NCBI GenBank assembly: GCA_020723305.1
Contig: DYJC01000024.1
Span: 1 to 64,000 of the forward strand
From: Desulfosudis oleivorans
GTDB taxonomy: Bacteria > Desulfobacterota > Desulfobacteria > Desulfobacterales > SURF-7
Direction: 5' to 3'
DNA: 64,000 nucleotides
How positions within the stretch are numbered: the first letter of the stretch is position 1; every line of letters starts with the position of its first letter. Position numbers and translations under genes: made by a program. Under the pieces are notes generated by a model that saw nothing but the letters and a program-made list of their open reading frames with translations, did not search any database and had not been told where the DNA came from. Shown piece by piece: positions 1-64,000 of this stretch.

Positions 1-31
1 GAGGAAAGGATGCGAGGGTATCTTCACATAA

Positions 32-742
32 TCAGGACCTCAACATAATGTGGATTATGTGAAGCTTCACATAATCCACGTAAAATCTTTTCGGCAACCC
101 AAACGCAAGAAAGGCATCCTTCAACACCCGGGTTAAAGACAGCACGGTTTCACTGGGAGCAAACGCATGACCGGTAATCATCCGGCTGTGATCATCGATA
201 ATCGCGCACAGGATGGCTTTATGGGGATGCCTGTTGATGAGTACGCCCGGCCCGTGCATGAAGTCGCAGACCCACAGATCATTGACGTTCTCGGTTTCAT
301 ATCTTTTGCGGATGTCCTTCCTTTTTGTGGTCAGCAGATTCTCCTGTTTGATGATCCGTAAAAGGGTGTTGTAATGAATCGGCGGCGTACCCAGCAGATG
401 ATCTTCGATAAGAGTCTCATACAGTTTTTGCACGGTCAGGTGCGGATACGCCCTGCATCTGGCGCGAATGGCATGTTCCATATCCGGTGTGGCTTTCCTG
501 GGGCGGCCGGTATCGCATCTTTTTTTCGGGTAAAGACCATGGAACCCTTTCTTTTTAAAAATTTTCAACCAGCTTTTCAGGGTGGATACCGATACTTTTC
601 GTAATCCATAATGGGGAAACAGGTGTTCTTTTTCTGCCTGTTTCCTGAAATAGCCGTTTTGAAGCCTTGCGGGTTCCGCCAGCACCGGGCTGATGAGTTT
701 ATACCGGATCAATGCGATCTGTTCACGGGTTTCTTTGTCCAT
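32..742 (-). pseudogene. DDE (rve-type) transposase, C-terminally truncated
   Basis: This is an insertion-sequence transposase with an N-terminal helix-turn-helix region (about residues 30-90 from the chosen start) followed by an integrase-core domain. The first catalytic aspartate is in NDLWVCDFMHG and the second in RFYVD. The sequence then runs into the palindrome at 50-79 and stops after about 236 residues, so the rest of the catalytic core, including the glutamate, is missing. I chose the ATG at 740-742 because AAGGAGAG lies just upstream on the minus strand; the TTG at 862 gives unlike sequence. The gene upstream (884-1569) is a DUF6431-type protein, a common partner of such transposases. 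It is most likely inactive. The exact IS family is not certain. Confidence 0.75.
50..79. repeat. Perfect 30-bp palindrome interrupting the transposase gene
   Basis: Two 15-base arms (50-64 and 65-79) are exact reverse complements with no spacer. Part of the arm, CTTCACATAAT, also occurs in direct orientation at 22-32. The transposase frame loses its family-like sequence exactly here: the YVD of the second catalytic aspartate is read, and the following residues come from the palindrome. This may be the end of another mobile element or a recombination scar. The window edge prevents a decision. Confidence 0.75.
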
Positions 743-769
743 AATCTCTCCTTTGCGTAAAATATTCAG

Positions 770-789
770 GTTATGGACATGTTCATAAC
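770..789. repeat. Imperfect 20-bp inverted repeat upstream of transposase
   Basis: The sequence GTTATGGACATGTTCATAAC is a palindrome apart from one mismatched pair. It lies about 30 bases upstream of the preferred transposase start, so it could be an operator or internal recombination site of the element. No function is shown. Confidence 0.45.
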
Positions 790-883
790 GCATTGAAACA
801 TTAAGCGTTAGCAATGCTCTGTCTTTGGGTTCATCAAAAGGCCGGTTGTATTGTGCTTCCAAAAACCGGTCAGGGAAGCATTG

Positions 884-1569
884 TCAGACAGGTGCTGTTA
901 GTCTTTGTGAAGAATCCGTTCCAAACAGATGACGGTGTGTTTGATTGCCGTACCAGATAACGGCCAGAACAACGTCTTGTACCGAAGGGGAGGATTTGTT
1001 CATGGCAATCGCTGAAAAATATTGCTGCAACCAGGCCATTTCTTTTTTCCGGGTGACGAAGGAACCGGTATCCCAGAGCGCAAACTTGACGGAAAGGATA
1101 TGGTGGGCTCTTTGAAAACCTTTCATAAAAATGATCCGCCAGCGGGTGATCAGCCATGGGGTAACCCCACAATCCGGAGGCAGCTCATTTGCCGCATGAT
1201 AAAACCCCTTATAACCGGCCTGCCGGTATTGATTCACCAGAAACAGCGTCCGGGTCATGGCCGTCAGGGTATACTGGCAATAGGGAACCAGTTGATGGGG
1301 CAAAAGAGAAAACGTGCGATGGCTGGTATTGCATAAAAACCGTGCGACCGGAACCCGTTCTTTTCTGAAGGGAAAGAGATCGATTGCGAACCGGTAATAT
1401 TCCTTGATCCGCCGGTAACAGTCTTTTTTACCGCAAATGGGGCATTTGGGGCCTATAACCCTGGGGAAATGGATGCGCTTCTCAATAAAAGCTTTTTGGT
1501 ATTCCCAAATATCCGCGTATGTGTTATGAAATGGCTGTTGTATTTTTTTAAAAAGAAGGAGGGCAACAT
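884..1569 (-). pseudogene. DUF6431-type IS accessory protein, frame broken at an A7 run
   Basis: The reading frame encodes about 228 residues with a Cys-rich motif CPICGKKDCYRRI and CNTSHRTFSLLPHQL, typical of the DUF6431 proteins encoded next to IS transposases. The only well-placed start is the ATG at 1567-1569, preceded by AAGGAGG. It opens a frame (MLPSFFLKK) that hits a stop after about 40 codons. A -1 shift on the A AAA AAA heptamer (T7 at 1543-1549 on the plus strand) joins it seamlessly to the long frame (IQQPFHNTYADIWEYQKAF). This may be programmed frameshifting, as used by many insertion sequences, or a simple homopolymer mutation or sequencing error. The role of DUF6431 is unknown; the cysteines suggest zinc and nucleic-acid binding. 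Confidence 0.6.
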
Positions 1570-1714
1570 TAGCCGTGGTGACCTCCTTCTTCCTTTCTGG
1601 TCAAATTATCGATGTATATTTCTTACCTCTATATTTTGACCAAACGTATATCATCAGTCAGATTTCTGTGCAAATCCTATCGATTTTATTGATGGCTTTT
1701 CGAAGTAATTAACA

Positions 1715-2209
1715 GTGTCCACGATCATGCTCCAGAAAGAGGGCAAGGAGACATGGGTCGAAGTGCGTTCCTTCAACAAAAATTACCGGCTGACGATTGT
1801 GCAGAAGGAGATCATGAAGCAGGAGGTTGTGGCCGATGCCGCAGCCATGAACAGTGATATTAATTCGACCGGCCATGTTTCCATTTATGGAATATACTTT
1901 GACACCGGAAAATCAGAGGTCAAGCCCGAATCCGATGCGGCTGTTTCGGAGATTGCAAAGCTTCTTGCGAACAACTCAGGGCTGAAACTTTATATTGTCG
2001 GCCATACGGACAATGCAGGTTCTTTTGATTACAACATGAAGCTGTCCAAAGACCGAGCAGATGCGGTGGTGAAAGTTCTGACCGGAAAACACGGAATAGA
2101 CGGAACACGTCTGAAACCATACGGAGTGTCCTCCCTTTCGCCGGTCACATCAAACGACACAGAAGAGGGAAAGGCAAAGAACCGGCGGGTGGAGCTGGTC
2201 AAGCAGTAA
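1715..2209 (+). pseudogene. OmpA-family C-terminal domain, 5'-truncated
   Basis: The 164 residues comprise a short beta-rich stretch (MLQKEGKETWVEVRS) and a complete OmpA/MotB-type peptidoglycan-binding domain. That domain shows IYFDTGKSEVKPES, the core motif VGHTDNAGSFDYNMKLSKDRA and the C-terminal KAKNRRVEL. Relatives are normally about twice as long, with a signal peptide and an N-terminal domain. Here an in-frame TAA at 1706-1708 lies immediately upstream, and family-like sequence begins only at about 1712, next to the decayed insertion element. The only start is a GTG without a clear ribosome-binding site. I infer that the element removed the 5' half. The domain itself is intact but has no export signal. 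Confidence 0.75.
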
Positions 2210-2241
2210 CAATCCGTTTTCTTTTTTTATGATAGTGGGCT

Positions 2242-3228
2242 TCATCTGTCCTTCCCATCGAAAGCAGTTGAAGCCCCCGGATCTGTCCTGGCATACAGCG
2301 GTTTCTGGTTCCGGGCCACTCTCCGGATGTTTTCGGCAACCGCTTTTGCAATCCCTTTCATGGCCACATCGGTTGAGGCGGCAATATGCGGGGTGGCCAA
2401 AACATTGTACCTGAAAATCGCATCGTCCGGATCCGGCGGCTCTTCCCAGAAAACATCCAGTCCGGCTCCGGCGATTTTGTTGACTGACAAGGCCTGTTCC
2501 AGTGCATCACGATCCACCAGACCGCCGCGGGAAAGGTTGATCAGAAACGCCGAAGGTTTCATGAAGGAAATGGTGGTCTGATTGATAATCCGGATGCTTT
2601 CCGGTGTACAGGGAAGGCAGAGGATCAGAAAGTCCGACTGTTGGATCAGATGGGAAAGATCTTCCGGCCCACCCACCCAGTCCAGTCCGAGGGATTCCTT
2701 TGCTGCCTGGGGGTTGGAGCGTTTGATTCCGATCAGGCGCACATCAAATGCTTTGAGCCGCCGGATCAGGGCTTTTCCAATGCCTCCCAGGCCGACCAGA
2801 CCCACGGTTTTTCCGCCGAGCGCTTTTCCCTGGGGTTCTCCCATTTTGCGATTCTGCATGCTTCTTTCCATGCCCTGGATATTCCGGGACAGGCCGATCA
2901 TCATATAAATTCCCAGCTCCGCAACCGAATCCGCATTTCCGGATATATCGGTCGGCACATTGGCAACCCAGATGCTTTGTTGTTGGGCGGATTTGATATC
3001 CACCCCTTCCAGTCCGGAACCGCACTGCTGGATCAGTTTCAGGCGATTTCCGGTTTTGAGCAAATCCCCGGTCACCTGGCACATGGTCGGAATCAGGACA
3101 TCAAATCCTTCAAGGGTCTTTACCTGAAAACCGCCGGAAGCCTCAAAATGATATTCCGGAAGCTCCGAACGGATCAGTCCCAGAAATCCGCCCCAGGCGT
3201 TTTCAGAAGCGGCGAACAGTATTCTCAT
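2242..3228 (-). CDS. D-isomer-specific 2-hydroxyacid dehydrogenase
   Basis: This is an NAD-dependent oxidoreductase of the D-2-hydroxyacid dehydrogenase family (formate/glycerate dehydrogenase fold), about 328 residues. The Rossmann motif GLVGLGGIGKAL lies in the middle. The catalytic arginine is in NLSRGGLVDRDAL, a glutamate follows in FWEEPPDPDD, and the histidine is in ATPHIAAST, matching the Arg-Glu-His triad. The ATG at 3226-3228 is preceded by AAGGATT; the upstream GTG start would add 17 unlike residues. Likely substrates are glyoxylate, hydroxypyruvate or another 2-oxoacid; the sequence does not settle which. It is transcribed convergently with the OmpA remnant, and I see no terminator hairpin in the 32 bases between them. 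Confidence 0.85.
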   Translation of the reverse strand: MRILFAASENAWGGFLGLIRSELPEYHFEASGGFQVKTLEGFDVLIPTMCQVTGDLLKTGNRLKLIQQCGSGLEGVDIKSAQQQSIWVANVPTDISGNADSVAELGIYMMIGLSRNIQGMERSMQNRKMGEPQGKALGGKTVGLVGLGGIGKALIRRLKAFDVRLIGIKRSNPQAAKESLGLDWVGGPEDLSHLIQQSDFLILCLPCTPESIRIINQTTISFMKPSAFLINLSRGGLVDRDALEQALSVNKIAGAGLDVFWEEPPDPDDAIFRYNVLATPHIAASTDVAMKGIAKAVAENIRRVARNQKPLYARTDPGASTAFDGKDR

Positions 3229-3486
3229 CGGATAATCCTTTATATAATCGGTATTGTTTATTCTACATATGAAAACCAAGTTGTCAACCGGTTATTCTTC
3301 GACAATTTTTTTCAATAAGACTTCAAAAAAAAATTTTAATCAGGTATATGATTGAGGCTGATTGACAATTACTGTGAAAATAATTTTCAGTTGAGAGTGC
3401 CTAACCCGGAGGATCGGTGGAGGGTGAGAGGATGTACTCCAATGATCTTGCCATTTACTCTTTAACAAATTGTATAGGGGGGTCGC

Positions 3487-4053
3487 ATGTCAAAGCCGCG
3501 TATTTTGGTAAATCTGTTTCATCCGAATATTGACAATTCAAGAGGGAATAAATTTCTATCTGAAGGGGTTCTGGATTTACCTGGTGTTACGTTTCGGAAT
3601 CTATATCAGGAGTATCCGGATTTCAAAATCAATGTTAAATACGAGCAGCAATTATTGCTGGATCATGATCTGATCGTTTTCCAGCACCCGTTTTATTGGT
3701 ATAGCTGTCCCTCCTTGTTAAAGGAATGGGAGGACAGGGTTTTGGAACAGGGATTTGCTTATCCTCCGGGTGTCGGAGATAAACTGAATGGTAAGCACTG
3801 GCTGACAGTAATCACAACCGGTGGACCCGAAGTTGCTTATCGTTCCGGCGGATTTAACAATTACACCATCAGCGAATTATTGCGACCATTCCAGCAGACG
3901 GCAAATCTTTGTGGCATGAAATGGCTTCCTCCGATAGTCGTTCATAGCGTCCTGCCAAAAGGAATAGAAGGGTTCAAGAACATCAGCGATGATGAGATAA
4001 AGAAACATGCAAAAGATTACAGGGAATTTCTTAAAGAATGTGTGATGCAGTGA
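3487..4053 (+). CDS. NAD(P)H:quinone oxidoreductase, flavodoxin fold (KefF/MdaB-like)
   Basis: The 188-residue cytoplasmic protein belongs to the Flavodoxin_2 family. The start reads RILVNLFHPNIDNSRGNKF, where the family binds FMN/FAD phosphate (usually HP-x3-S-x2-N). FQHPFYWYSCPSLLKEW and the WLTVITTGGP loop are typical family signatures. It would transfer two electrons from NAD(P)H to quinones or similar acceptors. No KefC potassium channel gene is adjacent, so a KefF role is not supported. It is the first gene of a closely spaced plus-strand set (61 bases to the next). A GGGGGGTC stretch precedes the ATG. Confidence 0.8.
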   Translation: MSKPRILVNLFHPNIDNSRGNKFLSEGVLDLPGVTFRNLYQEYPDFKINVKYEQQLLLDHDLIVFQHPFYWYSCPSLLKEWEDRVLEQGFAYPPGVGDKLNGKHWLTVITTGGPEVAYRSGGFNNYTISELLRPFQQTANLCGMKWLPPIVVHSVLPKGIEGFKNISDDEIKKHAKDYREFLKECVMQ

Positions 4054-4114
4054 GCCAAACAGAGAAGAGGCATGCTGTATTCAGGGCAGTTTTACGAAAT
4101 AAGGATGGTGAAAA

Positions 4115-4345
4115 ATGAAAGACCTGATATTCTTTGTAGATAAACTGAATTGGGTTGTGGTTGTCCTGTTGTGCGTCACCTTAGGACTGGCTCCATTTTC
4201 ACCACCGCATATTGTTGAAAAACTGTCCATGCTGATCAAGGGAAACCTGGTAAGGCCGATAGACTGGTTTGATCTTGTCTTACACGGATTTCCATGGATT
4301 CTTCTGCTTTTGAAAATCATTGCATTGCTGATAAAAAAAGAATAA
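4115..4345 (+). CDS. Small two-TM membrane protein of unknown function
   Basis: The 76-residue protein has two hydrophobic segments, roughly residues 11-30 (WVVVVLLCVTLGLAPF) and 57-72 (FPWILLLLKIIALLI), with charged ends and a Lys-rich C-terminus. Small proteins of this kind are common in Deltaproteobacteria and are often labelled RND transporter without support. No transporter motif is visible. It starts with an ATG preceded by AAGGATGG and lies 61 bases after the quinone oxidoreductase and 54 before the radical SAM gene, so it is probably co-transcribed with them. Confidence 0.65.
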   Translation: MKDLIFFVDKLNWVVVVLLCVTLGLAPFSPPHIVEKLSMLIKGNLVRPIDWFDLVLHGFPWILLLLKIIALLIKKE

Positions 4346-4399
4346 AGCGTTTACCGGATACCGGATAAAATACCCAATCCTCCAAATCAGGCGTTAGCT

Positions 4400-5680
4400 A
4401 TGCAGTATCCCAATACAAACAATTTTTTCATTGTCGTTGAAAAAAAGAGTTCCCTCAGTATCCGGAAGGACAGGTTTCCGCTCTGTTATGGGAAATACTC
4501 CGAGATCAGGACTCCGGATTTTGAATTCCGGTTTACTTTAAACGGAGAAATCAAGACCATCAGAGGTCTTTCCGTAAACTGGCCCCATCCGGCAGATCAA
4601 CTGAAACGGACAGACGGCAATGACTGGGTATATTATACGGTCGGAGACAAAAGCAGCGAAAATGGCATTATCTCCTGGCTCGGAGAATACTATCTGCCCT
4701 GTCTTCCGTATCCCAGCAATTCAGTATGGGAGGTCAACTATTTTTCCAATCCAGCCATCATGAATGGATTTGCGGCCTGGTCTCAATTGTATGCGGATTT
4801 ACATGGAGGAAGTGCAAAAAACCGGCTTCATTCCAGGGCAAAAGAAATTGTTCATCTTATCCTGCAGAACAATGACAATGTGCTGCATGAACGGGCGCAA
4901 CAACTACACGCAATCATCGGAGGAGGGGTTACGGTTCTGCCGCCGGATACGCGACATGTGGATTATGAAGTCATCCCGCTCATGATCTCAGACGGGTGCC
5001 TGTATCACTGTAAATTCTGCTGTGTAAAAACCATACAGAGGTTTCAGGCCAGGTCAAAAGACAATATCCTGGAACAGATACAGCAGCTAAAAACCTTTTA
5101 CGGCCGGAATATCGAAAATTATCATTCTCTGTTTCTGGGGAATCATGATGCGCTTGCATCCGGTGAAGAGTTAATCTGCTTTGCCGCAACAGAAGCCTTT
5201 CAGACCTTTGGCTTTGGCGAGTACCGAGCGAAAATGCCGATGCTGTTTCTGTTTGGAAGCATCGGCTCCTTTCTCAAGGCTGAGGAACATTTTTTTGCGA
5301 AGCTCAATCAACTGCCGTTTTACACCTTTATCAATATTGGATTTGAGTCTGTTGATCCGCCAACCCTTCAATCCATTCAAAAACCGGTTGATGCATCGCT
5401 GGTTCGCGAGGCTTTCAGGAAGATGCAGAACATCAATTCTTTGTATACAAATATCGAGATTACCGGAAATTTCCTGCTGGGAGAACAACTGTCCCAGGAA
5501 CATGATCACTCCCTTGCCAATTTGCTTTCAGAAGCGGAAATACCTTCTCCTTCCAAAGGGGCTGTATATCTGTCACCATTACAGGACAACCCAAAGAGAC
5601 GTGAACTGCTGCCACGTTTTTTTGAAATCAAAAACCAGAGCAAACTGCCTGTATATATTTATTTGATACAACGGTTGTGA
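4400..5680 (+). CDS. Radical SAM protein of unknown substrate
   Basis: The 426-residue protein has a radical SAM core beginning near residue 190. The motif ISDGCLYHCKFCCVKT supplies the CX3CX2C cysteines that bind the [4Fe-4S] cluster and S-adenosylmethionine. Downstream, YHSLFLGNHDAL and FINIGFESVDPP fit the beta-strands of the TIM barrel, the latter resembling the family's G(x)ES motif. The first 190 residues form a separate domain I do not recognise. I see no B12-binding domain and no SPASM-type extra cluster. Its neighbours are a quinone oxidoreductase, a small membrane protein and a VOC-family protein, all on one strand with short gaps, suggesting a small pathway. The substrate is unknown. 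Confidence 0.8.
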   Translation: MQYPNTNNFFIVVEKKSSLSIRKDRFPLCYGKYSEIRTPDFEFRFTLNGEIKTIRGLSVNWPHPADQLKRTDGNDWVYYTVGDKSSENGIISWLGEYYLPCLPYPSNSVWEVNYFSNPAIMNGFAAWSQLYADLHGGSAKNRLHSRAKEIVHLILQNNDNVLHERAQQLHAIIGGGVTVLPPDTRHVDYEVIPLMISDGCLYHCKFCCVKTIQRFQARSKDNILEQIQQLKTFYGRNIENYHSLFLGNHDALASGEELICFAATEAFQTFGFGEYRAKMPMLFLFGSIGSFLKAEEHFFAKLNQLPFYTFINIGFESVDPPTLQSIQKPVDASLVREAFRKMQNINSLYTNIEITGNFLLGEQLSQEHDHSLANLLSEAEIPSPSKGAVYLSPLQDNPKRRELLPRFFEIKNQSKLPVYIYLIQRL

Positions 5681-5712
5681 TAAAACAACAAGTCCGGAAC
5701 AAGGGATAAGCC

Positions 5713-6129
5713 ATGAATGAAGCAATAAAAAGCATTTCTCATATACATCATGTTCATATATTTGCATCAGAGATTTCACGAAGTATTGCGTTTTATGAAA
5801 ACAATTTTGATGGCAAGGTGATTTTGGATGCGGATTTTGCAGGAGTCCGGAATGTTTTCATGAAAATCGGAAACGGGAGAATTCACTTTTATGATCAGGC
5901 GCCCAAACATATGGTTAGGGGCAATATTCATCATTTCGGCATCCAGACAGATAATATCGAAGAGGTTATTGAACGTCTAAAAACCAATGGGGTTGATTTA
6001 CGAAAAGACCTGACGGATCTGGGTTTTTGGAAATATATTATGGTTCCGGCACCTGACGAAGTTTTAATTGAACTTTTTGAAGTTGATAAAAAACAGATTC
6101 CTTCACAATATCTGGATTATTTTGAATAG
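5713..6129 (+). CDS. VOC/glyoxalase-fold metalloenzyme
   Basis: The 138-residue protein has the paired beta-alpha-beta-beta-beta modules of the vicinal oxygen chelate superfamily. It begins with ISHIHHVHIFASEISRSIAFYENNF, with a histidine at the usual metal position; IHHFGIQTDNIEEVIERLK opens the second module, and VLIELFE supplies the final glutamate. Such proteins are lyases, isomerases or dioxygenases acting on metal-chelated substrates. It follows the radical SAM gene by 32 bases and is probably translated from the same message. Confidence 0.8.
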   Translation: MNEAIKSISHIHHVHIFASEISRSIAFYENNFDGKVILDADFAGVRNVFMKIGNGRIHFYDQAPKHMVRGNIHHFGIQTDNIEEVIERLKTNGVDLRKDLTDLGFWKYIMVPAPDEVLIELFEVDKKQIPSQYLDYFE

Positions 6130-6237
6130 GGAATTCCTGTTTTCATAAGCATAAACTCTTACTATGGTTTGAAAAACAGGCATTCATGTAGCGGATCGTT
6201 CGACATAGAATCACAATTTACGGAAGGAGTTCAAGTT

Positions 6238-6906
6238 TTGCGAAAAAAAACAGCATTATTATTAGGTGGCAGTGGATTGGTGGGCGGGCTTTGCCTGGAT
6301 TATTTATTGAATGATTCGTATTATACTCAAGTGAAAGTATTGGTCAGGCGGCCTCTTTCAGTGGAGCATCCAAAATTGATCCAACATCAGGTAGATTTTG
6401 ATAAGCTGAAAGATCAACATTCTAAGATTAAAGCAAACGATGTGTATTGCTGTTTAGGAACCACCATCAAAAAAGCTGGTTCCCAAAAGGCATTTCGGAA
6501 AGTTGATTTTGGTTATCCCAAAGAGATTGCCGTATTGAGCCACGCCAATGGCGCAGAACAGTTTATGCTTATCAGCGCGTTGGGGGCAAATCCAAATTCT
6601 TCTATCTTTTATAACAGAATAAAAGGGGAGGTTGAACAAGCGATTGCCCAATGCGGATTTCAGGGGTTTTATATTTTTCGTCCATCTTTGCTGCTGGGAG
6701 AGAGACAAGAAAGACGCCTGTCTGAAGAGTTTGGGCAAAAAATTTTCCAGTGGTTTTCTTTTGGATTTATGGGGTGGCTGAAAAAATACAAACCAATAGA
6801 AGGGAAAGCGGTAGCGTTTGCAATGTTACAGATGGCGAAAGAGAAACGCCGGGGGAAACAAATTTTCGAATCCAGCCATATTCAATCAATTTATGATCAG
6901 CGCTGA
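6238..6906 (+). CDS. NAD(P)-binding oxidoreductase, atypical SDR (TIP30-like)
   Basis: The protein is about 222 residues from a TTG at 6238-6240, chosen because GGAAGGAG lies 8 bases upstream and the nucleotide-binding motif starts at once (KTALLLGGSGLVGGLCLDYLL, with GxxGxxG). An earlier TTG at 6169 would add 23 unlike residues. YCCLGTTIKKAGSQKAF, the EQFMLISALGANPNSS strand and the FYNRIKGEVEQAI Tyr-x3-Lys region match the TIP30/HTATIP2-like branch of extended short-chain dehydrogenases. Its substrate is unknown. It may close the gene set that begins at 3487. Confidence 0.75.
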   Translation: MRKKTALLLGGSGLVGGLCLDYLLNDSYYTQVKVLVRRPLSVEHPKLIQHQVDFDKLKDQHSKIKANDVYCCLGTTIKKAGSQKAFRKVDFGYPKEIAVLSHANGAEQFMLISALGANPNSSIFYNRIKGEVEQAIAQCGFQGFYIFRPSLLLGERQERRLSEEFGQKIFQWFSFGFMGWLKKYKPIEGKAVAFAMLQMAKEKRRGKQIFESSHIQSIYDQR

Positions 6907-7011
6907 AATCGAGAAAATGACAATGTCCAATGTGTAAAATAACGATGAATCTCTCCATAAAATACGGAATTGAAAATCTCGAAGAATGACTTGATTGATA
7001 AGGTGCGATCA

Positions 7012-7974
7012 ATGAATAAGCATATCAAAGCAGCAGCCGTTCAGCTTGAAACTAAAATTACCGATTCAGCCGGAAATATAGCAGATTGCGAGCGCTTGTC
7101 ACTGCTTGCTGTTCAGGACGGTGCAAGCTGGATTGCTTTACCTGAGTTCTTCAATACTGGGGTCAGCTGGGACCCAAAGATCGCTGATGAGATCCAGACC
7201 CTTGATGGTTCAGCCGCCAATTTTTTGCGTGATTTTTCAGCACGGCATCTCGTGGTGATAGGAGGGTCGTTTTTGTGCAGGCTGCCGGATGGCAGTGTTC
7301 GTAATCGCTACCAGTGTTATGCCGACGGCGCACTTGTAGGCTGGCACGACAAAGACCTGCCGACGATGTGGGAAAACGCCTTCTATCAAGGAGGTTCACC
7401 TGCCGATATCGGAATACTGGGGACATACAAAAACGTGCGCATTGGTGCCGCTGTCTGTTGGGAGTACATGCGCACCATGACAGCCCGGAGGCTGAGCAAT
7501 CAGGTGGATGTCATCATGGGCGGTTCGTGCTGGTGGAGCATTCCTACGAATTTTCCGGGCTTTCTTCAGCGGCTCTGGGAACCGGCAAACCGAAGCAACT
7601 CTCTTGCTGCTGTACAAGATAGCGCTCGTCTGATCGGTGCGCCGGTTATCCATGCTGCGCATTGCGGCGAGATCTCGTGTCCAATGCCGGGCCTGCCTTT
7701 GGCTTACCGTGGTTTTTTCGAGGGTAATGCGGCAGTAGTGGATGCGGATGGCAAAGTCATCGCACACCGTTGTGCTGAAAAGGGCGAAGGCATTGTCCTT
7801 GCAGAGGTCTTTCTTGGATCAAAATCCCCAAACGCGGAAATCCCCAACCGGTATTGGTTGCGCCGCAGGGGTTTTCTGCCGGCTTTTGCATGGCATCAAC
7901 AGCGCTGGATAGGACGACGCTGGTATGTTCGTAACATCTGTCATGATCTGTCCGGTGATTTTCGGACCAGATGA
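7012..7974 (+). CDS. Carbon-nitrogen hydrolase (nitrilase superfamily)
   Basis: The protein is about 320 residues. The catalytic Glu-Lys-Cys triad is visible: glutamate in WIALPEFFNTG (about residue 45), lysine in WHDKDLPTMWENAFY (about 112) and cysteine in IGAAVCWEYMRT (about 148). The family hydrolyses amides or nitriles through a thioester. I prefer the ATG at 7012 because the conserved first strand (IKAAAVQLETKI) follows directly; the TTG at 6970 adds 14 unlike residues. Base composition around it is more GC-rich than the preceding genes, which may mean a different origin. Amidase seems more likely than nitrilase, but the sequence alone does not prove it. Confidence 0.85.
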   Translation: MNKHIKAAAVQLETKITDSAGNIADCERLSLLAVQDGASWIALPEFFNTGVSWDPKIADEIQTLDGSAANFLRDFSARHLVVIGGSFLCRLPDGSVRNRYQCYADGALVGWHDKDLPTMWENAFYQGGSPADIGILGTYKNVRIGAAVCWEYMRTMTARRLSNQVDVIMGGSCWWSIPTNFPGFLQRLWEPANRSNSLAAVQDSARLIGAPVIHAAHCGEISCPMPGLPLAYRGFFEGNAAVVDADGKVIAHRCAEKGEGIVLAEVFLGSKSPNAEIPNRYWLRRRGFLPAFAWHQQRWIGRRWYVRNICHDLSGDFRTR

Positions 7975-8040
7975 TTATTGAAAGACAGGAAAAACCTAAT
8001 AGATGCCATTTGATTAGTTGTTAGATGATGAAGGGAATCC

Positions 8041-8070
8041 TTGACATGCGCAGATACAGGAGTATATAAA
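8041..8070 (+). promoter_or_regulatory. Sigma-70-like promoter for the DUF362 gene
   Basis: A perfect -35 hexamer TTGACA (8041-8046) is followed after 18 bases by TATAAA (8065-8070), a 5/6 match to the -10 consensus. It lies about 100 bases upstream of the gene starting at 8171. Confidence 0.5.
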
Positions 8071-8170
8071 TTTTACTGCTAAATCGCCTTGATTTTTGAA
8101 CATGATGGCGGGGCTTGCAAAAAAGTTATGTTACGAATCAATATGATCTTTCGATCAAATTGGAGGTAAG

Positions 8171-9334
8171 ATGTCGACTGTCTCTGTGTTAAAATGTACT
8201 GAATATTCCAATGATATCCTAAAACAGAAGATCCTGGAAAGTCTGAATAACATTGATTTCGATCTTTCTCAGTTCCGCGGCAAACGGGTTGTTCTGAAAC
8301 CCAACCTGCTGCTGCCTTCAAAAACCGAGAGGGCGATCATCACACATCCTGAATTTTTCAGAGCAGTTGCACAGATTGTTAAAAAAAATGGGGGCAAACC
8401 GGTTCTGGTTGAATCGCCGGCAGTTCATTCCCTTGCCAGAACGATTCAGAAAACCGATTATGCTGAGGTTGTTCAGACAGAGAGAATAGAGGTCGCTGAT
8501 CCTGCGGTTACGGAAACATTGCTGTTTGAAGGTTCGAAGTCATTTAAAAATTTTGAAATCTCAAAAGCGTTTTTTGATGCAGATATCATTATCAATCTGC
8601 CGAAATTTAAAACCCACGGTCTTACCTACATTACAGGGGCTGTAAAAAATTATTTCGGTGCAATACCCGGTCTCCAGAAGTCCAAAATGCATATCAAGCT
8701 TCCTGCACCGCTGGATTTTACGGAATTCCTTCTGGATTTGTATGGAGCGATGCTGAAAGGGTTTGAAAAGCCGAAAACCATTTTAAACCTGATGGATGCA
8801 ATCGTTGCTCAGGAAGGGGAGGGGCCGGGAACCGGCGGCAAACCATTCCCATTGAATCTGATCATTGCAGGGCAGGATGCCGTAGCAGTGGATGTCGCGG
8901 CTGTCACGGCAGCAGGACTGGATATCGAGAAAGCGATTTCGATCATAGAGGGTTTTACAAGAGATTTCTGTATCCAGTCGGAAAACCAGATCAAGTTCAA
9001 GGGAGACAAGATCAAGAAATTGATTGTAACCAATTTTTCTCCTTCAAAAGGGACAATACTGTCAAACATGGTACGCTGGCCTGTGACTTCAAAAACATTT
9101 CGTAACCTTTTTATCGACAGGCCGGTTCCTTTTGAAGAAAAATGCACCTTGTGTTATCAGTGCAGGGAGATATGCCCTGCCGGTGCCATCAGCCGGCAAA
9201 AATCAAAAGGCGATAAAAAAGTACCGGTATACAATTATAAAGAGTGTATTCGCTGTTATTGCTGTATGGAAATATGTCCGGAAGCCGCCATTCAAAAAAC
9301 AAACGGCAGGCTTCAGTGGATGTTAAGGCTGTAG
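8171..9334 (+). CDS. DUF362 protein with C-terminal two-cluster ferredoxin domain
   Basis: The protein is 387 residues. Residues about 1-300 are the DUF362 domain, with VVLKPNLLLPS near the start, the INLPKFKTHGLTYITGAVKN motif and a DAVAVDVAA motif. The C-terminus is a bacterial-type 2[4Fe-4S] ferredoxin: CTLCYQCREICP and CIRCYCCMEICP. DUF362 proteins are widespread in anaerobes and of unknown function; the ferredoxin domain implies electron transfer. GGAGGT lies 6 bases before the ATG. The gene converges on the MetF operon. Confidence 0.8.
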   Translation: MSTVSVLKCTEYSNDILKQKILESLNNIDFDLSQFRGKRVVLKPNLLLPSKTERAIITHPEFFRAVAQIVKKNGGKPVLVESPAVHSLARTIQKTDYAEVVQTERIEVADPAVTETLLFEGSKSFKNFEISKAFFDADIIINLPKFKTHGLTYITGAVKNYFGAIPGLQKSKMHIKLPAPLDFTEFLLDLYGAMLKGFEKPKTILNLMDAIVAQEGEGPGTGGKPFPLNLIIAGQDAVAVDVAAVTAAGLDIEKAISIIEGFTRDFCIQSENQIKFKGDKIKKLIVTNFSPSKGTILSNMVRWPVTSKTFRNLFIDRPVPFEEKCTLCYQCREICPAGAISRQKSKGDKKVPVYNYKECIRCYCCMEICPEAAIQKTNGRLQWMLRL

Positions 9335-9362
9335 CGGAAAAAATCCGGCTGTTGATGGAAAA

Positions 9363-10265
9363 TCAAGACGCTGTCGCCCTTACCACTCCTGCGGCAGCCA
9401 TGATGTCCGGCACGGTTTCCTCCTTGCCGATAGCCATGATATGAACCCCGTCGCAGATTTTTTCTTCATGAATCTGCCGGACCATTCGGCCGGCAATCTC
9501 GATTCCCTTAGCCAATGCCCCGCCCTTGGGTGCTGCGGCCATTTCATCGATCAGGTTTTGGGGCACATTGACGCCTGCAATGTTCTTGTTCATGAAACGC
9601 GCCATGGGTGCGGAAGTGAGCAGGATGATGCCGGCCAGGATCTTCACCGGAAACTGGCGGGCGTAATCCATGAAGGTTTTAAATTTATCCATGTCGTAAA
9701 CCGCCTGGGTCTGGATGAATTCGGCACCGGCGTCGATCTTTTTTTCAAATTTGATCAACTGGGGCTCCAGCGGATCGGCCTCCGGGGTAACGATAGCACC
9801 GGCGCAGAAGGATACTTCGCCGTCCAGATCATTTCCGCCCAGATCCTTGCCTTTTTCCATCGTCCGGATGGCCGCCACAAGCTGGCTGGAATCCAGATCA
9901 AAGACCGGTTTGGCTTGCTTGTGATCCCCCAGCATGACCGAGTCGCCGGTGAGGCAAAGCACGTTGCGGACTCCTCGGCTCCAGGCAAAGAGCAGATCAG
10001 CCTGAAGAGCCATGCGGTTACGGTCTCGACAGGTCATCTGAAGTATGGCTTCGCCGCCTTTTTCCTTGACCAGAATGGCTCCACCCAATGAAGGAAAACG
10101 CATGACCGAGCTTTGGTGATCTGTCAGATTCATGGCGTCAACCTTGTCCTTCAGCAAATCGATGTGATGGGTCATCTTGTCCAGATGCGCGCCTTTGGGG
10201 GGTGCCAGTTCACAGGTTACCACGAATTTGCCGGAAACGAGTGCTTTTTTGAATTCAGAAACCAT
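9363..10265 (-). CDS. metF: Methylenetetrahydrofolate reductase MetF
   Basis: The 300-residue TIM-barrel flavoprotein reduces 5,10-methylene-tetrahydrofolate to 5-methyl-tetrahydrofolate. FVVTCELAPPKGAH holds the catalytic-region glutamate, and MNLTDHQSSVMRFPS, MTCRDRNRMALQADLL and VLCLTGDS form the folate and FAD-binding strands. It lacks the C-terminal regulatory domain of eukaryotic enzymes and is the usual bacterial length. Its ATG lies 3 bases after the metV stop, so the two are translationally linked. In acetogens and sulfate reducers MetF pairs with MetV in the methyl branch of the Wood-Ljungdahl pathway. Here it would run in the reductive direction, or in reverse during complete oxidation of acetate or fatty acids. 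Confidence 0.9.
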   Translation of the reverse strand: MVSEFKKALVSGKFVVTCELAPPKGAHLDKMTHHIDLLKDKVDAMNLTDHQSSVMRFPSLGGAILVKEKGGEAILQMTCRDRNRMALQADLLFAWSRGVRNVLCLTGDSVMLGDHKQAKPVFDLDSSQLVAAIRTMEKGKDLGGNDLDGEVSFCAGAIVTPEADPLEPQLIKFEKKIDAGAEFIQTQAVYDMDKFKTFMDYARQFPVKILAGIILLTSAPMARFMNKNIAGVNVPQNLIDEMAAAPKGGALAKGIEIAGRMVRQIHEEKICDGVHIMAIGKEETVPDIMAAAGVVRATAS

Positions 10266-10268
10266 GTC

Positions 10269-10964
10269 TCATCCATCCTTTTTTAAAAAGCGGTTTGATT
10301 GATGGTCGTCAACCTCGGTTTTGATTTCGAACTTGCCGGGTTTGGGTTCGCCCAGATAATTCCGGGGCCCGAAAAGTCTGCGCATGGTGTCCAGCCGGTC
10401 CAGGGCTTTCAGCCGATGGTAGATCAGGGTCCAGGCGCAGTCCTTGTTTTTGTCGATCTCGCATTTCCCCTTGTCGGTTCCGCCGCAGGGCCCGTTTACC
10501 AGCCCTTTATGGCAGGAAGTGACCGGACAGATCCCGCCGGTTTCACCGATGATGCAGGTTCCGCACTGAGTGCAGATTTCCTGAAATTGGCCTACGGCGG
10601 TTTCCTTGCCGATAAAAAGAGTGTCCAGGGCCGGAATGATATTCTTTTGAATCTGACGGGCCAGGGTCTGAACACCAAAGGCGCAGCTCATTACCAGCAA
10701 GGCAGATGCCTGCTGAATGCCGGCATCGAATTCCTTCATCATTTCCAGGGTCAGGTTATCGCAGGCCACCGGCACCACGGTCTGGCCGGTAACCATTTTC
10801 CCGGCCTGGCACAGACGCTCCTTCATGGCAGCCACCTGCTCCATGCCGCCGGTACGGGTCAGGGTGGTGCAGGTTCCGCAACCAATGATAAAAATGCGGT
10901 TGAAGTCCGCAAGGAGCCGGTTCAATTCTTCTTCCGGCTTGGGCTGAGTGATGGATCGAATCAT
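10269..10964 (-). CDS. metV: MetV, zinc/Fe-S partner of MetF
   Basis: The protein is about 231 residues and matches the methylene-tetrahydrofolate reductase C-terminal/MetV family. IIGCGTCTTLTRTGG lies near the N-terminus. The C-terminus is Cys-rich: CTQCGTCIIGETGGICP, CHKGLVNGPCGG and CEIDKNKDC. These residues are known in the family to bind clusters and pass electrons to MetF. I chose the ATG at 10962-10964 because GAGGAGAT precedes it; the longer frame starting at 11060 overlaps nuoF. It starts 4 bases after the upstream fusion gene and ends 3 bases before metF, so the order NuoF/GltD-MetV-MetF suggests a physical complex. Confidence 0.85.
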   Translation of the reverse strand: MIRSITQPKPEEELNRLLADFNRIFIIGCGTCTTLTRTGGMEQVAAMKERLCQAGKMVTGQTVVPVACDNLTLEMMKEFDAGIQQASALLVMSCAFGVQTLARQIQKNIIPALDTLFIGKETAVGQFQEICTQCGTCIIGETGGICPVTSCHKGLVNGPCGGTDKGKCEIDKNKDCAWTLIYHRLKALDRLDTMRRLFGPRNYLGEPKPGKFEIKTEVDDHQSNRFLKKDG

Positions 10965-10968
10965 GATA

Positions 10969-13900
10969 CTATCTCCTCTCTTTCTCCAGGTCACACCGGA
11001 GGCATCGATAGGCTTCCCGGCAGGCTTCGGCCTCGCCGGCAAATCCTTTTTCCACTTCACGAAAATCTCTCACGCGATCATTGGGTTTTTCCAGCTCCAC
11101 CCGGATGCGGCGTTTTTCCTCGGCTGATTCTTCATCCAGGGCCAGACCGGCATCAACAGGCATACGCGTTTTTTCATCGATGATGTTGATGCGGCTTGTA
11201 TCGCCGCTTAAGTATCGATGAATGGCAATGGCTGCGCGTCTTCCCGAGGCAATGGCAGCGATGACGGTGCTTGGCCCGGTGGTGAAATCGCCGCCGGCAA
11301 AAATGCCGGGCACATTGGTTGACAGACGATTGGCATCCACTTCCAGACTGCCCCACAGGGAACGCTCGATCTGGCTGTCCTTTGACAGAAAGGAAATATC
11401 GGGGGCCTGTCCAATAGCGATGATCACTGCTCCGGCATCCACGACTTCCTGGATATTTTCATCCACGCTCAGGCGTGAGCGACCGTCTGCATCGTATACG
11501 GTCTTGCTGCGGACGAATTCCATACCAATAACCTTTCCATCCTCATACTGAATGGATTTGGGCGCCCACATGGGATGGAGGAAGATGCCTTCCTCCTCGG
11601 CTTCTTCAATATCTTTTCCCCAGGCCGGCATTTCCTGAATGGTTCTGCGGTAGTAGATATGAACATCTTTCGCGCCCATGCGAAGAGCTGTCCGGGCTGC
11701 ATCCATGGCCACATTTCCGCCGCCGATTACGATCACTTTTCCGCTTAATGGAACGGATTTGCCGGTGCGGATCTCCATCAGGAACTGAAGTCCGTAATAC
11801 AATCCCTCTATACCTTCGCCTTCACCGGCAATTCCCATGCGCATGCTGGCCTGGGCTCCGGCGGCAATAAAGACAGCGTTGAAACCTTTGGCCATCAAAT
11901 CGTTGACCGTGTTTTTGGCATCGATGGGGGTATTGTAGCAGATATCCACCCCGCAGTTTTCAATATGGGCGATCTCTTTTTCAATAATATCCCGCGGCAG
12001 ACGGAATTCAGGAACGGCAATGCCCAGCATCCCGCCGCCCCGGTCCTGGGATTCAAACACCGTGACCTTGTATCCGGTTTTGGCAAGATAGTAACCGCAG
12101 GTCAAACCCGCCGGTCCGGCTCCAACAACAGCCACGGTTTGTTTTCGGGTGACTGGAAACGGATCAGTCTCAGGCCCGATGTGTTCAAAATACCAATCCG
12201 AAGCAAAACGTTTTAATGACCGGATGGCTACCGGATCATCCAGTTCCCCCCTCCGGCATTTGGTTTCGCAGGGATGGATGCAGATACGCCCGCACACAGC
12301 CGGGAAGGGATTGCGTTCCCGGATGATTTCCACTGCCTGTCGATATTGGCCGCGGGCGACGGCTGCCACATAGTTGGGAACATCGATTCCCGCCGGGCAG
12401 GCGTGCTGGCAGGCGGAAATGACCATGGAGTCGCATACCGCGCCTGCGCATCGATGCTCTTTGATGTGGTCTTCGTATTCCTTGGCAAAAAATTTCAGAG
12501 TGGACAAGGCTGGTTTGGCACAGGTCTGGCCCAGGCCACAAAGGGAAGATTCCGTAACAGTAGCGCCGATTTCCCGGATGTGATCAAGATCCTCTGGAGT
12601 GCCCAGACCACGGGTGATGCGGGACAGGATCTTCAGAAGCTGGGTGGTTCCCAGACGGCAGGGTGCGCACTTTCCACAGGATTCGGACTGGGTGAATTCC
12701 AGGAAAAATCGGGCGATTTCCACCATGCAGTTGTTTTCATCCATCACCACCATTCCGCCGGAACCCATGATAGCGCCGATACGCTGAAGGGTGTCGTAGT
12801 CCATCGGGATGTTGAGATAATTGGCCGGTACACATCCTCCGGAAGGCCCGCCCATCTGTACGGCCTTGAATTTGCGTCCTTTTGGAATACCGCCGCCGAT
12901 ATCAAAAATCACCTCCCGGACGCTGATCCCCATGGGAACTTCGACCAATCCGGTATTGTTCACTTTCCCTACCAGGGAAAAAATTTTAGTGCCTTTGCTC
13001 TTTTCCGTTCCCACCTGGCCGTACCATTCTGCGCCATGGGAGATGATGAGGGGGATATTGGCCCAGGTTTCCACATTGTTGATATTGGTGGGCTTTCCGT
13101 TCAAGCCGGCATGGGCCGGGAAGGGGGGGCGGGCTCGCGGCATGCCCCGTTTGCCTTCGATGGAGGCCATCAAAGCGGTTTCCTCGCCACAGACAAAGGC
13201 GCCGGAGCCTTTCTTCAGCGCCAGATGAAACCGGAAACCGGTCCCCATAATATTGTCACCCAGAAGTCCCAGCGCTTCCATCTGTTCTATGGCGATGGTG
13301 AGGTGTTCGATGGCGATGGGATATTCCTCACGGACGTATACATAACCGTATTCAGCGCCGATGGCATAGGCACCGATGAGCATGCCTTCCAGAACAGCAT
13401 GCGGATCACCTTCCAGTACGGCTCGGTCCATGAAAGCGCCCGGGTCTCCTTCGTCGGCATTGCAGATAACGTACTTGGGAGTTCCTTTTGCCTGCCTTGC
13501 GAATTTCCATTTGGAGCCTGTGGGGAAGCCGGCTCCGCCGCGGCCTCGCAGTTTGGCCGCGATGACTTCTTCTATGATTTCGTCAGGCTTCATGCAGGTC
13601 AATGCCTTGACAAGGGCCTGGTACCCGCCTGCGGCAATATAGTCCTCGATTTCGGTTGGATCGATCTGGCCGCAATTGGCCAGTACCCTGCGTACCTGCT
13701 TGCTGAAAAAGGGGATGTCTTTTTCCCGTTGAATTTTGGCATGGGTGTCCGGATCTGTATAGAGCAGCCGCTCCACCTGCACGCCCTGTTTCATGGTCAG
13801 GCTGACAATATCCGGAACATCCTTCGGGTCCACCTGATTGTAGAAGATATCATCCGGTTCAATGTTCATGACCGGCCCTTTTTCGCAGAATCCTCGACAG

Positions 13901-14115
13901 CCGGTTTTTTTGATTTCAATTTGATCCGAAAGTCCCTGGCGTGCTAGTTCAGCTTCCATGGTTTCGATGATTTTGAGCGAGCCTCCGGCCCGGCAACCGG
14001 TATTGCAGATCTTAACGACGCGTTTACCCGTCGCTTTTTTTTCCTTGATGGCCTTGGACAACGCGGCCAGATCTTCGGGAACATGTATCTGTTTCACACC
14101 GATACTCCTTTTCAT
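10969..14115 (-). CDS. NuoF-type diaphorase fused to GltD-type NADPH oxidoreductase
   Basis: The protein is 1048 residues. Residues 1-115 are a thioredoxin-like [2Fe-2S] domain ([20 protein letters not shown]). About 150-460 is the NuoF FMN/NADH domain with [15 protein letters not shown]. About 485-540 holds the N3-type [4Fe-4S] cluster, [12 protein letters not shown]. From about 565 it becomes a glutamate-synthase-small-subunit-like module: [4Fe-4S] motifs [12 protein letters not shown] and [12 protein letters not shown], an FAD site [18 protein letters not shown], and a second nucleotide site [21 protein letters not shown]. With NuoE and the NuoG-like subunit it forms a soluble Hyd/Fdh-type diaphorase. 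Two pyridine nucleotide sites allow NADH and NADPH to be linked, possibly with flavin-based bifurcation. It ends 4 bases before metV. Confidence 0.85.
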
Positions 14116-14139
14116 CGTCAGAACAAAACAATGCTTCGG

Positions 14140-14628
14140 TTATTCCTCTTCCTGGGCTTCCTTGCCGAAGTAATTCAAGATACCCGCCACTTTGGGTGGC
14201 GATAGCCTGCCGAAGTATTCCCGGTTCACCATCATGGTGGGTGCCAGGGCACAGGCGCCGAGACAGGCTACGGATTCCAGTGTGAACTGATAATCCGGTG
14301 ATGTTTCGCCTTCCTTGAGCTTCAGATCCTGTTGAACCAGACGTAGAATGCTGCGTCCGCCCTTGACATGACAGGCCGTGCCGCAACAGACGCGAAGTAC
14401 GAATTTGCCTCGGGGGGCAAGGGAAAACCCTGAGTAAAAGGTGATTACACCCTGCACCTGGGCGGGAAAAAGCCCCAGGGCATCCGCAATCGGCTCAACG
14501 GATTCGGGCGGTATGAATCCGAAGGCTTTTTGAATATCCTGCAACAAAGGGATCAATCCCCATTGTTCTGTTTTCCGGGATTCTATGAGTGTATTCAGTT
14601 TCTGCCAATCGATTTCAGGTGGTTTCAT
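14140..14628 (-). CDS. NuoE-like thioredoxin-fold [2Fe-2S] subunit
   Basis: The 162-residue protein matches the 24-kDa subunit of complex I and of NAD-dependent hydrogenases or formate dehydrogenases. The cluster cysteines are in RVCCGTACHVKGG and ACLGACALAP. The helical N-terminus (LIPLLQDIQKAFGFIPPE) is typical. Its ATG overlaps the TGA of the NuoG/FdhA-like gene (ATGA at 14625-14628) and it stops 24 bases before the NuoF fusion. It would accept electrons from the NuoF flavin. Confidence 0.9.
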   Translation of the reverse strand: MKPPEIDWQKLNTLIESRKTEQWGLIPLLQDIQKAFGFIPPESVEPIADALGLFPAQVQGVITFYSGFSLAPRGKFVLRVCCGTACHVKGGRSILRLVQQDLKLKEGETSPDYQFTLESVACLGACALAPTMMVNREYFGRLSPPKVAGILNYFGKEAQEEE

Positions 14629-17276
14629 ATGGTTTCCTCTTCTGCTTTTTCAATCAATACAGGACAGGTATTCCAGCCAGGTGAGTCTGAATCCATCAGC
14701 GGCGTCAGCCCAATCAGACAACGGGCCATATTTGAATTATCTCCTAAGGGCACCCATACCAGACCGGGCTGCATTTTTTTATCGATGCGGACCTTTCCTT
14801 TCAGCGAGCCGACCACCGAGGTGAGCTGGATCATGTCGCCGTCAGTTACGTCCCATTTCAACGCGTCTTCCGGGGCGACGGCAATGCCGCAGCCTGTGTT
14901 AAAGGCGCCGATGCGGGCGCTCTGACTGGTGCGGGTGCCGCTGCCCAAATGATATCGCTGTGAGCCGATGACTGCCAAATGGGGATAGGCAGGGTCGGGT
15001 TGCTCCTGGGAGCATGTCCGGATAGGTGAGAAGGGTATTGTTGATCCGCCTCTCATCCTTTTCTGAATCCATACCAATTGACCGCTGCGGGCAGTGGGAG
15101 CATACAGCGACAGCACTCCTCCGATTTCAGCCCGCACTTGTGTGAGGGTGGCAGGCGGGTTGTTGGCTCCAAGTTTTTGTGCGAGGGTTATCAGGATGTC
15201 AAGATCCGGCCGGGCATCACCCGGCGGCTTTACCGCAGCAGTCAGATTTTGCAGGCGGCCTTCCATATTGATGAATGCGCCTTCTTTTTCCGAAAAGGCT
15301 GCGCCGGGAAGGACGATGTGGGCATTTGAAACCGTTTCGTTAAGAAGAATATCCTGGACTACGATGAGATCCAGTTTTGCAAAGGCTGCTTGCAGACGTT
15401 CCGGCTGGGGAAGGCTGCGAAGCGGATTTTCTCCCATGATAAACAGCCCCTTGAGTGTTCCTTTTTCAGCCGCCTGTATCATGTGAACCAGATCCATACC
15501 CGGTTCTGCCGGAAGCTCGGTCTGCCATGCTTTTTCCCATTCCATGCGGGCTTCTCGATCATCTACAAGCCGCCGGCCGGGCAGGGCGTCCGGAATGGTT
15601 CCCATATCCCATGCGCCGATCATATTGTTTTCCTTGGCCGGGATATAAAAACCAGCGCCTTTATGGGCGATACTGCCGGTCAGCATGGCCAGATTGAGCA
15701 GGGCCTCGACAGCTTCCAGGCCGGAACGCTGCTTCAGAATACCGTCTCCTACCACAAAAGCGATTTTCTTATGACCGATCAATGCAGCCGCCTTTTTCAG
15801 GGAATCTATTGCAATACCGGTCTTTTTGCAGATTTGGGTGAGATCCAGAGATGCAAGGCTATCGGCATATCCCCTGAAGCCTTCGGTAAACCGTTCCACA
15901 AAGGAGATGTCATGACTTTTTTGTTCGAGAATCAGAGCAGCAATGGCATGGATCAAATCCGCATCGGTTCCCGGGCGGACCGGCAGCCAAAGGGTGCTGT
16001 AATCTGCAAGTTCGGTCTTTCTGGGATCAACGACAATGATCGGGATACCTTTTACGGCCCCGCGTTTGAGATAATACCCCATTACCGGCATGGAATGGGT
16101 TGGATCAGCGCCGATTACCAGAACCATATCGATTTTTTCCAATCCAGCCAGGGAACCGGCGAAGAAATGAAATCGTCCGCTGCCGTCAGTGCGTTTTTCA
16201 ATGCAGTTCAGCAGTCGGCGTCCCATGGCATAGCCGTTGTTATCGATATTGTTGGTCTTGAGAAGGCTTCGGGCGATTTTTTGAAAAAGGTAATTCTCTT
16301 CGTTGGTGCATTTGGAGGAGCCCAGAAAAGCAATGCTTTTCGGACCATGCTGTTCTTTCAGCATAAGCAGTCGATGGGCTGTCTCCTGTAGTGCTTCTTC
16401 CCAGGATACCGGCTCAAGATCTCCGTTTTTGCGGATCATGGGCCGGGTGAGCCGTTTGGAGGAATTCAGATAATCATGGCCGAAATGTCCCCGGACGCAG
16501 AGCGTCGCTCCATTTACGGACTTTGTATCCGTGGAGGGGTTGGCTTCTATGACAAGCCCCCCTGTCACACCGAGCCGCAGCCGGCAGCCGACACCGCAAA
16601 ATCCGCAGACCGTATCCACTTCCCGCTCCGGAACCCCTTTGTAAACCGATCGGGTGGTAAGTGCGCCGGTAGGGCAGACAGCTACACAGGTTCCGCAGAA
16701 GGTACAGCCGGTTTTCTCCAGCGGTTTGTCCTGTATGGTCGCCGGATACGCACGGATTCCCCGAAAGGAGTAGTCGATGGCGCCGGTGACCACCAGTTCA
16801 TGGTCGGCGCGAATGCATTTGCCGCAGAGGATGCATTTGGAGAGATCCCGATAGATAAATGGATTGAGCTGGTCCGGCATCTGATCACTGGGCATGGGAT
16901 CCAGACGAATTTCGCCGACGCCGAGATTGGCCGCTACCTGGCGAAGCCTGCAACGATTACCTTTGTCACAGACGATGCAGGATTCCGGATGGGCCGCCAG
17001 CATCAGGGAAACGATGTTGCGGCGATGGGAAAGAACACGGGGGGTATCGGTCCGTATGACCATGTTTTGAGCAGCGGGTGTTACGCAGGCCGCCATTAGA
17101 CGGCCGGTCTTTTCTTCTTCCACCAGGCAAATTCGACAGGCACCGAAGGGCTTGAGATCCGGATGATGGCAAAGTGTGGGAATGCTGAAACCGTTTTGCA
17201 AGGCTGCGTCCAGAAGGCTCAATTCCGGATTGCAGCTGATGGTTTTGCCATTGATGGTCAGGGTTATTGCTTCCAC
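14625..17276 (-). CDS. NuoG/FdhA-like iron-sulfur subunit without Mo-ligand Cys/Sec
   Basis: The protein is about 883 residues from a GTG at 17274-17276 preceded by AAGGAGG. In order it has a [2Fe-2S] ferredoxin domain (CHHPDLKPFGACRIC), a His/Cys cluster motif (HPESCIVCDKGNRC), two ferredoxin motifs (CILCGKC, CTFCGTCVAVCP), a [4Fe-4S] site CGFCGVGCRLRLG, and a molybdopterin-oxidoreductase fold ending in a dihydrofolate-like C-terminal barrel. In true formate dehydrogenases the segment after SKCTNEENYLFQKIAR carries the Cys or Sec that binds Mo/W. Here it reads NNIDNNGYAMGRRLL with neither residue. I infer a wiring subunit like NuoG rather than an active formate dehydrogenase. It overlaps nuoE by 4 bases. 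Confidence 0.8.
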   Translation of the reverse strand: MEAITLTINGKTISCNPELSLLDAALQNGFSIPTLCHHPDLKPFGACRICLVEEEKTGRLMAACVTPAAQNMVIRTDTPRVLSHRRNIVSLMLAAHPESCIVCDKGNRCRLRQVAANLGVGEIRLDPMPSDQMPDQLNPFIYRDLSKCILCGKCIRADHELVVTGAIDYSFRGIRAYPATIQDKPLEKTGCTFCGTCVAVCPTGALTTRSVYKGVPEREVDTVCGFCGVGCRLRLGVTGGLVIEANPSTDTKSVNGATLCVRGHFGHDYLNSSKRLTRPMIRKNGDLEPVSWEEALQETAHRLLMLKEQHGPKSIAFLGSSKCTNEENYLFQKIARSLLKTNNIDNNGYAMGRRLLNCIEKRTDGSGRFHFFAGSLAGLEKIDMVLVIGADPTHSMPVMGYYLKRGAVKGIPIIVVDPRKTELADYSTLWLPVRPGTDADLIHAIAALILEQKSHDISFVERFTEGFRGYADSLASLDLTQICKKTGIAIDSLKKAAALIGHKKIAFVVGDGILKQRSGLEAVEALLNLAMLTGSIAHKGAGFYIPAKENNMIGAWDMGTIPDALPGRRLVDDREARMEWEKAWQTELPAEPGMDLVHMIQAAEKGTLKGLFIMGENPLRSLPQPERLQAAFAKLDLIVVQDILLNETVSNAHIVLPGAAFSEKEGAFINMEGRLQNLTAAVKPPGDARPDLDILITLAQKLGANNPPATLTQVRAEIGGVLSLYAPTARSGQLVWIQKRMRGGSTIPFSPIRTCSQEQPDPAYPHLAVIGSQRYHLGSGTRTSQSARIGAFNTGCGIAVAPEDALKWDVTDGDMIQLTSVVGSLKGKVRIDKKMQPGLVWVPLGDNSNMARCLIGLTPLMDSDSPGWNTCPVLIEKAEEETI

Positions 17277-17295
17277 AAGACCGCCTCCTTTTATT

Positions 17296-17323
17296 GTAGG
17301 GGCGGTTCGCGAACCGCCCCTAC
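17296..17323. repeat. Perfect 28-bp palindrome, dispersed-repeat type
   Basis: Two 14-base arms (17296-17309 and 17310-17323, each with GGGGCGG or CCGCCCC) are exact reverse complements, and TATTGTA/TACAATA extends the symmetry outward with a 4-base offset. Read through, it encodes CRGGSRTAPT, a peptide often seen as spurious N-terminal extensions in this group. That identifies it as a dispersed REP/MITE-like unit. It sits in the 97-base gap between the MetF-like and NuoG-like genes, 20 bases from the latter's start, and could form a strong hairpin in the mRNA. Confidence 0.7.
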
Positions 17324-17373
17324 ATACAATAGCCGGGAGTTTCATAATATGAATTCCGACTCCTGGATTCTTC

Positions 17374-18249
17374 CTACTTCAAATTGGCGGCATCCAGATA
17401 CAATTTCAGCTTATCCTCACCACCGATGGTGATGATATGAACGCCCTGGCAAAGATCTTTTAATCCATTGACGATATCGGCAAACAATTCAATGCTGGCT
17501 TTCTTTTTATCGGTTGCACCGGCCAGTTTTTTGATGACCCAATCCGGCACCAGGCCTGATTTAAAATGGCGATTCAGAAATTGTCCTACTCCCGCGGTCT
17601 GGAGGATCATGACTTCCGCGATCACCGGGATTCCGAATGTCTGGGTCTGTTTCAGGAATTTTTCAAAGCGGTCCAGGTCGAATACCGGAGTGGTCAGAAA
17701 ATAACCGGTTCCCATCTTGGTCATCTCTTCCATCTCCTTTAATTCAAGCTCCGGCACGTTTTTGCCCCAGGAGGATTCCACACCTGATCCGAGTACGAAT
17801 TCCGCACTTTTAGGGAGAGCTTGTCCGTCCACGGTTTGTCCATCCTTTAAATGCGTAAGAACCGAGGCTAATTTGCCTGCGTCCACATGGAAGAACATCA
17901 TCTCCTGGAGGCTGTCTCCGGTAATGCGGTAGTCTTCGGTGAACACCAGAAGGTTTTCGACACCGGCCTGATGGGCGTTGAGCAGATCTTTTTGAAGTTG
18001 CAGCCGGTTTTTCTGACGAGTAGTGGTCTGGTAGATTGCTTCGAAACGATTCTGCTGGAGGACATCGCAGGTTTTGATGGTATCGCCTACCACGCCTTCG
18101 AGTTCGACCTCGGATATGGAGACTCCGTCCACCCGGCCCCGAATCAGTTTCAAACTGCTGATCAGATCTTCCGGGTTATCACCCAGGGGCGACTGAACCT
18201 CGGAAGTAACGACGAATTTGCCAATCTTGAGCGCATCTTTTAATTTCAT
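17374..18249 (-). CDS. Second, divergent MetF-like methylenetetrahydrofolate reductase
   Basis: The protein is about 291 residues from the ATG at 18247-18249, chosen for its GGGAGGT site; the GTG at 18297 gives a longer unlike start. It keeps the MetF barrel: FVVTSEVQSPLGDNPEDL at the first strand, YQTTTRQKNRLQLQKDLL, and LLVFTEDYRITGDS. It differs clearly from the other MetF in this cluster, for example SISEVELEGVVGD in place of NLTDHQSS. It opens the diaphorase operon. It may be a subunit of the same complex, or act on a different C1 carrier or form an inactive scaffold. Confidence 0.75.
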   Translation of the reverse strand: MKLKDALKIGKFVVTSEVQSPLGDNPEDLISSLKLIRGRVDGVSISEVELEGVVGDTIKTCDVLQQNRFEAIYQTTTRQKNRLQLQKDLLNAHQAGVENLLVFTEDYRITGDSLQEMMFFHVDAGKLASVLTHLKDGQTVDGQALPKSAEFVLGSGVESSWGKNVPELELKEMEEMTKMGTGYFLTTPVFDLDRFEKFLKQTQTFGIPVIAEVMILQTAGVGQFLNRHFKSGLVPDWVIKKLAGATDKKKASIELFADIVNGLKDLCQGVHIITIGGEDKLKLYLDAANLK

Positions 18250-18315
18250 ACCGACCTCCCCGGCGGTCTTGAAAACCGCGGTAGATTTGGATGACAAATA
18301 AGACAGAACAAAAGA

Positions 18316-18888
18316 TCAATTCAATTCCAACAGGCGCGCTATTTCCTCCTTGAGCTGAAGAAGAGGTAAGGGCTTTGAAAAACAGACATCCGCACCATTG
18401 TCCTTCATCTGTTTGAATTTTTCCTCATCCAGATAGGCCGACAAAACGATGATTTTCGTTTCTCTGGTATCTGGATTGGATTTGATTTTTTTACATACCT
18501 CATATCCTTTAATATCCGGCATCATGATATCGAGAATCAGAACATGGGGTTTGAAATGATTGACCTGAAGTCCGGCCTCGAAGCCATCGGAAGCGGAGAT
18601 CACTTCATAATCATGCTCATCTTCCTCCAATGCCTGTACTAGTGTTTCCACGATGATGGGATCATCATCCACCACCAGAATCCGCTTGAGTTGGTCCTGG
18701 GGCTCTTTTTCAGGGATGGGAATTCCCTGTTTTGCCATGAAACTTTCCAGGGTTGTTTTTTTGATACGACGATGGCCACCTACTGTTTTGTATGCCTCGA
18801 TATGGCCTGATTCGATCCAGTTGATGATGGTTTGTGAGGAAACATTACAATATTTGCCGGCTTTGGCGACAGTATATATTTCTTCCAT
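18316..18888 (-). CDS. Response regulator with N-terminal MerR-like HTH
   Basis: The protein is 190 residues. Residues 1-55 are an excisionase/BldC-type winged helix (YTVAKAGKYCNVSSQTIINWI, then HIEAYKTVGGHRRIKK). Residues 70-188 are a CheY-like receiver with acidic pocket VVDDDP, phospho-aspartate in VLILDIMMPDIKG, and the conserved lysine in VCFSKPLP. DNA binding by the N-terminus and phosphorylation control by the receiver are inferred. It lies 67 bases upstream of the MetF-like gene and downstream of a histidine kinase, so the pair may control the MetF operon. Confidence 0.85.
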   Translation of the reverse strand: MEEIYTVAKAGKYCNVSSQTIINWIESGHIEAYKTVGGHRRIKKTTLESFMAKQGIPIPEKEPQDQLKRILVVDDDPIIVETLVQALEEDEHDYEVISASDGFEAGLQVNHFKPHVLILDIMMPDIKGYEVCKKIKSNPDTRETKIIVLSAYLDEEKFKQMKDNGADVCFSKPLPLLQLKEEIARLLELN

Positions 18889-19096
18889 AATTGAACCCCT
18901 CTTTTTGGTCGTGACGGGGAAAGAGATGCTGCTTTTGATTTATAGATATTATAGATTTTTTAGTTTGTCAATATATTTTTTAAAAATTCTCAAAAAATTA
19001 AAAAATACATAATCTTTATTAAATCAATGAGTTTAGAACAAATCAATTAGATGATGTAGTGATTTCTGAGAATTTTATTATTGGATTATATTGATT

Positions 19097-20935
19097 TTAT
19101 GGCTGATGGACCGGCAGCAGAATGGTAAAGGTCGTGCCGGAGTCACTGGTGCTTTGTACCTTGATATCGCCGCCGTGATCCTTGATGAAGCCGTAACAAA
19201 CCGATAGACCGAGTCCTACACCTTTCACGCTTTCCTTGGTTGTGAAAAAGGCGTCAAAGATCTTGGGCAGGTTTTCTTCCCGGATGCCGGTGCCGGTATC
19301 TGCTATCTGAATCTGGATTTCTTTTTCATTGCAGGTGGTCGTCACGGTGAGAACACCACCGTCAGGCATGGCGTCCCGGGCATTGGCGATCATATTGAGA
19401 AATACTTGACGGAGCTGGTTCTTGGAAGCAAAGGCCATACATGGTTCCGGACTGTAATTGGGTTGAATGACAATATTGTTCTCCCGAAATTGTTTTTCAT
19501 GCAGGAGTAAAATTTCATCCAGGATGATGTTGATATCCACAGACTGATGAATTTCCTGATCCGGTTTGGAAAAGGTCAGCATTTTACGGAGCAGTTCGCT
19601 CAGTCGAACGGTTTCAGATAAGGCCATATCCAGAATTTTCCGACGGCGATTTCCAGGCTGAATCTCGGTTTTCATCAGCTCCAGGGTGTTCATGATGCCG
19701 AACAGGGGGTTGTTCAGCTCATGGGCTACCTGGGAAGTCAGGCGGCCCATGGCGGATAATTTTTCAGCCTGGAGCAATTGTTCCTGAGTCTGTCGCAGGC
19801 GGCGTTCCATATCCAGGCGTTCTTTCAGATCCACAAAGATGCCCACTGTGGCCAGTTCTTTTCCGGTTGAGTCGTATAGAATAGCTGCCGACAGATTACC
19901 TTCCGCAATATTTCCGTCCCGCCGCATATACACGATGGGATAGGAATGGAGTCGCCCGGCACGTCCTTGATCCGGTCTTCGCAGCATCTGCATGACTTTG
20001 CGGGCCATGCCTTGGGGATAAATATCCGTAATGTTCATCTTGCCGATGACTTCTTCAGCCTTGTAGCCCAGAATCTCTTCAGCCGCCCGGTTCCAGATCA
20101 ACATATTGCCACGCATATCCGAGGCCATGATGGCATTGGGCGAACTGTAAATGATTTTATTCAGGAAGTCGTTTGCTTCCCAGATTTCCTTTTCCATCTG
20201 TTTGCGCTGGGTCTGGTCGACGATGATTCCTTCATAACCGATCACATTGTTCTCTTCATCGCAGTGTACATGTCCGGTCAGTAAAACCGGTATGGGGCTG
20301 CCATCTTTGCGCTTGAATTCAATCTCATATTCCACTACCTGCCCATCTTTTTCAATACGTTCCTGGAACTGTTTCCGGTCTTCCGGCCGCAGGTAGAGAT
20401 CCTGTACGATATTAATTTTTAGAAATTCTTCCTTGCATTCATAGCCGAGCATCTTGAGGAGTGTCTGGTTCGCATCCAGAAATTTACCCTCCTTGCTGCT
20501 GATATACACGCCACATCCTACATGCTCAAAAAGCCGCTGATAATTCTGTTCGGTTGTCTTCAGTTTTTCGGTTCGTTGTTTTTCACGGGTGATATCGCGA
20601 TAAATGCTCAGCTTGAGGATATCGCCGTCTTCATTTTTCAACGGCAGATTCATGATGTCGTAACTCTTATTTAACCATGGGATAAACAGTTCGCGATGGA
20701 ATGTTTCTCCCATAAATACGCTGCCGGCCTTGCATTCACTGCACGTTTCTTGGCTTTTGGCAATGACTGTATGACATTTTTTGCCAATACCTTCGCCAAA
20801 ATCCATGATCATGGCTTTGTTCATATACTGGATCGTATAGTTGCGATCAATGATATAGACGCCATCCGTCATAGCCTCGAAAATGGAAATCATGTTTTTC
20901 AGCTCATTTCGCATGCGGGATAGCCTCTCTTGCAT
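19097..20935 (-). CDS. Three-PAS sensor histidine kinase
   Basis: The protein is 612 residues with no membrane segment. PAS domains lie at about 10-125, 130-245 and 255-375. The first has a cysteine group CHTVIAKSQETCSECKAG that could bind a metal or sense redox. The HisKA motif is MGRLTSQVAHELNNPLFGIM. The HATPase has N-box NQLRQVFLNMIANARDAMP, G1 DTGTGIREENLP and G2 GVGLGLSVCYGF. It resembles NtrB-type kinases. Its start codon overlaps the stop of the hdrA remnant by one base, and the response regulator follows. The signal is unknown; redox or one-carbon status is a guess. Confidence 0.85.
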   Translation of the reverse strand: MQERLSRMRNELKNMISIFEAMTDGVYIIDRNYTIQYMNKAMIMDFGEGIGKKCHTVIAKSQETCSECKAGSVFMGETFHRELFIPWLNKSYDIMNLPLKNEDGDILKLSIYRDITREKQRTEKLKTTEQNYQRLFEHVGCGVYISSKEGKFLDANQTLLKMLGYECKEEFLKINIVQDLYLRPEDRKQFQERIEKDGQVVEYEIEFKRKDGSPIPVLLTGHVHCDEENNVIGYEGIIVDQTQRKQMEKEIWEANDFLNKIIYSSPNAIMASDMRGNMLIWNRAAEEILGYKAEEVIGKMNITDIYPQGMARKVMQMLRRPDQGRAGRLHSYPIVYMRRDGNIAEGNLSAAILYDSTGKELATVGIFVDLKERLDMERRLRQTQEQLLQAEKLSAMGRLTSQVAHELNNPLFGIMNTLELMKTEIQPGNRRRKILDMALSETVRLSELLRKMLTFSKPDQEIHQSVDINIILDEILLLHEKQFRENNIVIQPNYSPEPCMAFASKNQLRQVFLNMIANARDAMPDGGVLTVTTTCNEKEIQIQIADTGTGIREENLPKIFDAFFTTKESVKGVGLGLSVCYGFIKDHGGDIKVQSTSDSGTTFTILLPVHQP

Positions 20936-21699
20936 CAGCCGGTTGCAGTCATTGCATATATCTGCACGAATATCTGATCATTGTCAAATCCTTTCAGACG
21001 GATGGCTCCGGAACGGCAGGAAGCCACACATGATCCGCAACCCTTGCAAAGAACCGGATTGATTTTGGCTTTGCCGGGGAATACCTCAGCTTTTTTATCA
21101 ATCATCGAGGGGGCTGAATACGGGCAGATTGAGGCACAAACCCCGCAACCGCTGCATATTCGAGGAGCGACTTCTGCAATGTTACCGCTGGTTTGAATTG
21201 ATTTTCGGGCAAGCAGGGTTACTGCACGGGTTGCTGCCGCTATTGCCTGGGCAATGGACTCATCAATCGGCTTGGGCGCGTGAGCCAGACCGCAGATAAA
21301 CACTCCGTCCGTTGCGCAATCCACAGGCCTGAGTTTGGCGTGGGCTTCCATGAAAAAGCCATCGTTGTTTAACGTGACCTTGTATTGCTGCGCCAGGGGA
21401 TTTTCTTTTGGCGGTGTAATGGCCGTAGCCAGTACCAGCAAATCCGGGGTAATTTCAAGTTTGCGCCGGAGAACAGTATCTTTAAAACTGATTTTCAGAT
21501 CCTTTTCATCCAGAAAAACATCCAGCCCCTGATCTGCTTGATACCGGATAAAGATAACACCTTTTTCTCTGGCTTCCCGGTACAGGTCTTCACGCAATCC
21601 ATAAGCACGCATATCCCGGTACAGAATATATACATCAATTTCCGGGTTCAGCTTTCGAAGCTGCAAGGCGTTTAGATACTGATCCGGCTTTAATTCCAT
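20935..21699 (-). pseudogene. Truncated hdrA duplicate with 168-bp in-frame deletion
   Basis: The 254 residues are nearly identical to the C-terminal third of the HdrA encoded at 30117-33161. They include the ferredoxin motifs [16 protein letters not shown] and [16 protein letters not shown]. The FAD half, the N-terminal domains and the Sec site are absent. Relative to the intact gene, exactly 56 codons are missing between ELKPDQYL and NALQLRKL (intact-copy positions 30856-31023), removing the CVGSR and CSKVCC cysteines. Homology ends near 21717. It shares one base with the histidine kinase start. A translated product could still be a two-cluster ferredoxin-like protein, but decay is more likely. 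Confidence 0.8.
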
Positions 21700-21717
21700 T
21701 GCACCGGAGGCAAGTAC
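20935..21717. repeat. Left copy of a direct repeat flanking the helicase/methyltransferase module
   Basis: This stretch matches 30117-31063 in the same orientation with scattered mismatches and one 168-bp gap. The two copies bracket the foreign-looking plus-strand module at 21858-29770. Confidence 0.75.
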
Positions 21718-21857
21718 GACTAATTGGGAGTTGTTTTTGCGAAGGCTATTGTTTTTTTAAGGGGCTTCGGATAGTTATATTTTTAAAATGAAACCGCCGT
21801 CCTTCGGGAGCGCGTCGCATGCGTGTGGTCCTAAATTAAATGAAGTAGGATAAATTT

Positions 21858-24800
21858 ATGAACTATTCAGCAATTAGAGATAATCATGCTAATGGTACAG
21901 TTGGTGATTTTCTCAAGCAGGTTATTGTAACAAACTCTGAAGTCTCTATTGTTTCAGCCTACTTTACCATTTATGCATATCGTCAATTAAAAAATAATCT
22001 CGATAGCATTAAAAAGCTTCAGTTTTTATTCGGAGAACCCACTTTTATTAAATCCCTTGATCCAGATAAAGTAAATACCAGGGATTTTAAAATTGAAGAC
22101 GACAAGCTGACGATTCCGCTTGAAAGCAGACTTACCCAAAAAGCATTAGCCAGGGAGTGTGCCCAATGGATTCAAGATAAAACAGAAATTCGATCAATGG
22201 TGAAACCAAATTTTTTGCATGGAAAACTTTATCATGTGAAACAGGAAAGCGGGATTGAAAAGGCGATTGCAGGCAGTTCAAATTTTACCGTTAACGGGCT
22301 TGGGCTTGGCGGAAGTAAAAACATTGAACTCAATCTGATTATTGACAGCGATAGAGACCGGCAGGAACTTAAACACTGGTTTGATTCCATCTGGAATGAC
22401 TCAACTGGTCTTGTCGAAGATGTCAAGGAAGAGGTTCTAAAGTATCTTCAGCAGTTGTATATCGAAAATGAACCGGAGTTTATTTATTTTAAAACGCTCT
22501 ACCACATTTTTGAAGGCTACCTGAGCGAACAGAAAAAAGGCGGCCTGTTAGACGAAAAAACAGGTTTTTATGATAGTGAAGTATGGAATATGCTCTATGA
22601 TTTTCAGAAAGATGGGGTTAAGGGAGCTATCAATAAGATAATAAAACACAACGGATGTATTATTGCGGATAGCGTCGGTTTGGGTAAGACTTTCGAGGCC
22701 CTGGCTGTGATTAAGTATTTTGAACTTCTGAACGCCCGTGTTCTTGTTATTTGCCCCAAAAAATTGACTGGTAACTGGACGGTTTATCAGGCAAGCCAAA
22801 ACCATTCTTTAAACCCTTTTAAAAAGGACCGTTTCAATTACACGGTTCTATATCATACTGACATGGGCCGAGAGTCAGGGCATTCGGATGCGAATGGTAT
22901 TGATCTTGGGAATTTTCACTGGGGAGCTTTTGATCTTGTTGTCATTGACGAATCCCACAATTTCCGGGGCAATCCCATTGAAAAGGTGAAGGATGACGGC
23001 AAAATCAAAATGAACCGTGCCAAATCGCTCATGGAAAAAGTGATAAAGTCCGGTGTAAAAACAAAAGTTTTAATGCTTTCCGCCACACCGGTAAACAATA
23101 CCCTTCGGGATCTGAGGAACCAGATCGCATTTATTACCGAAGGAAAAGAAGACGCCCTGTTTGAAACCTGTAAAATTAAAAGCATCGGAACAACGCTTGA
23201 AAATGCACAAAAAAACTTTACCCGCTGGGCAGACCCGAAAAATAAATCAAGGACCATGAAACAGTTGTTGGAGAGATTGGATTCTGCTTTTTTCAAGCTT
23301 CTGGATGAACTCACGATTGCCCGCTCTCGGAAGCATATTGTCAAATTTTACCACATTGAGTCTATTGGGAGCTTTCCCAAAAGAGAAAAGCCCCATTCTG
23401 TTTATCCTGATATTGACCTGGGAAAACGGTTTCCTTCTTACGACAGAATCAACAAGCAAATCCTTGAATACAGACTATCTGTTTTTAACCCTTCGGCCTA
23501 TGTCAAACCAGGCAAACAAAAAAAATATGAGGATCTGGCAGGGGGAGAAGTTCTTAATTTCACACAAGCCAACCGTGAAAATTTTCTCATCGGCATGATG
23601 AAAGTCAATTTCCTTAAGCGCCTTGAAAGTTCAATCGAATCCTTTGAGATATCCCTTGACCGGACAATCCTGAAGATTGAAAATTTGGAACGGAAAATCA
23701 AAAGTTTTCTTGAAAGCAAAAGTCAGGGTCAAGAAGAAACGCTGGAAAGTTTCACGCCTTCTGATGAAGAACTAGAAGAAAACATCGATGAAGCTGACGA
23801 GTGGCAGGTTGGTAAAAAGCTGAAGTTTGACCTGGCCGACCTGGAGTTGGAAGCATGGAAGTCAGATCTTCAAAAGGATAAAGACGCACTTATTGATCTG
23901 CTGAATAATGCCAAAGCCGTTGATCCTTCCCGTGATGCGAAAATGAAAACGCTTAAAGATCTTATCCAAAGTAAAATCCAAACACCCCAAAATAGAAACA
24001 ATAAAAAAGTCATCGTGTTTACTGCTTTTGCCGATACAGCCCGATATCTCTACGAAAACTTGAAAGACTGGATCAGAACCAAGATAAAACTTCATTGTGC
24101 GCTTGTATGTGGAAACTACACACAGACGACTTTCGGCAAAAGCGATTATGACAGCATTCTGGTAAATTTTTCCCCTGTATCCAAAAATCGGGCAAGGCTG
24201 AATCATTCCAACCAAACGGATGAGATTGATATTCTGATTGCAACAGACTGTATCAGTGAAGGCCAGAATTTACAGGATTGTGATTTTCTTGTAAATTATG
24301 ATATCCATTGGAATCCGGTAAGGATTATTCAAAGATTTGGCCGTATTGACCGGCTTGGGAGCATTAATAAAACGATACAATTGGTGAATTTCTGGCCGAC
24401 CCGGGATCTGGACAATTATATCAATCTGAAAGAGCGGGTGGAAGCCCGCATGGCGCTTGTGGATGTTACTGCAACAGGGGAAGACAATATTCTCAATACC
24501 GAGCAGTTGGAGGATCTGATTACTGATGATCTGAAGTACCGCAACCGGCAATTGAAAAAATTGCAAAACGAAATACTTGACCTGGAAGAGATGGACGAGA
24601 CGATTTCTTTAACGGATTTTACCCTCGATGATTTCAGAATCGAATTGCTTAACTTCATCGAAGCCAACCGAAAAAGATTGAACGATTCACCCATGGGGCT
24701 TTATGCAATTGTTCCCGCCCCGGGAGGTGACTACGGAAGTCTCATTAACGGCAGAAAAATTTCATCTGCTGAAAAAGAAGTAATCAGACCGGGTGTCATT

Positions 24801-25193
24801 TTTTGTCTGGCCCAGAAAGGACAAACCGACGGCAATGAAGAAGTGAATCCGTTGAACCCGTATTTTCTTGTTTATGTCCGGGATGACGGGACCGTCCGTT
24901 ATAATTATACAAACGCCAAGCAGATTCTGGAAATTTTCCGTCTGCTTTGCCAGGGGCAAAAAATGCCTTATGATGAACTCTGTGCATTGTTTAACGAAGA
25001 AACGGCAAACGGTGAAAAAACAGATAAATATTCAGAATTGCTAAAAAAAGCAGTACATGAAATTGTGCATGTGTTCAAGAAAAAACATCATATCAAGTTG
25101 ACTACTGACCGTGGGGCAGTGCTGATACCCAAATCAAAACAGGTCAGCGAAATGGAAGATTTTGAACTGGTAACCTGGCTGATAGTGAGGTAA
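21858..25193 (+). CDS. PLD-nuclease-like domain fused to SNF2-family helicase
   Basis: The protein is 1111 residues. The N-terminus (about 1-190) is a phospholipase-D-like nuclease fold with HGKLYHVK (HxK, about residue 120) and AGSSNFTVNG (GSxxN, about 138). It is followed by a superfamily 2 SNF2/DEAD ATPase: Walker A DSVGLGKT (about 272), Walker B VVIDESHNF (about 362), motif III MLSATPVNN (about 407) and motif VI IQRFGRIDRLG (about 824). A coiled-coil insert separates the two RecA lobes. In known defence systems such proteins translocate on DNA and cut it. It is 7 bases from the KilA-N gene and works with the methyltransferase, so a restriction role is inferred. Confidence 0.85.
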   Translation: MNYSAIRDNHANGTVGDFLKQVIVTNSEVSIVSAYFTIYAYRQLKNNLDSIKKLQFLFGEPTFIKSLDPDKVNTRDFKIEDDKLTIPLESRLTQKALARECAQWIQDKTEIRSMVKPNFLHGKLYHVKQESGIEKAIAGSSNFTVNGLGLGGSKNIELNLIIDSDRDRQELKHWFDSIWNDSTGLVEDVKEEVLKYLQQLYIENEPEFIYFKTLYHIFEGYLSEQKKGGLLDEKTGFYDSEVWNMLYDFQKDGVKGAINKIIKHNGCIIADSVGLGKTFEALAVIKYFELLNARVLVICPKKLTGNWTVYQASQNHSLNPFKKDRFNYTVLYHTDMGRESGHSDANGIDLGNFHWGAFDLVVIDESHNFRGNPIEKVKDDGKIKMNRAKSLMEKVIKSGVKTKVLMLSATPVNNTLRDLRNQIAFITEGKEDALFETCKIKSIGTTLENAQKNFTRWADPKNKSRTMKQLLERLDSAFFKLLDELTIARSRKHIVKFYHIESIGSFPKREKPHSVYPDIDLGKRFPSYDRINKQILEYRLSVFNPSAYVKPGKQKKYEDLAGGEVLNFTQANRENFLIGMMKVNFLKRLESSIESFEISLDRTILKIENLERKIKSFLESKSQGQEETLESFTPSDEELEENIDEADEWQVGKKLKFDLADLELEAWKSDLQKDKDALIDLLNNAKAVDPSRDAKMKTLKDLIQSKIQTPQNRNNKKVIVFTAFADTARYLYENLKDWIRTKIKLHCALVCGNYTQTTFGKSDYDSILVNFSPVSKNRARLNHSNQTDEIDILIATDCISEGQNLQDCDFLVNYDIHWNPVRIIQRFGRIDRLGSINKTIQLVNFWPTRDLDNYINLKERVEARMALVDVTATGEDNILNTEQLEDLITDDLKYRNRQLKKLQNEILDLEEMDETISLTDFTLDDFRIELLNFIEANRKRLNDSPMGLYAIVPAPGGDYGSLINGRKISSAEKEVIRPGVIFCLAQKGQTDGNEEVNPLNPYFLVYVRDDGTVRYNYTNAKQILEIFRLLCQGQKMPYDELCALFNEETANGEKTDKYSELLKKAVHEIVHVFKKKHHIKLTTDRGAVLIPKSKQVSEMEDFELVTWLIVR

Positions 25194-25200
25194 GCGATAA

Positions 25201-26013
25201 ATGAAAAACCGGAAAGTTGATGTTCAGGGTGTTGAGATACGAATTATTAAGGTGAATACCGAAGATTATATTTCAATTACAGATATGCTTAAGGCGAAAG
25301 ACGGTGATTTTTTTATTTCTGACTGGTTAAGAAATCGAAACACTGTAGAATTTTTAGGTATTTGGGAAAGTGTTCATAATCCGGGTTTTAATTATGGCGA
25401 ATTCGCCACAATTAAAGGTCAGGCTGGTTTGAACAGTTATAAAATCAGTGTCAAGGAATGGACGGAAAAAACAAATGCCATTGGGTTGAGGGCAACAGCA
25501 GGACGATATGGCGGAACTTTTGCCCACATAGATATCGCCTTTGAGTTCGGGATGTGGATAAGTGCTGAATTTAAAGTATATTTGATTAAAGAGTTCAAAC
25601 GCCTCAAAGACGATGAAAACAACCGTCTGAAGCTGGAATGGAATCTTCAGCGTACCATTGCAAAAATCAATTATCGCATACATACCGACGCTATTAAAGA
25701 AAATCTGATCCCTCCGGAACTATCAAAAAAGCAAACTCAGATCGTCTATGCAAGTGAAGCAGATATTCTTAATATGGCCATGTTCGGCATGACCGCCGCG
25801 CAATGGCGGGGCAGCAATCCGGATAAAGATGGTAATATCCGGGACAGTGCAACGCTGGAGCAGCTCGTGGTGTTGTCCAACCTCGAAAGCATCAATTCTG
25901 TGTTGATCCATCAGGGGCTATCGCAGGAGCAGCGTTTGATTCAATTGAATACAATCGCTATCACCCAGATGAAATCACTATTGGGAAATAATAGCATCAG
26001 GAAATTAAGGTGA
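25201..26013 (+). CDS. KilA-N domain protein
   Basis: The protein is 270 residues. Residues about 1-140 form a KilA-N domain: YISITDMLKAKDGDFFISDWLRNRNTVEFLGIWE, then AGRYGGTFAHIDIAFEFGMWIS and FKVYLIKEFKRLK. Only fragments are quoted here; the motif order matches phage and mobile-element KilA-N proteins. The C-terminal half contains ASEADILNMAMFGMTAAQWR and is helical. KilA-N is a DNA-binding domain, often a phage antirepressor or a regulator inside defence islands. Position between helicase (7-base gap) and methyltransferase (4-base gap) shows translational coupling, so it may be a specificity or regulatory factor of this module. Confidence 0.8.
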   Translation: MKNRKVDVQGVEIRIIKVNTEDYISITDMLKAKDGDFFISDWLRNRNTVEFLGIWESVHNPGFNYGEFATIKGQAGLNSYKISVKEWTEKTNAIGLRATAGRYGGTFAHIDIAFEFGMWISAEFKVYLIKEFKRLKDDENNRLKLEWNLQRTIAKINYRIHTDAIKENLIPPELSKKQTQIVYASEADILNMAMFGMTAAQWRGSNPDKDGNIRDSATLEQLVVLSNLESINSVLIHQGLSQEQRLIQLNTIAITQMKSLLGNNSIRKLR

Positions 26014-26017
26014 TTCA

Positions 26018-29000
26018 ATGTCCGATAAAGATGTAAAATTGGCCATACAGTCTGCTGTTAAATCGTTTGCCTCAGGGGATATAAACGATCAGTCCATTAC
26101 CCTGTTTCAAATCCTTGGCTATAATACCGCGCGCCAAAATCCATTTCCCAAAAAGACCTTTTCGTATTTTAAGGATTCATTTCTTGAAGGGAATTTGCGT
26201 TTTAATGAGGACAAAGCGCAGGTCAAGGAATGGAAATTCATTGATCTGTTATTTCAGTTGACACGGGAAGAACTGTCCGGCCAGAAAAGTCTGTTTGATA
26301 CAGGCAGGGTTAAGTGGGAAGGTCAAGACAAGGAAACGGTAATCGAAACCTATCTTTTCTTTGCACTTGAACTGGTTAAAGCGGAATACACCCGAACGGC
26401 CCTGGCTCAAATTACACGCGAGATCAACAAAGTGTTTCCCATGCCGGTGATGGTCATTTTTAAATACGGTGAACACCTGACGTTGTCTGTGATTAACCGC
26501 AGGCTGAACAAGAAAGATGAAAGAAAAGATGTCCTTGAAAAAGTGACGCTGATCAAGGATATTTCCATCGTAAATCCACACAGGGCGCATATTGAAATCC
26601 TGTTTGATCTGTCTTTTAAAGAACTTCAAAGAATCCATAAGGTCACTGGCTTTGTGGAACTCCATAATGCCTGGCAGAAAACGCTGGATACCAGAGAGCT
26701 GAACAAGCGGTTTTACCGGGAACTGTCCAACTGGTATTTCTGGGCTATGCGCGAAGTTATCTTTCCTGGTGCCGACCTGGAAGCTGACAAGACAGGTTTA
26801 TTCAAAAAGGAGGATAAGGTCAGAGAACATAACGCTAAAAATCTGATCCGTCTGCTGACGCGGATTCTCTTTGTATGGTTTATCAAAGAAAAAAATCTGG
26901 TGCCGGATGTGCTTTTTGATGAAACATATATCCGGGAGAATCTGATCAGCGATTTTGTACCTCGCAAAAGATCAGGGTTCAACCATAAAACGCAGGGGAG
27001 CAAGTATTATCGGGCTATTCTGCAAAATCTTTTTTTCGCCACGCTCAATCAAACCATTGGTAAGCGGGGGTTCCGTAAGGAAGGCCAGCAAATGAATGTG
27101 ACCAACCTGATGCGGTATGAAAGCTACTTCAAAAACCCAGAAGCATTCATCAATCTGGTGGAGGAGGTGGTGCCGTTCATGAATGGTGGGCTGTTTGAAT
27201 GCCTGGATAGCCCCGACCCTCTGCTGAAAGGGAAAAAAGGCGGAGATGTTATCAATTATGAAGATGGCTTTTCCGATCGGAAGGATAATTCACTTTGTGT
27301 TCCGGACTATATCTTTTTCGGTGTTGGAGAAAATGCGGATCTTTCCGAAGAACTCGGGAATAAAAAGCAGAAAGATGTAACGGTCAATGGACTGATTAAT
27401 ATCCTCAAAAGCTACAAGTTCACCATAACTGAAAATACACCCATTGAAGAAGATATTGCCCTTGACCCGGAACTCCTGGGCCGGGTTTTTGAAAACCTGC
27501 TTGCATCTTATAACCCGGAAACCAGAACCACAGCCCGCAAACAGACCGGCAGTTTTTATACACCCCGCGAGATCGTCAGCTATATGGTGGATGAATCCTT
27601 GAAAGCGCACTTTAAGCAAAAGCTGGAAACAGAAGCAGGCATGAGTCCGCTTGACGCAGAGACCGGCCTGGAATTGCTGCTGGGCTACAACGAAAAAGAA
27701 CATCTTTTTGATGAAAAGCAGACGGCTGTCCTCATCAGCGCCATTGATACCTGTAAAATCCTCGATCCAGCCTGCGGTTCCGGCGCGTTCCCCATGGGGA
27801 TACTCCACAAACTCGTTCATATTTTACATAAGCTTGATCCATACAACAGACTCTGGAAAGAGCGGCAGATCGAAAAGGTTGATGGCCTCATTAAAGAGGC
27901 TGGAAATATTAATGACTCAGCGATCCGGGATAAAATAATTTTTGATCTGGAAGCCAATAAACTGGACATCGAAGAATCCTTTGCCAATAATGAACTGGAT
28001 TACGGGCGAAAGCTCTACCTGATTGAAAACTGCATTTACGGTGTTGATATTCAGCCTATAGCCACCCAGATCAGCAAGCTCCGATTTTTTATCTCCCTGA
28101 TTGTTGACCAAAAGTCTGATAAATCAAAGGATAATAATTTTGGCATCCGGCCCTTGCCTAATCTTGAAACCAAGTTTGTCGCTGCCAATACCCTTATTGG
28201 AATTGAAAAACCAGCTCAGCAACTGCTTCTTTTTGAAAATCCAAAAGTAAAAGAACTTGAAGAAAAGCTAAAAGATGTACGTCATCGGTTATTCAGCGCC
28301 AAAACCCCAATAACAAAACGTAAACTCCGGGATGAAGACCAGAAATTGCGAGAGCAAATGGGGAATTTATTGATCCAACAAGGCTGGGGCAATGAGACGG
28401 CCCGCCAGCTTGCAGCCTGGGACCCCTATAATCAGAACGTTAACAGTCCATTCTTTGACCCGGAATGGATGTTCGGGGTTGCAGGCGGATTTGATTTGGT
28501 GATTGGGAATCCGCCATATATTAATATTTCTAACCTAAGACCTGATGAATACCGTTTAACTTTGCGTTCAAAATTTCGTTCAGCAAGGAATAAATCTGAT
28601 ACTTATGCATTTTTTTTAGAACAAGGATTTATCCTTCTTAAGAAGAATGGAACTTTAAGTTATATTATTCCACAAACTTGGAAAGCTACTGATAGTTTTT
28701 CTAAACTGCGTGAAATTATTTTTAAAGAAAAATCTTTGGTGAAAGTTATCGATTTAGATTTTAGCACCTTTGATAGTATCGTTAAACCCATGGTAGTTCT
28801 TATTTTAAATGAGTTTGGTAAAAGTAAAACAGTTGAGATTTTCGATCAATCTTTTTCTAAAATTTCTGAAATATTAATTGATGAAGTAATGGCTGATTCA
28901 ACGTTATCATTTAATACAAGTCTTAGCGATAATCAGAAAAGAATCAACAAGTTAATTGAAAACGGAAGTGTTAGGATAGAAACGATTATTCAATTTTCTA

Positions 29001-29770
29001 GAGGCATAAAAACAAGTGATGATAAAAGGTTTATTCACAACACCCAAAAAAATTCTGATTACAAGCAAGTTTATCGAGGGAAAAATATAAAATCTTATCA
29101 GCTGAATTGGGGCGGTGAATATATTTGGTATAGGCCTGATTTGATGAAAGAGAAAGTTGGTTCGGTTTCATACACAAAAGATTTATTTGAAGTACCTGAA
29201 AAACTGATTACGCAAAGAGTCAATAGTTCAATGCAGTTACTATGTGCCTATGACAATAAAAAAAATTATTTTATCGACACAACGCTTTTTTCGCGATATG
29301 AAACTTGGGATAACAAAACTTCATTAAAATATCTTTGCTCAATTCTCAATTCAACATTGATTAACTACTGGTATTGCAATAAATATCTAATGCCTACAAT
29401 CGGTATCTACGAATTACATTCCATTCCAATAAAAATTTCAATGCAGCAAGACAAATATTCAATAATTGCAGATTATATAATTGGGTTAAAGGAAAAACAG
29501 ATTAACAGCTCATTTTTTGAAGACCTTATCGACGCCATGGTTTATGAGCTCTACTTCCCCGAAGAAATCAAATTCGCTGGCTGTGAGGTTCTCAAATACA
29601 TCACCAACCTGCCCGAATTGAAAGACGGCTGGTATGGTGACGAAAAAAAACTTGCGGTTATAGAGAAAGTTTATACGGAACTGTCAGACCCAAATCATCC
29701 TGTCGCTATTGCCATGGAAAAACAGAAAGCCGTACCGGAAGTCCGGATCATCGAGGGCCTGGACAAATGA
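26018..29770 (+). CDS. Eco57I/PglX-like adenine-specific DNA methyltransferase
   Basis: The protein is 1250 residues, the size of type IIG or PglX-type enzymes. Motif I is ILDPACGSGAFPMGIL (about residue 582) and motif IV is VIGNPPYINI (about 829), giving an N6-adenine (NPPY) methyltransferase. The N-terminal 560 residues are helical with no nuclease motif I can recognise. The C-terminal part is a TaqI-like target-recognition region. Bases about 28530-29500 are markedly more AT-rich than the rest, suggesting exchange of the recognition domain. It follows the KilA-N gene by 4 bases. It would protect self DNA while the helicase/PLD protein acts on unmodified DNA. Confidence 0.85.
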   Translation: MSDKDVKLAIQSAVKSFASGDINDQSITLFQILGYNTARQNPFPKKTFSYFKDSFLEGNLRFNEDKAQVKEWKFIDLLFQLTREELSGQKSLFDTGRVKWEGQDKETVIETYLFFALELVKAEYTRTALAQITREINKVFPMPVMVIFKYGEHLTLSVINRRLNKKDERKDVLEKVTLIKDISIVNPHRAHIEILFDLSFKELQRIHKVTGFVELHNAWQKTLDTRELNKRFYRELSNWYFWAMREVIFPGADLEADKTGLFKKEDKVREHNAKNLIRLLTRILFVWFIKEKNLVPDVLFDETYIRENLISDFVPRKRSGFNHKTQGSKYYRAILQNLFFATLNQTIGKRGFRKEGQQMNVTNLMRYESYFKNPEAFINLVEEVVPFMNGGLFECLDSPDPLLKGKKGGDVINYEDGFSDRKDNSLCVPDYIFFGVGENADLSEELGNKKQKDVTVNGLINILKSYKFTITENTPIEEDIALDPELLGRVFENLLASYNPETRTTARKQTGSFYTPREIVSYMVDESLKAHFKQKLETEAGMSPLDAETGLELLLGYNEKEHLFDEKQTAVLISAIDTCKILDPACGSGAFPMGILHKLVHILHKLDPYNRLWKERQIEKVDGLIKEAGNINDSAIRDKIIFDLEANKLDIEESFANNELDYGRKLYLIENCIYGVDIQPIATQISKLRFFISLIVDQKSDKSKDNNFGIRPLPNLETKFVAANTLIGIEKPAQQLLLFENPKVKELEEKLKDVRHRLFSAKTPITKRKLRDEDQKLREQMGNLLIQQGWGNETARQLAAWDPYNQNVNSPFFDPEWMFGVAGGFDLVIGNPPYINISNLRPDEYRLTLRSKFRSARNKSDTYAFFLEQGFILLKKNGTLSYIIPQTWKATDSFSKLREIIFKEKSLVKVIDLDFSTFDSIVKPMVVLILNEFGKSKTVEIFDQSFSKISEILIDEVMADSTLSFNTSLSDNQKRINKLIENGSVRIETIIQFSRGIKTSDDKRFIHNTQKNSDYKQVYRGKNIKSYQLNWGGEYIWYRPDLMKEKVGSVSYTKDLFEVPEKLITQRVNSSMQLLCAYDNKKNYFIDTTLFSRYETWDNKTSLKYLCSILNSTLINYWYCNKYLMPTIGIYELHSIPIKISMQQDKYSIIADYIIGLKEKQINSSFFEDLIDAMVYELYFPEEIKFAGCEVLKYITNLPELKDGWYGDEKKLAVIEKVYTELSDPNHPVAIAMEKQKAVPEVRIIEGLDK

Positions 29771-29857
29771 TTGGGAGTACCATCCGGAATTCTCCAATTG
29801 ATCGATCTTGATATCTGGAAAACCGGGGCAGAAAAATTTCCGCTTCTTGGGGTGTGC

Positions 29858-30103
29858 CTAATATTCGGTCGACTTTTTGGCTTTATCGGTTATCTTGTTG
29901 ATGGCATCTTCCGCAGTTTCCACTGCCTTTTCCGCTTTTTCAATGGCTTCCTGTTTGGTTGCGCCGTCAACCGTTTCGGTCTTCATATCTTTCACTGGCA
30001 GAATACCCACAATCAGCATGGCGATCAGGACGATAATAATGAGAGCTCCGCGTATTTTTCCTCCTGTAAGATTCAGCAATCCAATTTTGACACCGGCGTT
30101 CAC
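29858..30103 (-). CDS. Small membrane protein with coiled-coil tail
   Basis: The 81-residue reading frame starts at a GTG 13 bases after the hdrA stop, has one strong membrane segment (GALIIIVLIAMLIVGILP, about 18-37) and ends in a charged helical region (KQEAIEKAEKAVETAEDAINKITDKAKK) predicted to coil. I do not recognise the family. An AGGAGG is present only inside the frame at about 30060, without a good nearby start, so the true start is unsure. It may be the last gene of the hmc-hdr operon. Confidence 0.5.
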   Translation of the reverse strand: MNAGVKIGLLNLTGGKIRGALIIIVLIAMLIVGILPVKDMKTETVDGATKQEAIEKAEKAVETAEDAINKITDKAKKSTEY

Positions 30104-30116
30104 CAGACTTACCGCA

Positions 30117-31063
30117 TCATCCAGCCGCAGTCATTGCAAATATCTGCGCGAGTATCTGATCGTTGTCAAACCCCTTCAGCCGGATAGCCCCGGAACGGCA
30201 GGATGCCACACATGATCCGCAGCCCTTGCAAAGAACCGGATTGATTTTGGCTTTGCCGGGGAAGACCTCAGCTTTTTTATCAATCATAGCAGGGGCTGAA
30301 TACGGGCAGATGGAGGCACAAACCCCGCAGCCGCTGCATGTTCTGGGAGCGACTTCTGCAATGTTACCGCTGGTCTGAATTGATTTTCGGGCAAGCAGGG
30401 TTACTGCACGGGTTGCTGCCGCTATTGCCTGGGCAATGGACTCATCAATCGGCTTGGGCGCATGAGCCAGACCGCAGATAAACACTCCGTCCGTTGCACA
30501 ATCCACAGGCCTGAGTTTGGCGTGGGCTTCCATGAAAAAGCCGTCGTTGTTTAAGGTGACTTTGTATTGTTGCGCCAGCGGATTTTCTTTTGGCGGTGTG
30601 ATGGCCGATGCCAGTACCAGCAAATCCGGAGTAATTTCGAGTTTGCGCCGAAGGACCGTGTCCTTGAAACTGACCTTCAGATCTTGTTCATCCAGAAAAA
30701 CATCCAGCCCTTGATCCGCATGATACCGGATAAAGATAACACCTTTTTCTCTGGCTTCCCGGTAGAGGTCTTCACGCAATCCATAAGCACGCATATCCCG
30801 GTAAAGAATATATACATCCATTTCCGGGTTCAGCTTTCGAAGCTGCAAGGCGTTTTTGATGGAATGGGTGCAGCAGACCTTGGAGCAATAGGGCCGCTCG
30901 GGAATCCTGGACCCGACACACTGAATAAAAAGAGCAGATTTTTTCTGCGATATGGCCGGGTCATTTTCAATCAGTTTCTGATCCAGCTCAAGACCGGTCA
31001 GCACCCGTTCATCCCGGCCGTAAAGATACTGATCCGGCTTTAATTCTGTTGCGCCGGAGGCAA
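30117..31063. repeat. Right copy of the direct repeat (3' third of intact hdrA)
   Basis: This corresponds to 20935-21717 in the same orientation. It contains the 168 bases (30856-31023) missing from the left copy. Confidence 0.75.
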
Positions 31064-33161
31064 TAATCGCAACTCCATATTCAAGTTCCGCTGTTTTATC
31101 CGGCATCTGAATGGTAGTCTTGTAGTTTCCGACAAAACCATCTGTTTTTATGATTTCAGAGTTTGTAAAAATTTCAATATTTTTATCTGCCTGAATCTCG
31201 GCGATCATGCGGCTAACATTCTCTGAAACATTCTCTCCCTGCCATGTCTCATGAATCTGCAGGGCCTGACCGCCGAGGCGGCCGCTTTTTTCTATCAGAT
31301 ACGTGTGGTATCCTTGATTGGAAAGGGTTTTCGCGGCTGTTATTCCGGCGATGCCGCCGCCGATGACCAGAGCAGACTGATTGATCAGAAGGTTAGCCTC
31401 TGTCAAAGGTTCCATGAGGGAAGCCTTTGCAACCGCCATCCGGACCAGATCTTTTGTCTTTTCGGTTGCCATCTCGGGATTGTTTTTATTGACCCAGGAA
31501 CACTGATTCCGGATATTGGCCATCTCAAAGACATACTTGTTCAAGCCGGCGTTTATGAGGGTCTCCTGGAAAAGCGGTTCATGGGTTTTGGGCGTACAGG
31601 CAGCCACTACTACCCGGTTCAACTGTTTTTCCCGGATAATCTTGGCCATATTATCCTGGGTGTCCTGCGAACAACTGAACATGTTTTTTTCAGTATATGC
31701 GACATTTTGCAAGCTCTTTGCATATTCAACCACCACCGGAACATCAACCACTCCGGCGATATTGGTGCCGCAACAGCAGACAAAAACACCGACCCTGGGT
31801 GGATCGCCGCGGGTATCCATTTCTTTGGGTATTTCTTTCTGTTTGGTCAGCGACCAGCGGGCCTCGGCAAGACAGCTTCCGGCGATTCCGGCTGATGCGC
31901 TTGCTTCAATGACAGAGGAGGGGATATCTTTCGGAGCTTCAAATGCGCCGCAAACAAAAATACCCGGCCGGGATGTTTGGACCGGTTCAAAGCTGTTGGT
32001 TTTGACAAAACCATAAGTATCCAGGCTAATACCCATGGCGTTTGCCAGATCAACTGCTGATTTATTCGACCCCAGACCGACAGAGAGCACCACGATATCA
32101 AATTTTTCTTCAACCCGTTTGCCGGATTCGTCAAAGTACCGGATCAGTTGATCGCCGCTGTCCGTCGGTAGGATATGTGTAATTTTGGATTTGACAAACC
32201 GGACACCGTATTCATCCTTGGCCCGGTTGTAATATCTTTCAAAGTCTTTTCCATGGGTGCGGATATCCATATAAAAAATGGCCGTATCCAGAGGCTCCTT
32301 GCTGTGTTCTTTGGACAGCATGGCTTCTTTGATGGCATAGGTGCAGCAGACCGAAGAACAATACCCCCTGGCTCCGATATGTACATCCCTGGATCCGATA
32401 CACTGAAGCCATGCGATTTTTTTGGGTTCTTTTTTGTCTGACGGCCGGACCAGGTGTCCGCCATACGGACCGGAAGATGAAAGTATCCGTTCAAATTCCA
32501 GGCTGGTGACGATGTTTTCAGAATTCCCGTAACCATAAACATCATGAGGCTTCGGATCATAGGGTTCACAGCCATTGGCCAGGATAACGGCCCCTACAGT
32601 AAGGGTTATCTCATTAATTTTATCATTGAAATTGATGGCGCCGGTAGGGCACAGCTTTTCACAGGCCCTGCATTTCCCTTTGGTCAGGTAAATGCAATAA
32701 TCGGCATCAATGGTATATTTCAGAGGGACTGCCTGAGCATACTTGACATAAATGGCCTTTCGGTCACTCAAGGCACCATCGTATTCATTGGCCACTTTTT
32801 TGGGGCATTTATCCGCACACAGTCCGCAGGCAATACACTTTTGAGTATCCACATAACGGGGATACTGCTTCAAGGATACCTCAAAGTTGCCATGTTCACC
32901 GGAAATGTTTTGAACTTCCGATAACGTCAGTAACTCTATATTGATGTGCCGGCCGACCTCGACCAGTTTGGGTGAGATGACTCACATGGCACAATCATTG
33001 GTAGGGAAGGTTTTGTCAAGTTGGGACATTACCCCGCCGATGGAAGACGATCTCTCAACAAGATAGACATAATAACCGGAGTCAGCCGCATCCAGAGCCG
33101 CCTGCATTCCGGCAATTCCACCGCCAACCACCATCACAGCGCCAATTTCTTTCTGAGACAT
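30117..33161 (-). CDS. hdrA: Selenocysteine-containing heterodisulfide reductase subunit A
   Basis: Read from the ATG at 33159-33161 (GGAGA upstream), the frame has one in-frame UGA at 32982-32984, codon 60, and then runs to 30117, giving 1014 residues. Before the [23 protein letters not shown] (FAD) and [10 protein letters not shown]; after it: [20 protein letters not shown]. Known HdrAs have NDCxMC here, so UGA replaces a conserved Cys. Ferredoxin motifs follow at about 109 ([12 protein letters not shown]) and 152, a second FAD half at about 594 ([19 protein letters not shown]), and C-terminal clusters [12 protein letters not shown] and [11 protein letters not shown]. HdrA is the flavin-bifurcating core of Hdr complexes. 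It follows hdrB by 9 bases. Confidence 0.88.
32949..32966 (-). promoter_or_regulatory. SECIS-like hairpin for selenocysteine insertion
   Basis: On the coding strand, 15 bases after the UGA, CUGGUCG pairs with CGGCCGG (7 base pairs including two G-U) around a 4-base loop AGGU. The loop begins 22 bases after the UGA. Bacterial SECIS elements are short hairpins with a G/U-bearing loop at about this distance, recognised by SelB. Confidence 0.7.
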
Positions 33162-33170
33162 TTTTTTCTC

Positions 33171-34043
33171 CTACTCCAAAAATGATTCTAATCTGCTGAT
33201 ATCGAGCACATGTCTGCTTAACCCCAAGGAATTGCCATCGATGCCCATGGCAAGCCCGAGAAGCTGGGGAAATACGATGCTTGGCAGACTTTGGTTCAAT
33301 TTCTGAGCAGACACCATCATTTGCTGAACTGTGTCAAATTGCATCTGGCAATATGGACAGGCAACACACAGATAGTCTGCGCCGGCCTGTTTGCCGTCGA
33401 TAATTTTTCTTTCAGTTACACCCATGGAAAGACTGTCATGGACACCCAGAAGCGGAGCGCCGCAGCATTCAAGCTTTAATGGCCAGTCGATGCTTTGAGC
33501 GCCTGTGGCGGAAACCAGTTCATCAAATAGAACAGGTGCAACCGGGTTATCAAACCCGGTGATGTCACTGGGCCGCAGGGCATGACATCCATAGTGGGTT
33601 GCAATTTTAATTCCTTTGAATGACCGCGTGGTTTTCTCTTTGAGAGCATGGATACCGATGTCATGATAAAGAACGGAGAGAAAATGCTTCACTTCGGAGG
33701 TTCCTTTATATTGTAATCCTTCTCCGGCCAGCATCCCGTTCACTTCTTTCTGAATGGAAGGGTTCTGTTTCAACAGATGGGCAGCTTTTTTCAGGCTGCC
33801 GAAGCAGCACTTGCAAAGTACCATCATATCCAGACCCTGTTTTTCCGCAAGAGCAAGATTCCTTGCGGCCATCAAGATAAAAGTCTTGTTATCGGTATTC
33901 CGGATCGGATTGCCGCAGCATTTGAATTCACTGTTTTCCACAACCTCAATGCCGAGTTTGTCCAGCACGGCCCTGGCAGAGAGTTCATACTGCTGAACCC
34001 TGACCGGAATGTTACAACCCAGAAATAATGCAAATTTCATCAT
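33171..34043 (-). CDS. hdrB: HdrB-like subunit with two CCG domains
   Basis: The protein is about 290 residues. It begins KFALFLGCNIPVRVQQYE and contains two cysteine-rich CCG domains: CCGNPIRNTD with CKCCFGSLKKA, and CCGAPLLGVHDSLS with CVACPYCQMQFD. In methanogen HdrB these bind non-cubane [4Fe-4S] clusters that reduce disulfides. I chose the ATG at 34041-34043 (CAGGGATACC upstream); the ATG at 34070 is possible. It lies between the HdrC-containing fusion and hdrA. In a sulfate reducer the acceptor could be a disulfide such as DsrC trisulfide or an unknown thiol. Confidence 0.85.
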   Translation of the reverse strand: MMKFALFLGCNIPVRVQQYELSARAVLDKLGIEVVENSEFKCCGNPIRNTDNKTFILMAARNLALAEKQGLDMMVLCKCCFGSLKKAAHLLKQNPSIQKEVNGMLAGEGLQYKGTSEVKHFLSVLYHDIGIHALKEKTTRSFKGIKIATHYGCHALRPSDITGFDNPVAPVLFDELVSATGAQSIDWPLKLECCGAPLLGVHDSLSMGVTERKIIDGKQAGADYLCVACPYCQMQFDTVQQMMVSAQKLNQSLPSIVFPQLLGLAMGIDGNSLGLSRHVLDISRLESFLE

Positions 34044-34079
34044 GGTATCCCTGTTTAACAGCGCGCTCATCAGATGGTT

Positions 34080-35561
34080 CTATTCTGAAGAACGGCTTGC
34101 CTCCTTTGCGGCAAGGTTTTTAAGCTCATAAAATATATCGGTCACTTTCACTCCCTGGGGGCAGTGCTCCTGACATTGGTAGCAGGTCAGACAATACCAC
34201 AGCATTCTGGAACCCATTGCCAGGTCTTTGACACCGAATCCCATGGAACGTATGATCTGATGGGGCAGCAGATCGAGGTACTCCTGTGGATTTTCGTAAT
34301 TGCCGACCACAGGGCATACGGTTGAACAGTTTTCACATGTAAAGCAATAGGAATAGGTTCCGGTGCGTGTAGAAAGATCGGCTGACTCCTTGAATTCCCT
34401 GTTTGCCGGTGTCAATGAAATGATCTCTTCGGTTTTATTTACCAGTTCAAAAGGATCGGTCAGGTCTTTTTCCGCTTTATGTAATGGATTGTCATACTGC
34501 GCCGGGTCCAGTTCCTGCTGCTTGAGTCCCCTGTAGAAAGAAAAAGGAGTCAGCATCAGAGAAACGGAATGCCCGCGTTGAATCATCTCTTCCCTGACAT
34601 TGAACCAGAGGTCCCTTAGATTGATCCCTGCCGGACAGTTGATTGTACAGCGGTCACAGTTGGTGCAAAGGTATATTCCCTGCTGAATCGCCGCCAGACC
34701 CTGTGCATTGATATTTTTTCGGGTAATATAATCCTTCAGAAATGTCATTCTTTCCGACGGCAGGATATTTTCATTCCCGATACTGTCAAAGGCAACCGCG
34801 ACAGAGCAGTGGAAACTGCACGTGCCGCAATGGGTGCAGGAATCCAGTTCCATAACCTGCCGGGTCATGATATTGGCCGGATCGGAGTTTTTGTCCATAA
34901 CCGAATTGGCCAGCAGGCTTGCCGGTGTAGTAAACAGGTGGAACATTTTGCTGAAGGGCAGATAGGCAAGCCCCAGGAAACAGGTCAGGATATGAATATA
35001 CCATATTTTCTGATAGTGGTTGTAAGATGTGAGTTTGGTAGACTCCAGTGCAATGCCGGAGAGCATGATGATCGCCAGCAAAATGATGACATATTGATCC
35101 ATGGCATTGGTTTTCAGTCGCGGCACTTTTAAAATAAAACGGCGGTAGACAGCGATGGCGATACCTGAAATCACCAGGCATCCGGAAAAAAGAAGGAATG
35201 GATTGAGCTTCAGATAATACCTGTCGAAAAGTGAAGTCGGTATGACTCTGTCAAGGGCATGCGTGAAAAAAAGGAACATGAAACCGGCATAAATCAGCAT
35301 ATGCATGAGCCACCGGAGCTTGTCATTTTTCAATACCCGTATCTGAAAAAGCACGTCCATGATAAAAACCCGGATCAGCGTCCCAAGCTTTTGACTGAAT
35401 ATGACCGCAATCAGCCCTTTCAGTGCAGCCGGGATTCTTGCCGATATCGTCTTGTTCTTCGCATGGATACCGATACTGAAACGGAACCAGCCTGAAATTT
35501 TATATATCAGACCGATTCCAAAGACTGTCAGGGCTGCATACAGCACGATATTGTAAAACAT
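34080..35561 (-). CDS. HmcE/HmcF/HdrC-type fusion: cytochrome b with four Fe-S clusters
   Basis: The protein is 493 residues. The N-terminal 230 form a NarI/DsrM-like membrane domain of about six helices with likely haem-b histidines in LRWLMHMLIYAGFMFLFFTH and WYIHILTCF. The cytoplasmic part carries CTHCGTCSFHC and CTNCDRCTINCP (HmcF-like), then CFTCENCSTVCP and CLTCYQCQEHCP (HdrC-like). Known Hmc operons have separate hmcE and hmcF; here the membrane haem subunit is joined directly to an HdrC-like domain that should dock on HdrB. This gives a physical path from membrane quinone to the cytoplasmic Hdr complex. It ends 36 bases before the preferred hdrB start. Confidence 0.85.
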   Translation of the reverse strand: MFYNIVLYAALTVFGIGLIYKISGWFRFSIGIHAKNKTISARIPAALKGLIAVIFSQKLGTLIRVFIMDVLFQIRVLKNDKLRWLMHMLIYAGFMFLFFTHALDRVIPTSLFDRYYLKLNPFLLFSGCLVISGIAIAVYRRFILKVPRLKTNAMDQYVIILLAIIMLSGIALESTKLTSYNHYQKIWYIHILTCFLGLAYLPFSKMFHLFTTPASLLANSVMDKNSDPANIMTRQVMELDSCTHCGTCSFHCSVAVAFDSIGNENILPSERMTFLKDYITRKNINAQGLAAIQQGIYLCTNCDRCTINCPAGINLRDLWFNVREEMIQRGHSVSLMLTPFSFYRGLKQQELDPAQYDNPLHKAEKDLTDPFELVNKTEEIISLTPANREFKESADLSTRTGTYSYCFTCENCSTVCPVVGNYENPQEYLDLLPHQIIRSMGFGVKDLAMGSRMLWYCLTCYQCQEHCPQGVKVTDIFYELKNLAAKEASRSSE

Positions 35562-35644
35562 TTGTCAGATTTCCTTTTACATTCATTTCCCGATAGCAAT
35601 CTGCCGGGAAAATTAAAAAACGGGTCTTAAGCAATACACCTCAA

Positions 35645-35788
35645 TTATAACAGCTTATTTTCATCATCCTTTCCGGATAGAAATCTCCAGAACAATGCAA
35701 TACCAATCAGAGCGGCGATCATCAGAAGATAGAGAACTCCCTTGGTATATGTAAGATAGTCCTGATAGGTATAAAAAATGGTTTCCAT
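35645..35788 (-). CDS. hmcD: HmcD-like 47-residue membrane peptide
   Basis: The short frame reads METIFYTYQDYLTYTKGVLY, a membrane helix LLMIAALIGIALFWRF, and a charged tail ending DDENKLL. The ATG at 35786-35788 has AAGGAGG 9 bases upstream. Hmc and Tmc-type operons carry a very small one-helix subunit at this position, between the NrfD-like subunit and the cytochrome b subunit. Position and topology support the assignment; homology is too short to prove by eye. Confidence 0.75.
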   Translation of the reverse strand: METIFYTYQDYLTYTKGVLYLLMIAALIGIALFWRFLSGKDDENKLL

Positions 35789-35819
35789 TACAAACGCGCC
35801 TCCTTACCAAGATGGTCTT

Positions 35820-36992
35820 TTAGTGGACATCCTTGTACTCCGGGTGCTCGTAGAAAATAGGCATTTTGGTTACAATAAATCTGAAAATGACAATGCCGAC
35901 AGTTACGATAAAAACCGATGTGGCGATTTCCATCCAGTGCGGGAAATATCGTTGACTGGAAGGAAGCTGCCAGTTAAATGCAATCAGACAGACATTCAGC
36001 CGGTTGATGACAATGCCGATCACTGTCCATGCGGCAGTCCATTTGATCAGTTTTACGTCCCTGTTCCGGACGCCTATGGCATATAAGAATGACGGTAAAG
36101 CAACAAACCCTATCAATTCGACGAGAAACCAGATCCCATAAGGGGTTACCAGCAGACTCCAGTTATCTCCCCCGGCGATTCCCATCACCTTTATGATAAA
36201 ATAACCCGCAAGCACCAGGGATGCGGCTTTTCCGAAACCCAGGGTTACGCCTTGATTTTCATTCAGATGCGTCTCGTCCATTTTATCATGAAAAAAATGG
36301 TGGGAAAGCGTGCTTTCAAATATCACCATGGACAACCCTGCGATAATGCTGGATACGAAAAAGTAGACCGGCAGATAGGGCGAATACCACAGGGGATGAA
36401 GTTTGGACGGCGCGATCAGGAAAAGGGCGCCTAAAGAAGATTGATGCAGTGTGGAGAGAACAACACCCAGTATTGTCAGGGCCAGGGTCAGCTTCACAGC
36501 AAGTTCTCTTACTTTTTTAATCCCCAGCCATTCCAGCGGAGCCGGCACGAATTCAAGGAATAAAACCGTCAGGTAGAGCGCAACGCATGCAGCCACTTCA
36601 AAAAGAAGGGATGATGTTCCCTGCTGTATGATAAAAGGATATGGCAGGCGCCAGGGTCTGCCGACATCATAATTCAGGGCGAAAACAACAAGCGAATAAC
36701 CGAGAAATCCGGTCAGGACTGCCGGTCTCACCGCAGAATGGTATTTTTTCATTCCGAAAAGATACACAGCTGCTGATGTAACATATCCTCCTGCTGCAAG
36801 GGCCACTCCGACAAGCAGATCAAAGCCAATCCATAACCCCCATGGATTATCGTTGGAAAGATTGGTGACCGCTCCCAATCCCATCGTAAACCGCAGGATG
36901 GTGAGCACAATCCCGACGATGATGATGGAACCGGACACAATATTAAAAGGGGTCAACCATGTTTTGACCTCCATTGCAGGTTTGTCAGACAT
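35820..36992 (-). CDS. hmcC: HmcC, NrfD-family quinone-interacting membrane subunit
   Basis: The protein is 390 residues with about ten membrane helices of the NrfD/PsrC family. The start TPFNIVSGSIIIVGIVLTILRF and the region LSNDNPWGLWIGFDLLVGVAL are typical of HmcC/HybB/DsrP proteins. These subunits bind menaquinol without haem and pass electrons to a 4Fe-4S partner. Its ATG overlaps the stop of hmcB. It precedes hmcD. Confidence 0.88.
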   Translation of the reverse strand: MSDKPAMEVKTWLTPFNIVSGSIIIVGIVLTILRFTMGLGAVTNLSNDNPWGLWIGFDLLVGVALAAGGYVTSAAVYLFGMKKYHSAVRPAVLTGFLGYSLVVFALNYDVGRPWRLPYPFIIQQGTSSLLFEVAACVALYLTVLFLEFVPAPLEWLGIKKVRELAVKLTLALTILGVVLSTLHQSSLGALFLIAPSKLHPLWYSPYLPVYFFVSSIIAGLSMVIFESTLSHHFFHDKMDETHLNENQGVTLGFGKAASLVLAGYFIIKVMGIAGGDNWSLLVTPYGIWFLVELIGFVALPSFLYAIGVRNRDVKLIKWTAAWTVIGIVINRLNVCLIAFNWQLPSSQRYFPHWMEIATSVFIVTVGIVIFRFIVTKMPIFYEHPEYKDVH

Positions 36993-38008
36993 CAGATATC
37001 CTCCTTGGTTCGGGGCTGGGCAGCTTTTTCAACAGCATTTTTTGTTTCTTTTTTGACCTTTGCAAGGGCATCGGCCAGTTTTGAATTTGCCTTATCGGAA
37101 GCAGTCCGGACTGCCTCTTCAAGCTCCTGCTGAAAAACAATTTCTTTGCGTTTGGATATGGCGTATATTCCCGTTAAAAGCACAGGCCATAATCCCACAA
37201 CCATGGGAACCGCTGAAAGAGCGCCGGAGGTCAGTTCGGGAGCCGGTGTAACACCAAGGTCCTCCCGCATGCCAACCTCTGAAAAAGGGGCACTCGAAAT
37301 ATACAGCCAGCTTGTGCCGCCCATTTCCGTCTCGCCATATATGTGATCAACATACCTGCCCGGATATTTGCGAAACCGATCGTGTGCGAGCCGGATCAGA
37401 TCCTCCCTTTTCCCGAATGTCATTGCCTCTTTGGGGCAGGCCTCGACACATCCGGGAAGTTCGCCCTTGATGACCCTGGGATAGCACATGGTGCATTTCA
37501 TGATACGGGGAGTCAGCGGTTCATCATATTCATAGGTCGGAATATCAAAAGGGCAGGCGATCATGCAATAACGGCATCCGACGCATACGGTGGGATCATA
37601 GGTAACGGCACCGGTTTCCGTTTTTTTGAATGCCTTCACAAAACACGCAGATGCGCAGGCAGGCTCCAGACAATGATTGCACTGATTTTTTCTGAATACC
37701 GGGGCTTTTTTTCCAGGGACTTCATATTGATTAACCACGGTATAAGCCTTTTCGGTTGTTCTTCTTTTTTCCTGCAAAACGGAAAGATCCGTAAATGGTT
37801 TATCGGGCAAGGGAAGCTCGTTTACATTGGCGCAGGCTGCCTCACAACTCCGACATCCAACACACAGTGTTATGTCATGCAAAACACCAAAACTTCCGGG
37901 ATAACCTTCAAAATGCTTATTGCCGGCGGCAAAAGCTGATTTACCTGCAACAGATCCTATACCCGCCGCGCCTATCCACTTTAGACATTTCCTTCGTGAT
38001 ATGGACAT
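36992..38008 (-). CDS. hmcB: HmcB, Tat-exported ferredoxin subunit with C-terminal anchor
   Basis: The protein is 338 residues. The start [19 protein letters not shown] is a twin-arginine signal. Four [4Fe-4S] motifs follow in DsrO/HybA order: [52 protein letters not shown] and [22 protein letters not shown] hydrophobic segment near residues 265-285 ([20 protein letters not shown]) anchors it to the membrane, and a Lys/Ala-rich tail follows on the cytoplasmic side. It would pass electrons between cytochrome HmcA and the NrfD-type HmcC. Confidence 0.88.
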
Positions 38009-38034
38009 ATGAAAGACCTCAACTTACATTTGGT

Positions 38035-39615
38035 TTAACTTTTTTTCTCTTTATGACAATCAATACACCCGGCCGGTTTTTGAATGCCCATCTCTTGATG
38101 GCATCCCATACATTGCTGATGATATGCACCCATGATTCCGGGTTTTAAAGGATTTTCTCCATCAAAAACTTTTCCATGGCAATTACCGCATTGAGGTGGT
38201 TTTTTGGAAACAGGGCTGTTATGGTGGCAACCTTTGCAGATCGTTCCTTCCTGACTGTGGAAATATCCTGCAAGCTTGTTGTCTTTGATATTGTTTACTA
38301 TAGCATTGACAATCTTGCGATGCGGAAAATCAACCGGCTCGTACTGGTTGCTCAGTTTTTTGATTACAACCTTCTCCGGAATATCGACTTCATTATACGT
38401 TCCGGTAATTGGTTTTCTGGACGTTAGCATTTCAGCAGCCAATGATTTTCCGGTTTCCGGGTCACCTGTTTTTTCCATTTCAGATACCGGTACCATATGG
38501 CACTTTCCGCATGAATCATCTTCCTTTTTGTGCATTTTACCCATGAGGGCGTGACAGCCTGCACAGTTTTTTTCTTCCTGTTTTATGCTGTGGCAACCCA
38601 TGCAGCTCTTGTCTGTATCAAGCTGATGCATGGCATTTTCGAGATTTACCTCTTTGCCTTCCTTTATTCCAGCAAGGGTATGGCATTCGTTGCACGGCTT
38701 GAGGCTCTCATGGTGACAGACCCGGCAGGTATCATTGTTCTTTTCGTGCACCTGATGATCAAAAGGAACAAAATTCATCCTGTTTTGTTTTCCGGCATCC
38801 GCTTCCAAGGCTTTTTGATCTGCCTTGATCAGAACAATATCCGGCTGTTTCCGTTCCATTCTTGGAACAGGTGATATTTTTTTAATTTTCTGTTGTGCCG
38901 CTGGATCATGACACCCTGAACAGGTTACAGGGCCGCCGGCCAGATGGTTCGCCAGATTTTTGGTATGGCAGTTGATGCAGGCAATATGGGATGCCTGGCG
39001 CATTGAAATCGGTTTGTCTTTTAATTCAGTTTTGTGGCAGTACCGGCAGGTTCCTTCTTTTCCCTTGGCATAAAAAAGCTTTTTTTCCTTTTCATTATAT
39101 TCATGATGGCATTGTTCGCATTTATTTTCCTGTGCTTCGGAATGACGGAAGTGAAGAGATTTATCAAACCCCATGGGCTGTCTGGAAGATGAATACAGCG
39201 CTTTTTCCCTGTGGCAGCTATCGCACTCAACCGGCCCGGATTTCTCGCGTGCCACCTTCATTTCTCCATGGCAGGATATGCATTCTTTATGATAAAGATT
39301 CATCACCTCTATCCTATCCTCATCCTTGATTCGTTTGAATTTTGGGAAAATCCGGTCATTCACGGTCAAATGGCAGGCTGTGCAATCCAGTTTCTTTTTG
39401 GCCAGGGCTTTGGTGTGAGCATCGTGAAGAAATTCAACAGGCTGTTTTTCAAGCAGGGCAAAACGTTTCAGGAAATCGATTTTAATGATATCAGCCCGGG
39501 TATGAGAAGTATCTTTTAAAATCGGGCCTGACCCGTACAGACTGGTATAAAATATCAAAACAGTGGAAACCGCTAAAAAACAGGCCAAACGAATCAGGTG
39601 TTTTCCCTTATTCAT
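38035..39615 (-). CDS. hmcA: HmcA, 16-haem cytochrome c
   Basis: The protein is 526 residues with an N-terminal export/anchor helix (LIRLACFLAVSTVLIFYTSLYG, about 8-30). I count sixteen CxxCH haem-attachment motifs: CTACH, CISCH, CDSCH, CEQCH, CRYCH, CINCH, CSGCH, CRVCH, CNECH, CMGCH, CAGCH, CGKCH, CKGCH, CGNCH, CMGCH and CIDCH. That number and the c3-like spacing match the high-molecular-weight cytochrome HmcA. It accepts electrons from periplasmic hydrogenase or formate dehydrogenase via cytochrome c3. AAGGATT precedes its ATG. It is the first gene of the hmc-hdr operon. Confidence 0.92.
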   Translation of the reverse strand: MNKGKHLIRLACFLAVSTVLIFYTSLYGSGPILKDTSHTRADIIKIDFLKRFALLEKQPVEFLHDAHTKALAKKKLDCTACHLTVNDRIFPKFKRIKDEDRIEVMNLYHKECISCHGEMKVAREKSGPVECDSCHREKALYSSSRQPMGFDKSLHFRHSEAQENKCEQCHHEYNEKEKKLFYAKGKEGTCRYCHKTELKDKPISMRQASHIACINCHTKNLANHLAGGPVTCSGCHDPAAQQKIKKISPVPRMERKQPDIVLIKADQKALEADAGKQNRMNFVPFDHQVHEKNNDTCRVCHHESLKPCNECHTLAGIKEGKEVNLENAMHQLDTDKSCMGCHSIKQEEKNCAGCHALMGKMHKKEDDSCGKCHMVPVSEMEKTGDPETGKSLAAEMLTSRKPITGTYNEVDIPEKVVIKKLSNQYEPVDFPHRKIVNAIVNNIKDNKLAGYFHSQEGTICKGCHHNSPVSKKPPQCGNCHGKVFDGENPLKPGIMGAYHQQCMGCHQEMGIQKPAGCIDCHKEKKS

Positions 39616-39701
39616 ATTGCGCTAATCCTTGAAAAATAAATATTTTTTAGATGATTCAGGACGGAGTCATGAATAAACCAACCTGAATGGCAATAATCTG
39701 T

Positions 39702-39893
39702 TTATTCGATCTTTCTGTAAAGGCCTGTTAATCCAATCAGACCCGAGCCGAAAAGCCGGAACAAAGCGGGTACCGGCATTGAGCTTATGGAAGTCACTGC
39801 ATGAATGATCTGAGGGATTACCAGCAGGGTAACGACGGCAAAAATGAAAAATGCCTTTTTCCGGATCAATAGCGACAAAACATGTGAATTCAT
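39702..39893 (-). CDS. 63-residue protein with PEP-CTERM-like tail
   Basis: From the ATG at 39891-39893 the frame has a Lys-containing N-terminus, a hydrophobic export-like segment (AFFIFAVVTLLVIPQIIHAV) and a C-terminus PVPALFRLFGSGLIGLTGLY plus RKIE. The tail closely recalls exosortase sorting signals (VPEP-A-LL-GSGL-GL-G--RR) but with PVPA instead of PEPA. If real, almost the whole protein is signal plus sorting tail. It could be a remnant of a larger surface protein. It lies upstream of hmcA on the same strand. Confidence 0.5.
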   Translation of the reverse strand: MNSHVLSLLIRKKAFFIFAVVTLLVIPQIIHAVTSISSMPVPALFRLFGSGLIGLTGLYRKIE

Positions 39894-40139
39894 AAGATGC
39901 CTTTTTCGCTTTATTTTTTTCAATTAATGATGTTTCGCAATGAACATATAAAAAAGCTGTTTGCGTGTCAACAGCTTGTTGTTACCATCTCATTCGTAAA
40001 GAAAAAAGTACCACTTTGTCAGAGTGGTATGTAGAACTTTGGTATAATAGGGACGTAGCAGTTTCGTCCAGCATATTTTTTGATTCCTTGTCCCAGCTGC
40101 CTGATTCCTGGTTGGACCAAGCTGAATGCCCAACAGTAT

Positions 40140-41702
40140 TCAATTATCCGGGTATTTTGTACTGATTTGAAAAAAGTCGTCCTGATGTTCCAGGAAAACA
40201 TCGACCAGGGAAGGGTCAAAAAGACCGCCGCGTTCGTGAACCATATACTCCAGGATCTCATTCCGGGTCCAGGCGTCTTTATAGCAGCGTTTATGTCCCA
40301 GAGCGTCAAAAACATCAGCCATGGCTGTGATACGGCCGAACAGAGAAATCTCTTCACCCTTGAGGCCCCGCGGATATCCCTTGCCGTCCCATCTTTCATG
40401 ATGTTCATATGCAACGGTTGCCGCGATTTTCATGATCGCCTTATCCGAGACTTTCAGGATATTGTACCCTTTGGTGGTATGAATTTTTATTTCTTCCGTT
40501 TCCCTTTCGGTAAGCTGTCCTGGTTTCAACAGAACGGAATCGTTGATTCCAACTTTTCCGACATCGTGCATGGGAGAAGCAAATCTCAGGAGTTCTGCAT
40601 CCTCTTCCGACAGACCTGCGTGGATGGCAAGAGCATAGGATATCTCCGCAACACGGCGCACATGATTGGCGGTGACATCGGACCGGGTTTCGATTGTCTC
40701 ACCCAGCATGAGGATCAATTCTTTTTGTGTATCAATGTTTTCCTGGTAGAGATCGATATTATCAAAAGCAATGGAGAGATTTACGGAAAAAATACGGATC
40801 AGGTCTCTGTCCAGTTCCGTCAAATTGTGACATCCGTTCAGGTAGAAAAGGTTGATCATCCCTTTCCGGGTTGCGAAGTAACCGATATATGCGTCATCTG
40901 TAAAATAACTTTCCTTTCGAACGATTGCGGTTTCCAGATTGTTTTGGACTTCTTCGGGAAGGCTTTCATGCACATATGTATTTTTATATTTTTTTAATGG
41001 GCCTGTGGCGGTATGGATAAAATAAGCGTTACCCTCCTGACAGACAGCAATTCCACTGGAAAGTTCTCTGCTTTGTACTTCATTATCAAGCTGAAGGATA
41101 TACAGCAGTTTGATCAGTGCATCGGATGCCAGATTATTGAATGTTTGATGTTCAAGGATATTGACGGATGATTTAATTATCAGTTCAAGACCTCTTCGAT
41201 TTTTTTCAATGGTTCGAAGATCCCGGAATGCACGCAGAGATGAGGTGATTGTGGTGAAGAGCTCCTTGTTATCCAGTCTTGATTTTTCTTTATAATCATT
41301 GATGTCGTAACCGGTGATGACCTCTTTTGCAGGGGCTTTTCCGGGTTGTCCGGTTCGCAGTACAATCCGGATGAATCGATTGTTCAGCTCTTCCCGGATA
41401 TATCGGGCAACTTCCAGACCGATACTTTCCGTCTCCATAACCACATCCAGCAGGATAACGGCTGCATCATGGTTTTTATGGAGTATTGCTTTGGTGTCCG
41501 CACCGGAAAACGCACTTAAAAATTCCAGATTGCGTCCTTCAAAAGTGTAGTCTTCCAGCGCAAGCTTTGTAATATCATGAATTCCGCTTTCATCATCGGC
41601 AATGACCACTTTCCAGGGATTATTATGTGCAATGAATTCGGGTATGTGCGGTTTCTCTTTAAAGACCAGCTTGTTTTTCCCGCTCATCATGTTATCGGAC
41701 AT
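40140..41702 (-). CDS. Receiver-DUF3369-HD-GYP response regulator
   Basis: The protein is 520 residues. The receiver (about 30-165) has VVIADDESGIHDITK and the phospho-aspartate in VILLDVVMETES. The DUF3369 sensory region follows. The HD-GYP phosphodiesterase domain (about 330-510) has HDVGKVGIND (about 379) and HHERWDGKGYPRGLKG (about 443), the metal and GYP motifs needed to degrade cyclic-di-GMP. It starts 10 bases after the PAS kinase gene, its likely partner, and ends the row of minus-strand genes that begins with pfaD. Confidence 0.88.
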   Translation of the reverse strand: MSDNMMSGKNKLVFKEKPHIPEFIAHNNPWKVVIADDESGIHDITKLALEDYTFEGRNLEFLSAFSGADTKAILHKNHDAAVILLDVVMETESIGLEVARYIREELNNRFIRIVLRTGQPGKAPAKEVITGYDINDYKEKSRLDNKELFTTITSSLRAFRDLRTIEKNRRGLELIIKSSVNILEHQTFNNLASDALIKLLYILQLDNEVQSRELSSGIAVCQEGNAYFIHTATGPLKKYKNTYVHESLPEEVQNNLETAIVRKESYFTDDAYIGYFATRKGMINLFYLNGCHNLTELDRDLIRIFSVNLSIAFDNIDLYQENIDTQKELILMLGETIETRSDVTANHVRRVAEISYALAIHAGLSEEDAELLRFASPMHDVGKVGINDSVLLKPGQLTERETEEIKIHTTKGYNILKVSDKAIMKIAATVAYEHHERWDGKGYPRGLKGEEISLFGRITAMADVFDALGHKRCYKDAWTRNEILEYMVHERGGLFDPSLVDVFLEHQDDFFQISTKYPDN

Positions 41703-41712
41703 AGGTTGTATT

Positions 41713-43332
41713 CTATCTGATTGGGATTGTTATTAAAAATTGAGATCCATTCCCCGGTGTACTGGAGCACTTGATTTTACCGTTCAAGGTCTGGGTTACC
41801 AGATTGTATACTATATGCATCCCGAGCCCGGTTCCTCCCTGTCCACGTTTTGTGGTAAAAAAAGGGTCGAATATTTTTTCCAGCACATCCGGTGAAATAC
41901 CTTTTCCATTGTCTGAATATTGAATGAAGAAATAATCCTGATTTACGGATATGTCAAAGACAATTTTACCTTTTTCAATCCCTTCAAAAGCATGAACAAG
42001 AGAATTGATAATCAGGTTGGTGATGATTCTTGAAAAAGCACCTGGATAACTTACCAGTTCAAGATCCTCAGGGCAGTTGACCGTGACCTGATGGCTTGTT
42101 TTTTTTAACTTCGGCTGCATGCTTGTGAGAATGTCATTCAGGTATTCCTTGAATTTGAATTTTCGCAGCTCTTCGCTGGACTGATCCACGGCAACCTGCT
42201 TGAAGGTACGAACCAGATCAGCTGCCCGGTGCAGATTGGACAGAACAGCATGGGAAGCATCGGTTACGGTCCTGAGATATTGTTCAAATTCCTCCTTTGA
42301 CAGATCATCCTGCTCATATAGTTTCACAATCGCTTTTGTCCGGTCTTCCAAGGTGGACATGCCGGTAACACCAATGCCGATCGGTGTGTTGATCTCGTGG
42401 GCGACCCCGGCAACAAGCTCTCCCAGCGCTGCCATTTTTTTGGATTCCATCAGATGCGCCTGGGTCGTCTTGAGTTCCTCCTCGGCCTGTTTCCGGTTTG
42501 TTACATCTCTCAGGATACCGCAAAAACCAGTAGTATTTCCGTTTTCGTCCCTTTTCAGGGAAACGGAAGACTCCATAAACCGTTTCTCCTGATCTTTGCG
42601 GATCAGTTCCCATTCAACGCCTTTTATCGGTTGCTGCTGTTTAAATACATCATTGAAAAAATGGTTCAGCTTATTACTGTTTTCCTTGTCCGTGAATGTT
42701 TTATAATTCAGTCCCAACACCTCAGCGTCCGAATACCCGATCATTCTGCTCAGAGAACTGTTATAAAAAGTTATGTTTCCTGCCAGATCGATTTCATAAT
42801 ATCCGTCCTCAATAGTTTCCAGGATAGAGCGGTATTTTTCTTCACTCTCCTGCATGGCTTTTTCAGCGGCTTTCCTTTTTGTAATATCACGGATGATAAA
42901 CATGAAAACCGTATTCCGGCCGCTGATCAAAGGAGTTATGGTGTATTCCAGGGATATGGTGGATCTGTCCTTGCGAAGGCCGGTCATTTCGACCGGCAGT
43001 TCGCTGCCAAGAGCAGGATTGGAATAGATGGAGAGGGACGGCCCGTCAGAATGGAAAAGTTGGGTGCTTTTCATCCGGAGCAGTTCCTCCCGGGAATACC
43101 CAAACATTTTACAGGCCCCTTCATTTACGTCAACGATATCTTCCATATCGGTTTCAAAAAAGATAGCATCATCTGCATGCTCAAACAGGGTTTCATACCG
43201 GGCCTGCTTTTCAAGAGTTTCCTCTTCTGTTTTTTTTATTTTGGTGATGGCATTTTGAAGGGAGGTAATTTGCTTTTTTAACTGATTGATTTCATTTTTT
43301 AATTGCTCTGCGGATGGTTCTTGATCAATCAT
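41713..43332 (-). CDS. Two-PAS sensor histidine kinase
   Basis: The protein is 539 residues and soluble. A coiled-coil start (EQLKNEINQLKKQITSLQNA) leads into PAS domains at about 45-160 and 165-285. The dimerisation/phosphorylation motif is AALGELVAGVAHEINTPIGI, and the ATPase shows DNGKGISPDVLEKIFDPFFT and GGTGLGMHIVYNL. The variant HEINTPIG resembles kinases paired with DUF3369 HD-GYP regulators, as here. It starts 61 bases after pfaC, so it may be co-transcribed with the lipid synthase. Confidence 0.85.
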   Translation of the reverse strand: MIDQEPSAEQLKNEINQLKKQITSLQNAITKIKKTEEETLEKQARYETLFEHADDAIFFETDMEDIVDVNEGACKMFGYSREELLRMKSTQLFHSDGPSLSIYSNPALGSELPVEMTGLRKDRSTISLEYTITPLISGRNTVFMFIIRDITKRKAAEKAMQESEEKYRSILETIEDGYYEIDLAGNITFYNSSLSRMIGYSDAEVLGLNYKTFTDKENSNKLNHFFNDVFKQQQPIKGVEWELIRKDQEKRFMESSVSLKRDENGNTTGFCGILRDVTNRKQAEEELKTTQAHLMESKKMAALGELVAGVAHEINTPIGIGVTGMSTLEDRTKAIVKLYEQDDLSKEEFEQYLRTVTDASHAVLSNLHRAADLVRTFKQVAVDQSSEELRKFKFKEYLNDILTSMQPKLKKTSHQVTVNCPEDLELVSYPGAFSRIITNLIINSLVHAFEGIEKGKIVFDISVNQDYFFIQYSDNGKGISPDVLEKIFDPFFTTKRGQGGTGLGMHIVYNLVTQTLNGKIKCSSTPGNGSQFLITIPIR

Positions 43333-43393
43333 TGAATATACTCCTGAAGCAATGCGTTGTCATGGAAGTCCGTTCTTCTACAACCTGTTATCA

Positions 43394-46300
43394 TCAATCT
43401 TTTTTGGAAACAAGCCGGAGTCCGAAATTTTTCATCTGATAGATAAACAGTCCATCCACCTTCAGATACCCGTCTGCAAAAATAGTTGGGGAAGGGGATT
43501 CTTCAATCCGGGTGATTACCGCATCCACTTCCACCTGTTTGTTGGAGGGGACGACCTGGCCCCTGTAAAGCCAGGTATGTTCGTTTTCCGTGAGAAACTC
43601 AAAAACGTGGGTATCCGACAACTCTTTCCATTGGTTCAGGAGGGCAAATTTCATCAGTTGGATAAAGGACTCAATCCCCAGAGATCCGGGGCAGACCGGG
43701 TCCTGGTAAAAGTGGGCCTTGAAGAACCATTCATCCGGATCGATGTTTTTGATCCCCCGGATAAATCCAAGACCATGAGGGCCTCCGTCCGGTACATACA
43801 ATGTTATTTTATCGATCATCCGGATGGCTTTGGCCGGCATCCCCAGGGAAACGGTTTGCGTGACGTTGGGATCTTCCGGAAAAAGAGGGGCATCATTTTC
43901 AAAAACATGGGAGAACTCTCGATCAACCTCTTCCGAAGTTGGGGAGTATGCAAGTTTAGCTGCTCCGCCGATACCGACCTGATTGGCCAGGGTTTCAGCG
44001 GTAAAAAAACCAAAAACCGTATCTCCTTTATAGATCATCCGGCCTTCATTCAGGACTTCCATATCAAGCTCTTCGATGATCAGACCGCCGGCCTCCGAGA
44101 CCTTTGTCATTCTAGCCCGCATGGTGAGCAGTCCCGTGCCCGGCAATACGTTTTCATAAAGGATGGCCTTTCCACCCAGATTCCGGAATTTCAGATCCTT
44201 GTCACTTCTCAGGGCTGAACCCAGATAGGCCGCCAGCCATCCACAGGGCTGAAGTGCGATTTCAAGCAGGATGCAGAAGGCCATTTCCGGTAAACGGTTT
44301 GCCTGAAAATACCATGCCTCCTGCGGAATCCGGTATTCTGCTTCGATCCAGCCCGAAGCCTTTAATACCCAAGGTTCAGGCTCTACATGGGTGATCCGGT
44401 CCATAAAAAAATAGGGAGGTCCGGGCAGCCTTGCAATCTTCCTGTCTTTGTCAAAGCATTGGTAACGATCTCCAAATCCTTCGGAAGGATTTCCAATCGC
44501 ATAGGCCAGAAGCTGTTCTCTGGAATAGATGGTGGGTCTGACTTCAGGCAGTCCGTGTGATGAAGAATTATTTTCTCTTTCCGCCCAGAAGTGTTCTATT
44601 TCATCTCTTGTCAGACCGGTCATTTTCATGGACATGTTCTGAAACATGACGATCCGTTCTTCATCCCCGTACATGATGGCATCTGCAATAACATAAGGTT
44701 CCGGAGAGTAACCGATCTCCTTGATGGATACCTCATACAGGACATGTCTGGTTTCGGTTGTTACCGGCCCCCGGCATTTGAGTACCGCACCGATTTCCGG
44801 AACCGGCTCATAACAGACACCGGGTTTTTCCGTGACCCAGCCCATCCGGAGCAAGAGTACCCGAAGGGTATGGGCGCAGCATTCATACATCAGCGTACCA
44901 GGCATGACCATATCGTCTACAAAATGGCAGGTCAGAAACCAGTCATTGGGATGAATATCCGCCTGGGCTCTGATCATTCCCAGACCGAATCTTCCTCCAT
45001 CCGGGTCCAGTTCCAGCACCCGGTCAATCAGGCTCATCCTGCCGGAGGGAAGCCGGATGGATTCGGATAGGAGGATATCCCTGAAATCCGGACCAAAACA
45101 TTTTTCAATCTCTCCGGTGCGAAGCGCATCGATCCCGGTATCGTCAAAAGATTCTTTTTTCATCGGAACCAGATCTTTCCAGTCCGCAGGTTTTTTGCCG
45201 GGGATTTTTTGTTTATCTTTTTCCGTCAGTACGATTCCACCGGAGTTTTTGACTTCTTCCTTTGTAAAAAATCCGGCACAGCCGTTTCGCATACTGATGA
45301 TGTGCTGGTCTCTAATGTATCCGTTAAAGTGAAAGAAGAAGAGATAGGTTTCCCCTTGGCGGATAAATTTTTCAATCTCGATTTCATATCGGATCACATC
45401 TCCCGGCTGGGGAAGTCCATGATGGAAAGTTGCCACAGCATCCAGCAGCCGGTAGGTGCGTTCTCCTTTGACCTTCAGATCGATGCCGAGATAGGAGCAG
45501 AGGAACAGATCCGCCTGTCCGGCTTCAATGGAGATACACACCGGCACGCGGTTCCCATCCAGATACCATGCTCCGGGATGCACATCATGCTCCGTAACCA
45601 GGGAGCCGGAACCCAGGGACGCCTTTTTGCCCGTTACGGATAAGATCCGATCCACCAACATCAACGGCTCATCCGGAAGCCTAACTCTTGCCTTGTAAGA
45701 ATCAACAACGGCAAATTCCGGACCCAGCACCTTGGCAATGGAACCAACGGCAAACTCCATGCACATCTCCCTCGAGTAGGCGGGTTTTACCGGGAAAGTC
45801 TTTGGAACATTCCGGGGAATCACAGCCTGAATGGCATCCACATCATTGGCAGATATCGCTTTTTCCAGCAAGGTTGTCTGGAATTCAATTGCCTCGGCAA
45901 AAGCCAGATTCAATTGGCTTGAGAAGGCCAGAAAGGTTTCATGGGTCTCGGATATTGCTGAAATATTATCTTGAATCTGTCCGAATACAGATGCATATTC
46001 CGAGGTCATGGCGGGTTCACCGGGAGATTCCACATATGGATGACCGGATGCCGGGTTTCTTCGATATACGGAAGCAACCGCTTCTGCTACCTGTTGCGGA
46101 TAAACAGGATCGGATTTCACAATCAGTGGTTGTTTGGCAGTTGGAATTCCGGATATCGGCAAGGGCGGGCTTGAGGGGGCCCAGCCAATGTGCAGGACAA
46201 TCTCTTTTCCCTTTTTTGGTTTATCCCTTGTATACATTTTTTGGGGATATGCCTGTTTGCCGTATAATGAATCCAGTTTTACGGGCACTCTCTCCGCACT

Positions 46301-49300
46301 GAGTGATCCCAGGAATTTCAGGATGGTAAGATAATCGTCTTCCCCCTTGATACATGCGGGTATGGCTGCATGGGGCAAATCTTTCATTATTGAATCGATC
46401 ATCCGGGAGCATGAAGCGTGAGGGCCCATTTCCAGGAATATTCTTGTACCATCCTTATACGCCTGCTGAACCGTTGCTGTGAAGTTGAAGCCGAACAGCG
46501 CCTGGTTGAGTACGGATGTGGATGTTGATTTCTCGGTAATCAGTTCAGGTGCTTTTTCAAAAGAACAACTGTAAAAACGGATTCCAGGCTGTGGGAAGGT
46601 CGGAAAGGTATGCAGTTTTCGATAGGCTTCTTTTACAGGTACGGCCGTATCGCAATGAACCGTAATCACACCTTCCAGAAAAAACGCATCACAACCCAGG
46701 CTCTTGATCACCGCTTCTACCTGGGAACGCCGGCCACCGATGACACATTCATCCGGTGTGTTGACGATGAGAAGATAGGCCTGACGGAATTTTCGTAACA
46801 TGCGTTTTACCGTATCTGCATCCTGACTTACGGTTGCGGCGCACCAGTCAACATTTTCCGAAGCAGGGATGTTCCAGACTTTGCGTGCTGCATTGCACGG
46901 ACCGGCCAGTTCTGTTTGAAACAGGTTTGAATCTTCCAGCCTTTCCAGCATGAGACCCCTGTCAGGCCATGCACCAAGCGCAAAATATCCGGCGGATTCT
47001 CCCAGGCTGTATCCGATGACCGCAGACGGCCTGATCCGGAAACTGCGTATCAGATTGGACATAACACAGCCATGGGCCACCTGGCCAAATATCAGGTTGA
47101 GCGGGTCGGAAATCAGCTCCTGATAAGCCTCAGACTCCCATCCGGATTTCCATGATAAACGGGATGGTACATAACGGTCAGGAATAAGCTGGGTTTTCAG
47201 ACGCGGGGTTTCAGCATCCATCTTGCGCAGAATTTCAGGCCAGGTAACGCCGATTTTTCTTCCCATTCCCACATAATGATTCCCGGACCCTGGAAATACA
47301 AATGCAATGTCGCCGGATTCACCAACTGGTTCCGGATTATATTTGATGCCGAAAGGGCCATTGATTTTTCTTTCTTTCCCTTCAGCAACCGATTTTTTGG
47401 CTTCCTTGATCCACTTGCCCAGATTGAAACTGTTGTCCGCAATCAGAGACACTGCGTATTTTTTTGCCGGATCAAGGGGGTTTTCCGCATGCCATTGGCA
47501 GGCTGCTTTTTCCATCTGGTGCTGTTCATCTGAAAACTTCCGCATGAACAGGAATAGATGATCCAGCTGGACAATCAGTTCTTCCGGATGATCTGCCTCA
47601 ACAACAAACAATCCGGCTGAGTTCAGTCCCAACGGCCTTTTTCTTTCCAGCTCAACTTTTTTGATCAGTTCGGGATTATAGCCACCCAGGTAGTAATCAA
47701 ATCCTTCCAATAGCACATGGGCACAATTTCCATCTTTTGTGATCGAACTGACGCAAGCGGTCCGTGGACCGTCTTTGCGGTTCCTCATCCAGAATTGGGG
47801 AAATTTTGGAAAATGAAATGATCCTTTAGCCCATTGGTTTGAGCCGGGTGAGGTAAAGCCCGCAACCGGCGGAATGATTTCCTGGTAAAGACATAAACTG
47901 GTTTTCACCAGAGAAGCCAATCCTGCTGCTGCGCCGGTGTGCCCGATATTTGCCTTAACCGATCCGATGGCGATGGAGTGGATATCGGTCAGGTTTGAAT
48001 TTGGGATGTTACGGGACTGGAAAAAATTGGTCAAAGCGTCTGCTTCCAGAGTGTCTTCCGGAATATTGCCGCTTCCATGAGTTTCTAAATAACCGATCTC
48101 TATTCCAGGGGATAAGGCATCCCTGAATGTTCTTTCCAGAGATAATTGATAAGCCTCGGAATCCGGCCAGGGTGTTTCGATGCCATTGCTGCTTGCACTG
48201 CCGATTCCTCTGATGACAGAGTAGATCCGGTCATGGTCGGCAATCGCATCATCCAGCCGTTTCAGAACCAGAGCTGTAGAACCTTCACCCGGAAGCGGGC
48301 CATCCGCCTTTTCATCAAACGGATGACTGACATCGTTTCTGGAATAACGCAGGAACGGATCGGTCGTGATGACATTCCGGATGTCTCCGGGAAGGTCTAC
48401 TGCACCGACCAGAAAGAGATCTGTTTCTCCAAGTTGAAGAGATCGAACGCCGATTTCAAGGGCTTTGATGCCGGAGGCAGCATCACAGGAAACCACAAAA
48501 CTCGGGCCGCCAAGCCGGAATTCTTTTGCAATCCGGCTGGCAATAATACCCCCTAAAGCACCAACCGTTCGAGCTGAAGTAAGCGGCGGACCACAGGCAT
48601 TCCGGAGAGCTTCGAGCCAGTCCGATGCTTGTTTTCCAATACAATCCGGTTTATATGTCTTGAGCCATTTTTGATATTGGTTATGAAGATTCCAGCGAAG
48701 ATGAAAATTGGTCGCTTCCGGATCGAACTCCATCCCGATGGTGACGCCCATGCGCGGACGATCCTGACGGTGAGGAAGACCTGCATCAGCCATGGCATTT
48801 GCAGCCACTTTCAGCATCAACAGATGTTGCGGCAGAATATCCGGGATTTCATTGGGCTGAATGTGGAACTCGCCGATAAGGAGGGAAAGTTCTTCCACAA
48901 AACTACCATAATCAATCGATGAATCAAGGAGTTGATCAATGACTTCTTCGCTCCCGTTCCACCTTTTTGTGGGTCGTTTTTGAAAAAGTGTCTGGCCGTT
49001 TAAGATAATGTGTTGGAATTTTTCCAAAGAATCGGCTTGCCCGAAAAACGTGTCCATCCCGATAACGGCAATGGATGGAACAATGTCATCCTTTTCTTTG
49101 TCAATGACTTCTATAAGGGATTTTTGCTCGGTGATGTCAACCGGAACCGTTGAATGTCGTGTAATTTCAGGATTCCATTCTTCCAAAAGGAGATGTGCAT
49201 TGATACCGCCAAAACCAAATGCGCTGACGGCTGCCTTGAACGGCAGATTTTTTTTTCTGACCCAATCTTCAGCCTGAGTCTGCACCCGGAAAGGGCTGTT

Positions 49301-50542
49301 GAGCAACGGGCTGTTATTGGACGGTCTGGTAAAATTCAGGGAGGGCGGAAGCACTTTATATTTCAGGGCAAGAAGCGTTTTTGCCATACCGGCTGCACCT
49401 GCACCGGTAAGAAGATGCCCGGTCATGGACTTAATGGAACCGATGGCGCATTGCTTCTCCTCCCATCCGGATTCCCCCCACAGCGTCCGGAGACTGGTCA
49501 GTTCAATTGCATCACCGACCGGTGTTCCAGCGCCGTGACACTCTATCAGATCAACTTCGTTTGGATTCCATCCGGTTTTAAGGTAAGCCTCCCTCATTGC
49601 CCTGACCTGACCTTCACTGTCCGGAGCGAGAAGATTTCCACCGATATCATTGGAAAGCCCTGTACCATGGATCAATCCGAGAATAGAATTATGATCCCGG
49701 ATCGCATCATCCAGGCGTTTCAGGACAAAAATTCCTGCGCCTTCACCAACGACAAGGCCGTCGGCTGTCTTATCAAACGGAGCACATCTTCCGGTGGGAC
49801 TCAATGCCTTGAGCTGGGTGAATCCAACCTGAGTGTACAGGCATTCCGGTCTTGACACGCCGCCTGCAAGCATGACATCCGTGCGCTTTGCGTTCAATTC
49901 ATCACAGGCCAGTTTGATCGCATACAAGGATGATGAGCAGGCTGCATCCAGTGTGTAACTGCCGCCTCCCAGATTCAGTCCTCTGGCCAGAATCGCACCC
50001 GGAAGGCTGGTCACACGGGATGAAAGACAATGCTCTTTTGAAAGAACAGGGGCCTTTCCCTCGTCGGGAACCATCCGGTTATGTTTATTCAGTTTCTCAA
50101 GCACCCTTGTTTCAAAAGAATGACCCAGAATTTCCCGGGTAATTGCAGATGATGCATCGGTTGGCAGTGCAATGGCAGCAAGGATGACACCGGTGCGTTT
50201 TCGATCCACATGGGAAATCCCGCAGTCCGCTACTGCATCCCTGCCGACGGAAAGAACGATCTTGTAAAGGGGATCGAGATGTTCAACCAGAGAAGGATCG
50301 ATATCGATTCCCTCCGGATCATAGGAAAATGGATCTACCAGTCCTGCATAAAGGGAGCATGCCTTGTCGGTCTTATACCCCTTGGCATACATTTCCTCCG
50401 GTTTGACAATCCATCGATTTTCGGGGACACGTGAAATTGCACTGACATTGTTGATAATATTCTGCCAGAAAACCTCAATGCCGGAAGCTCCGGGAAAAAT
50501 ACCCGCTATTCCCACAACTGCGATTGGTGAAAATTTTTTCAT
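43394..50542 (-). CDS. pfaC: PfaC-like megasynthase: KS-KS(CLF)-AT-DH-DH
   Basis: The protein is 2382 residues. KS1 has active-site DAACSSSLYAI (about 199), HGAGTPVGD and KSMTGHLLTGAG. A second KS has CDAASGIKAL (about 684), the Cys replaced by Ser, so it should act as a chain-length factor. An acyltransferase follows (FVFPGSGNHYVGMG about 1084, GYSLGESAGYF about 1177). Two FabA-type double-hotdog dehydratases end the protein: HPNDWFLTCHFVDDMVMPG (about 1870) and DPDEWFFKAHFYQDPVCPG (about 2276), each preceded by a degenerate hotdog. Marine Pfa systems place this AT in PfaB; the internal AT resembles myxobacterial Pfa3, but no C-terminal acyltransferase is seen. It is 47 bases after pfaA. Confidence 0.88.
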   Translation of the reverse strand: MKKFSPIAVVGIAGIFPGASGIEVFWQNIINNVSAISRVPENRWIVKPEEMYAKGYKTDKACSLYAGLVDPFSYDPEGIDIDPSLVEHLDPLYKIVLSVGRDAVADCGISHVDRKRTGVILAAIALPTDASSAITREILGHSFETRVLEKLNKHNRMVPDEGKAPVLSKEHCLSSRVTSLPGAILARGLNLGGGSYTLDAACSSSLYAIKLACDELNAKRTDVMLAGGVSRPECLYTQVGFTQLKALSPTGRCAPFDKTADGLVVGEGAGIFVLKRLDDAIRDHNSILGLIHGTGLSNDIGGNLLAPDSEGQVRAMREAYLKTGWNPNEVDLIECHGAGTPVGDAIELTSLRTLWGESGWEEKQCAIGSIKSMTGHLLTGAGAAGMAKTLLALKYKVLPPSLNFTRPSNNSPLLNSPFRVQTQAEDWVRKKNLPFKAAVSAFGFGGINAHLLLEEWNPEITRHSTVPVDITEQKSLIEVIDKEKDDIVPSIAVIGMDTFFGQADSLEKFQHIILNGQTLFQKRPTKRWNGSEEVIDQLLDSSIDYGSFVEELSLLIGEFHIQPNEIPDILPQHLLMLKVAANAMADAGLPHRQDRPRMGVTIGMEFDPEATNFHLRWNLHNQYQKWLKTYKPDCIGKQASDWLEALRNACGPPLTSARTVGALGGIIASRIAKEFRLGGPSFVVSCDAASGIKALEIGVRSLQLGETDLFLVGAVDLPGDIRNVITTDPFLRYSRNDVSHPFDEKADGPLPGEGSTALVLKRLDDAIADHDRIYSVIRGIGSASSNGIETPWPDSEAYQLSLERTFRDALSPGIEIGYLETHGSGNIPEDTLEADALTNFFQSRNIPNSNLTDIHSIAIGSVKANIGHTGAAAGLASLVKTSLCLYQEIIPPVAGFTSPGSNQWAKGSFHFPKFPQFWMRNRKDGPRTACVSSITKDGNCAHVLLEGFDYYLGGYNPELIKKVELERKRPLGLNSAGLFVVEADHPEELIVQLDHLFLFMRKFSDEQHQMEKAACQWHAENPLDPAKKYAVSLIADNSFNLGKWIKEAKKSVAEGKERKINGPFGIKYNPEPVGESGDIAFVFPGSGNHYVGMGRKIGVTWPEILRKMDAETPRLKTQLIPDRYVPSRLSWKSGWESEAYQELISDPLNLIFGQVAHGCVMSNLIRSFRIRPSAVIGYSLGESAGYFALGAWPDRGLMLERLEDSNLFQTELAGPCNAARKVWNIPASENVDWCAATVSQDADTVKRMLRKFRQAYLLIVNTPDECVIGGRRSQVEAVIKSLGCDAFFLEGVITVHCDTAVPVKEAYRKLHTFPTFPQPGIRFYSCSFEKAPELITEKSTSTSVLNQALFGFNFTATVQQAYKDGTRIFLEMGPHASCSRMIDSIMKDLPHAAIPACIKGEDDYLTILKFLGSLSAERVPVKLDSLYGKQAYPQKMYTRDKPKKGKEIVLHIGWAPSSPPLPISGIPTAKQPLIVKSDPVYPQQVAEAVASVYRRNPASGHPYVESPGEPAMTSEYASVFGQIQDNISAISETHETFLAFSSQLNLAFAEAIEFQTTLLEKAISANDVDAIQAVIPRNVPKTFPVKPAYSREMCMEFAVGSIAKVLGPEFAVVDSYKARVRLPDEPLMLVDRILSVTGKKASLGSGSLVTEHDVHPGAWYLDGNRVPVCISIEAGQADLFLCSYLGIDLKVKGERTYRLLDAVATFHHGLPQPGDVIRYEIEIEKFIRQGETYLFFFHFNGYIRDQHIISMRNGCAGFFTKEEVKNSGGIVLTEKDKQKIPGKKPADWKDLVPMKKESFDDTGIDALRTGEIEKCFGPDFRDILLSESIRLPSGRMSLIDRVLELDPDGGRFGLGMIRAQADIHPNDWFLTCHFVDDMVMPGTLMYECCAHTLRVLLLRMGWVTEKPGVCYEPVPEIGAVLKCRGPVTTETRHVLYEVSIKEIGYSPEPYVIADAIMYGDEERIVMFQNMSMKMTGLTRDEIEHFWAERENNSSSHGLPEVRPTIYSREQLLAYAIGNPSEGFGDRYQCFDKDRKIARLPGPPYFFMDRITHVEPEPWVLKASGWIEAEYRIPQEAWYFQANRLPEMAFCILLEIALQPCGWLAAYLGSALRSDKDLKFRNLGGKAILYENVLPGTGLLTMRARMTKVSEAGGLIIEELDMEVLNEGRMIYKGDTVFGFFTAETLANQVGIGGAAKLAYSPTSEEVDREFSHVFENDAPLFPEDPNVTQTVSLGMPAKAIRMIDKITLYVPDGGPHGLGFIRGIKNIDPDEWFFKAHFYQDPVCPGSLGIESFIQLMKFALLNQWKELSDTHVFEFLTENEHTWLYRGQVVPSNKQVEVDAVITRIEESPSPTIFADGYLKVDGLFIYQMKNFGLRLVSKKD

Positions 50543-50589
50543 TTTCCTCTATGGTAAACAATTAGACGATTCGTGATAACAACCGTTTC

Positions 50590-53500
50590 TTAATTTTTTT
50601 GAAATGCTTTCCGTAATGATGCATCCATGATAGCCTCATACCCGGTTATCGCTGCCACGATCGTATCATCCGAATCAAGAAATGTAAAATCACCTTTCAT
50701 TTTATGGTCTGTCAGTTCCTTTACTTCCAGCAGCGCAGTAACACCCTCGGAAGGAAATTCTTCCCGATACTGCCGGTAGCCTGCGCTGTAACTGGGCAGC
50801 GATACCATACCTGTGGTTTCGTGACACCACAATATAGCCATCTGGAAGGCGGCATCAAGGGCCAGCGGGTCTGTAATCCAATTCTGCCGATACGGATTCT
50901 TGATCCATTTCTCAGGCAAAGGAGATGTCGACAATAAAGCAACCATACCTTGCTGCGAGCATCCGATAATTTTTTGGATACCCTTGAGCGGTGTGCCATG
51001 GAAAAGAATCGTGTCATAGGACTCATCGATGGATTTTGAATATTTGGATTCATTGATCTGATCAGGCCTTTTGAATGGAGGAGGGGAGTTGATTGTGCTG
51101 GACAATATGGCCCTGGCTTTTGAGTAAACCATCTTTTTGCCACCCTGAACTCCATTGACCAGTTCAAAACTAACCTCCAGAAATGCACCATTTTGCCGTG
51201 TCTCTTCAGGAATGAGTCGAATGGTTTTTTTTTCGTTTTTTTGAAGTTTAATTCCGGAAAGAAGGCGCATGTCATCGATTCCACAGAAAGTGAATCCAGG
51301 GTTCTGTCGCATTGCTGCATGGCCAAACCACTCTGCCATAATGGCAAACGGCACAACCGGTTTTCCATCCAGAACATGTGCTCCCAGTATGGGGTAGGAA
51401 TCAATGTCAAGCTCCTGCTCAAAAAGGTGCATAGGCTTACCGTTTCTTTTCGGGAAAATCTGTTTTTTTCTTCCGGACGTAGAAGAAGGGATCGCTGTAT
51501 CGGATTGCAGATGTTCGCTGGTAATCGTGGCACCGATAACAACTTCTGCCGGATGGGTCGCATCACCCATCATTTCATAGAGCATTCCAAGAGCACCGGC
51601 CTTGATTGGAATCAGGGAAATATTCATTCCGGCAAACTCTTTTTTCAGAGAGGGGGTTACCATCCCTCCGTCCCATGGCCCCCAATTGATGGAAACGACC
51701 CGGCAATTCTTTCGGGACGCTGCCTCCTGCTGGGCAATTTTATTCAGAACTTCATTGGCCATTGCATAGTCAACCTGGCCTTTATTCCCCATTCTGGCAG
51801 CAACGGAAGAAAAGAGTATGATATATTTCAGTTTATCCTTTGCCGTTGCTTCCATCAGAACATTCAGACCTTTTACTTTTGTATCAAAAACACGGCTGAA
51901 CTGGTCCAGGGTTTTGTCCTTGATGAATCTGTCTTCCAGAATACCCGCACCATGTATAATACCTCGGATTTGGCCGTGATTTGAACGCACATCTTCCAGA
52001 ACGGAATTCACAGAACCTATATCCCGGACATCTACAGGGATATATTCGACGATTGCTCCGGTTTCTTTCAGTCTGGAAAGGTTTTTCATGATTTCTCTTC
52101 CAGCCATGTATTTTCTGAAAACTTTGTCCACCTGGACCGGGGTCGCTTTTTGTCCTGAAAACTCATTCCGGAGAATGGCTTTTTTCATGGCAGACTCATC
52201 TTTCAAATTTTCCAGCCAGTCCGGCTCAGGAGCAGGAAGATCGGATCGCCCCATCAGGATGATTGTCGGCTTTGTATGTTTTGCAAGAGCGTAAGTACAG
52301 GCTGCCGTCACACCTCTTGCCCCTCCTGTCACAATCACGACATCTTTTTCGTCCAGCATTATTTTTCCTTCCGGAGAAGGAGCGGGTGTCAGTTCAAGGA
52401 GATATCGGTGTGTTTCCGACAGACCTACTTCAACAGGGCCTTTTTGTAAAATTTCATTGCAGACGGAAAGGGCGATTGCATCAATATCCTTCCAGGCAGG
52501 TGAAATATCGATTGCATGGCAGCATACGTTTTCCCATTCTACGGCAGCGGTTTTGGACAGGCCTGCAAGGCCTCCCTGCAGGGGATGGAGAACGCCGTGT
52601 CCGGAAAATCCGAATGTTCCATCCAGCCGTGTGATGGTGGCAAACAATCCGCCCTTTTCAGCTGCTGTTTCAATCAGGCTGCCGGATGTGAGATTTGCTG
52701 CAACAAAAGCGTTTTTTAAAAACTGCTCATCCTTCTCATTCCACATGTTCTTTTTATTGAAGCGATCGGTAAGAAGGTCAACATCCGGTATAATGATCAG
52801 CCCGCCTGCATGGATAAGTTTTTTTTGCAGATGCTCCCGGTCGGCAAAGAGGTTCCTGGAAATCAATGAGGTTTTTAATTTTCGGCTTTCCAGAACATCG
52901 GAGATTTTTTTCCCGAGACCAGTCGAATCATCCAGAATATACACAATCCGGTTTTGTGGAATGGTGATCGGATTATGGAGCTGAAAAGGCTTTTCAACAA
53001 TAGAAACCATCCGGCGTTCGATCTCTTCAACGACTTCTTCAGGCACTTGTGTCGGCTCCAGTGGATAGGTATAGGAGACATCCTGAAATTCCTGTTTCCC
53101 GGTGGAACTTCCTGTTGCATCTTCTGCATCGGATAGACCTGAAAGCGTTGCCAGATAATCGATAATCTGTCCGAGTGTTTTGAGTTCACCCATGATTTCG
53201 TTTGAAATCGGGGGAAGGCCGGGCATTTTTTCCTCAAAGGCAGATAGGATTTCCACCCGTTTGATGGAGTCGATTCCAAGATCCGCTTCGATATCCATAT
53301 TGGGTTCAAGCATGTCAACCGGATATCCGGTGAGTTCGCTGACAACCTGCATCATGGTTTTTTCCATCTTGTCTCGTGAAGCAGAAGGGATTTCTTTTGT
53401 CATGGAGACAGAAGGAGAAGAAACATTTCCGGATAATTCAACCAGATAATCGATGATCTGTCCGAGTGTTTTCAGTTCACCCATGATTTCGTTTGAAATC

Positions 53501-56500
53501 GGGGGAAGGCCGGGCATTTTTTCCTCAAAGGCAGATAGGATTTCCACCCGTTTGATGGAGTCGATTCCAAGATCCGCTTCGATATCCATATTGGGTTCAA
53601 GCATGTCAACCGGATATCCGGTGAGTTCGCTGACAACCTGCATCATGGTTTTTTCCATCTTGTCTCGTGAAGCAGAAGGGATTTCTTTTGTCATGGAGAC
53701 AGAAGGAGAAGAAACATTTCCGGATAATTCAACCAGATAATCGATGATCTGTCCGAGTGTTTTCAGTTCACCCATGATTTCGTTTGAAATCGGGGGAAGG
53801 CCGGGCATTTTTTCCTCAAAGGCAGATAGGATTTCCACCCGTTTGATGGAGTCGATTCCAAGATCCGCTTCGATATCCATATTGGGTTCAAGCATGTCAA
53901 CCGGATATCCGGTGAGTTCGCTGACAACCTGCATCATGGTTTTTTCCATCTTGTCTCGTGAAGCAGAAGGGATTTCTTTTGTCATGGAGACAGAAGGAGA
54001 AGAAACATTTCCGGATAATTCAACCAGATAATCGATGATCTGTCCGAGTGTTTTCAGTTCACCCATGATTTCGTTTGAAATCGGGGGAAGGCCGGGCATT
54101 TTTTCCTCAAAGGCAGATAGGATTTCCACCCGTTTGATGGAGTCGATTCCAAGATCCGCTTCGATATCCATATTGGGTTCAAGCATGTCAACCGGATATC
54201 CGGTGAGTTCGCTGACAACCTGCATCATATTTTTCTGGATATCCCCGCGATGGGTTCCATGGGTCCTGGTTGTAATTTGAGGTGCTGCTTTTTTGGCTAG
54301 AGATTCGGCAGGCAGCACGGCAACGGAGGCCGGAGGTGTTTTGGATAAAAATTCAATTGGCTTCTGAGAAATTGACCCTTCAGGCAGAGAACGAACCGGA
54401 AATTCCGGTGAATAAAAAGCAGATGGGGAGGGAAGTCCCATTGCCGCCTGGGTCATGTTTCTTGTTCTTTCCATCATCAGTTGCAGGTTTTTACTGGCTT
54501 CCATCTGGGTTTCCAAGAATTTTTTATGGGTTTCCGCAGTCTGAATCTGAAGAGCCTGCATGGATTTAAGGCTTTCGGAAACCACCTGGAGTGCATCTGA
54601 TATCACGCGGCTATTGCCTTCCGGAATAGGAGTCCGGTTTGACCCCATCAACCGGTGTGTTGTGGTTTCAGGCATTTTCCTGACTTCCCTTTGTTGAGGC
54701 ATGAGCTGTGTCTGCTCAGAAACAGGAGCTTGTATTGGTTTCCTTGGACGCGGTGGTTTTGATTGATATGACGACCGGTAGTTTGCACCCGAAAGCGGGA
54801 TGCTCATCATCTGTTTTCTGGGAGCCTGTCCAGGGGTTTCCCATTTTGAAAAATCCACGTCATATCCTTCTGCAGCTAGCTGACAGAGGGTTTGTGCAAG
54901 ATCGGCGATTCCCGATTTTTTTCCGGAAGAGCTGTCCATGGCAATGGGATAAACCTCTTTTCCCTTTAAAATAGCCTTTACCAGTCCGGTCAGAACCGGC
55001 TTGGGCCCGACCTCGACAAAAGACCGAACACCATATTCATAAAGGTTTTCAATCTCTTTTACAAAATTAACCGGATTGAGAAGTTGTTCGCCAAGCAGTG
55101 TTGCAGCTTTCCTGGGATCATCCGGATAGGGCATTCCGGTTGTGTTTGCATAAACCGGTATGGTAGGTGAATGAATTTCCACAGAGTTGACAGCCTCCTG
55201 AAACGGTTTTGCTGCCTTCTGAACATGTCTGCTGTGAAAAGCAGCGGCTACGGGAAGAGGAACAGCACGGTAATTTTTTTCTTTGCATATCTTTGCGGTC
55301 TGTTCAATCGCTTCAATGCTGCCGGATAAAACGCCCTGCTGAGGCGCATTCCGGTTTGCAAGGACGACATCCAGCTTATGTTCAGAAAGCATGGCATCGA
55401 TGTCGGCAAGAGGCGCCTTGACCGCCATCATGGTAGAATCTCCTCCCTGTCCAGCGGCTGCCATATATTTCCCCCGTTTAACGGAAAGAGAGATCAGGTC
55501 ATCTTCATTGATCATTCCGGAGGCATATAGTGCCGGCAGCTCACCGTAACTGTGCCCGCAGACAGCATCCGGTTTGATCCCGAAGTATTCCAGTATTTTC
55601 AGCATCCCCAGGCTGACCGCACCGATTGCCGGTTGGGCAATATCGGTTGCCCGAAGCTTTTCTTCGTTTCCGGTCTTATCGGATTGGGGGAGCGGGAAGA
55701 TTCGATCGCTGAGCCGTATCTGTTTTTCATCCCATTCTTTCTGATGGTTTTGATTGACTTTTTTCAGCACTTCAGAGGCCATGGGGAAAATGGAGATCAG
55801 ATCTTTTCCCATTTCCGGATATTGGCTGCCCTGACCTGGAAATAGAAAAGCGATCTTGCCTTTTCCGGCTTGTCCATTAAAATAGATGTTATTTACGGCA
55901 ACTTTTTCAACATCCGGTTTATCAATTGCTTCCATGGCCTGGGTTACGGTTGCAAGAGAAGACCGGTTCTGATTATCATGTTCTTCTGAACGCTCAAGGA
56001 CGAGCAGAAGGCGGAAGTTTTCTTTTACGGAAAAGGCGCGATTCAGATCCGAAGTAATCCGGATGACGGCTTCAAAAGATGTACTTTTTTCCATATCCTG
56101 TTTCAGCTCCGACAGCTTGTCCAGTAGATCTTTTTTCTGTATTGCGGACAATGCGGCAATCGCGATTCTGCCATCCCAGGATATAATCTGTTTTTCCGAG
56201 GTGTATTCCTCCAGAACCATATGGTAATTGCTTCCGCCAAATCCAAAGGCGCTGACACCGGAGCGGCGGGGATGGTTTTCTCTGGCAATCCATGGACGGG
56301 ATTGGGAATTCAGATAAAACAGTGTGTCCTGAATATTCAGTTTCGGATCCGGAGTTTCTGCTTTCAGGGTTGCGGGAAGTACTTTATGATACAAGGCAAG
56401 GGTCGCTTTTATCAGGCCAGCCGCGCCGGCTGCTGCTTTGGTGTGACCGATGTTTGACTTGACCGAGCCAAGTGCGCAGGGATTTCCTTTTATTTCCTTG

Positions 56501-57597
56501 TTACAGAACACATCTTTTAATGCTGAAAATTCAACCGCATCGCCAACCCGGGTTCCGGTTCCATGAGCTTCGACCAGTTCCACGGTTCCGGGATCAATTG
56601 CTGCATTCTGATAAGCCATGCGTAAGGCCTTGGCTTGGCCAACTGCATTCGGGGCATAGATGCTCTGGGATTTTCCATCGCTTGACGAGCCGATTGCCTT
56701 GATGACAGCATAGATGCGATCACCGTCTTTTTCCGCATCTTCAAGTCTTTTCATGACCAGAATTCCGATACCCTCTCCCAGCACCGTACCATCCGCATTC
56801 ACCGAAAACGGCATGGCGTCGCTGTTGTTTGAAAGCACTCCTGTCTGTGAAAAACACATGTGCATGAAAATATCGTTTAATGTATCCACACCGCCTGTTA
56901 CCGTCATGTCGGATCTGCCGGATATCAGCTCCAGGATTGCGAGGTTAATGGCGCCCATGGAACTAGCGCAAGCTGCATCCACAACACAGTTTGTGCCACC
57001 CAGATCCAGACGGTTTGTGATTCTGCCGGCAATCACATTCCCGAGAAGTCCTGGAAATGAATTCTCCTGCCAGGGGACATATGCGTTTGAAATTCTTTCT
57101 ATGACTTCTTCCGCCAAATCCGCATCAATTCCGGAATCCAGAAGGGCTTTTCGCCAGATCGGATGCCCGAGCCTTGCACCAAGCGGAATGACAAGTTCCT
57201 GTGTTCCGGTCGCACCCAGGATCACGCTGGTTTTGTCACGGTTGAACTCCCTGTCCATGCCGTACCCGGCATCTTCCAGCGCTTTTTTGGCAACGATCAG
57301 GCTTAATAATTGTGAGGTGTCGGTTGCTTCAATTGTTTTTGGAGGAATTCCAAATTCTGCAGGATCATATGAAACCGGGGAAAGAAAACCGCCTTTTTTA
57401 CAATAGGTATGGTCCGGATGTTTGGGATTGGAGTGATAATAGTCCTGGACAGACCAATGGGTTTTGGGAACGTCCGTAATCCCGTCTTCACCGTTGAATA
57501 AAACTCTCCAGAATTCTTTCAGATCCGAAGCCTTGGGAAACATGCATCCCATGCCGATAATTGCAATGGATTGGTTTTTCATTTTTTGAATGCTCAT
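50590..57597 (-). CDS. pfaA: PfaA-like megasynthase: KS-MAT-ACP4-KR-DH
   Basis: The protein is 2335 residues. In order: ketosynthase with VVDAACASSMGAI (about 209) and EAHGTGTRVGDAVE; malonyl transacylase with FLFPGQGSQYPEMG (about 585) and GHSYGELPAL (about 681); four acyl carrier domains with LGIDSIKRVEIL (about 1115-1490), whose serine carries phosphopantetheine; ketoreductase with VIVTGGARGVTAACTYAL (about 1752); and a C-terminal product-template-like dehydratase with LGAHVLDGKPVVPF (about 2076). This is the domain order of polyunsaturated fatty acid synthases. With PfaC and PfaD it would make long polyunsaturated or related lipids iteratively without oxygen. No phosphopantetheinyl transferase is in the window. 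It starts 95 bases after pfaD. Confidence 0.92.
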   Translation of the reverse strand: MSIQKMKNQSIAIIGMGCMFPKASDLKEFWRVLFNGEDGITDVPKTHWSVQDYYHSNPKHPDHTYCKKGGFLSPVSYDPAEFGIPPKTIEATDTSQLLSLIVAKKALEDAGYGMDREFNRDKTSVILGATGTQELVIPLGARLGHPIWRKALLDSGIDADLAEEVIERISNAYVPWQENSFPGLLGNVIAGRITNRLDLGGTNCVVDAACASSMGAINLAILELISGRSDMTVTGGVDTLNDIFMHMCFSQTGVLSNNSDAMPFSVNADGTVLGEGIGILVMKRLEDAEKDGDRIYAVIKAIGSSSDGKSQSIYAPNAVGQAKALRMAYQNAAIDPGTVELVEAHGTGTRVGDAVEFSALKDVFCNKEIKGNPCALGSVKSNIGHTKAAAGAAGLIKATLALYHKVLPATLKAETPDPKLNIQDTLFYLNSQSRPWIARENHPRRSGVSAFGFGGSNYHMVLEEYTSEKQIISWDGRIAIAALSAIQKKDLLDKLSELKQDMEKSTSFEAVIRITSDLNRAFSVKENFRLLLVLERSEEHDNQNRSSLATVTQAMEAIDKPDVEKVAVNNIYFNGQAGKGKIAFLFPGQGSQYPEMGKDLISIFPMASEVLKKVNQNHQKEWDEKQIRLSDRIFPLPQSDKTGNEEKLRATDIAQPAIGAVSLGMLKILEYFGIKPDAVCGHSYGELPALYASGMINEDDLISLSVKRGKYMAAAGQGGDSTMMAVKAPLADIDAMLSEHKLDVVLANRNAPQQGVLSGSIEAIEQTAKICKEKNYRAVPLPVAAAFHSRHVQKAAKPFQEAVNSVEIHSPTIPVYANTTGMPYPDDPRKAATLLGEQLLNPVNFVKEIENLYEYGVRSFVEVGPKPVLTGLVKAILKGKEVYPIAMDSSSGKKSGIADLAQTLCQLAAEGYDVDFSKWETPGQAPRKQMMSIPLSGANYRSSYQSKPPRPRKPIQAPVSEQTQLMPQQREVRKMPETTTHRLMGSNRTPIPEGNSRVISDALQVVSESLKSMQALQIQTAETHKKFLETQMEASKNLQLMMERTRNMTQAAMGLPSPSAFYSPEFPVRSLPEGSISQKPIEFLSKTPPASVAVLPAESLAKKAAPQITTRTHGTHRGDIQKNMMQVVSELTGYPVDMLEPNMDIEADLGIDSIKRVEILSAFEEKMPGLPPISNEIMGELKTLGQIIDYLVELSGNVSSPSVSMTKEIPSASRDKMEKTMMQVVSELTGYPVDMLEPNMDIEADLGIDSIKRVEILSAFEEKMPGLPPISNEIMGELKTLGQIIDYLVELSGNVSSPSVSMTKEIPSASRDKMEKTMMQVVSELTGYPVDMLEPNMDIEADLGIDSIKRVEILSAFEEKMPGLPPISNEIMGELKTLGQIIDYLVELSGNVSSPSVSMTKEIPSASRDKMEKTMMQVVSELTGYPVDMLEPNMDIEADLGIDSIKRVEILSAFEEKMPGLPPISNEIMGELKTLGQIIDYLATLSGLSDAEDATGSSTGKQEFQDVSYTYPLEPTQVPEEVVEEIERRMVSIVEKPFQLHNPITIPQNRIVYILDDSTGLGKKISDVLESRKLKTSLISRNLFADREHLQKKLIHAGGLIIIPDVDLLTDRFNKKNMWNEKDEQFLKNAFVAANLTSGSLIETAAEKGGLFATITRLDGTFGFSGHGVLHPLQGGLAGLSKTAAVEWENVCCHAIDISPAWKDIDAIALSVCNEILQKGPVEVGLSETHRYLLELTPAPSPEGKIMLDEKDVVIVTGGARGVTAACTYALAKHTKPTIILMGRSDLPAPEPDWLENLKDESAMKKAILRNEFSGQKATPVQVDKVFRKYMAGREIMKNLSRLKETGAIVEYIPVDVRDIGSVNSVLEDVRSNHGQIRGIIHGAGILEDRFIKDKTLDQFSRVFDTKVKGLNVLMEATAKDKLKYIILFSSVAARMGNKGQVDYAMANEVLNKIAQQEAASRKNCRVVSINWGPWDGGMVTPSLKKEFAGMNISLIPIKAGALGMLYEMMGDATHPAEVVIGATITSEHLQSDTAIPSSTSGRKKQIFPKRNGKPMHLFEQELDIDSYPILGAHVLDGKPVVPFAIMAEWFGHAAMRQNPGFTFCGIDDMRLLSGIKLQKNEKKTIRLIPEETRQNGAFLEVSFELVNGVQGGKKMVYSKARAILSSTINSPPPFKRPDQINESKYSKSIDESYDTILFHGTPLKGIQKIIGCSQQGMVALLSTSPLPEKWIKNPYRQNWITDPLALDAAFQMAILWCHETTGMVSLPSYSAGYRQYREEFPSEGVTALLEVKELTDHKMKGDFTFLDSDDTIVAAITGYEAIMDASLRKAFQKN
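53162..54250. repeat. Four tandem 291-bp repeats encoding the PfaA ACP domains
   Basis: The unit is 97 codons. The units beginning near 53453 and 53744 appear identical base for base over 291 bp, and the outer two differ mainly where they leave the array. Linkers (LVELSGNVSSPSVSMTKEIP) are repeated too. Such identity implies recent unequal crossing over or gene conversion; copy number may vary or be mis-assembled. Confidence 0.9.
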
Positions 57598-57692
57598 TTT
57601 TTTTAATTATCTTACCTTAGGTTGTTTTTTTGTTTTTGGAACCAACAATCATTTGCCTGCTGTTTTCCGTTATCAAATTTTTGAAATTGACT

Positions 57693-59327
57693 CTAAAGGT
57701 TGATTAATTTCTGGATCTCCTCATACGGTAATGGTTCAAATTTACAAAAACCGTCTTGTATCTGGATGCCCTGGTTTCGAAACCAGTTGATCCGGGTAAC
57801 AACGGATGCCCCGAGCAGTATGTTCATTGCTACCGTCACTGTTTTCCGGTTTTCCGGTTTTTCAAGAAATGATCCTTTGACCCACTCATTGAAAGCGCCG
57901 ATACACGGTCCGCACCAGATCTGGTAATCGATTTTTCGGGATGGATCGCCGGAAACAGCCCAGTTGGAGGATCGCCCCAGATAGGAACGGAACACAAGGG
58001 CCATTTTGTGTTTGGGTTCAGTCTCGGCTCTGGTGATTTGTCTGGGATCACGAACCATAAAAAAGGCCTTGGTCTTTTCCCATTCTTCCTCAAAACTGGA
58101 TCTGAAATAATCTTTTTCCAGGGCTGCCCGATCTTTTTCCGGAACTTCTTCAAACCGTTCATGTCGGCTATACAGGTCATATAATTTGGATGCCCGTACG
58201 GGAAACATGGTGCCGCGTTTCAGAACCTGAACCTTGACACCCATCTGAAACATGTCCGCAGAAGGAGCCATGGTGACATCTGCCTGACCCGCTTCGGCAA
58301 GCATGCTCCGAACGATTTCTGAAGTACCGGATTCAATGCAGGATTGATTCACTGTTCCAGTCAGTACATACGCTGCTCCCATGGCAAATGCCGCAGCCGC
58401 AGATTCCGGTGTTGCAATACCGCCTCCGAGTCCGACGAACAGAGGGGTTGGATAGTTGTACTCTTTTGCCATCTGGTTTTTTAAGGATAGAATTGTTGGA
58501 AGAAGCGATATGGCAGGGCGATTGTCCGTATGCCCCCCGGAGTCTGCTTCTGCAGTCATGGCGTCAGCCACTGGAACATATCGGGCCAGTTCCGCTTCCT
58601 CTTCTGAGATCATGTTTTTTGAAATCAGTTGCTTAATGATTTTTTCCGGCGGAGGAGAGAAGAACTGCCGGGCAACCTCGATCCGGGAAATTTTTGCGAT
58701 AATCCTGTTTGGGCATATAATATTGCCATGGGTATCCCGATGCATTCCTTTGATGCGATAATATATCAGAGGAAGGGTGAGCCTCAGGTAGGCTGCTGCT
58801 TCGATCAGGCGGATACCCCGGTCAAGGTAAAGCTGGACTGTTGCGGATTCAAGTTCCGGATCATTGGGGCTGTGAATCAGATTGATTCCAAAAGGTTTGT
58901 CTCCCATGCTTTTTTGTAACCGGCCGATCGCATGGCCGATCTGTTCGATGGAAAGACCGCCGGAACCGAAAAAGCCAAGCATCCCTTCATTTCCGGCAGC
59001 CTGAACCATTTCCACAGATGCAATCGCATTGGCCATTGCTCCGGTGATATAAGCATAGCGAAGATGAAATGATTTTCTGAACTGCGGGTCTCCAAGCTCG
59101 GACGGAGCCAGAGAAGGCACATATGCATGAAGAGGATAACACCCATCCCCTGGTTGAATTCCATTTCCAATAAACGCGGTACCGCTTTGAGCAATACAAA
59201 GATTTCTGTTTTGTTCCATCATAAAAATAGGTTTGGTAACTTGCAGAATTGCATTTTTCAATGCCTGCTCCATTTGTTCCGGTTCCTGATCCTGTTTTTT
59301 CCACCAACCGATTTGATTTTGATTCAT
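57693..59327 (-). CDS. pfaD: PfaD-like enoyl reductase
   Basis: The protein is about 544 residues of the FMN-dependent TIM-barrel family (nitronate monooxygenase-like) that gives the trans-acting enoyl reductase of PUFA synthases. GFFGSGGLSIEQIGHAI, FGINLIHSPNDPELE, the FMN loop FVGLGGGIATPESAAAAFAMGA and the QMGVKVQVLKRGTMFPVRA segment are typical. I chose the ATG at 59325-59327 with AGGACGG upstream; the ATG at 59378 adds 17 unlike residues. It is the first gene of the pfa operon and is divergent from the NtrC-type regulator. Confidence 0.9.
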   Translation of the reverse strand: MNQNQIGWWKKQDQEPEQMEQALKNAILQVTKPIFMMEQNRNLCIAQSGTAFIGNGIQPGDGCYPLHAYVPSLAPSELGDPQFRKSFHLRYAYITGAMANAIASVEMVQAAGNEGMLGFFGSGGLSIEQIGHAIGRLQKSMGDKPFGINLIHSPNDPELESATVQLYLDRGIRLIEAAAYLRLTLPLIYYRIKGMHRDTHGNIICPNRIIAKISRIEVARQFFSPPPEKIIKQLISKNMISEEEAELARYVPVADAMTAEADSGGHTDNRPAISLLPTILSLKNQMAKEYNYPTPLFVGLGGGIATPESAAAAFAMGAAYVLTGTVNQSCIESGTSEIVRSMLAEAGQADVTMAPSADMFQMGVKVQVLKRGTMFPVRASKLYDLYSRHERFEEVPEKDRAALEKDYFRSSFEEEWEKTKAFFMVRDPRQITRAETEPKHKMALVFRSYLGRSSNWAVSGDPSRKIDYQIWCGPCIGAFNEWVKGSFLEKPENRKTVTVAMNILLGASVVTRINWFRNQGIQIQDGFCKFEPLPYEEIQKLINL

Positions 59328-59426
59328 CGTTACCGTCCTAATGGTTATACTCCATACAAGAAAGGTTTGAATATGCACTTCATTTTTTTCATAACCATTA
59401 CATATTTTATCAAAAATTGTAAAAAA

Positions 59427-59442
59427 ATGACCATGTGGTCAT
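59427..59442. repeat. Inverted repeat ATGACCA-TG-TGGTCAT, possible operator
   Basis: Seven-base arms with a 2-base centre, about 100 bases upstream of the pfaD start. Size and symmetry suit a dimeric DNA-binding protein. Confidence 0.5.
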
Positions 59443-59592
59443 ATAACCCGAAACCTCAGATAAAAGCAAGTTTTTTTATGCATTATAAGATGTGAAAAAA
59501 TCAGATCCATGATCTATTTGCGGTTTTTTTGAATCTTTTGGATAAGAAAAGCGATGCAAATGAAAAAACATGATTGCAATTTGACAAACAAT

Positions 59593-59630
59593 CCTATATT
59601 ATAGGACTCATAATAATTATCGTAATTATT
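59593..59630. repeat. Two adjacent inverted repeats upstream of the NtrC-type gene
   Basis: CCTATA-T-TATAGG (59593-59605) and AATAATTA-TCG-TAATTATT (59612-59630) are both perfect. They lie about 190-225 bases upstream of the activator start and just after a TTGACA. They could be enhancer or operator sites for autoregulation. Confidence 0.45.
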
Positions 59631-59818
59631 GTTTGTTTCCTTATTTGATTTATGATATTATTTTCAAGCAATTACATATGATTAAGAAGAAATCCCTTAG
59701 GTTCACCAGCTCTGGTAACAATCCGACAAACAGCAGCCCTTAAAGAGTATCAACTGAACATTTATCTTTCCACTGATCAGTAAGATTTGTTTGAACAACA
59801 GACAAAGGAATATCATCC

Positions 59819-61228
59819 ATGTCAAGGATTTTGATTGTAGATGATGACAAAATTATGAACGATGCGCTGTCACGAGCCATTCAACGAACCGGTCATGAAG
59901 TTGAATGCAGAGGAAGCATCAAGGAAGGTCTTGAAGAGGTCAATACAAATCATTATGATGTTGTTTATCTGGATGTGAGGATGCCTGACGGTGATGGATT
60001 GGAAAGTCTTTCAAAATTCAGGAAGTCGCCCTCTGCTCCGGAAATCATCATCATGACAGGATACGCCAACTCCAAGGGCGCGGAGATGGCTATTAAAAGC
60101 GGGGCCTGGGATTATGTGAAAAAACCTTCGTCCATTAAGGAGATGACACTCCCTCTATTACGTGTCCTGCAATATCGAAAAAACAAAGTAGTATCGGAGA
60201 AATCGGTTGCTTTGAATCTGGACGGAATCATCTGTTCAAGTCCTGCAATCAAGGAGTGCATTGATGTCGTCGCCAGAGCTGCAAACTGCGATGCCAATGT
60301 GTTGATTACGGGTGAGACCGGTACAGGCAAAGAGTTATTTGCCTGGGCGATCCATAAAAACAGCGCCAGAGCCGATAAGAATTTTGTTGTGGTGGATTGT
60401 ACTGTGCTGCCGGAAACACTTGTTGAAAGTTTGTTGTTCGGGCATGAAAAAGGGGCTTTTACCGGAGCAAACTCATCAAAAGAGGGATTGATCAAACAAG
60501 CGGATGGCGGAACCGTATTTCTGGATGAGGTCGGAGAGTTACCTCTGAGTGTACAGAAAAGATTTTTACGGGTGCTCCAGGAACACCATTTCAGGCCGGT
60601 TGGCGGGAAATCAGAGATCCATAGCAATTTTCGTTTGATTGCTGCAACCAATCGGAATCTTGAGGCCATGGTCGAAAAAAATCATTTTCGAAAAGATTTG
60701 ATCTATCGGCTAAAATCCCTGCACCTCGCCCTACCGCCTTTAACCAAAAGGAAAGAGGATATTCGGGAGCTGTTAACGCATTATCTGGCCAGATTGTGTG
60801 AGAACAACAATATTGCGATCAAAGGATATTCTCCTGAGTTTTTTGAGGCACTCATCTCTTATGACTGGCCGGGGAATGTACGGGAATTTATCAATACTCT
60901 GGAAAGTGTCGTTGCAGAAGCACTGGATTCTCCTATACTGGTTCCATACCATCTTCCGGTAAATATCCGGATTTGTGCAACACAGGCCTCGATTGGCGAT
61001 ACTCAAAAGCCAGGAAAATACACCCCGGCTTATGAAAACATTTCTTCAACCCTGCTTCCGACTTTAAAGGGATACCGGGAAAACGGGTTAGCCGCTCTTG
61101 AAAAGGAGTACCTTGAGAAGTTGCTTGCAACCTCAAAGGGAAATGTCAAGCAGGCTTGCCAGATCTCCGATTTATCCCGCTCCCGCCTGTATGGATTGAT
61201 GAAAAAGTATGATATTCTAAGGAAGTAA
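59819..61228 (+). CDS. NtrC-family sigma-54-dependent response regulator
   Basis: The protein is 469 residues. Receiver: LIVDDDKIMND and phospho-aspartate in VVYLDVRMPDGDG (about 50). AAA+ domain: Walker A GETGTGKELFAW (about 165), the sigma-54 contact loop GAFTGANSS (about 213), Walker B TVFLDEVGELPLS, and YDWPGNVREFIN. The C-terminal Fis-type helix-turn-helix includes GNVKQACQISDLSRSRLYGLMKKY in parts. It is divergent from pfaD and so a candidate regulator of the pfa operon, although no sigma-54 promoter was found there. No kinase is adjacent; the kinase at 41713 is the nearest. Confidence 0.9.
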   Translation: MSRILIVDDDKIMNDALSRAIQRTGHEVECRGSIKEGLEEVNTNHYDVVYLDVRMPDGDGLESLSKFRKSPSAPEIIIMTGYANSKGAEMAIKSGAWDYVKKPSSIKEMTLPLLRVLQYRKNKVVSEKSVALNLDGIICSSPAIKECIDVVARAANCDANVLITGETGTGKELFAWAIHKNSARADKNFVVVDCTVLPETLVESLLFGHEKGAFTGANSSKEGLIKQADGGTVFLDEVGELPLSVQKRFLRVLQEHHFRPVGGKSEIHSNFRLIAATNRNLEAMVEKNHFRKDLIYRLKSLHLALPPLTKRKEDIRELLTHYLARLCENNNIAIKGYSPEFFEALISYDWPGNVREFINTLESVVAEALDSPILVPYHLPVNIRICATQASIGDTQKPGKYTPAYENISSTLLPTLKGYRENGLAALEKEYLEKLLATSKGNVKQACQISDLSRSRLYGLMKKYDILRK

Positions 61229-61504
61229 TCGTAACCCCCTGTTGCAGCACTCATGACATTTCATTTGTCCTTTTTTATAGGACTTCAATCCTATGAATTG
61301 AGACAGGTCTGTTTTTTTTATTTATCAATCGGGATATTGAAGACCTGCGAAATTCATATCTCTCTGTATTCACGCGAAAAAGTTTTTTTTCGGAAGAATA
61401 ATAATATTGGCCTGAATTTTGAACTAAGAACCTCCAGAAAGAGCAGACAATCATTTTTCCGTGAAGAGCTGAAATTTTTCTCTGAATTTGAAGGAGGTTA
61501 TGAC

Positions 61505-61792
61505 ATGAGTTCAAAATTTAGGATTTCAAAACAACGGCAGAAAGACAACCTTCATCTACGATTAGCAGGCGATTTCAATGATATTTCGATTTGTGAACTG
61601 CTGGATGTGCTGAAGGATAACTGTATCGGCACCAATCAGGTGTTTATCCATACAGACAATCTGGAAAATGTTTCGATATCCGGAATTGGACGTGATGTTT
61701 TTAAACGGAATTTGCATAATCTAAGCTCCAGTTCAATCAATATTCGATTCCCGGAAATGAGTGGAAATCTTTTTGGATCAGTAGCACTTTAA
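61505..61792 (+). CDS. Small STAS-like protein of unknown function
   Basis: The protein is 95 residues from the ATG at 61505, which has GAAGGAGG 6 bases upstream; a longer frame reaching back to 61253 has no such site. The pattern NLHLRLAGDFNDISICELLD, then NQVFIHTDNLENVSISGIGR, resembles the beta-alpha order of STAS domains (anti-sigma-factor antagonists), but the phospho-serine position is not clear. The 276-base gap before it shows nothing recognisable. Its place after the sigma-54 activator may point to a regulatory role. Confidence 0.55.
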   Translation: MSSKFRISKQRQKDNLHLRLAGDFNDISICELLDVLKDNCIGTNQVFIHTDNLENVSISGIGRDVFKRNLHNLSSSSINIRFPEMSGNLFGSVAL

Positions 61793-61851
61793 AGGTATTC
61801 TTACAGCTATTTATCGAATCGAATATCTTTATTTTTGCCATCAAATAGTAT

Positions 61852-61881
61852 TTGACAAGACTTGATTTGATAAGTTATAGT
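61852..61881 (+). promoter_or_regulatory. Strong sigma-70-like promoter for the cold-shock gene
   Basis: TTGACA (61852-61857), 18-base spacer, then TATAGT (61876-61881). It leaves a leader of about 105 bases before the TTG start at 61993, as is common for cold-shock mRNAs. Confidence 0.6.
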
Positions 61882-61992
61882 AATAACTACTATACCAGAT
61901 GGTTCATGGTTTATTTCAACATGATTCCGAAAATCCGGTCAAATCAGCGGTCTCGGAGATGCGGAACAAAATGGCAAAAAGGAGAAATAGTC

Positions 61993-62193
61993 TTGGCAAA
62001 CGGAATAGTGAAATGGTTCAGTAATAAAAAAGGCTTTGGGTTCATTGAACAGGAACAGGGCGGTGATATTTTTGTTCACCACAGTGCAATTAAAATGGAT
62101 GGTTTTAAAACCTTAACCGAAGGTGAGCGTGTAACATTCGAAGTTGAAGAAACGGATAAGGGACCTGCTGCGAAAAATGTCCAGAAAGGATAG
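61993..62193 (+). CDS. Cold-shock domain protein (CspA family)
   Basis: The protein is 66 residues, normal for the family. Nucleic-acid-binding motifs are both present: RNP1 KGFGFI and RNP2 DIFVHHSAI. The start GIVKWFSNK and end GPAAKNV are standard. I chose the TTG at 61993 because AAAGGAG precedes it; an upstream in-frame extension has no family similarity. It binds single-stranded RNA/DNA and prevents mRNA secondary structure. Confidence 0.92.
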
Positions 62194-62262
62194 GCTTCTG
62201 TTTTACGGACAAGAATTGCCCATATAAACAGGTTTAAAAAAGAACGCAGATAAAAATGCGGC

Positions 62263-62294
62263 AAAGGCTTCTCAAATCGCTGAGAAGCCTTTTT
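62263..62294 (+). terminator. Rho-independent terminator after the cold-shock gene
   Basis: AAAGGCTTCTCA pairs with TGAGAAGCCTTT (12 base pairs) around the 6-base loop AATCGC, followed by more Ts. It lies 70 bases after the stop. Confidence 0.85.
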
Positions 62295-62470
62295 CATTTC
62301 ATGGCTGTTGTTATCCTTGACGATAGACGGATTATAAAATATTGTACCTACTCTGGATGAAAGCCGATCATAAAAACCATGTGTTTATTCAGCAGCGGTT
62401 TTGGCAGGATTTCTGATAAAACCGGGATGGAAATGGATAAGCATGTTCACGATAATCAAGGAGAGACAGA

Positions 62471-63475
62471 ATGAAGAAAACGGTTATTCAAGGCACAGGA
62501 CGGTATCTACCTGAATGGCTGGTGACAAACGACGACCTATCCAAAATGATGGATACTTCGGATGAATGGATCAGGCAGCGAACCGGCATTGAGCAGCGGT
62601 ACTGGGTTCCGGAACATCTTGAGATCGGGCCCTCTGATCTGGGTGCGGAAGCTGCTCGTATTGCAATTGAGAAAGCCGGATGGAAGCCCGATCATATTGA
62701 TCTGATTATTTTTGCAACCCTGAGTCCGGATCTGTTTTTTCCAGGATCAGGATGCCTTCTTCAACACAAGCTCGGTTTGACCACCACCCCGGCTCTGGAT
62801 ATCCGGCAGCAATGTTCCGGCTTTTTTTATGGTCTTGCCACAGCCGATGCATTCATTAAGAGCGGTCAGGCCAACCGGATTTTGTTTGTGGGTGCCGAAA
62901 TTCACAGCCGCGGCCTTGATAAATCCACTGAGGGACGTGATGTGACCGTTATTTTTGGAGATGGCGGGGGAGCGATCTGCCTGGAAGGTATTGAAACCGA
63001 TGAACCTGTTGGAATCCTTGCTTCAGCCCTACACGCCCAGGGTGAATTTGCACGCAGTTTGATGATCGAAGCGCCGACATTCCGTCATTCTCCTTACATC
63101 GATGAAGAATTGTTACGGCAGGGAAGGCATTGGCCGAAAATGGACGGGCGAGCCGTGTTCAAGCATGCGGTGAAACGGCTGCCGGAAGTCGCAGCAGAGG
63201 TTCTTGAAAAAGCGGGTCTGAAAATTCAGGATGTTGATCTGGTAATTCCGCATCAGGCCAATCTACGCATCAACCAGGCTTTTATGAAGGCAATGGAAAT
63301 AAATCCGGAAAAACTGGTCAGCAACATTCATAAATACGGCAACACAACCGCTGCCAGCATACCCATAGCCCTGGATGAGACCATTGAAGACGGCCGCATT
63401 AAAAAAGGAGATACGATCCTGTTTCTGGGACTGGGTGCAGGATTGACATGGGGGGGTATGTTATATCGATTCTGA
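62471..63475 (+). CDS. 3-oxoacyl-ACP synthase III (FabH-like)
   Basis: The protein is 334 residues. The thiolase-fold triad is visible: Cys in DIRQQCSGFFYGL (about 115), His in IPHQANLRINQ (about 260) and Asn in HKYGNTTAASIP (about 290). TSDEWIRQRTGIEQR is the FabH N-terminal signature. It condenses a starter acyl-CoA with malonyl-ACP. Residues RQQCSG replace the usual TAACSG, which may alter starter choice. AAGGAGAG precedes the ATG. Being near the pfa genes, it may serve the same lipid pathway, but a general fatty-acid role is equally likely. Confidence 0.85.
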   Translation: MKKTVIQGTGRYLPEWLVTNDDLSKMMDTSDEWIRQRTGIEQRYWVPEHLEIGPSDLGAEAARIAIEKAGWKPDHIDLIIFATLSPDLFFPGSGCLLQHKLGLTTTPALDIRQQCSGFFYGLATADAFIKSGQANRILFVGAEIHSRGLDKSTEGRDVTVIFGDGGGAICLEGIETDEPVGILASALHAQGEFARSLMIEAPTFRHSPYIDEELLRQGRHWPKMDGRAVFKHAVKRLPEVAAEVLEKAGLKIQDVDLVIPHQANLRINQAFMKAMEINPEKLVSNIHKYGNTTAASIPIALDETIEDGRIKKGDTILFLGLGAGLTWGGMLYRF

Positions 63476-63495
63476 TCATTCCTGGAGAAGAATGT

Positions 63496-64000
63496 ATGTT
63501 TGACTTCATCAAAACCAGCCTGGGGACAAAGATAGCGCTGTCCATCAGTATTTTCCTTGTTGTTATGGTGATGTTGGCAGCAGGCTGTATTTATATGGTG
63601 CAAGCTGCACGAATCGATGAGCAGTTTATCTCCAAAGTAAAAAATCTTTCCGGAATCGGTGCACAGGCTATCGGCCGGATAATTGAAAATGGAATTGAAA
63701 AAGGCGTTTTTTCAGAAGAAAGCGCTTTTGATAATCAGTATGAACAGATACCGGGGTTTGTTCCCCCGAAATACACCACACGATATGATTCCTATCTGGA
63801 CAAGGAGATCCTGAAATTTCAGGATGAGTTTCTGAAAGATCCGGCCATACTCTACGCGATTGCCATTGATGCCAATGGCTATGTCCCGACACACAACAGC
63901 CGGTTTCAAAAGGATTACACAGGCGACAATCAAAAGGACTACTACGGAAACCGGACCAAACGGATCTTTAATGATCCCGTCACGGTCAAGGCTATCCAGA
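63496..64000 (+). CDS. Cache-type chemoreceptor/sensor, 5' part only
   Basis: The frame is open to the window end (168 codons). It begins MFDFIKTSLGTKIALSISIF with a membrane helix at about 13-38, then a periplasmic domain with SGIGAQAIGRIIE, AIDANGYVPTHN and KDYYGNRTKRIFND. The pattern AIDANGYVPTHN is typical of double-Cache sensors on methyl-accepting chemotaxis proteins. Signalling domains would lie outside the window, so a kinase or cyclase is possible. GGAG precedes the ATG; it follows fabH by 20 bases. Confidence 0.7.
   Translation, partial: MFDFIKTSLGTKIALSISIFLVVMVMLAAGCIYMVQAARIDEQFISKVKNLSGIGAQAIGRIIENGIEKGVFSEESAFDNQYEQIPGFVPPKYTTRYDSYLDKEILKFQDEFLKDPAILYAIAIDANGYVPTHNSRFQKDYTGDNQKDYYGNRTKRIFNDPVTVKAIQ

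Follow-up and report, generated by a model that had tools for sequence, protein, structure and literature searches.

A predicted selenoprotein HdrA with two fused flavin units, encoded in an Hmc–Hdr operon of Desulfosudis oleivorans

The hdrA gene that forms the end of a combined hmc–hdr operon in Desulfosudis oleivorans is almost certainly a selenoprotein gene, in which the UGA at codon 60 is read as selenocysteine. It occupies positions 30117..33161 on the minus strand of the window, i.e. the whole stretch of 64,000 nucleotides (positions 1 to 64,000 of contig DYJC01000024.1, assembly GCA_020723305.1) that was analysed here, and its predicted product is a fused (double) HdrA of 1014 residues. 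Selenocysteine-containing HdrA as such is already published (PMC1794560, PMC2702500, PMC5109826 and, with a CxxU motif, PMC13188914), and we claim no novelty for the presence of selenium in HdrA. What we describe are the evidence for selenocysteine in this particular protein, the probable role of this residue within a double HdrA and the operon in which the gene is found.

Between the ATG at 33161 and the TGA stop codon at 30119–30117, the hdrA frame is open save for one TGA, codon 60 (32984–32982), which stands in the context NDCAM-U-VISPK. This is the place of the second Cys of a CxxC motif, at which other homologues carry Cys; Cys57 is present and the motif thus reads CxxU. The original prediction had put a single UGA at the second Cys of NDCxMC in an otherwise open HdrA frame, and had stated that a conventional start at 32873 would cost HdrA its first FAD domain, and the frame is as described on both counts: the open reading frame of hdrA under the standard code runs from TTG 32873 and is without the first FAD motif. 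That translation begins at this TTG, with the upstream part being unused, is what the standard code would have one assume, but such a start would drop two motifs that homologues keep, namely CxxC/U and the one for FAD binding, and the codons directly past the UGA are frozen (see below), which makes it very improbable. Sec-HdrA genes in general are prone to mis-annotation, because standard gene calling cuts off the N-terminus, and the same error has been pointed out for Methanocaldococcus (PMC12054007).

A lone stop in an intact frame, when seen alone, could also be taken for an error in sequencing or for a pseudogene with a nonsense mutation of recent origin. However, UGA is found at this very codon in the nine closest orthologues, all of which belong to other assemblies, as well as in six more genes of the same genome, and protein identity is high over the full length. 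As the UGA recurs in paralogues and in other species, a base error is untenable, and the probability of an error or a pseudogene is negligible. The seven HdrA-type genes of this genome with UGA at the codon-60 position are the window gene, L006, L007, L008, L013, L015 and L016. Of these, L015 and L016 (also contained within L021 and L022) are HdrL-like, with lengths of 1494 and 1481 codons, and have both the UGA and the hairpin sequence in common with the window gene. An HdrA-type gene at C4 has TGT at this position, and further HdrA-like matches without a stop exist in the genome.

The alternation between UGA and Cys is also seen on a wider scale. Scanning genome contigs yielded 66 HdrA loci, with one of the six search patterns introducing a bias by taking U as Cys, and all of the nine closest loci (L029–L037, 72–90% identity) have TGA; the closest orthologue found (90% identity) belongs to a MAG labelled Desulfocicer vacuolatum. 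In the complete set of tblastn rows, a stop stands opposite residue 60 in 9, Cys in 87 and another letter in 79, and 6 rows leave it uncovered; locus L076 gave no tblastn hit. An exchange of Cys and selenocysteine at codon 60 had been anticipated and was found: whenever a row has an identity of 46% or more and extends over residue 60, it shows either a stop (9 rows, all TGA) or Cys at this residue, and nothing else. The 79 rows with another letter are 24–45% identical and appear to represent second flavin domains or other flavoproteins. Moreover, each of the 12 family genomes searched, including that of D. oleivorans itself, has at least one match with one TGA (anywhere in the match) among the matches listed, and several of them also have matches without a stop among those listed.

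The components required for selenocysteine incorporation, on whose presence the original prediction hinged, are all encoded in the genome (G000; 97.87% complete, 3.65% contamination). These are a tRNA-Sec at C45 (73.3 bits, gathering threshold 47; reported by ARAGORN as tRNA-SeC with anticodon tca), SelB at C37 (382 bits, curated cut-off 242), SelA at C6 (623 bits, curated cut-off 268) and SelD at C41 (376 bits, curated cut-off 125). This bears on yet another way of reading the UGA, namely as some other amino acid such as Trp or Cys under a variant code, for which one could invoke the Cys found at codon 60 in homologues. TGA, however, is also a normal stop codon, which ends 4 of the 14 window genes checked, and with tRNA-Sec, SelA, SelB and SelD all at hand, a variant code is hardly conceivable. 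As a separate observation, the selD gene (L018, G000:C41:10371-11294) itself contains one in-frame TGA, with Sec-containing SelD being a known selenoprotein family (PMC1794560). Inspection of nine TGA read-through frames in the window, which is less than a full search, gave no second selenoprotein that we would accept, as the TGAs concerned are located at gene ends, between neighbouring genes or in frames that we could not assign to a family.

Directly downstream of the UGA, a hairpin with a 7-bp stem and an AGGU loop had been claimed to begin after 15 bases, and it is indeed found at 32949..32966 (minus strand), where it is present in the MFE and centroid structures alike (−12.8 kcal/mol) and its synonymous positions are conserved. 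With its 15-nt spacer and the G in its loop, it has the features of a bacterial SECIS element, i.e. a stem-loop that closely follows the UGA and whose apical loop contains a G (PMC1794560). Its folding energy was rejected as proof, since it differs from that of shuffled sequences by a z of only −1.65 (12 of 200 shuffles fold equally well) and since the mean MFE of the 57 nt from codon 60 onwards is −11.95 in 15 UGA genes versus −10.76 in 37 Cys genes, with overlapping values. When 60-nt segments from genes of the same genome were folded, the hairpin appeared in the MFE structure of five of the six that share its sequence (the exception being L023), and the UGA gene L025 folded into a different hairpin. 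An Rfam scan of 32800–33200 returned only two sub-threshold eukaryotic families, which we take to be chance matches.

More telling is codon usage, which was compared between 15 UGA genes (six of the seven of the same genome plus the nine orthologues) and 37 Cys homologues, all sharing one motif; excluded from this comparison were L025 and those homologues in which the motif differs, e.g. SPFLVE. In a fixed register, all seven stem pairs are possible in 14 of the 15 UGA homologues, with six of seven in the remaining one, versus 3 of the 37 Cys homologues. Codons +5 to +11 are each represented by a single synonymous codon in the UGA genes (two in the case of Arg), whereas two to six are used in the Cys genes. 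Flanking codons of the same genes, which served as a control for relatedness, are mostly variable in both sets, with codon +2 (Ile, ATC) being invariant in the UGA set. Among 428 seven-codon windows drawn from 434 eligible columns of the 15 UGA genes, K65–R71 has the lowest mean normalised entropy (0.02, versus 0.76 overall). Codon-invariant are 11 of the 434 columns, i.e. I62, K65–G70, C464, D473, Q532 and I550, so that codon 62, which is outside of the hairpin, and four codons elsewhere are likewise invariant among these 15 genes. Because synonymous codons over the hairpin are frozen in UGA genes and variable in Cys homologues, the conserved hairpin after the UGA is, on this comparative evidence, a SECIS element. 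The selenocysteine machinery, the exchange of UGA and Cys in homologues and the frozen hairpin codons jointly support the predicted selenoprotein nature of HdrA, and the best overall explanation is very probably that the UGA at codon 60 is decoded by SelB and tRNA-Sec under the direction of the stem-loop 15 nt downstream.

What might selenocysteine do at this position? The HdrA protein of the window has two flavin domains. By phmmer, residues 10–379 align to residues 147–511 of 5odc_A, ungapped around the motif, such that residue 60 (the UGA at 32982..32984, minus strand) falls on residue 197, a Cys, and residues 454–625 align to residues 3–174, i.e. the N-terminal domain of 5odc_A. The first half of HdrA has Sec60 at the Cys197 position and is without an N-terminal cluster domain. 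The second half starts with such an N-terminal-type cluster domain (31596..31778, minus strand), the proposed partner of Sec60; in this half, the residue corresponding to Cys197 is Asn648, and Cys is absent from residues 590–720. Cys462, Cys464, Cys497 and Cys522 of the N-terminal-type domain are Cys in all 15 UGA genes aligned; under a stricter motif pattern, 8 of 16 proteins had all three motifs. With two flavin domains and a complementary distribution of the Cys197 position and the N-terminal domain, the protein has the features of a fused (type II) HdrA. With 971.5 bits, the score of the best NCBIfam HdrA model, NF040770 (HdrA2), is below its cut-off of 1100, and we therefore do not file the protein as HdrA2.

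We take 5odc to be the M. thermolithotrophicus complex and presumably the structure discussed in PMC9012536, as Cys197 as well as E356 and K409 (PMC12054007) fall on Cys, E and K of 5odc_A. In PMC9012536, which names M. wolfeii as the source organism of the structure it discusses, the N-terminal Fe–S cluster of one HdrA is described as having Cys197 of the partner HdrA among its ligands, and Cys197 and the N-terminal domain are lost in a complementary manner from fused HdrAs of ANME archaea. The protein studied here likewise consists of two units in one chain, the first contributing a flavin domain and Sec60 and the second bringing the N-terminal cluster domain. Sec60 would then complete the coordination of the [4Fe-4S] cluster in this domain, such that a contact formed by Cys197 across two subunits of the methanogen enzyme would here be formed within a single chain. 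From these alignments, it seems reasonably likely that a [4Fe-4S] cluster within a fused HdrA has Sec60 as a natural selenolate ligand. Selenium had originally been placed at a redox centre next to the bifurcating flavin; the selenocysteine part of this proposal stands, whereas its location is more aptly described as that of a probable cluster ligand, given that the residue is aligned to residue 197 of 5odc_A and that Cys197 is a described ligand.

For the ligand step alone, a selenoprotein HdrA would also allow for Sec60 to be a redox-active selenol, for instance in a Cys57–Sec60 selenenylsulfide near the flavin. The motif is CxxU with Cys57 present, and CxxU/UxxC motifs are found in thiol-redox selenoproteins (PMC13188914). 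On the other hand, Cys197, to which Sec60 is aligned, has been described as coordinating the N-terminal cluster (PMC9012536), and an N-terminal domain is brought in by the second half, which has no Cys197 equivalent of its own. We regard a redox-active selenol as possible, if rather doubtful. Whether as cluster ligand or otherwise, selenocysteine is not tied to HdrA fusion, since L025, a UGA gene of the same genome, encodes a single HdrA with the N-terminal domain upstream in the same frame.

The two halves also differ at positions described as marks of bifurcating HdrA, i.e. E356 and K409 (PMC12054007). By manual count on the 5odc_A alignment, E224 and the lysine of VCCTYAIK in the first half are the equivalents of these residues, whereas D and K are present in the second half. 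Since it has E and K, the Sec-bearing first half is the likelier bifurcating half, with bifurcation activity itself being a prediction.

As for its genomic context, hdrA is the last gene in the order hmcABC–hmcE/hdrC–hdrB–hdrA, with all genes on the minus strand. The first is hmcA (38035..39615; NF045713 above cut-off), which encodes 16 CxxCH haem motifs, followed by hmcB for an Fe–S subunit (36992..38008; NF045715 above cut-off) and hmcC for a membrane subunit (35820..36992; NF045714 above cut-off). A 47-residue open reading frame with one hydrophobic stretch (35645..35788) is a candidate hmcD by size and position only, the HmcD protein of D. vulgaris having 5.8 kDa (PMC10920352). The next gene (34080..35561) encodes a NarI-like membrane part (PF02665 above cut-off) fused to HdrC-type Fe–S domains, on which the HmcE model scores 22 bits versus a cut-off of 275. 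It is followed by hdrB (33171..34070), with two complete CCG cysteine motifs and a TIGR03288 score of 258 bits, below the cut-off of 345; the NCBIfam HdrB and HdrC models in general match the neighbours of hdrA below their cut-offs. A separate HmcF-type protein is not found among the genes from hmcA to hdrA.

The six-gene operon is complete in six of the nine orthologous loci (L030, L031, L033, L035, L036 and L037); L032 is without HmcB and HmcC matches, and L029 and L034 are located on short contigs. At 1e-20, HmcA, HmcB and HmcC have no match in L038–L094 nor around the other HdrA genes of this genome (L020–L027), with many of these flanks being short. In the open-licence literature searched, where Hmc and Hdr complexes appear apart, we found no description of this operon. 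From the conserved gene arrangement, it seems fairly probable that the Hmc and Hdr proteins form one complex.

The window protein shares the family, the CxxU position and the UGA with a downstream SECIS with the Sec-HdrA proteins described for Deltaproteobacteria and methanogens (PMC1794560, PMC13188914). Several copies per genome are likewise known: Table 1 of PMC1794560 lists 16 bacterial Sec-HdrA proteins, seven of them in Syntrophobacter fumaroxidans, which compares with seven UGA genes here. The operon highlighted in that paper, however, is glpC-hdrA-frhD-frhG-frhA, whereas hdrA is found here with hmcABC, the hmcE-like/hdrC fusion and hdrB. For Desulfobacterium autotrophicum HRM2, a related bacterium, Sec-containing HdrA1, HdrA2, HdrL1 and HdrL3 are reported (PMC2702500). 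Besides its large Sec-HdrL proteins, there are HdrA-type frames with UGA in the genome studied here, which are 1481 and 1494 codons long. In HRM2, hdrA and hdrL genes are followed by mvhD (except for hdrA4), whereas hdrA comes after hmc genes here, and the Hmc complex is reported as apparently absent from HRM2 (PMC2702500). A MAG labelled Desulforapulum autotrophicum (L030) has the six-gene operon.

Fused HdrA3/HdrA4 proteins of type II in ANME archaea (PMC9012536, PMC12054007) are also two-unit chains in which the Cys197 position and the N-terminal domain complement each other, but there the N-terminal domain belongs to the first unit and Cys197 to the second, whereas the window protein has the opposite order and a predicted Sec in place of Cys197. 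The HmcABCDEF complex of sulfate reducers (PMC5109826, PMC5165239, PMC10920352) is matched here by HmcA, HmcB and HmcC above their cut-offs, by the NarI-like part and by the candidate HmcD. The place of the one HmcF-type protein with Fe–S and CCG domains in HmcABCDEF, however, is taken here by HdrB, HdrA and the HdrC-type domains, the last of these being fused to the membrane part.

Several other features were observed in the window. A truncated 3' copy of hdrA is located at 20932–21713 (minus strand), with 742 bp having 92.9% identity to 30114–30855 and an additional 40-bp piece (92.5%) being set off by an internal deletion of 168 bp. Between this copy and hdrA, there is a likely defence island (21858–29770, plus strand) with genes for a PLD/SNF2 helicase, a KilA-N protein (PADLOC PDC-S22) and a type IIG-like restriction–modification protein, and with a GC content of 0.37–0.44 versus 0.42–0.50 in the adjoining 2-kb bins. 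At 10969–17345 (minus strand), a NuoF/GltD-like gene (10969–14115) is found next to NuoE-like and NuoG/FdhA-like open reading frames, the latter two named by eye only, and this cluster adjoins a MetF-like gene and a response regulator gene; in the FdhA-like frame, the usual Cys/Sec metal ligand was not spotted by eye. Two very large genes for proteins of approximately 2380 and 2335 residues, the second with polyketide-synthase domains, are located at 43388–57597 (minus strand).

Taken together, the order of genes and the architecture of HdrA suggest a path for electrons across the membrane. The HmcABC/HmcE-like module would exchange electrons with periplasmic cytochromes and pass them on via HdrC to HdrA, where they would be split at the flavin, with ferredoxin on one side and an acceptor of the disulfide type at HdrB on the other, or joined in the reverse direction. 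The acceptor at HdrB is plausibly DsrC, which we take to be the likely partner of the HdrB encoded in the window. DsrC has also been proposed as an acceptor for Flx–Hdr (PMC6491731). The joint picture, i.e. that Sec60 is a selenolate ligand across the fused halves on the low-potential branch of an enzyme docked on Hmc, such that electrons from cytochromes are split and ferredoxin is reduced, is tentative, and we give it somewhat less than even credence.

If Sec60 does serve as a cluster ligand, there would be a testable reason for selenium in HdrA, namely that it tunes or protects the cluster on the ferredoxin branch, and the homologues with Cys would serve as natural controls. At the level of the operon, the association of Hmc with Hdr suggests that sulfate reducers may couple periplasmic cytochromes directly to electron bifurcation in the cytoplasm.
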